Of a stretch of DNA of 19,738 nt, positions 1 through 19,738 are shown in pieces. The position numbers and the translations under genes are program-made. Below the pieces are notes generated by a model, which had not been told where the DNA came from, did no database searches, and saw nothing but the letters and a program-made list of their open reading frames with translations. The first letter of the stretch is position 1. Each line of letters starts with the position of its first letter. The DNA comes from an uncultured Lachnospiraceae bacterium (lineage in GTDB: Bacteria; Bacillota; Clostridia; Lachnospirales; Lachnospiraceae), in contig CADCQU010000070.1 in the NCBI GenBank assembly GCA_902803635.1, forward strand, positions 1 through 19,738. Reading direction: 5' to 3'.

Positions 1-4
1 CTAA

Positions 5-32
5 GGGGATTCTTCGCTTCGCTCAGAATGAC
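5..32. repeat. Short interspersed intergenic element
   Basis: The core GATTCTTCGCTTCGCTCAGA continues into ATGAC. It can fold as ATTCT (9-13) against AGAAT (25-29), with a small inner CG/CG pairing over a CTT loop. From memory, this core recurs in intergenic regions of many gut and environmental bacteria. Only one copy is seen here, so calling it a repeat rests on that knowledge and not on the window itself. It lies about 130 bases before the NRPS start. Confidence 0.4.
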
Positions 33-148
33 AAGCCTTTCGTATGGATGATGTCCATTTTTATGCGTTCAACCGTACAGGTGGAAATCTTTTCGCTCGG
101 CTGTCTGGGAAGAAAAAAACTGCATGAACGGAATGAGTATTTACGTCG

Positions 149-157
149 AAGGAGGAT
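149..157 (+). promoter_or_regulatory. Ribosome binding site of the NRPS
   Basis: AAGGAGGAT ends five bases before the ATG at 163. This fixes 163 as the original start of the NRPS. The in-frame ATG at 124 has no such site, and neither does the ATG at 197, which opens the frame used by the rest of the gene. No convincing -35/-10 pair was found in 1-148, so the promoter may lie upstream of the window. Confidence 0.7.
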
Positions 158-162
158 CTGGG

Positions 163-729
163 ATGGAGCATTGTTTGATTCAGAGGATTCTTAAGAATGC
201 GGAGGCGTTTCCGGAACGGCCGGCGGTGGTCGGGCAGGGGATGGACGACGCATTTTCCTATCGGGAACTGGTGGCGGTTTCGCGGCGGATGGCTGCTGGG
301 CTTTTCAAGGCGGGAGTTGGCCGGGGGGATTTTGTTACGATTGAGCTGCCCCGCAAGAAGGAGTATATCGCGGCGATGCTTGCGGCATGGATGGTCGGGG
401 CGGCCTTTGCCCCGCTCTCGCCGGTGTATCCCACCGAGCGCCTCGCCTATATCCGCAGGGACTGCGGCGCGAAGGTACGGCATCACGGAATTCGAGCTCA
501 TTTTCTCGGCCATTTCCATGGTTCTTGGCAAATACACGGGCTCCGAGGACGTGGTGCTCGGCATCCCGACCAACACGCGCCCGGACGGGGCAGAACAGGT
601 CATCGGCATGTTCGTCAACACCGCGCCCGTGCGCGTAAGGCCGGCGCGGGGACTGGACATTTCCGGGTATTTGACAGCTGTGAGCGAGGCGGTGCGGAGC
701 GCGACGCGTGGTTCCAGCTTGCCCTTTGA
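163..729 (+). pseudogene. NRPS 5' fragment: adenylation-domain N-terminus, cut off by an out-of-frame junction
   Basis: This is the genuine start of the NRPS gene, with a strong ribosome binding site and ATG at 163. Residues 1-~105 match the beginning of an NRPS adenylation domain: a FPERPAVV start, YREL, GVGRGDFV, then the A2-type motif MVGAAFAPLSPVYPTERL and RDCGAKV. The frame then leaves the family at about 474-480 and continues as Arg/His/Gly-rich nonsense to a stop at 727-729. The ATP-binding YTSGSTG motif and everything after it are absent, so this fragment cannot activate an amino acid. Sequence resembling the middle of a condensation domain begins at the same point in the next frame. 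The pattern fits a deletion of about 2 kb that removed the rest of A, a carrier domain and the first half of C. A chimeric assembly is the main alternative. Confidence 0.7.
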
Positions 730-3700
730 AGATGTCGTCGCGGAATTTGCCAAAGCAAGGGACGCGAGCAGGAGTCCGATCTTCGATGTTACCGTCAACT
801 ACCTGTGGGAACCGGCGGTATATGCCGCGGACGGACTTACGCTCTCCATGTACGTTCCGCTCCAGAGGATGGGCCGCGACATCGGCTTTACGATGCGGAG
901 GCAGGTGGACCGTCTGCTCTTCATGACGCAGTATTCCTCCGCGCTTTTTGAGGAGGACGTGATCCGGAACATGATCGCCCAGATTTGGGAGACGATTGGG
1001 CTTTTGGAAAAGGGGTCTGTCCGCACCGTGCGCGAGGCGCTGGCGCTTCCGAAGGCACAGGAGGAGAGGCTTGCGGCCTTTTCCAGAACGGCGGAGGCGG
1101 AGGTTCCGGTGACGCTTTTGCACCAGCTCTTTGAGAAGGCCGCCGAGGAGAACGCGGAGAGGACCGCGCTCATCGCGAAGGACGGGACGCTGACGTACCG
1201 CAAGCTCAACGAGAGCGCGAATATCGTCGCGCACAACCTCATTGCGAGGGGGATTGCCGTGGGCGATTCCGTCGCGCTTCTCCTGCCTCGGGAGAGCAGC
1301 TTCTTTCGCTGCCTCTTCGGCGTGAACAAGGCCGGCGCGGCCTTCATTCCCTGCGACCCGAAGTATCCGGTCGAGCGCATCCGGACGATTTTAGAGGACA
1401 GCGGGGCTTCGCTCCTCATCACGACGGCGGACAGACTTGGTGAGTATCCGGAAGGGAAGGCGGTGGATGTTGCGGAGCTTTTGTCCGGTGATAAGGCGGA
1501 AAACCCGAATCTTCCGATGAGTGGTGATGAACTCGCCTACATGATCTACACCTCGGGCTCGACCGGGAAGCCGAAGGGCGTGATGCTCCGGCATGCGGGC
1601 ATTTGCAACTACCTCCAGCCGCACCCTGCCAATGTCCACATGGCCTTCGTGCGGGAATTTGTCGAGACCTACCTCTCGGTCACGACGGTTTCATTTGACA
1701 TGTCCTTCAAGGAACACACGGCCGCGCTCTGCAACGGGAAGACGCTGTTGTTCGCCTCGGACGAGGCGGGGAACGACCCGCAGGAGCTGGCCCGCCTGAT
1801 GCGGGCCCACGGCGTGGATTGCCTGAACGCCACGCCCTCCCGCCTCCAGCAGTACCTCTTCTCCGGGGCTTTCTGCGAGGCGCTGAAAAACTGCAAATGC
1901 GTGATGTCCGGGGGCGAGGGCTACCCGCTGTCCCTTCGCGACCAAATCCGGGAGATTGCACCCAATGTGCGCATTTTCAATACGTATGGCCCGACGGAGA
2001 TCACGGTCTCCTGCAACGGCGTTGACTTGACAAATGCCCCCTGCGTCACGGTGGGCCGCCCGCTCCTCAATTACCATGAATACATCGTTGACAAATTCGG
2101 CGATCTTGCGCCCTATGGGGTGGAGGGTGAGCTCTATGTCGGCGGCGTGGGCGTCGCGAAGGGCTACCGGAATCTGCCGGAGAAGACGGCGGAGGCTTTT
2201 GTCGAATACAAGGGCGAGCGGATGTACCGCACCGGCGACCTCGCGAAATTTGACGGGGACGGGAACGTCATGATTCTCGGGAGGCTGGACAGCCAGGTGA
2301 AGATTCGGGGCCTTCGCATCGAGCTCGGCGAGGTCGAGAGCGTCATCCGCGAGTTCCCGGGCGTTCGGGACGTTACGGTGCAGGCCTTTACCCCGCCTGC
2401 CGGCGGAAAGGCCCTCGCGGCATACATCGTGAGCGACTCCCCGGTGGACGAGAAGGCCCTTGCGGCCTTCATCGCGAAGACCAAGCCGTCCTACATGGTG
2501 CCGGAGGCCGTGGTGCAGCTAGACAGGATTCCTTTGAACCAGAACCAGAAGGTGGATCGCCGCGCCCTTCCAACGCCCGAGGTCCGGAAGGCGGCCCCGG
2601 CAAATGCAGTCGCCCCGCGTCCGCTGACCCGCTTTGAGGAGGAGATTGCGGCGGTGGTGAAAAAGGCCGTCGGCGACGTGGCGATCGCGCCGACGGAGGA
2701 CCTTACGTCCCTCGGGCTTACGAGCGTCGGGGCCATCGGGCTTGCGACGATGCTCGCGGAGCGCTTCCAGACGGAGATTCCTGTGAACGAGCTTCTGGGG
2801 GGCCTTAGCCTTGTCGATCTTGAAAATCGCATTTTCGAGGAGTGGATGAACCGTGGCTTTATGCCCGCCGGCGAGGCAAAGAAGGCCGGCCCCGCCGTGC
2901 CCGAAACCGAAAAGCGCGATGCCTACCCGCTCTCCTTTGTCCAGCAGGCTGTCTACTACGATCTTATGAAGCGGGAAAATGCCGGCACCATCTACAACAT
3001 CCCGCACTGCCTTGCATTTGCCGAAATCGACGCGGCAAGGCTGGCAAATGCCGTGAAGGCGGCGGTCCGCGCCCATTCGTACCTGAATACACACTTCGAG
3101 ATTCGGGACGGGGCCATCGTGCAGGTCCGCGACGATGCGCGGGAGGTGGACGTACCGGTGCTGCAAATGGAGGAGCTGTCGTTTGCGGCCTACAAGGAGG
3201 CCTTCGTGCGGCCCTTTGACACCGGCGTCGGCCCGCTCTACCGCTTCGCGGTGGTCGTGGTCGACGATGGGAAGACCTACCTCTTTATGGACATCCACCA
3301 TCTGGTCTTTGACGGCTTTTCGAGAGGCGTTTTCCTCCGCGACGTCGGGCGGGCCTACCGGGGCGAGGAGCTTTTGCCGGAGGCGTACAGCTATTTTGAC
3401 TATGCGAAGGAGGAGGCCGACCGGCAGGGGACGGCGGCCTACAAGGAGGACGAGGCCTACTTTGAGGAGCTGATGCAGCGCTTCGAGGTTCCGTCGGAGG
3501 TTCCCGCGGACAAGAGCGGGATGGAGGAGAACGGGAAGCAGGCCGACAGCGTCCGCCTGGTGCCGAAGGAGCTGGCGGATGGCCTCAGCCGGAAGCTCGG
3601 CATCACGCCCGCGTCCCTCTTCCTTGCGGCCTCGTTCTACACAGTTTCCAGATTTGCAGGCACAAGGGAAGTGTATATTTCCACGATTGATACCGGCCGG

Positions 3701-6700
3701 AACCTTCCGAAGACACACAAGGCGGTGGGCATGTTCGTGCACACGCTGCCGCTGGCCATGAGCTTCGAGAAGGACCAGACCGTGCGGGAGCTGGCCGCGG
3801 CCTCCGAGAAGGCCCTGCGCGGGAGCGTCCTCCACGAGGGCTACCCCTTTGCCGAGCTGGCCGCAAAGTATGGATATACAAACCAGATTATGTACGAATG
3901 CCAGATTGGCATGCTCTCCGGGGAGGGGAGCCTGGGCGGCGTTCCCTTTGAAGATGTCCCGCTGGGGCTGGAGAAGCCGAAGTTCAAGATCAGCCTCTCG
4001 ATCGTGGAGCTGGACGGAAGCTACGGCATTTATGTCCGCTACAACGACGCCATTTACCAGAAGGAGACCATGGACGCGCTCGCCGAGGCCCTCGGCATTT
4101 GCATCGAGCACATGGCAAAGGATCCGGAGCAGTCGGTGCGGAAGCTCTCGCTCCTTGGAAAGGAGGAGGCGGAGGTCATCGCTTCCTTCGGGAAGGCGGA
4201 GACGGCCGAGCTTCCGGAGACGGTGTTCCACCGGGTCTTCGAGGCCCGCGTGCGGGAGAACCCGGACGCGACGGCCCTCATCGCCTGCGACAAGACCCTG
4301 ACCTTTGCGGAGCTGAATGGCGAGGCAAACCGCGTGGCGACGAGCCTTATGGAGATGGGCGTCGGCAAGGGCGGCAGCTGCGTGCTCCTCCTGCCGCGGC
4401 GGAGCTTCTACTTCGCGGCAATGTTCGGCGTTTTGAAGGCCGGGGCGGCCTTCATCCCCTGCGACCCGGAGTACCCGCCGGAGCGCATCCGGCACATCGT
4501 CCACGACGCGGACGCCTCCTGCATCATCACGACGGAGGAGCATTTGCCGGATTACGCCGGGGAGACGGTGGTGGATATCCAGCAGCTTCTACTTGGCGAG
4601 GACCGGGGCAATCCCGACGTTCCGCTCACCGGGGAGGACATGGCCTACATGATTTACACCTCCGGCTCCACGGGCCGGCCCAAGGGCGTGATGATGAAGC
4701 ACGTCTGCGTGGTGAACTGCGTGTATCCGCACCCGGTCAACGAGCACTACTACGTCATCAAGAACGAGGCGAAGGCGGTTCTCGGCGTGACGACGGTCTC
4801 CTTCGACATGTCGTTCCAGGAGACGGCCGGCTCGCTCCTAAACGGCAAGACGCTGGTCTTTGCGAGCGAGGAGGAGCTGAACGATCCGAGGGCTCTTACC
4901 GCGCTTTTCGAGCAGACCGGCGCCGACGTTTTCGACGCGACGCCTTCGAGATACTTGCAGTATATGGAGTACGAGCCGTTCAAGAAGGCTCTCGGCCGCT
5001 GCCGCCTCGTCATGGTCGGCGGCGAGGGCTTCCCGCAGACGCTGCTCGAGAAGCTGCAGGCGGTCCTCTCGCCCGACGCGCATATTGAAAATGCCTACGG
5101 CCCGACGGAGACGACGATGGCCTGCAACGGGGCGGACCTCATCAAGGCCCCGCGCGTGGCGGCCGGCCCGCCGCTCCTCAACTACGAGAGCTATATCGTG
5201 GACCTCGACGGGAACCCGGTTCCCAGAAGGGTCATCGGCGAGCTCCTCATCGGCGGCATCGGGGTCGGCATCGGCTACCGGAATTTGCCGGAAATGACCG
5301 AGAAACGCTTCATTATGTACGAGGGCCGGCGCGTCTACCGCTCCGGGGACTATGCCCGCTGGGACATGGACGGGAACGTGGAGGTCCTCGGCCGCATGGA
5401 CAACCAGGTCAAGCTCCGCGGACAGCGCATCGAGCTTGGCGAAATTGAGGGCCTCATGGAGGCCCAGCCGGACATCCGCCGTGCGGTGGTGGCCATCCGG
5501 AAGATCCACGGCCAGGACAACCTCTGCGCGTGGTTCACGGCCGACCGGGAGATTGACGTCTACGAGCTTCGGGAGGAGCTGAAGAAGAAGCTGACCGCCT
5601 ACATGGTGCCGGTGGCCTTCGCCCAGCTCGAAAAGATGCCGCAGACGCCGAACGGGAAGACCGACATGAAGGCCCTGCCCACGCCGAAGGCCGTGGAGCT
5701 TGGCGAGTTCGTGGCCCCGGCAAATGCCGTCGAGCAGTTCTTCTGCGACCTCTTTAAGGACATTTTGGGCATGGAGAAGGTCGGCGCGACGGACGACTTC
5801 TTCTCCTTTGGCGGGACAAGCCTCACGGCGACGACCGTCATGATCAAGGCCACGGAGGCGGGCTACAAGCTGACTTACGGGGACGTTTTCAAGTACAAGA
5901 CCCCCAGGGAGCTGGCGTCGAGATTTGTGAGGGGCGAGGAGAAGAAGGAGGAAACGACCTCCGTAACGGCGAAGACATTTGACAACTATGACTATACGGC
6001 CATTAACGCGCTTCTGGCGAAGAACACCATCGCCTCGTTCAACGGCGGGGAGCCGCGTCCGATTGGCAATATCCTGCTCACGGGCGCGACGGGCTACATG
6101 GGCGCCCACCTTTTGGCGGAGTACCTGCGGACGGAGACGGGGACGGCCTACTGCCTCGTCCGGAAGGGTCGGTACGGAACGGCCATCGAGCGGCTCCGGT
6201 ACCTTCTTTTCTACTACTTCGACCAGGAATTTGCAAATGTCGGGGGCCGGGTGGTGGCCTTTGACGGGGATGTCACGGACTATGCGTGCTTTGCGGCCCT
6301 GAAGGACCTGCCCATCGACACCGTGTTCAACTGCGCGGCAAATGTCAAGCACTTCTCGTCGGGCACGGATATTGAGGATATCAACGTGGGCGGCGCAAAG
6401 AACTGCGTGCGCTTCGCGGAGGAGACGGGCACAAGGCTGATCCACTTCTCGACGACCTCCGTCGGCGGGGCGATGCTGGTGTCCGACCCGTCGCAGCTGC
6501 GCAATCTCGACGAGCAGAGTCTGTATTTCGGACAGCTTGTGGAGAACCAGTATACGTCCTCGAAGCTGCTCTCGGAGCGCATTGCGCTGGAGGGGGTCGC
6601 GGAGCGCGGGGTGGACGCGAAGGTTATCCGCGTGGGCGCGCTGTCGGCCCGCGCCTCGGACGGTGAGTTCCAGATCAACGTCCTTAGCAACAGCGCGATG

Positions 6701-7177
6701 GGGCGGCTTCGGAGCCATGTGCTTCTCAAGTGCTTCCCCTACACGTTCATGAACCTCCCGTTCCGGATGGGTCCGATTGATACCAGCGCGAAGAGCTTCC
6801 TGCACCTTGCGCGGACGCCGAGGGAGTGCTGCCTCTTCCATGCGATTAACAACCATACCGTACCTTACATCGATATCATCCGCGTTATGCGGGAGGCCGG
6901 CATGGAGATTGCAATTGTCGAGGAAGCGATTTTCCTTCGGGCTCTTCGCGAGGCGGAGGCGGATCCGGAGAAGGCCGCCATCCTCTCCAGCATCCTGGCC
7001 TACACGGGGAGGCTCAAGGAGGCGGCGGTGCTCGTGCAGGAGACGTGCGAGTACACGAACCAGATTCTTGCGCGGTGCGGGTTCTACTGGGACGAGACGG
7101 ACATGGCGTATATCCGCCGGTTTATCGACGGCTTGAAGGGACTTGGGTTCTTTGATACGGATAATCTGTATCGGTGA
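197..7177 (+). CDS. NRPS body: C(partial)-A-PCP-C-A-PCP-reductase
   Basis: Multimodular peptide synthetase. The frame is open from an ATG at 197, but family-like sequence starts only at ~476; residues 1-93 are a shadow of the upstream A fragment. Order (residues from 197): C-domain second half 94-~290, with IGMFVNT and RDASRSP but without HHxxxDG; A1 ~305-795 (YTSGSTGKPKG at 1547-1579); PCP1 ~808-885 (LGLTS, carrier Ser at 2723-2725); C2 ~910-1330 (active site HHLVFDG at 3296-3316); A2 ~1342-1832 (YTSGSTGRPKG at 4655-4687); PCP2 ~1838-1914 (FGGTS, Ser at 5819-5821); reductase ~1953-2326 (TGATGYMG at 6080, STTS, YTSSK at 6551). Family knowledge: such terminal reductases release the peptide as an aldehyde. 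The protein is cytoplasmic and needs a phosphopantetheinyl transferase, not seen here. Without the upstream start, translation initiation is uncertain; a GTG at 1109 with GGAGG before it is one possibility. Confidence 0.88.
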   Translation: MRRRFRNGRRWSGRGWTTHFPIGNWWRFRGGWLLGFSRRELAGGILLRLSCPARRSISRRCLRHGWSGRPLPRSRRCIPPSASPISAGTAARRYGITEFELIFSAISMVLGKYTGSEDVVLGIPTNTRPDGAEQVIGMFVNTAPVRVRPARGLDISGYLTAVSEAVRSATRGSSLPFEDVVAEFAKARDASRSPIFDVTVNYLWEPAVYAADGLTLSMYVPLQRMGRDIGFTMRRQVDRLLFMTQYSSALFEEDVIRNMIAQIWETIGLLEKGSVRTVREALALPKAQEERLAAFSRTAEAEVPVTLLHQLFEKAAEENAERTALIAKDGTLTYRKLNESANIVAHNLIARGIAVGDSVALLLPRESSFFRCLFGVNKAGAAFIPCDPKYPVERIRTILEDSGASLLITTADRLGEYPEGKAVDVAELLSGDKAENPNLPMSGDELAYMIYTSGSTGKPKGVMLRHAGICNYLQPHPANVHMAFVREFVETYLSVTTVSFDMSFKEHTAALCNGKTLLFASDEAGNDPQELARLMRAHGVDCLNATPSRLQQYLFSGAFCEALKNCKCVMSGGEGYPLSLRDQIREIAPNVRIFNTYGPTEITVSCNGVDLTNAPCVTVGRPLLNYHEYIVDKFGDLAPYGVEGELYVGGVGVAKGYRNLPEKTAEAFVEYKGERMYRTGDLAKFDGDGNVMILGRLDSQVKIRGLRIELGEVESVIREFPGVRDVTVQAFTPPAGGKALAAYIVSDSPVDEKALAAFIAKTKPSYMVPEAVVQLDRIPLNQNQKVDRRALPTPEVRKAAPANAVAPRPLTRFEEEIAAVVKKAVGDVAIAPTEDLTSLGLTSVGAIGLATMLAERFQTEIPVNELLGGLSLVDLENRIFEEWMNRGFMPAGEAKKAGPAVPETEKRDAYPLSFVQQAVYYDLMKRENAGTIYNIPHCLAFAEIDAARLANAVKAAVRAHSYLNTHFEIRDGAIVQVRDDAREVDVPVLQMEELSFAAYKEAFVRPFDTGVGPLYRFAVVVVDDGKTYLFMDIHHLVFDGFSRGVFLRDVGRAYRGEELLPEAYSYFDYAKEEADRQGTAAYKEDEAYFEELMQRFEVPSEVPADKSGMEENGKQADSVRLVPKELADGLSRKLGITPASLFLAASFYTVSRFAGTREVYISTIDTGRNLPKTHKAVGMFVHTLPLAMSFEKDQTVRELAAASEKALRGSVLHEGYPFAELAAKYGYTNQIMYECQIGMLSGEGSLGGVPFEDVPLGLEKPKFKISLSIVELDGSYGIYVRYNDAIYQKETMDALAEALGICIEHMAKDPEQSVRKLSLLGKEEAEVIASFGKAETAELPETVFHRVFEARVRENPDATALIACDKTLTFAELNGEANRVATSLMEMGVGKGGSCVLLLPRRSFYFAAMFGVLKAGAAFIPCDPEYPPERIRHIVHDADASCIITTEEHLPDYAGETVVDIQQLLLGEDRGNPDVPLTGEDMAYMIYTSGSTGRPKGVMMKHVCVVNCVYPHPVNEHYYVIKNEAKAVLGVTTVSFDMSFQETAGSLLNGKTLVFASEEELNDPRALTALFEQTGADVFDATPSRYLQYMEYEPFKKALGRCRLVMVGGEGFPQTLLEKLQAVLSPDAHIENAYGPTETTMACNGADLIKAPRVAAGPPLLNYESYIVDLDGNPVPRRVIGELLIGGIGVGIGYRNLPEMTEKRFIMYEGRRVYRSGDYARWDMDGNVEVLGRMDNQVKLRGQRIELGEIEGLMEAQPDIRRAVVAIRKIHGQDNLCAWFTADREIDVYELREELKKKLTAYMVPVAFAQLEKMPQTPNGKTDMKALPTPKAVELGEFVAPANAVEQFFCDLFKDILGMEKVGATDDFFSFGGTSLTATTVMIKATEAGYKLTYGDVFKYKTPRELASRFVRGEEKKEETTSVTAKTFDNYDYTAINALLAKNTIASFNGGEPRPIGNILLTGATGYMGAHLLAEYLRTETGTAYCLVRKGRYGTAIERLRYLLFYYFDQEFANVGGRVVAFDGDVTDYACFAALKDLPIDTVFNCAANVKHFSSGTDIEDINVGGAKNCVRFAEETGTRLIHFSTTSVGGAMLVSDPSQLRNLDEQSLYFGQLVENQYTSSKLLSERIALEGVAERGVDAKVIRVGALSARASDGEFQINVLSNSAMGRLRSHVLLKCFPYTFMNLPFRMGPIDTSAKSFLHLARTPRECCLFHAINNHTVPYIDIIRVMREAGMEIAIVEEAIFLRALREAEADPEKAAILSSILAYTGRLKEAAVLVQETCEYTNQILARCGFYWDETDMAYIRRFIDGLKGLGFFDTDNLYR

Positions 7178-7194
7178 TGGAGAGGAGGCGTTCT

Positions 7195-7509
7195 ATGAAA
7201 AAGGTTCGGATCACGGTGAAGAGGATCGCGCGGTATGACGATCTCATGGAGCAGTACGAGAACCCGCTGGAGCACGCCTGCGACATGGAGCTGGGACAGG
7301 TTTTCATTTGCAACGGCTGGGAGAGGCCGGAGGGCTTTTGCCTCAGCGCGTGGGACACGGTCTCGGCATTTGTCATGACCCTTGCGTACGGCGGGGAGAA
7401 CATTTACGATGGATGGATGAAGAATCCGAAGTCCGCGATGATCTCCTGCAACGACGGCTTCCGCCCGGTGAGCTTCCTTTTGGAGACGCTGGACGAGGAG
7501 GCGGAGTGA
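7195..7509 (+). CDS. TIGR04076 family protein
   Basis: Small cytoplasmic protein of 104 residues. It starts at ATG 7195 behind GAGGAGG (7182-7188), 17 bases after the NRPS stop, so it is very likely co-transcribed with the NRPS. It begins MKKVRITVKRI and carries the conserved blocks ELGQVFICNGWERPEGFC, AW at the following helix, WMKNP and SCNDGFRPVSF. These are what I recognise as the TIGR04076 family, known from Clostridia and archaea as ~90-110 residue proteins of unknown function. The cysteines in the GFC and SCND blocks are typical of the family and could bind metal or a cofactor, but that is a guess. There is no signal peptide or membrane segment. The position suggests a role tied to the peptide product, without proof. 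Confidence 0.8.
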   Translation: MKKVRITVKRIARYDDLMEQYENPLEHACDMELGQVFICNGWERPEGFCLSAWDTVSAFVMTLAYGGENIYDGWMKNPKSAMISCNDGFRPVSFLLETLDEEAE

Positions 7510-7510
7510 G

Positions 7511-7567
7511 GCCCCTCTCCGTCACGCTTCGCGTGCCGCCTTCCCCTGAGGGGGAGGCAAGGTACGC
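7511..7567. repeat. Interspersed hairpin repeat of gut Firmicutes type
   Basis: This intergenic element contains two consecutive perfect hairpins. CACGC-TTC-GCGTG lies at 7523-7535. A 9-bp stem at 7538-7558 has the loop TGA (7547-7549) and one G-T wobble pair. From memory, a sequence family of the form CCTCTCCGTCACGCTTCGCG, then a second stem ending GGGGGAGGCAAGG, is scattered between genes in many gut Clostridia. It follows the TIGR04076 stop immediately. There is no T-run, so it is not a normal rho-independent terminator, but it could stabilise or attenuate the transcript. Confidence 0.6.
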
Positions 7568-7638
7568 GGCGGTTTTCCTCGGTTGGCGGGAGAAGCTGGA
7601 GGGGTGGGATATTGTTTTTGGATGGGGAAGGAGGGACA

Positions 7639-8397
7639 ATGAAGACGGTTTTTATCACAGGGGCGACTTCGGGCATTGGGATGGAGTTTGCCCGGAGGTA
7701 CGCGAAGGAGGGCTGTTCGCTGATCCTGACGGGGAGGCGAATGGAGCGGCTTCTTGCCATGCAGAAGAAGATCGGCGGGGAGAGGTGCCGGGTGATCGAG
7801 GCGGACCTTGCCGAGGAGGACCAGTGCCGGCGGCTCCTTAAGGACATCGAGGGCGAGGAGATTGACATTTTTATTAACAACGCGGGCTTTGGGGCGGCCG
7901 GGAGCTTCCTTGAGACGGACCTTGACAAGGAGGTCAGCATGGTCAGGGTGAACGACCTGGCCATGCACATCCTCTTTAAGGGGGTGCTCCGGAAAATGGA
8001 GGAGCAGGGGCATGGGACGATTCTCAACGTGGCCTCCTCGGCCGGCCTGCTTCCCGCGGGACCCTACATGGCGGCCTACTATGCATCGAAGGCCTACGTC
8101 GTTTCCCTCACCAAGGCCGTGGCGTGGGAGCTGAAGGAGAAGGGGAGCGGCGCCTATGTCTGCTGCCTCTGCCCGGGGCCGGTGGATACGGAATTTAACG
8201 AACATGCGGACGTGATTTTTGCGCTCAAGGGAATATCGGTAAAACGCTGCGTTTCGGAGTGCCTTGCGGGGATGAAGAAGAGGAAAACCGTGATCATCCC
8301 GACCGTCGGCTTGCAAATGCTGCTTCGCTCCCAGCGTTTCCTGCCGGAGGGAATTTTGCTCCGGATCGTGGCAAGGCAGCAAAAGAAGAAACAGTGA
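7639..8397 (+). CDS. Short-chain dehydrogenase/reductase (SDR family)
   Basis: NAD(P)(H)-dependent oxidoreductase of 252 residues, the normal length for a classical SDR. The start at 7639 is chosen because AAGGAGG ends just upstream (7629-7635) and the Rossmann strand begins at once (MKTVFITGATSGIG). Visible motifs are the cofactor loop TGATSGIG, the NNAG block, the catalytic Ser in VASSAG, YYASK with the YxxxK Tyr/Lys pair, and the PGPVDTEF segment after the sixth strand. TGRR after the second strand contains arginines, often seen with NADP(H) preference. The C-terminus is basic (ARQQKKKQ). The substrate cannot be read from the sequence. The gene may act on carbonyl compounds, including products of the upstream reductase-ended NRPS, but the 129-base gap with a hairpin repeat leaves co-transcription open. 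Confidence 0.88.
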   Translation: MKTVFITGATSGIGMEFARRYAKEGCSLILTGRRMERLLAMQKKIGGERCRVIEADLAEEDQCRRLLKDIEGEEIDIFINNAGFGAAGSFLETDLDKEVSMVRVNDLAMHILFKGVLRKMEEQGHGTILNVASSAGLLPAGPYMAAYYASKAYVVSLTKAVAWELKEKGSGAYVCCLCPGPVDTEFNEHADVIFALKGISVKRCVSECLAGMKKRKTVIIPTVGLQMLLRSQRFLPEGILLRIVARQQKKKQ

Positions 8398-8402
8398 TGC
8401 TT

Positions 8403-8474
8403 GCTCCTGCGGGATTTCGGGAGCGCGAGAGCACGGGTCAAGCCGTGTATCGGAAAACGGGCATTTTGATGCCC
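8403..8474 (+). other. Three small hairpins in the leader before the peroxidase gene
   Basis: The 106-base gap contains three inverted repeats in a row: GCTCC (8403-8407) with GGAGC (8420-8424); CACGG (8432-8436) with CCGTG (8443-8447); and GGGCAT (8459-8464) with ATGCCC (8469-8474) across a TTTG loop. None is followed by a T-run. They may form a structured 5' leader or mRNA-processing site for the peroxidase gene. Such short stems can also occur by chance in GC-rich DNA, and no known riboswitch class was recognised. Confidence 0.3.
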
Positions 8475-8503
8475 AAACCATGTCAATGTGGAAGGAGGAT
8501 TCT

Positions 8504-9049
8504 ATGAAAACTGTGTATGATTTTACGGTAAAGGACAGGAAGGGAAACGAGGTGAGCCTTAAGGAGTATGCGGGCAAGGTTCTTCTTATTGTGAACACGG
8601 CCACCGGCTGCGGCTTTACCCCGCACTACGAGCCGCTGGAGGCGATGTATAAGGAGCTGCGGGACAGGGGCTTTGAGATTCTGGATTTCCCCTGCAACCA
8701 GTTTGCCAACCAGGCGCCCGGCGATGAGAACGAGATCCACGAGTTCTGCACGCTGAAGTTCGGGACGGAGTTCCCGCAGTTTAAGAAAATCGACGTCAAC
8801 GGTGAGAGCGCGGACCCGCTCTTTGCCTTCCTCGCCACGGAGAAGCCCTTCGAGGGCTTCGGCAAGGGGCTGAAAAATGCCGCACTGAAGAAATTTGCCG
8901 ACATGAACAACAAGAAGTATGGCGAGAAGGCCTACATCAAATGGAATTTCACGAAGTTTTTGGTGGACCGCGAGGGCAAGGTGCTCGCACGGTTTGAGCC
9001 CACGGTCAATATGGACGAGGTCAAGGACGCGGTCGTGGCGGCCCTGTGA
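8504..9049 (+). CDS. Glutathione peroxidase family protein (cysteine type)
   Basis: Thiol peroxidase of 181 residues, normal for bacterial members, which reduces hydrogen peroxide and organic hydroperoxides. The start at 8504 follows GGAAGGAGG; the upstream in-frame ATG at 8480 has no such site. The thioredoxin-fold active site is visible as NTATGCGFTPHYEPLEAMY with peroxidatic Cys36 (8609-8611), which is selenocysteine in animal enzymes. It is followed by FPCNQFANQAPGD with the active-site Gln, EFCTLKFGTEFPQF, and KWNFTKFLVDREGKV with the Trp-Asn pair. Family knowledge: bacterial cysteine-type members usually use thioredoxin rather than glutathione as reductant. There is no signal peptide, so it is cytoplasmic. 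It would fit oxidative-stress defence in an anaerobe; a link to the NRPS product is speculative. Confidence 0.93.
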   Translation: MKTVYDFTVKDRKGNEVSLKEYAGKVLLIVNTATGCGFTPHYEPLEAMYKELRDRGFEILDFPCNQFANQAPGDENEIHEFCTLKFGTEFPQFKKIDVNGESADPLFAFLATEKPFEGFGKGLKNAALKKFADMNNKKYGEKAYIKWNFTKFLVDREGKVLARFEPTVNMDEVKDAVVAAL

Positions 9050-9086
9050 GGTTGTATTTTAAATATTTAATAAGGAGGAACATGCC

Positions 9087-11354
9087 ATGAAGAAAAGAAA
9101 CTGGAACATTTTGTGGGCCTTGCTTCTTTGCATTTGCCTGGTCTTTGGACAGGTGCCGGCGACGGCAGCGGCGGCAGGGGCATTTGCCGAGGAAGATGCG
9201 GAGGCCGTGACCGAGGAGGAGATGGCCTCGGCGGGACTTGTGCAGGCATTTACGGTTTATGAGGAGGCCGAGGGGGCGGAGAAGGAGGAGGCAGCAGGCT
9301 CCCTTCTCGATCAGCTGTCGGGGCTTCTTGGCGGAGAGTCCGGCGAGCTTCTCTCGAGGCTGAAGGAGCTTCTGGGGAGTTCGTCGGGAGCCGTGGAAAA
9401 GCTGAAGGAGCTTCTGGGCGGCTCTTCCCAGATTCTGGATATACTTAAAACGCTGGTGAAGGAACTGCTGAAGGATCCGTCTTCGGCCGTCGGAAAAATC
9501 CGGGACCTCATCGACATGCTCAGCGGGAACATGCCGATTTCGTACATGTATCTTGAAGTAATAAAGCCGGAACCGGGGAAAGCCTGTACGCCCAGGCAGC
9601 TTATCCCGCCTGCGGAGGAGGAGGCTAACTACACGGTGGAACGCGCGGTGTACGTGAAGGACGGTGCCGAGTCCGAAGCTGCGCGGGTCTTTGCACCGCT
9701 CGAGGAATTCCAGCTCCGCGTTACCTTCAAGGCGAAGGAAGGAAAGCATTTTGGGAGCCAGCTCTATACGAGCTATTTGGCAGATCTGGAGAGCGTTACG
9801 GTGGAGAAGCTCACCCGGGAGACCGCGACGCTCCTTTACGTCGTGAAGGCCTTGAACACCAAAGGGGTGATCGAGAAGGTCTCACTCACGTTGGAAGGAC
9901 CGCTTGGCGGACAGAACTCCTCCGATTTCCGTCCCATTTGCAGCACTTTGGAGACGGCGAACTACTACATCGGCGGCGTGGAGTGGTGCGATGCCAAAGG
10001 AGAGCCTCTGGAAGACGAAGTGTCATTTGTCACCGGAAAAACGTACTATATGATTATCTACCTGAATCCGGACGATGGGTGCTGGTTCGTCGATGGGAAG
10101 ACGGCGGCCGAGATTACTGGCGGGGAGCTGGTCGGAAAGCTTAGAATCGAGAGCGAGCAGTATGACGGCGTTCTGCAGACAAATGCCCAGGCGGTCGTTT
10201 CTGTCACGGCGGAGGAGGCTCAGGAAGGACTCATCCAGAGAATCAACCTTTCCTTCACGAAGCCGGAGGAAGGAACGGAGTTTGTGGTGAAAGGGAAGGA
10301 GCTTGCGCCACGACTCGCCCTCGAAATCCCGGAGGATTCTCCCTATGCCTTCGCCGATGCGTACAATGCCTGGTTTTGTCTGGAGCACGGCGAGCCGGTG
10401 GAAGACGGCGTCTATGAAGTGAAAAAGGGGGAATCGTTTAATTGCTACACAATTCTGAAGGCAAATGCATCGCATACCTTCTATACGCACCCGTTGATTA
10501 CCATCGAGGACGCGGATGAAGCGAAGGTGGATGCCCTTTCGGAGGATGGTACGACCATCGGCATCTTTTTCAGTTTCTACATTCCGCAGCCGGAGGAACC
10601 GGATGTCGTTGACCTTACGACCGTAGATACAATGCAGCAGCCGGGCGAGGGCGGGAGCGTTAACGTCGAGATTACCAACCTGGACGGGACACCTTCTGAG
10701 TGCGGCGGCGAAACACGGGGCGGCATTGACTTTGGATCAGGTTTTCAGGAGGGTACCAAATTTAATATGACCGCCGTCCCGGATGCGGGCTACACCTTTG
10801 CGGGCTGGTATGAGAGCGACGAGTTGAAGGTTCACTCTGGCGAGGGCGGCTGGTATTACCCGGATCGACTTCTGAGCAAGAATGCCACGTACAGCTATGT
10901 TACCAAGGCGGGCGAGACGCTCTACATCTGCGCGGTGTTCGACGGTGGTGCGGCCAAGGTGAAGACCCGCTACGTCTACCAGTGCGAGAAGAACGAGGTC
11001 TACCGCTACACGACCAATAAGGATGTCGTGAAGAAGCTTCGCGACGAAGGCTGGAGCTACAAGAAGGTCTTCCGTGTACCCGCGCAGGGCACAGAGAAGG
11101 CCTACTGGGTCTACAACAAGAGCACGAAACGTTACCGCTACACCAACAAGCTTTCCTACGCGAAGAAGATGAAGAACGCCGGAAATAAGGCGGGCGTCGC
11201 CTTCTACCAGTCGGAGAAGCGGAGCGTTCCGATCTACGAGCTTGTCAAGGGGAACACGTACTTCTACACGATGAAGAAGAGCGAGGCGAAGGCCAGGATC
11301 AAGGATGGCTGGACGTACAAGCAGGTCGCGTTTTATGGCGAACCGAAGGCATAA
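9087..11354 (+). CDS. Secreted multidomain surface protein with Ig-like units and C-terminal aromatic repeats
   Basis: 755 residues, 37 bases after the peroxidase stop, with AAGGAGG at 9072-9078; an ATG at 9082 is out of frame. Residues 1-~30 form a signal peptide (KKRNW, hydrophobic core, cleavage near ATAAAAGAF). Residues ~35-70 are Glu/Ala-rich. Residues ~72-155 form an amphipathic helical stretch with a repeated LKELLG motif. From ~160 to ~500 there are three diverged Ig-like units. Residues ~508-625 contain GYTFAGWYESDE, like InlB-type B repeats. Residues ~627-755 carry about three aromatic, lysine-rich units (VYRYTTN..GWSYKKVF, KRYRYTNKLSYAKKM, TYFYTMKKSEAK..GWTYKQVAFYG) resembling DUF5648-type repeats, plausibly binding the cell wall. 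No LPXTG or membrane anchor is seen. The role is probably extracellular binding or adhesion; the ligand is unknown. Confidence 0.85.
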   Translation: MKKRNWNILWALLLCICLVFGQVPATAAAAGAFAEEDAEAVTEEEMASAGLVQAFTVYEEAEGAEKEEAAGSLLDQLSGLLGGESGELLSRLKELLGSSSGAVEKLKELLGGSSQILDILKTLVKELLKDPSSAVGKIRDLIDMLSGNMPISYMYLEVIKPEPGKACTPRQLIPPAEEEANYTVERAVYVKDGAESEAARVFAPLEEFQLRVTFKAKEGKHFGSQLYTSYLADLESVTVEKLTRETATLLYVVKALNTKGVIEKVSLTLEGPLGGQNSSDFRPICSTLETANYYIGGVEWCDAKGEPLEDEVSFVTGKTYYMIIYLNPDDGCWFVDGKTAAEITGGELVGKLRIESEQYDGVLQTNAQAVVSVTAEEAQEGLIQRINLSFTKPEEGTEFVVKGKELAPRLALEIPEDSPYAFADAYNAWFCLEHGEPVEDGVYEVKKGESFNCYTILKANASHTFYTHPLITIEDADEAKVDALSEDGTTIGIFFSFYIPQPEEPDVVDLTTVDTMQQPGEGGSVNVEITNLDGTPSECGGETRGGIDFGSGFQEGTKFNMTAVPDAGYTFAGWYESDELKVHSGEGGWYYPDRLLSKNATYSYVTKAGETLYICAVFDGGAAKVKTRYVYQCEKNEVYRYTTNKDVVKKLRDEGWSYKKVFRVPAQGTEKAYWVYNKSTKRYRYTNKLSYAKKMKNAGNKAGVAFYQSEKRSVPIYELVKGNTYFYTMKKSEAKARIKDGWTYKQVAFYGEPKA

Positions 11355-11363
11355 GGCTTTTCC

Positions 11364-11398
11364 GGGCGGGGGCGCAGCCCCCGCCTTTTTGCTTTTTT
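11364..11398 (+). terminator. Rho-independent terminator
   Basis: A perfect 9-bp stem GGCGGGGGC (11365-11373) and GCCCCCGCC (11377-11385) with a GCA loop is followed directly by TTTTTGCTTTTTT. It sits ten bases after the stop codon of the 755-residue protein. It ends that transcript and separates it from the next gene, which has its own promoter. Confidence 0.93.
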
Positions 11399-11422
11399 GG
11401 CAATGACAAGTCTGAAATTTTC

Positions 11423-11451
11423 TTGTTTTGTGAGGGAATTTGAAATATGAT
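11423..11451 (+). promoter_or_regulatory. Sigma70/SigA-type promoter of the giant surface protein
   Basis: TTGTTT (11423-11428), then a 17-base spacer, then TATGAT (11446-11451), in the only AT-rich stretch of this 185-base gap and just after the terminator. Transcription would start near 11458 and give a leader of about 80 bases. The -35 box matches the consensus at four of six positions and the -10 box at five of six. Confidence 0.65.
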
Positions 11452-11539
11452 AGAGACAGAAGCAGGATAGACTTTCCGGGGAGCGGGGACTTGCAGGAAT
11501 CGGCGGTTTTCCGGAACATTTGACAAAGGAGGAAGGTTA

Positions 11540-14500
11540 ATGAAAAAGAAAAGAGCAAGACGGATTTTGTCGCTTCTTCTGGTCGCGGCCATGCTGCTGG
11601 GCTCCGTGCAGGTGCCGGCATTTGCCGCGCAGACGGAGGCGAAGGAATCGGCAAATGCCGGGGAAGCGTCTGTAGGAGAGGCGGCTTCGGCAAATGACAG
11701 AGAAGCGAAAGCTGAGCAGGCGGCTTCGACGGATGCCGGAGAAGCGCCTTTGGAGCAGCTGGCTTCGGAGGATGCCGATTCAGCAAATGCACAAGAGCTG
11801 AACGCTGCCGCGGAATCAGACGGGAAGCCTGCCGGGGCGGATGGGAAAACTGCCTCAGCGGATGAGGCTGTTTCCGAGGAAGGCGAACCGAAGGAAGGCG
11901 AATCGACCGCCGGCGTCAACCTCTTGGAGGGCGAGACGAAGCTGGAGGCGATGACTCTGGGCGCGGACCTTACGCTCACAGGGAATTATGTCCTTGATGG
12001 CGGGTGTTTGAATCTCGACGGCCATACCCTGACCATCAACGGGAACCTTCTGCAAAGCGACGGGGACATTCTGGTCAATGGCGGCACCCTCGTGGTGACG
12101 GGCGACTATCGGATCCAGAACCGGAAGAGCGACGGCGACTACGAGTGGTGCGGCGGCGCCCTCGTGATGACAAAGGCCACGGACAACGTGCGCGTGGATG
12201 GCGAATTCTATGTGAGCGGCGACACGGGTTACTGGAACGCTGCCGGCCAATGGCAGAAGGAAATGCTGACGGCGGGCACGCTGACCATCGGCCGGGGTCT
12301 GCACCAGCTTTATCGAAACGACGGTTTCCGCGCGATGGGCGAGCATAAGACCATTTTTGCGGGAGCCGCAGCCAACGGGGAAACATCGAAAAAATGTTCT
12401 GTTTCCTTCACGAGCCCGGACTCTTGCCTTGGCATGATTGAGATGGCGGAGGACGTGGAGATAGACTGGACGGGCTATTTCAATGTCGAAACGCTTGGAA
12501 ACGACGTGGCCGTGACGGCCCCCGTCGGCGTGGGCGAGGGAATCACAATTTACAGCAACAGTGCCCGTATGAACTTTAATGGACACAACCTTACCGTGAA
12601 CGGAAACGTGCGGAACCTTGTCGGGGAACTTTACGTCGGCGGGGCGCATTTGGCAGGGTCATCGTCGAGCGACGACCTTCCGCCCTCGGAGGGCGACAAT
12701 GGCCTTGCGGGCGAGGCCTTCGACCCGGAAAAGGCCGGGAGCCTGGCCATCTGCGGGGATTTCCTGCAGCAGGACGGCGACCTCGTCGCGGACGGCGGCA
12801 AGGTACGCGTGGACGGCGACTGGCGTATCCAGCACCGGAAGGACGACGGAACCTACGAGTGGTGCAACGCCGCCCTCGTGATGACAAATGAATTCGACGA
12901 CGTGCGCGTGGGCGGCGACTTTTATATCAGCGGCGACACGGGCTACTGGAACCTTGCCGGTGTGTGGCAGAAGGAAATGCTGACGGCGGGCACGCTGACG
13001 ATTGGCCGGAGCCTGCACCAGCTCTATCGGAACGACGGCTTCCGCGCGCAGGGTGAGCATAAGACCATTTTTGCGGGAGCCGCAGCGGAAGGTGGAACCT
13101 CAAAAATCTGCTCCGTCTCCTTCGCAAGCCCGGACTCCTGCCTTGGCATGATCGAGATGGCGGAGGACGTGGAGATCGACTGGACGGGCTATTTCAATGT
13201 CGAAACGCTTGGAAACGACGTGGCCGTGACGGCCCCCGTCGGCGAGGGTGAGGGAATCACCATTTACAGCGAAAAAGCCCGGATGAGCTTCAACACGCAC
13301 AGGCTTACCGTGAACGGAAACGTGCGGAACCTTGTCGGGGAACTCTACGTCGGCGGAGAGCACATTGGCCTTGCGGCCTATGAGGACGGGAAGGCCGGGA
13401 GCCTTGAAATCCACGGTGACTTCCTGCAGCAGGACGGCGACCTTGTCGCGGACGGAGGCAGGGTGTACGTGACCGGCGACTGGCGCATTCAGCACCGGAC
13501 GGGTGACGGAACCTACGAGTGGTGCGGCGCCGCCCTCGTGATGACAAATGCATACGACGACGTGCGCGTGGATGGGGACTTCTATGTGAGCGGCGACACG
13601 GGCTACTGGAACCTTGCCGGGGCGTGGCAGAAGGAAATGCTGACGGCGGGCACGCTGACGATTGGCCGGGGTCTGCACCAGCTCTATCGAAACGACGGCT
13701 TCCGCGCACAGGGAGAGCATAAGACCATTTTCGCGGGGGCTGCAAGGGGCGAGAATCCGGCGGGCGAGGCGCAGCTTGCGGGAGCGGCCTCGAAAGCCTG
13801 CACCGTCTCCTTTGCGAGCCCGGACTCCTGCCTGGGCGTCATTGCGATGGGCGACGACGTGGACATTTCCTGGACGGGGTATTTCAATGCCAAGACGCTT
13901 GGGAACTACGTGACCATCACGACACCCACCGGGGCGGGCGAGGGCATCACGATGTACAGCGAAAGGGCCCGCATGGACTTTAACGGCAACAGGCTCACCA
14001 TCAACGGGAACGTGCGAAACCTTGTCGGCGAGTTTTATGTCGGCGGAGCCCACGACGGGTTGGAGGACCTGGAGGTTGAGCCGATCGGCAGCCTCGTGGT
14101 CAACGGAGACCTCCTCCAGCAGGATGGCGACCTAATCGTGGATGCCGGGCACGTGACCGTGACCGGCGACTGGCGCATCCAGCATCGGAAGGACGACGGA
14201 ACCTACGAGTGGTGCGGCGCCGCCCTCGTGATGACAAATGAATTCGACGATGTTCGTGTCGGCGGAGACTTCTATGTGAGCGGCGACACGGGCTATTGGA
14301 ACCTTGACAATGTCTGGCAGAAGGAAATGCTCACGGCGGGAACGCTTACGCTCGCGGGCAGCTTCTACCAGCTGTACCGAAACGACGGCTTTCGGGCAAC
14401 GGGTGCCCACAAAACCGTCCTTGCCGGAGAGGGCTCAGCGGCCGTGCAGTTTGGAAGTTCGGACAGCTACTTTGCCACGCTGGAGCTTGCAAATGCGCCG

Positions 14501-17500
14501 GAAAACTACATTTTCAGCCGCGTCCCGTGCTGGACGAAGGTCCTATACAACGGGGAGGAGCTGACGGAGGCTGATTTCCCGTTCACCGGCATTGTTAATA
14601 CGGCGGAGGGGACGATAACCCTCACCAAATGGCCTGCGGATTCGGCAAATATTGAGATTCCATCGGAGATTCAGGGCTTTACGGTCACGGGGCTTGGCGC
14701 GGAAATCTTTAAGGACTGCGCCAATCTTGAGACGGTCACGCTGCCCGGGTCGCTCGTCGAGATCAAGGAGCGGGCATTTGCCGGCTGCGCATCTCTTGCT
14801 GAGATTAACTTCCCGGCATCGCTCACCACGATTGGCGGCGAGGCCTTCCGGAACTGTACCGCTCTTGCGTCGGCGGACTTCCCGGCATCGCTCACCACGA
14901 TTGGCGGCGAGGCCTTCCGGAACTGTACCGCTCTTGCGTCGGCGGACTTCCCGGCATCGCTCGCCACCCTCGGCAGCAACGCCTTCCGGGACTGCAAGCA
15001 GCTTGCCGCCGCGGCCTTTGCGGTGGGCGGCGTTCTGGAGAGTATCGGCAGCTCGGCCTTCGAGGGCTGCGAGAGCCTTCTGGAAATCCGGGTGCCGGAC
15101 GGCACGACACGGATCGATGCCTACGCCTTCTACGGCTGCAAGAGCCTGAAGAAGGCCGTCGTTCCCGGGACCGTGAAGGAGATGGGGAACCAGGTCTTCC
15201 GGAACACGCCCCTTGCCTCCGCCGGCCCCATCGGCTCCGACGCGGACTACGAGTTCGGCTGGACGCTGGCCATCCCCGGCTATGCCTTTGACTTCATCGA
15301 GACGCTGGAGAGGGCCGAGCTTCCGGAGACCCTCACAAAGATTGGGAAATACGCCTTCTCGGAGTGCCATGCGCTTCGGGAGGTGGTCCTTCCGGCGGGG
15401 CTTACGGAAATCGGCGAGACGGCCTTCTATATGTGCCGGAGCCTAACAAATATCGAGGTCCCGGCGGGCGTGACCGTTCTTGCACGTGACACCTTCCACG
15501 AGTGCCGTGCCCTTGAAGATGTCGTCCTCCATGATGGCCTCACGGAAATCGGGCGCTCCTGCTTCGAGGACTGCGTCTCCCTCCCCTACCTGGAGATTCC
15601 GGAGGGGGTGACGACGATCCGCGCGTATGCCTTCTGGAACTGCGAAGCCCTGGAGCAGCTCTTCCTCCCGGAAAGCGCGGTGACGCTGGAAGAGAATCTG
15701 GTCAAAAAGACCGACAACATCCTGCTGTACGTATTTCCGGGGAGCGCTGCGGAGCAGTATGCGATTGCAAATGACCTTCCTTACACAAACCCGGTCGCTT
15801 TGGGCCGTATGCTTACGGCAAATGTCCTTGACGAGGAGGGCAAGGAGCTTACGGGCAGCTACACGGTTTCCTGGTATGACGCGGCAAATGACACCCTCCT
15901 TGGGACGGGCAAGAAGCTTCGGAACGTCGCGGAGGGGACAAATGTCCTTTGCAAGGTCGTTCTCGGTGAGAGTTATGGACGCCTGTACTCCCAGCCGGAT
16001 TATGCGACGATTACCGTGGGCAATACGGATGCCAAGGTGGACATCCCACTTTCACCCTTTGCGAAGGCCTCGGTCCGCGGAACCGTGAAGGATGCCGACG
16101 GCAATGCCATTTCCGGTGCCGCGGTGCTCCTCCGCCAGACCTTCAACGGCATGTACGAGGACACACGGGAGGTACGGACCGACGAAAACGGCGGGTTTGC
16201 ATTTGCCGAAATCAGCATGACAAAGACCACGGTCACGGTGTCGGCGGACGGATATTATGACCAGACGGCGACCGTCAGCGAGGCGCAGTTTGCCGGCGAA
16301 AAGGCCATCGAGGCCGTCCTCGAAAAAATTCCGGAGGACAAGGTGAACCTCGAAATTCTCGTCAGGGAGGCCTACGCGCCCGACGAGGAGGAGGAGATCG
16401 GCGAGCTGCGGAGTACCGCCGGGCTTGTATTTACAGTATATAACGAAACGAAAGGCAAGCAGTTAAAGGAAAATGACGATTTCCGTATCCAGTATCCCTT
16501 CCTGACGCTCCGCGGCGACGCGGCGGCTGCGGGCGATACGCTCCGGCTCTCGCTTGCGGAGGGCGGAACGCTCACGGCGGCCGATACGACCGTCACGCTT
16601 GATGGCAATCGCTGCGGGAACGTCTCCTGGACGCTGGTCCGGAACGGAAGGGTCCGCTTTGCGGGCATCCAGCCGGCCGGGAAAAAGGGAGTCGCCGTCA
16701 TGCTCTTCGAGAATGCGGAAGGCAGCCTCGTGGAGTCCGGGGACGCGACCACCTACTACGAGAGCGGCTCGCTGCCGCAGGGATCGTACATGGCCGTCTT
16801 CCTGGAGAAATCCAGCCTGCTTCGGAGCGTCGAGAGTATCGCCATGCTCGGCATGATGGGCCTTTCCCCGACGACGGACTACACGCTGTGTACGGTGCAA
16901 GTGTCAAATGGCTCCGTCACCGTGGTGGACGGCATAAAGGTGCCGGCATTTGACGAGAGCAAGCTCTATTACACGGTCGCGGATCAAACACGCGTCTGGG
17001 CAAATTACAAGGCGGCCTCTACCGGCCAGTACGTGACCGTCCGCGCGATGTACGAGATTGACGAAAAATACGCGAGCGAGGGGGAGACGCTTCTTCTGGA
17101 GATTCCAGAGGGCCTGACATTTGTCGAGAGGAGCCTCACGGTCGGCGGGAAGTCGGCGGCCTGCACGGTGGCTGAGAACGAGGACGGAACAGCGTCCGTG
17201 ACAATCCCGGTGAACGCCCGGAAGAGCACGGTCCGCTTCTATGTCCTGCCGAATCATGCGGGGACGAAGACGCTGCACGGATACCTCTATTTCCGGCAGG
17301 GAGGCGCGGGTGCGACGCAGCCCATCGGCTCCGCCTCAATCGAGGTTGCCAACGCCGCACTCCATGTGCCGGCCGAGACCAGCCAGAAGCGGATTACCGT
17401 TACGGGCAAGGCCATCGCGGGCTGTGACATTACGGTCTACGACAACGGGACGAAGGTCGGGACGACCACCTCGAACAGGAACGGTTCCTGGAGCCTTTCC

Positions 17501-19738
17501 TTCGATCTCGTAAAACCCTACAGTTATTCACACCATGAGCTTTATGCGGCCGTGGAGAGCGAGGCCTATGGTGAAATCGAGACGGACCTTGCGGGTGTCT
17601 TCTACAATGAGAAGTATGCGGAGCTCTCCAAAGTGACGATGATCAACACGGCCCACACCAGCAAGACCTGCGAGTTCCGCACCGTGTTCGACTTCCTGCA
17701 CCCGTCGACCGTGGTTCCTTCCTATAACTATTGGCCGGCCTACCCGACCTTCACCTTCCTCGTGGAATTTTCGGGCGGCAATCCGGAGAAGATTCAGAAT
17801 GTCCAGGTCGTGACCACGAACTCCGCGGGCGACAGGACCATGGTGCCCTGCTACTATGACGCGGCGAGCGGAGCATTTGTCGGCACCCATGCGTATCGGA
17901 CCTTTGAGGAGGTGCCCTGCGCGGTCGGTGTTGCCTGCGAGAACGCGAGCGGCAGCGAGCTGGACGCGGCGGTGGGCGCGGAAGAACTGCAGGATGCCGG
18001 CGGCGAGGTGGTAAGCCTCACCGATTCGCTCAGCCAGTATGTGGAGGAGAGGGCGTCCACGGAAAATGAGGCCGCCGGGAACGAGAAGGTTTCCTTTGAC
18101 CTTCTTCTGGAAGGCGAGAAGCTCGGGGAATACAGCGTGGAAATGCTGGACTACGCGGCATTTGACCTTGCGGATTGGGAGACGGGCACGTACATGAAAT
18201 GTGTCGACCAGGACGGCAGGGTCAGCTACGAGTCCGAGGAGGTCACGGACGATGCCTTCATCCTCTACTGCGCGTATCCGGCGGAGAGGCTCTACGCGAA
18301 GGAGACGCTCCGCTTCGTGCTTCCCGAAAACGAAGGGGAGAACCTGGCCGGGTTCTGGGGCTTCAGCTTCTATGGCTTCACGAAGACGCTGGAGGATCTG
18401 AAGGCTGTCGCCGGCCCGATGCGCGAGCTGCTCAGCTTTATTTCCAATGCGGACAGCTACAAACCGATTATTGAGGAGATTGCCAAGCTTCCCTCCTACC
18501 GGGATGCCCTGCAGGGGACGCTGGAGCTTCTCAAGCAGACGATGAACCGAAAGAGCTGCAAATGCATCGATTACGCCAGTTCCTTCCGGGGACAGGCCAC
18601 CGCGCTCCAGAACCTGATTAACCTCTTCTACAAGAAGGCGATGCTCCTCTGCGGCGGAAGCATTGCCGCCCTCGCGCTCATGCAGTATGCAGGCGGCAAG
18701 GCTGTGTCCTTTGCCGGACAAAAAGGAATCCAGGGCGTCAAGGCCGTTTACCAGTATGTCATGAAACGTTTCGGGAGCTCGGTGTCGAAGGCGGCCACGG
18801 AGGTCGTAGTGGCCGGCGGCAAGCTGGGCGCGGAGGTCATCGGGACAAAAGCAGATTTTGAGATGGGCAACGTGGTCAACTATATCTTCAGCCTTTTTGA
18901 CTTGAAGGGGAGGATTTCCGGAGAGTACAACGAGCTGGATAAGAAGATTCGAGATGCCATTGTACATGTCAACTCGCTGACCTGCCCCTGCAACAACAAT
19001 GGCGGCGTGTGCATGTGCGAGCATCCGGGCTTCGAGGTGGACAGCCAGCCTGTCCAGCCCATCGCCGACCCGTCCGGCTACGTCTACGAGGCGGTCCCGT
19101 CGAACCGATTGGAGGACGTAAATGCGGCGATTTACGAATATACGTATGCTATGGACGAGTTCGGCGTCCCGGCGGAGGAGAAGTCCGAGATCCTCTGGGA
19201 CGCGGCAAGCTACGACCAGGTGAACCCGCAGACCACCCGCGAGGACGGTACCTTCGGCTGGGATGTTCCGGAGGGCCAGTGGCTCGTGAAATTCACGAAG
19301 GATGGCTACTACGATGCTGACAGCCATGGAGACGTGGCCTGCGACGCGGAAGGCTATCTCCCGGTCCCGCCGATCCAGACCGAGGTCAACACCGCGATGG
19401 TCGCGAAGGCCGCTCCGGAGGTGGCAAATGTCGCCGCCTACCCGACGGAGGTGCAATTTGACTTTACGCAGTATATGCAGATTGATACCGTGAATGCGAA
19501 AAATGTCTCGGTCACGGTGGGCGGAAAGGCCGTTTCGGGCACGATCGTCCCGCTCGATGCCGAGGACAACTACGAGAAGACCGCGCAGTACGCCTCTCAA
19601 TTTGCCTACAGGTTTGCGTCCGAGGTCTCCGGGAATGTCGCGATCACGATTAAGAACGCAAAGAATTACAACGGCAAGGCCATGACGGCGGCCTACACGA
19701 CTTCGCAGGCGGTCGCGGCGATGCCGAAGGCGCTGGAG
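11540..19738 (+). CDS. Giant secreted LRR (BspA-like) surface protein, 3' end beyond window
   Basis: The frame opens at ATG 11540 behind AAAGGAGGAAGG and runs 2733 codons to the window edge without a stop. Residues 1-~30 are a signal peptide (KKKRARR, hydrophobic core, VPAFAA). Residues ~32-118 are a low-complexity Ala/Glu/Asp linker. Residues ~140-1005 hold four ~220-residue repeats (beta-rich, with EWC and SPDSC motifs). Residues ~1017-1390 are 23-residue BspA-type leucine-rich repeats. Residues ~1512-1597 form a carboxypeptidase-regulatory-like unit (VRGTVKDADGNAISGAAV). Later parts include an Ig-like domain at ~1941-2007, a helical stretch with a hydrophobic segment at ~2367-2394, CxC clusters at 2340-2342, 2482-2484 and 2491-2493, a DPSGYVYEAVPSNR domain at ~2509-2620, and an SbsA-like Ig segment from ~2620. 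The architecture suggests an extracellular adhesin or structural surface protein; the ligand is unknown. Any wall anchor lies outside the window. Confidence 0.88.
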   Translation, partial: MKKKRARRILSLLLVAAMLLGSVQVPAFAAQTEAKESANAGEASVGEAASANDREAKAEQAASTDAGEAPLEQLASEDADSANAQELNAAAESDGKPAGADGKTASADEAVSEEGEPKEGESTAGVNLLEGETKLEAMTLGADLTLTGNYVLDGGCLNLDGHTLTINGNLLQSDGDILVNGGTLVVTGDYRIQNRKSDGDYEWCGGALVMTKATDNVRVDGEFYVSGDTGYWNAAGQWQKEMLTAGTLTIGRGLHQLYRNDGFRAMGEHKTIFAGAAANGETSKKCSVSFTSPDSCLGMIEMAEDVEIDWTGYFNVETLGNDVAVTAPVGVGEGITIYSNSARMNFNGHNLTVNGNVRNLVGELYVGGAHLAGSSSSDDLPPSEGDNGLAGEAFDPEKAGSLAICGDFLQQDGDLVADGGKVRVDGDWRIQHRKDDGTYEWCNAALVMTNEFDDVRVGGDFYISGDTGYWNLAGVWQKEMLTAGTLTIGRSLHQLYRNDGFRAQGEHKTIFAGAAAEGGTSKICSVSFASPDSCLGMIEMAEDVEIDWTGYFNVETLGNDVAVTAPVGEGEGITIYSEKARMSFNTHRLTVNGNVRNLVGELYVGGEHIGLAAYEDGKAGSLEIHGDFLQQDGDLVADGGRVYVTGDWRIQHRTGDGTYEWCGAALVMTNAYDDVRVDGDFYVSGDTGYWNLAGAWQKEMLTAGTLTIGRGLHQLYRNDGFRAQGEHKTIFAGAARGENPAGEAQLAGAASKACTVSFASPDSCLGVIAMGDDVDISWTGYFNAKTLGNYVTITTPTGAGEGITMYSERARMDFNGNRLTINGNVRNLVGEFYVGGAHDGLEDLEVEPIGSLVVNGDLLQQDGDLIVDAGHVTVTGDWRIQHRKDDGTYEWCGAALVMTNEFDDVRVGGDFYVSGDTGYWNLDNVWQKEMLTAGTLTLAGSFYQLYRNDGFRATGAHKTVLAGEGSAAVQFGSSDSYFATLELANAPENYIFSRVPCWTKVLYNGEELTEADFPFTGIVNTAEGTITLTKWPADSANIEIPSEIQGFTVTGLGAEIFKDCANLETVTLPGSLVEIKERAFAGCASLAEINFPASLTTIGGEAFRNCTALASADFPASLTTIGGEAFRNCTALASADFPASLATLGSNAFRDCKQLAAAAFAVGGVLESIGSSAFEGCESLLEIRVPDGTTRIDAYAFYGCKSLKKAVVPGTVKEMGNQVFRNTPLASAGPIGSDADYEFGWTLAIPGYAFDFIETLERAELPETLTKIGKYAFSECHALREVVLPAGLTEIGETAFYMCRSLTNIEVPAGVTVLARDTFHECRALEDVVLHDGLTEIGRSCFEDCVSLPYLEIPEGVTTIRAYAFWNCEALEQLFLPESAVTLEENLVKKTDNILLYVFPGSAAEQYAIANDLPYTNPVALGRMLTANVLDEEGKELTGSYTVSWYDAANDTLLGTGKKLRNVAEGTNVLCKVVLGESYGRLYSQPDYATITVGNTDAKVDIPLSPFAKASVRGTVKDADGNAISGAAVLLRQTFNGMYEDTREVRTDENGGFAFAEISMTKTTVTVSADGYYDQTATVSEAQFAGEKAIEAVLEKIPEDKVNLEILVREAYAPDEEEEIGELRSTAGLVFTVYNETKGKQLKENDDFRIQYPFLTLRGDAAAAGDTLRLSLAEGGTLTAADTTVTLDGNRCGNVSWTLVRNGRVRFAGIQPAGKKGVAVMLFENAEGSLVESGDATTYYESGSLPQGSYMAVFLEKSSLLRSVESIAMLGMMGLSPTTDYTLCTVQVSNGSVTVVDGIKVPAFDESKLYYTVADQTRVWANYKAASTGQYVTVRAMYEIDEKYASEGETLLLEIPEGLTFVERSLTVGGKSAACTVAENEDGTASVTIPVNARKSTVRFYVLPNHAGTKTLHGYLYFRQGGAGATQPIGSASIEVANAALHVPAETSQKRITVTGKAIAGCDITVYDNGTKVGTTTSNRNGSWSLSFDLVKPYSYSHHELYAAVESEAYGEIETDLAGVFYNEKYAELSKVTMINTAHTSKTCEFRTVFDFLHPSTVVPSYNYWPAYPTFTFLVEFSGGNPEKIQNVQVVTTNSAGDRTMVPCYYDAASGAFVGTHAYRTFEEVPCAVGVACENASGSELDAAVGAEELQDAGGEVVSLTDSLSQYVEERASTENEAAGNEKVSFDLLLEGEKLGEYSVEMLDYAAFDLADWETGTYMKCVDQDGRVSYESEEVTDDAFILYCAYPAERLYAKETLRFVLPENEGENLAGFWGFSFYGFTKTLEDLKAVAGPMRELLSFISNADSYKPIIEEIAKLPSYRDALQGTLELLKQTMNRKSCKCIDYASSFRGQATALQNLINLFYKKAMLLCGGSIAALALMQYAGGKAVSFAGQKGIQGVKAVYQYVMKRFGSSVSKAATEVVVAGGKLGAEVIGTKADFEMGNVVNYIFSLFDLKGRISGEYNELDKKIRDAIVHVNSLTCPCNNNGGVCMCEHPGFEVDSQPVQPIADPSGYVYEAVPSNRLEDVNAAIYEYTYAMDEFGVPAEEKSEILWDAASYDQVNPQTTREDGTFGWDVPEGQWLVKFTKDGYYDADSHGDVACDAEGYLPVPPIQTEVNTAMVAKAAPEVANVAAYPTEVQFDFTQYMQIDTVNAKNVSVTVGGKAVSGTIVPLDAEDNYEKTAQYASQFAYRFASEVSGNVAITIKNAKNYNGKAMTAAYTTSQAVAAMPKALE
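12020..14560 (+). repeat. Four tandem ~220-residue repeats within the giant surface protein
   Basis: Equivalent codons of the GDW/YRIQ motif fall at 12104, 12818, 13478 and 14168, giving spacings of 714, 660 and 690 bases. Each unit reads, in order: a GDFLQQDGDL-like strand, GDWRIQHR, DGTYEWCGAALVMTN, DDVRVGGDFYVSGDTGYWN, WQKEMLTAGTLTIG, LHQLYRNDGFRA, GEHKTIFAGAA, then CSVSFxSPDSCLG, WTGYFN and LTVNGNVRNLVGELYVGG. Unit 4 is shorter, loses the last two cysteines and ends in a VPCW cap-like segment. Units 1 and 2 share an exact 67-base stretch (12464-12530 and 13178-13244), which points to recent duplication or gene conversion. The alternating short strands suggest a beta-solenoid or beta-sandwich stalk. 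I do not know a named domain for it. Confidence 0.85.
14590..15710 (+). repeat. BspA-type leucine-rich repeat region (LRR_5)
   Basis: Within the giant surface protein, about a dozen 23-residue units follow the pattern LPxSLTxIGxxAFxxCxxL, e.g. VEIKERAFAGCASLAEINFP and LTEIGETAFYMCRSLTNIEV. The region ends with the usual cap-like segment YVFPGSAAEQYAIANDLPY. Family knowledge: BspA-type LRRs are common in secreted adhesins of oral and gut anaerobes and in Trichomonas. The unit around 15180-15300 is longer and irregular (FRNTPLASAGPIGSDADYEF). Confidence 0.88.
14808..14962 (+). repeat. Perfect 69-bp tandem duplication inside the LRR region
   Basis: Copy A (14808-14876) and copy B (14877-14945) are identical base for base. 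The first 17 bases of the unit recur at 14946-14962, after which the sequence diverges. 69 bp is exactly one 23-residue LRR unit, so the frame is kept. Neighbouring LRR units differ at many positions, so this copy is recent, most simply by slipped-strand replication or unequal crossing-over. Confidence 0.95.

Follow-up and report, generated by a model that had tools for sequence, protein, structure and literature searches.

The NRPS gene that opens this contig belongs to a known kind of gut synthetase and has probably been inactivated by an intragenic deletion. The window, meaning the whole stretch of DNA analysed (19,738 b), is the entire contig C70 of source assembly G000, which comprises 411 contigs and is 88.65% complete. 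In place of three adenylation (A) domains, three carrier (PCP) domains, two condensation (C) domains and a reductase in one frame, the gene as it stands holds two A domains, two PCPs, one and a half C domains and the reductase in one frame plus, in a second frame, the initial quarter of an A domain. We propose that a trimodular gene of a gut Clostridia species, with the order A-PCP-C-A-PCP-C-A-PCP-reductase, would have lost ~2045 bp in one deletion that begins at loading A-domain residue 105 and ends halfway through the first C domain (C1). The features on which this reading draws are the following, in window coordinates.

1..94, no strand assigned: dispersed repeat at the contig start, with many copies in G000 (from matching window 1–170 to G000)
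149..155, + strand: ribosome-binding site AAGGAGG, 7 nt before ATG163
163..477, + strand: first 105 residues of the loading A domain (left arm); PF00501 positions 3–96 of 384
464..478, + strand: junction zone; 467–477 (GCGCGAAGGTA) fits both arms, which leaves the breakpoint ambiguous
467..1072, + strand: second half of C1 (right arm); PF00668 positions 243–455 (of 456), HHxxxDG half absent
478..729, + strand: out-of-frame end of the ORF that starts at 163, with its stop at 727–729
1130..2551, + strand: adenylation domain A2 with its C-terminal subdomain; PF00501 at 1130–2167 and PF13193 at P0002 residues 619–692
after A2, + strand: first PCP, one of two PP-binding stretches in the Pfam profile search
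2915..4180, + strand: complete condensation domain C2 with HHLVFDG; PF00668 profile and sequence
4238..5278, + strand: adenylation domain A3; PF00501 profile
5741..5920, + strand: second PCP; P0002 residues 1756–1815
6077..7177, + strand: terminal NAD-binding reductase and end of the NRPS frame; PF07993 to ~6787 (P0002 residues 1868–2104), stop 7177

The left arm is a normal loading A-domain start in frame 1 behind an excellent ribosome-binding site, as the first-pass annotation of this DNA had described it: the PF00501 match runs to ~477, and the frame-1 stop is where ribosomes setting out from 163 had been said to halt. Compared with 68 relatives, its identity to their loading A domain is 43–63%, against 29–40% for those later A domains that were matched. 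The arm appears orthologous to the family's loading A domain and lies at the gene start, over its first 105 residues only. Because its identity to loading A domains exceeds that to later ones, and because the repeat attached to it (1–94) is abundant in the source assembly, it is most likely this species' own loading module. Matching of window 1–170 to G000 returned at least 45 matches at E ≤ 0.1, self included (a lower bound, as 40 of 250 candidates were scored), and the other 44 all lie inside positions 1–94 of the query. Of 41 further genomes from the genus, five gave matches to the repeat, the longest covering no more than 35 of its 94 bases; at full length it was not found in any of these 41, for some of which only 21 candidates were scored. 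Since the left arm starts in a repeat that is abundant in G000 and not found full length in the 41 others, a single organism is the most likely source of both arms. Several other contigs of G000 (C238, C61 and C219) also begin at the repeat, and a search of a plasmid collection gave no match.

The right arm is a normal C domain in the other frame from 476, an earlier statement that the profile search bears out, with PF00668 matched from position 243 onward and the frame open to 7177. The missing HHxxxDG is a motif that we take to belong to the absent half of C1. Beyond this half domain, the frame continues in the order A-PCP-C-A-PCP-reductase. The reductase is matched by PF07993 with E 1.4e-27 over P0002 residues 1868–2104 and carries the reductase motifs, with GATGYMG and YTSSK read in its sequence; these are presumably its nucleotide-binding and catalytic motifs. 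The right-arm frame is also open 5′ of the joint, back to ATG197, where it runs through what is merely out-of-frame A-domain DNA. The frame change at the joint had thus been correctly noticed at first pass, whereas this upstream extension had been overlooked. Further downstream, within A2, similarity to relatives drops from ~0.7 to 0.2–0.35 at window 2300–2700, where an extra C-A-PCP module follows; this stretch resembles a boundary left by module insertion or recombination.

The size of the absent segment was estimated from 80 relatives in bacterial genomes, by their titles largely rumen or other gut Clostridia assemblies, in each of which we located the homologue of A-piece residue 105 and that of the first C-piece residue. 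Both anchors were found in 68 of the 80, the 12 left out of the distances being nine on short contigs and three without a loading A match (L010, L065 and L082). The anchors lie 2043 nt apart in 41 of the 68 and 2031–2052 nt apart, in frame, in 66; the exceptions are L058 (1978 nt, frameshifted) and L075 (1992 nt). In 65 of 68 no stop interrupts the interval. The corresponding distance in the window is −2 nt, so ~2045 bp are absent, and with them the ~2.04 kb of in-frame A-PCP-C that lies between the anchors: the remainder of loading A, one PCP and half of C1. As ~2045 bp is 2 modulo 3, its absence changes the frame at the joint. This comparison with homologues, which the first-pass annotation had called for, agrees with its figure of about 2 kb.

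It also makes a trimodular ancestor probable, as had been suggested, with two proteins serving as models: P0009 (3027 aa) has three A domains, two C domains, three PCPs and a reductase, and P0011 (3001 aa) has three A domains, two C domains and a reductase, with two PCPs detected. Other relatives are bimodular, A-PCP-C-A-PCP-reductase (L011 by Pfam, L034 and L060 by sequence reading), or start with a C domain (P0004 and P0013). Full architecture was determined by Pfam for L011 alone of the 68, and for L010 among those without a loading A match.

The bases at the joint suit both domains. Read as A domain, 467–477 encodes A-K-V, residues found in 67, 55 and 13 of 68 relatives, respectively; read as C domain, it encodes A-R-R and the start of Y, found in 68, 57, 35 and 38 of 68. 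In the right-arm frame, the end of the left arm gives A-A-R-R before Y, the place in the family being before Y/F. Because ARR occurs out of frame at just 18 of 4460 positions of this gene, a chance match at the joint is unlikely, and the double fit is what a deletion between short repeats would be expected to leave. Some 8–11 bases would be common to both arms, a length estimated from family conservation, as the parental sequence was not found. Spontaneous deletions between short repeats typically leave shared stretches of this size, and library chimeras and PCR template switching show microhomology just as typically. Repeat collapse was considered and rejected: window 1–1100 contains short repeats only, and window 100–900 matches G000 at one place only. 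The initial judgement that no simple repeat collapse is involved therefore stands, no long repeat being present at the joint within the 1100 bases examined.

We searched for the missing segment in the G000 bin and for the joint elsewhere. The PF00668 profile found no other partial C domain in the bin; PF00501 matched 12 places, none recognised as the rest of the left-arm A domain; and the missing segment as taken from a relative had seven matches in the bin, at 27–33% identity only. The other NRPS contig found in G000, C287 (locus L092), was rejected as the site of the missing piece, its match to the relative's segment being only 31–32%. On that contig, 5674 bases long, the second NRPS occupies an open frame of 1891 residues and has two A domains plus a single C domain. 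A short contig left out of the bin could hold the 2-kb piece. The joint itself recurs in P0123, a 148-aa protein from a 685-base contig, which spans it and is identical to the 188-residue ORF at 142 of 143 aligned residues. Past the joint 37 of 38 residues agree, the single difference falling at the codon at nt 574, and the last five residues of P0123 diverge from the window. Among 21 matches to the 188-residue ORF, P0123 is the sole near-identical protein (the next is at 61%), and it may come from the same sample as the window. The joint is present in both of the near-identical sequences that cover this point (the window and P0123). Three protein searches, limited to proteins of 0.55–1.75 times the query length, listed 120 of 6878, 21 of 21 and 120 of 1183 matches, the two that listed 120 having scored only candidates sharing most words; a near-identical intact sequence was not among the matches listed.

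In the deletion that we favour, recombination or replication slippage between the ~8–11 matching bases would have removed the segment, and living cells would carry the result. Ribosomes starting at 163 would make a 188-residue, non-functional peptide, and the remaining 6.7-kb frame would have no good start, leaving the assembly line inactive. The in-frame starts in 476–1200 are in keeping with this, and with the first-pass view that the 6.7-kb frame is cut off from its start: a good ribosome-binding site at normal spacing is lacking from all of them, and candidates such as GTG1109 (GGAGG 11 nt upstream), GTG959 and GTG905 are weak. As the remaining frame has no convincing start in this interval, the gene is most simply seen as inactivated. 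A promoter and terminator scan of 1–1200 returned nothing, where just 0.5 and 1.3, respectively, were expected by chance. The window's own database protein, P0003, begins at 518; P0003 stands for a cluster of four member sequences, of which the window's own was the one examined.

Against a deletion stands the downstream frame, which is intact and without clear decay, so that a deletion could only have happened recently. Of 48 conserved C1 columns the right arm breaks one, a count equalled or exceeded in 30 of 80 sequences (window included); the left arm breaks 2 of 18, equalled or exceeded in 6 of 69 (window included). With 6 of 167 A2-core columns broken, the window ranks highest of 78 sequences (the next breaks 5), an excess as compatible with a divergent orthologue as with early decay. 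A larger excess, 25 of 218 in a longer stretch, was discarded as a sign of decay, as 19 of the 25 lie after ~nt 2300, where the module type changes. As a control, stops were counted on either side of C1 in the relatives: in the 2043 nt preceding it, 3 of 68 have them (L022, L043 and L058), and in the 2043 nt that follow it, 1 of 66 (L069; two contigs were too short), with no clear difference.

Damage to loading modules was also seen in relatives. That of L058 (85–2581) is frameshifted, with ~65 nt lost, and single TAG codons interrupt those of L022 (2334–2336) and L043 (9059–9061). Two trimodular relatives, P0017 (2696 aa) and P0061 (2664 aa), each show an in-frame loss of ~310–340 residues that by position corresponds to the second half of an A domain and its PCP, in module 1 of P0017 and module 2 of P0061. 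The breakpoints of the two look roughly alike, and the losses are either real deletions or assembly collapse.

Whether the joint exists in the cell at all is the question on which the main alternative turns. A chimeric read or insert, or an assembler error, may have skipped the 2045 bp in a cell that has a normal trimodular enzyme, an explanation that we hold to be possible if rather unlikely. It gains from an assembly in 411 contigs, from a joint less than 480 bases from a contig end that lies inside a repeat, and from the intact remainder of the gene; PCR template switching also leaves short shared sequence of the kind seen at the joint, and P0123, whose tail diverges, could derive from the same reads. 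Yet the 8–14 shared bases are far below the usual assembly k-mer, so that a de Bruijn assembler would presumably need joint-crossing reads. Two contigs carry the joint, moreover, and the three length-limited protein searches listed no near-identical intact sequence. The first-pass annotation had offered a strain deletion or a chimeric assembly as the cause: the organism's own repeat on the left arm and the same joint in the P0123 contig favour the former, and the latter becomes the less favoured of the two.

Granting a real deletion, the shortened gene might still work, an internal start yielding a bimodular A-PCP-C-A-PCP-reductase behind half a C domain and a shorter peptide aldehyde. The 6.7-kb frame is indeed open and conserved, bimodular enzymes of this order exist among the relatives (L011, L034 and L060), and weak starts such as GTG1109, GTG959 and GTG905 are available. 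We nevertheless consider this very unlikely: the strong ribosome-binding site is the one serving 163, with no good one at normal spacing before any in-frame start in 476–1200, and a C domain truncated at its N terminus would probably fold badly. The empty promoter scan of 1–1200 points the same way and says little, given the 0.5 sites expected by chance. That such a deletion has been fixed in a gut lineage, turning a trimodular into a bimodular synthetase with a shorter product through an internal start, is if anything more improbable still. Least probable to our minds is a left arm from another NRPS gene or species, joined here by recombination or misassembly. Its GC3 of 0.724 sits at the low edge of the range of downstream 105-codon stretches (0.714–0.943), and its orthology comes without a near-identical intact relative to prove it; however, the relatives matched by the right arm are also those whose loading A domain the left arm matches, and the repeat flanking the left arm is G000's own. 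We thus retain the intragenic deletion as the preferred reading. If it is real, a single deletion can be enough for a gut population to lose a synthetase of this kind, whose product would be dispensable at least locally. As database protein P0003 starts at 518, a survey of gut BGCs would probably class this contig as a two-module NRPS and miss its broken three-module origin.

The remainder of the contig holds open frames of other kinds. ORFs at 7174–7506 and 7308–7838, together with two antisense ORFs, matched no Pfam family. Window 9087–11354 encodes a 755-aa secreted-type protein with DUF5648 (PF18885) and an InlB-like B-repeat, and 11540–19738 encodes a large secreted-type protein, cut by the contig end, with BspA-type leucine-rich repeats, a carboxypeptidase-regulatory-like domain and, by eye, several similar N-terminal repeats of ~200 residues each.

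Reductase-terminated gut NRPSs are an enzyme type already known, and a PDB search gave general NRPS matches only. In 8,160 rumen genomes, a survey found 5,346 NRPS clusters (PMC8241843). Among the relatives, the bimodular L011, L034 and L060 share with the window a homologous loading A domain, C1 and A2 core, whereas an extra C-A-PCP is present in the window, whose A2 diverges from theirs at ~nt 2300. P0009 and P0011 have the architecture and length expected of the window gene if intact (~3020 aa); unlike it, they keep their own loading module complete, and they are 50% and 45% identical to the window, respectively, in the left arm. P0017 has likewise lost loading-module sequence (A plus PCP, ~308 aa net), but in frame and with other breakpoints than the window. 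Related gut Clostridia NRPSs make dipeptide aldehydes, as described for ruminopeptin and the rup genes of Ruminococcus bromii (PMC12327764). Like that synthetase, set beside it here by description only, the window gene is a gut Clostridia NRPS, with a terminal NAD-dependent reductase (PF07993), and because of this reductase aldehyde release would be expected of an enzyme of its type. It differs from the rup system, as far as that is known by description, in being of trimodular type and in having lost its loading module.
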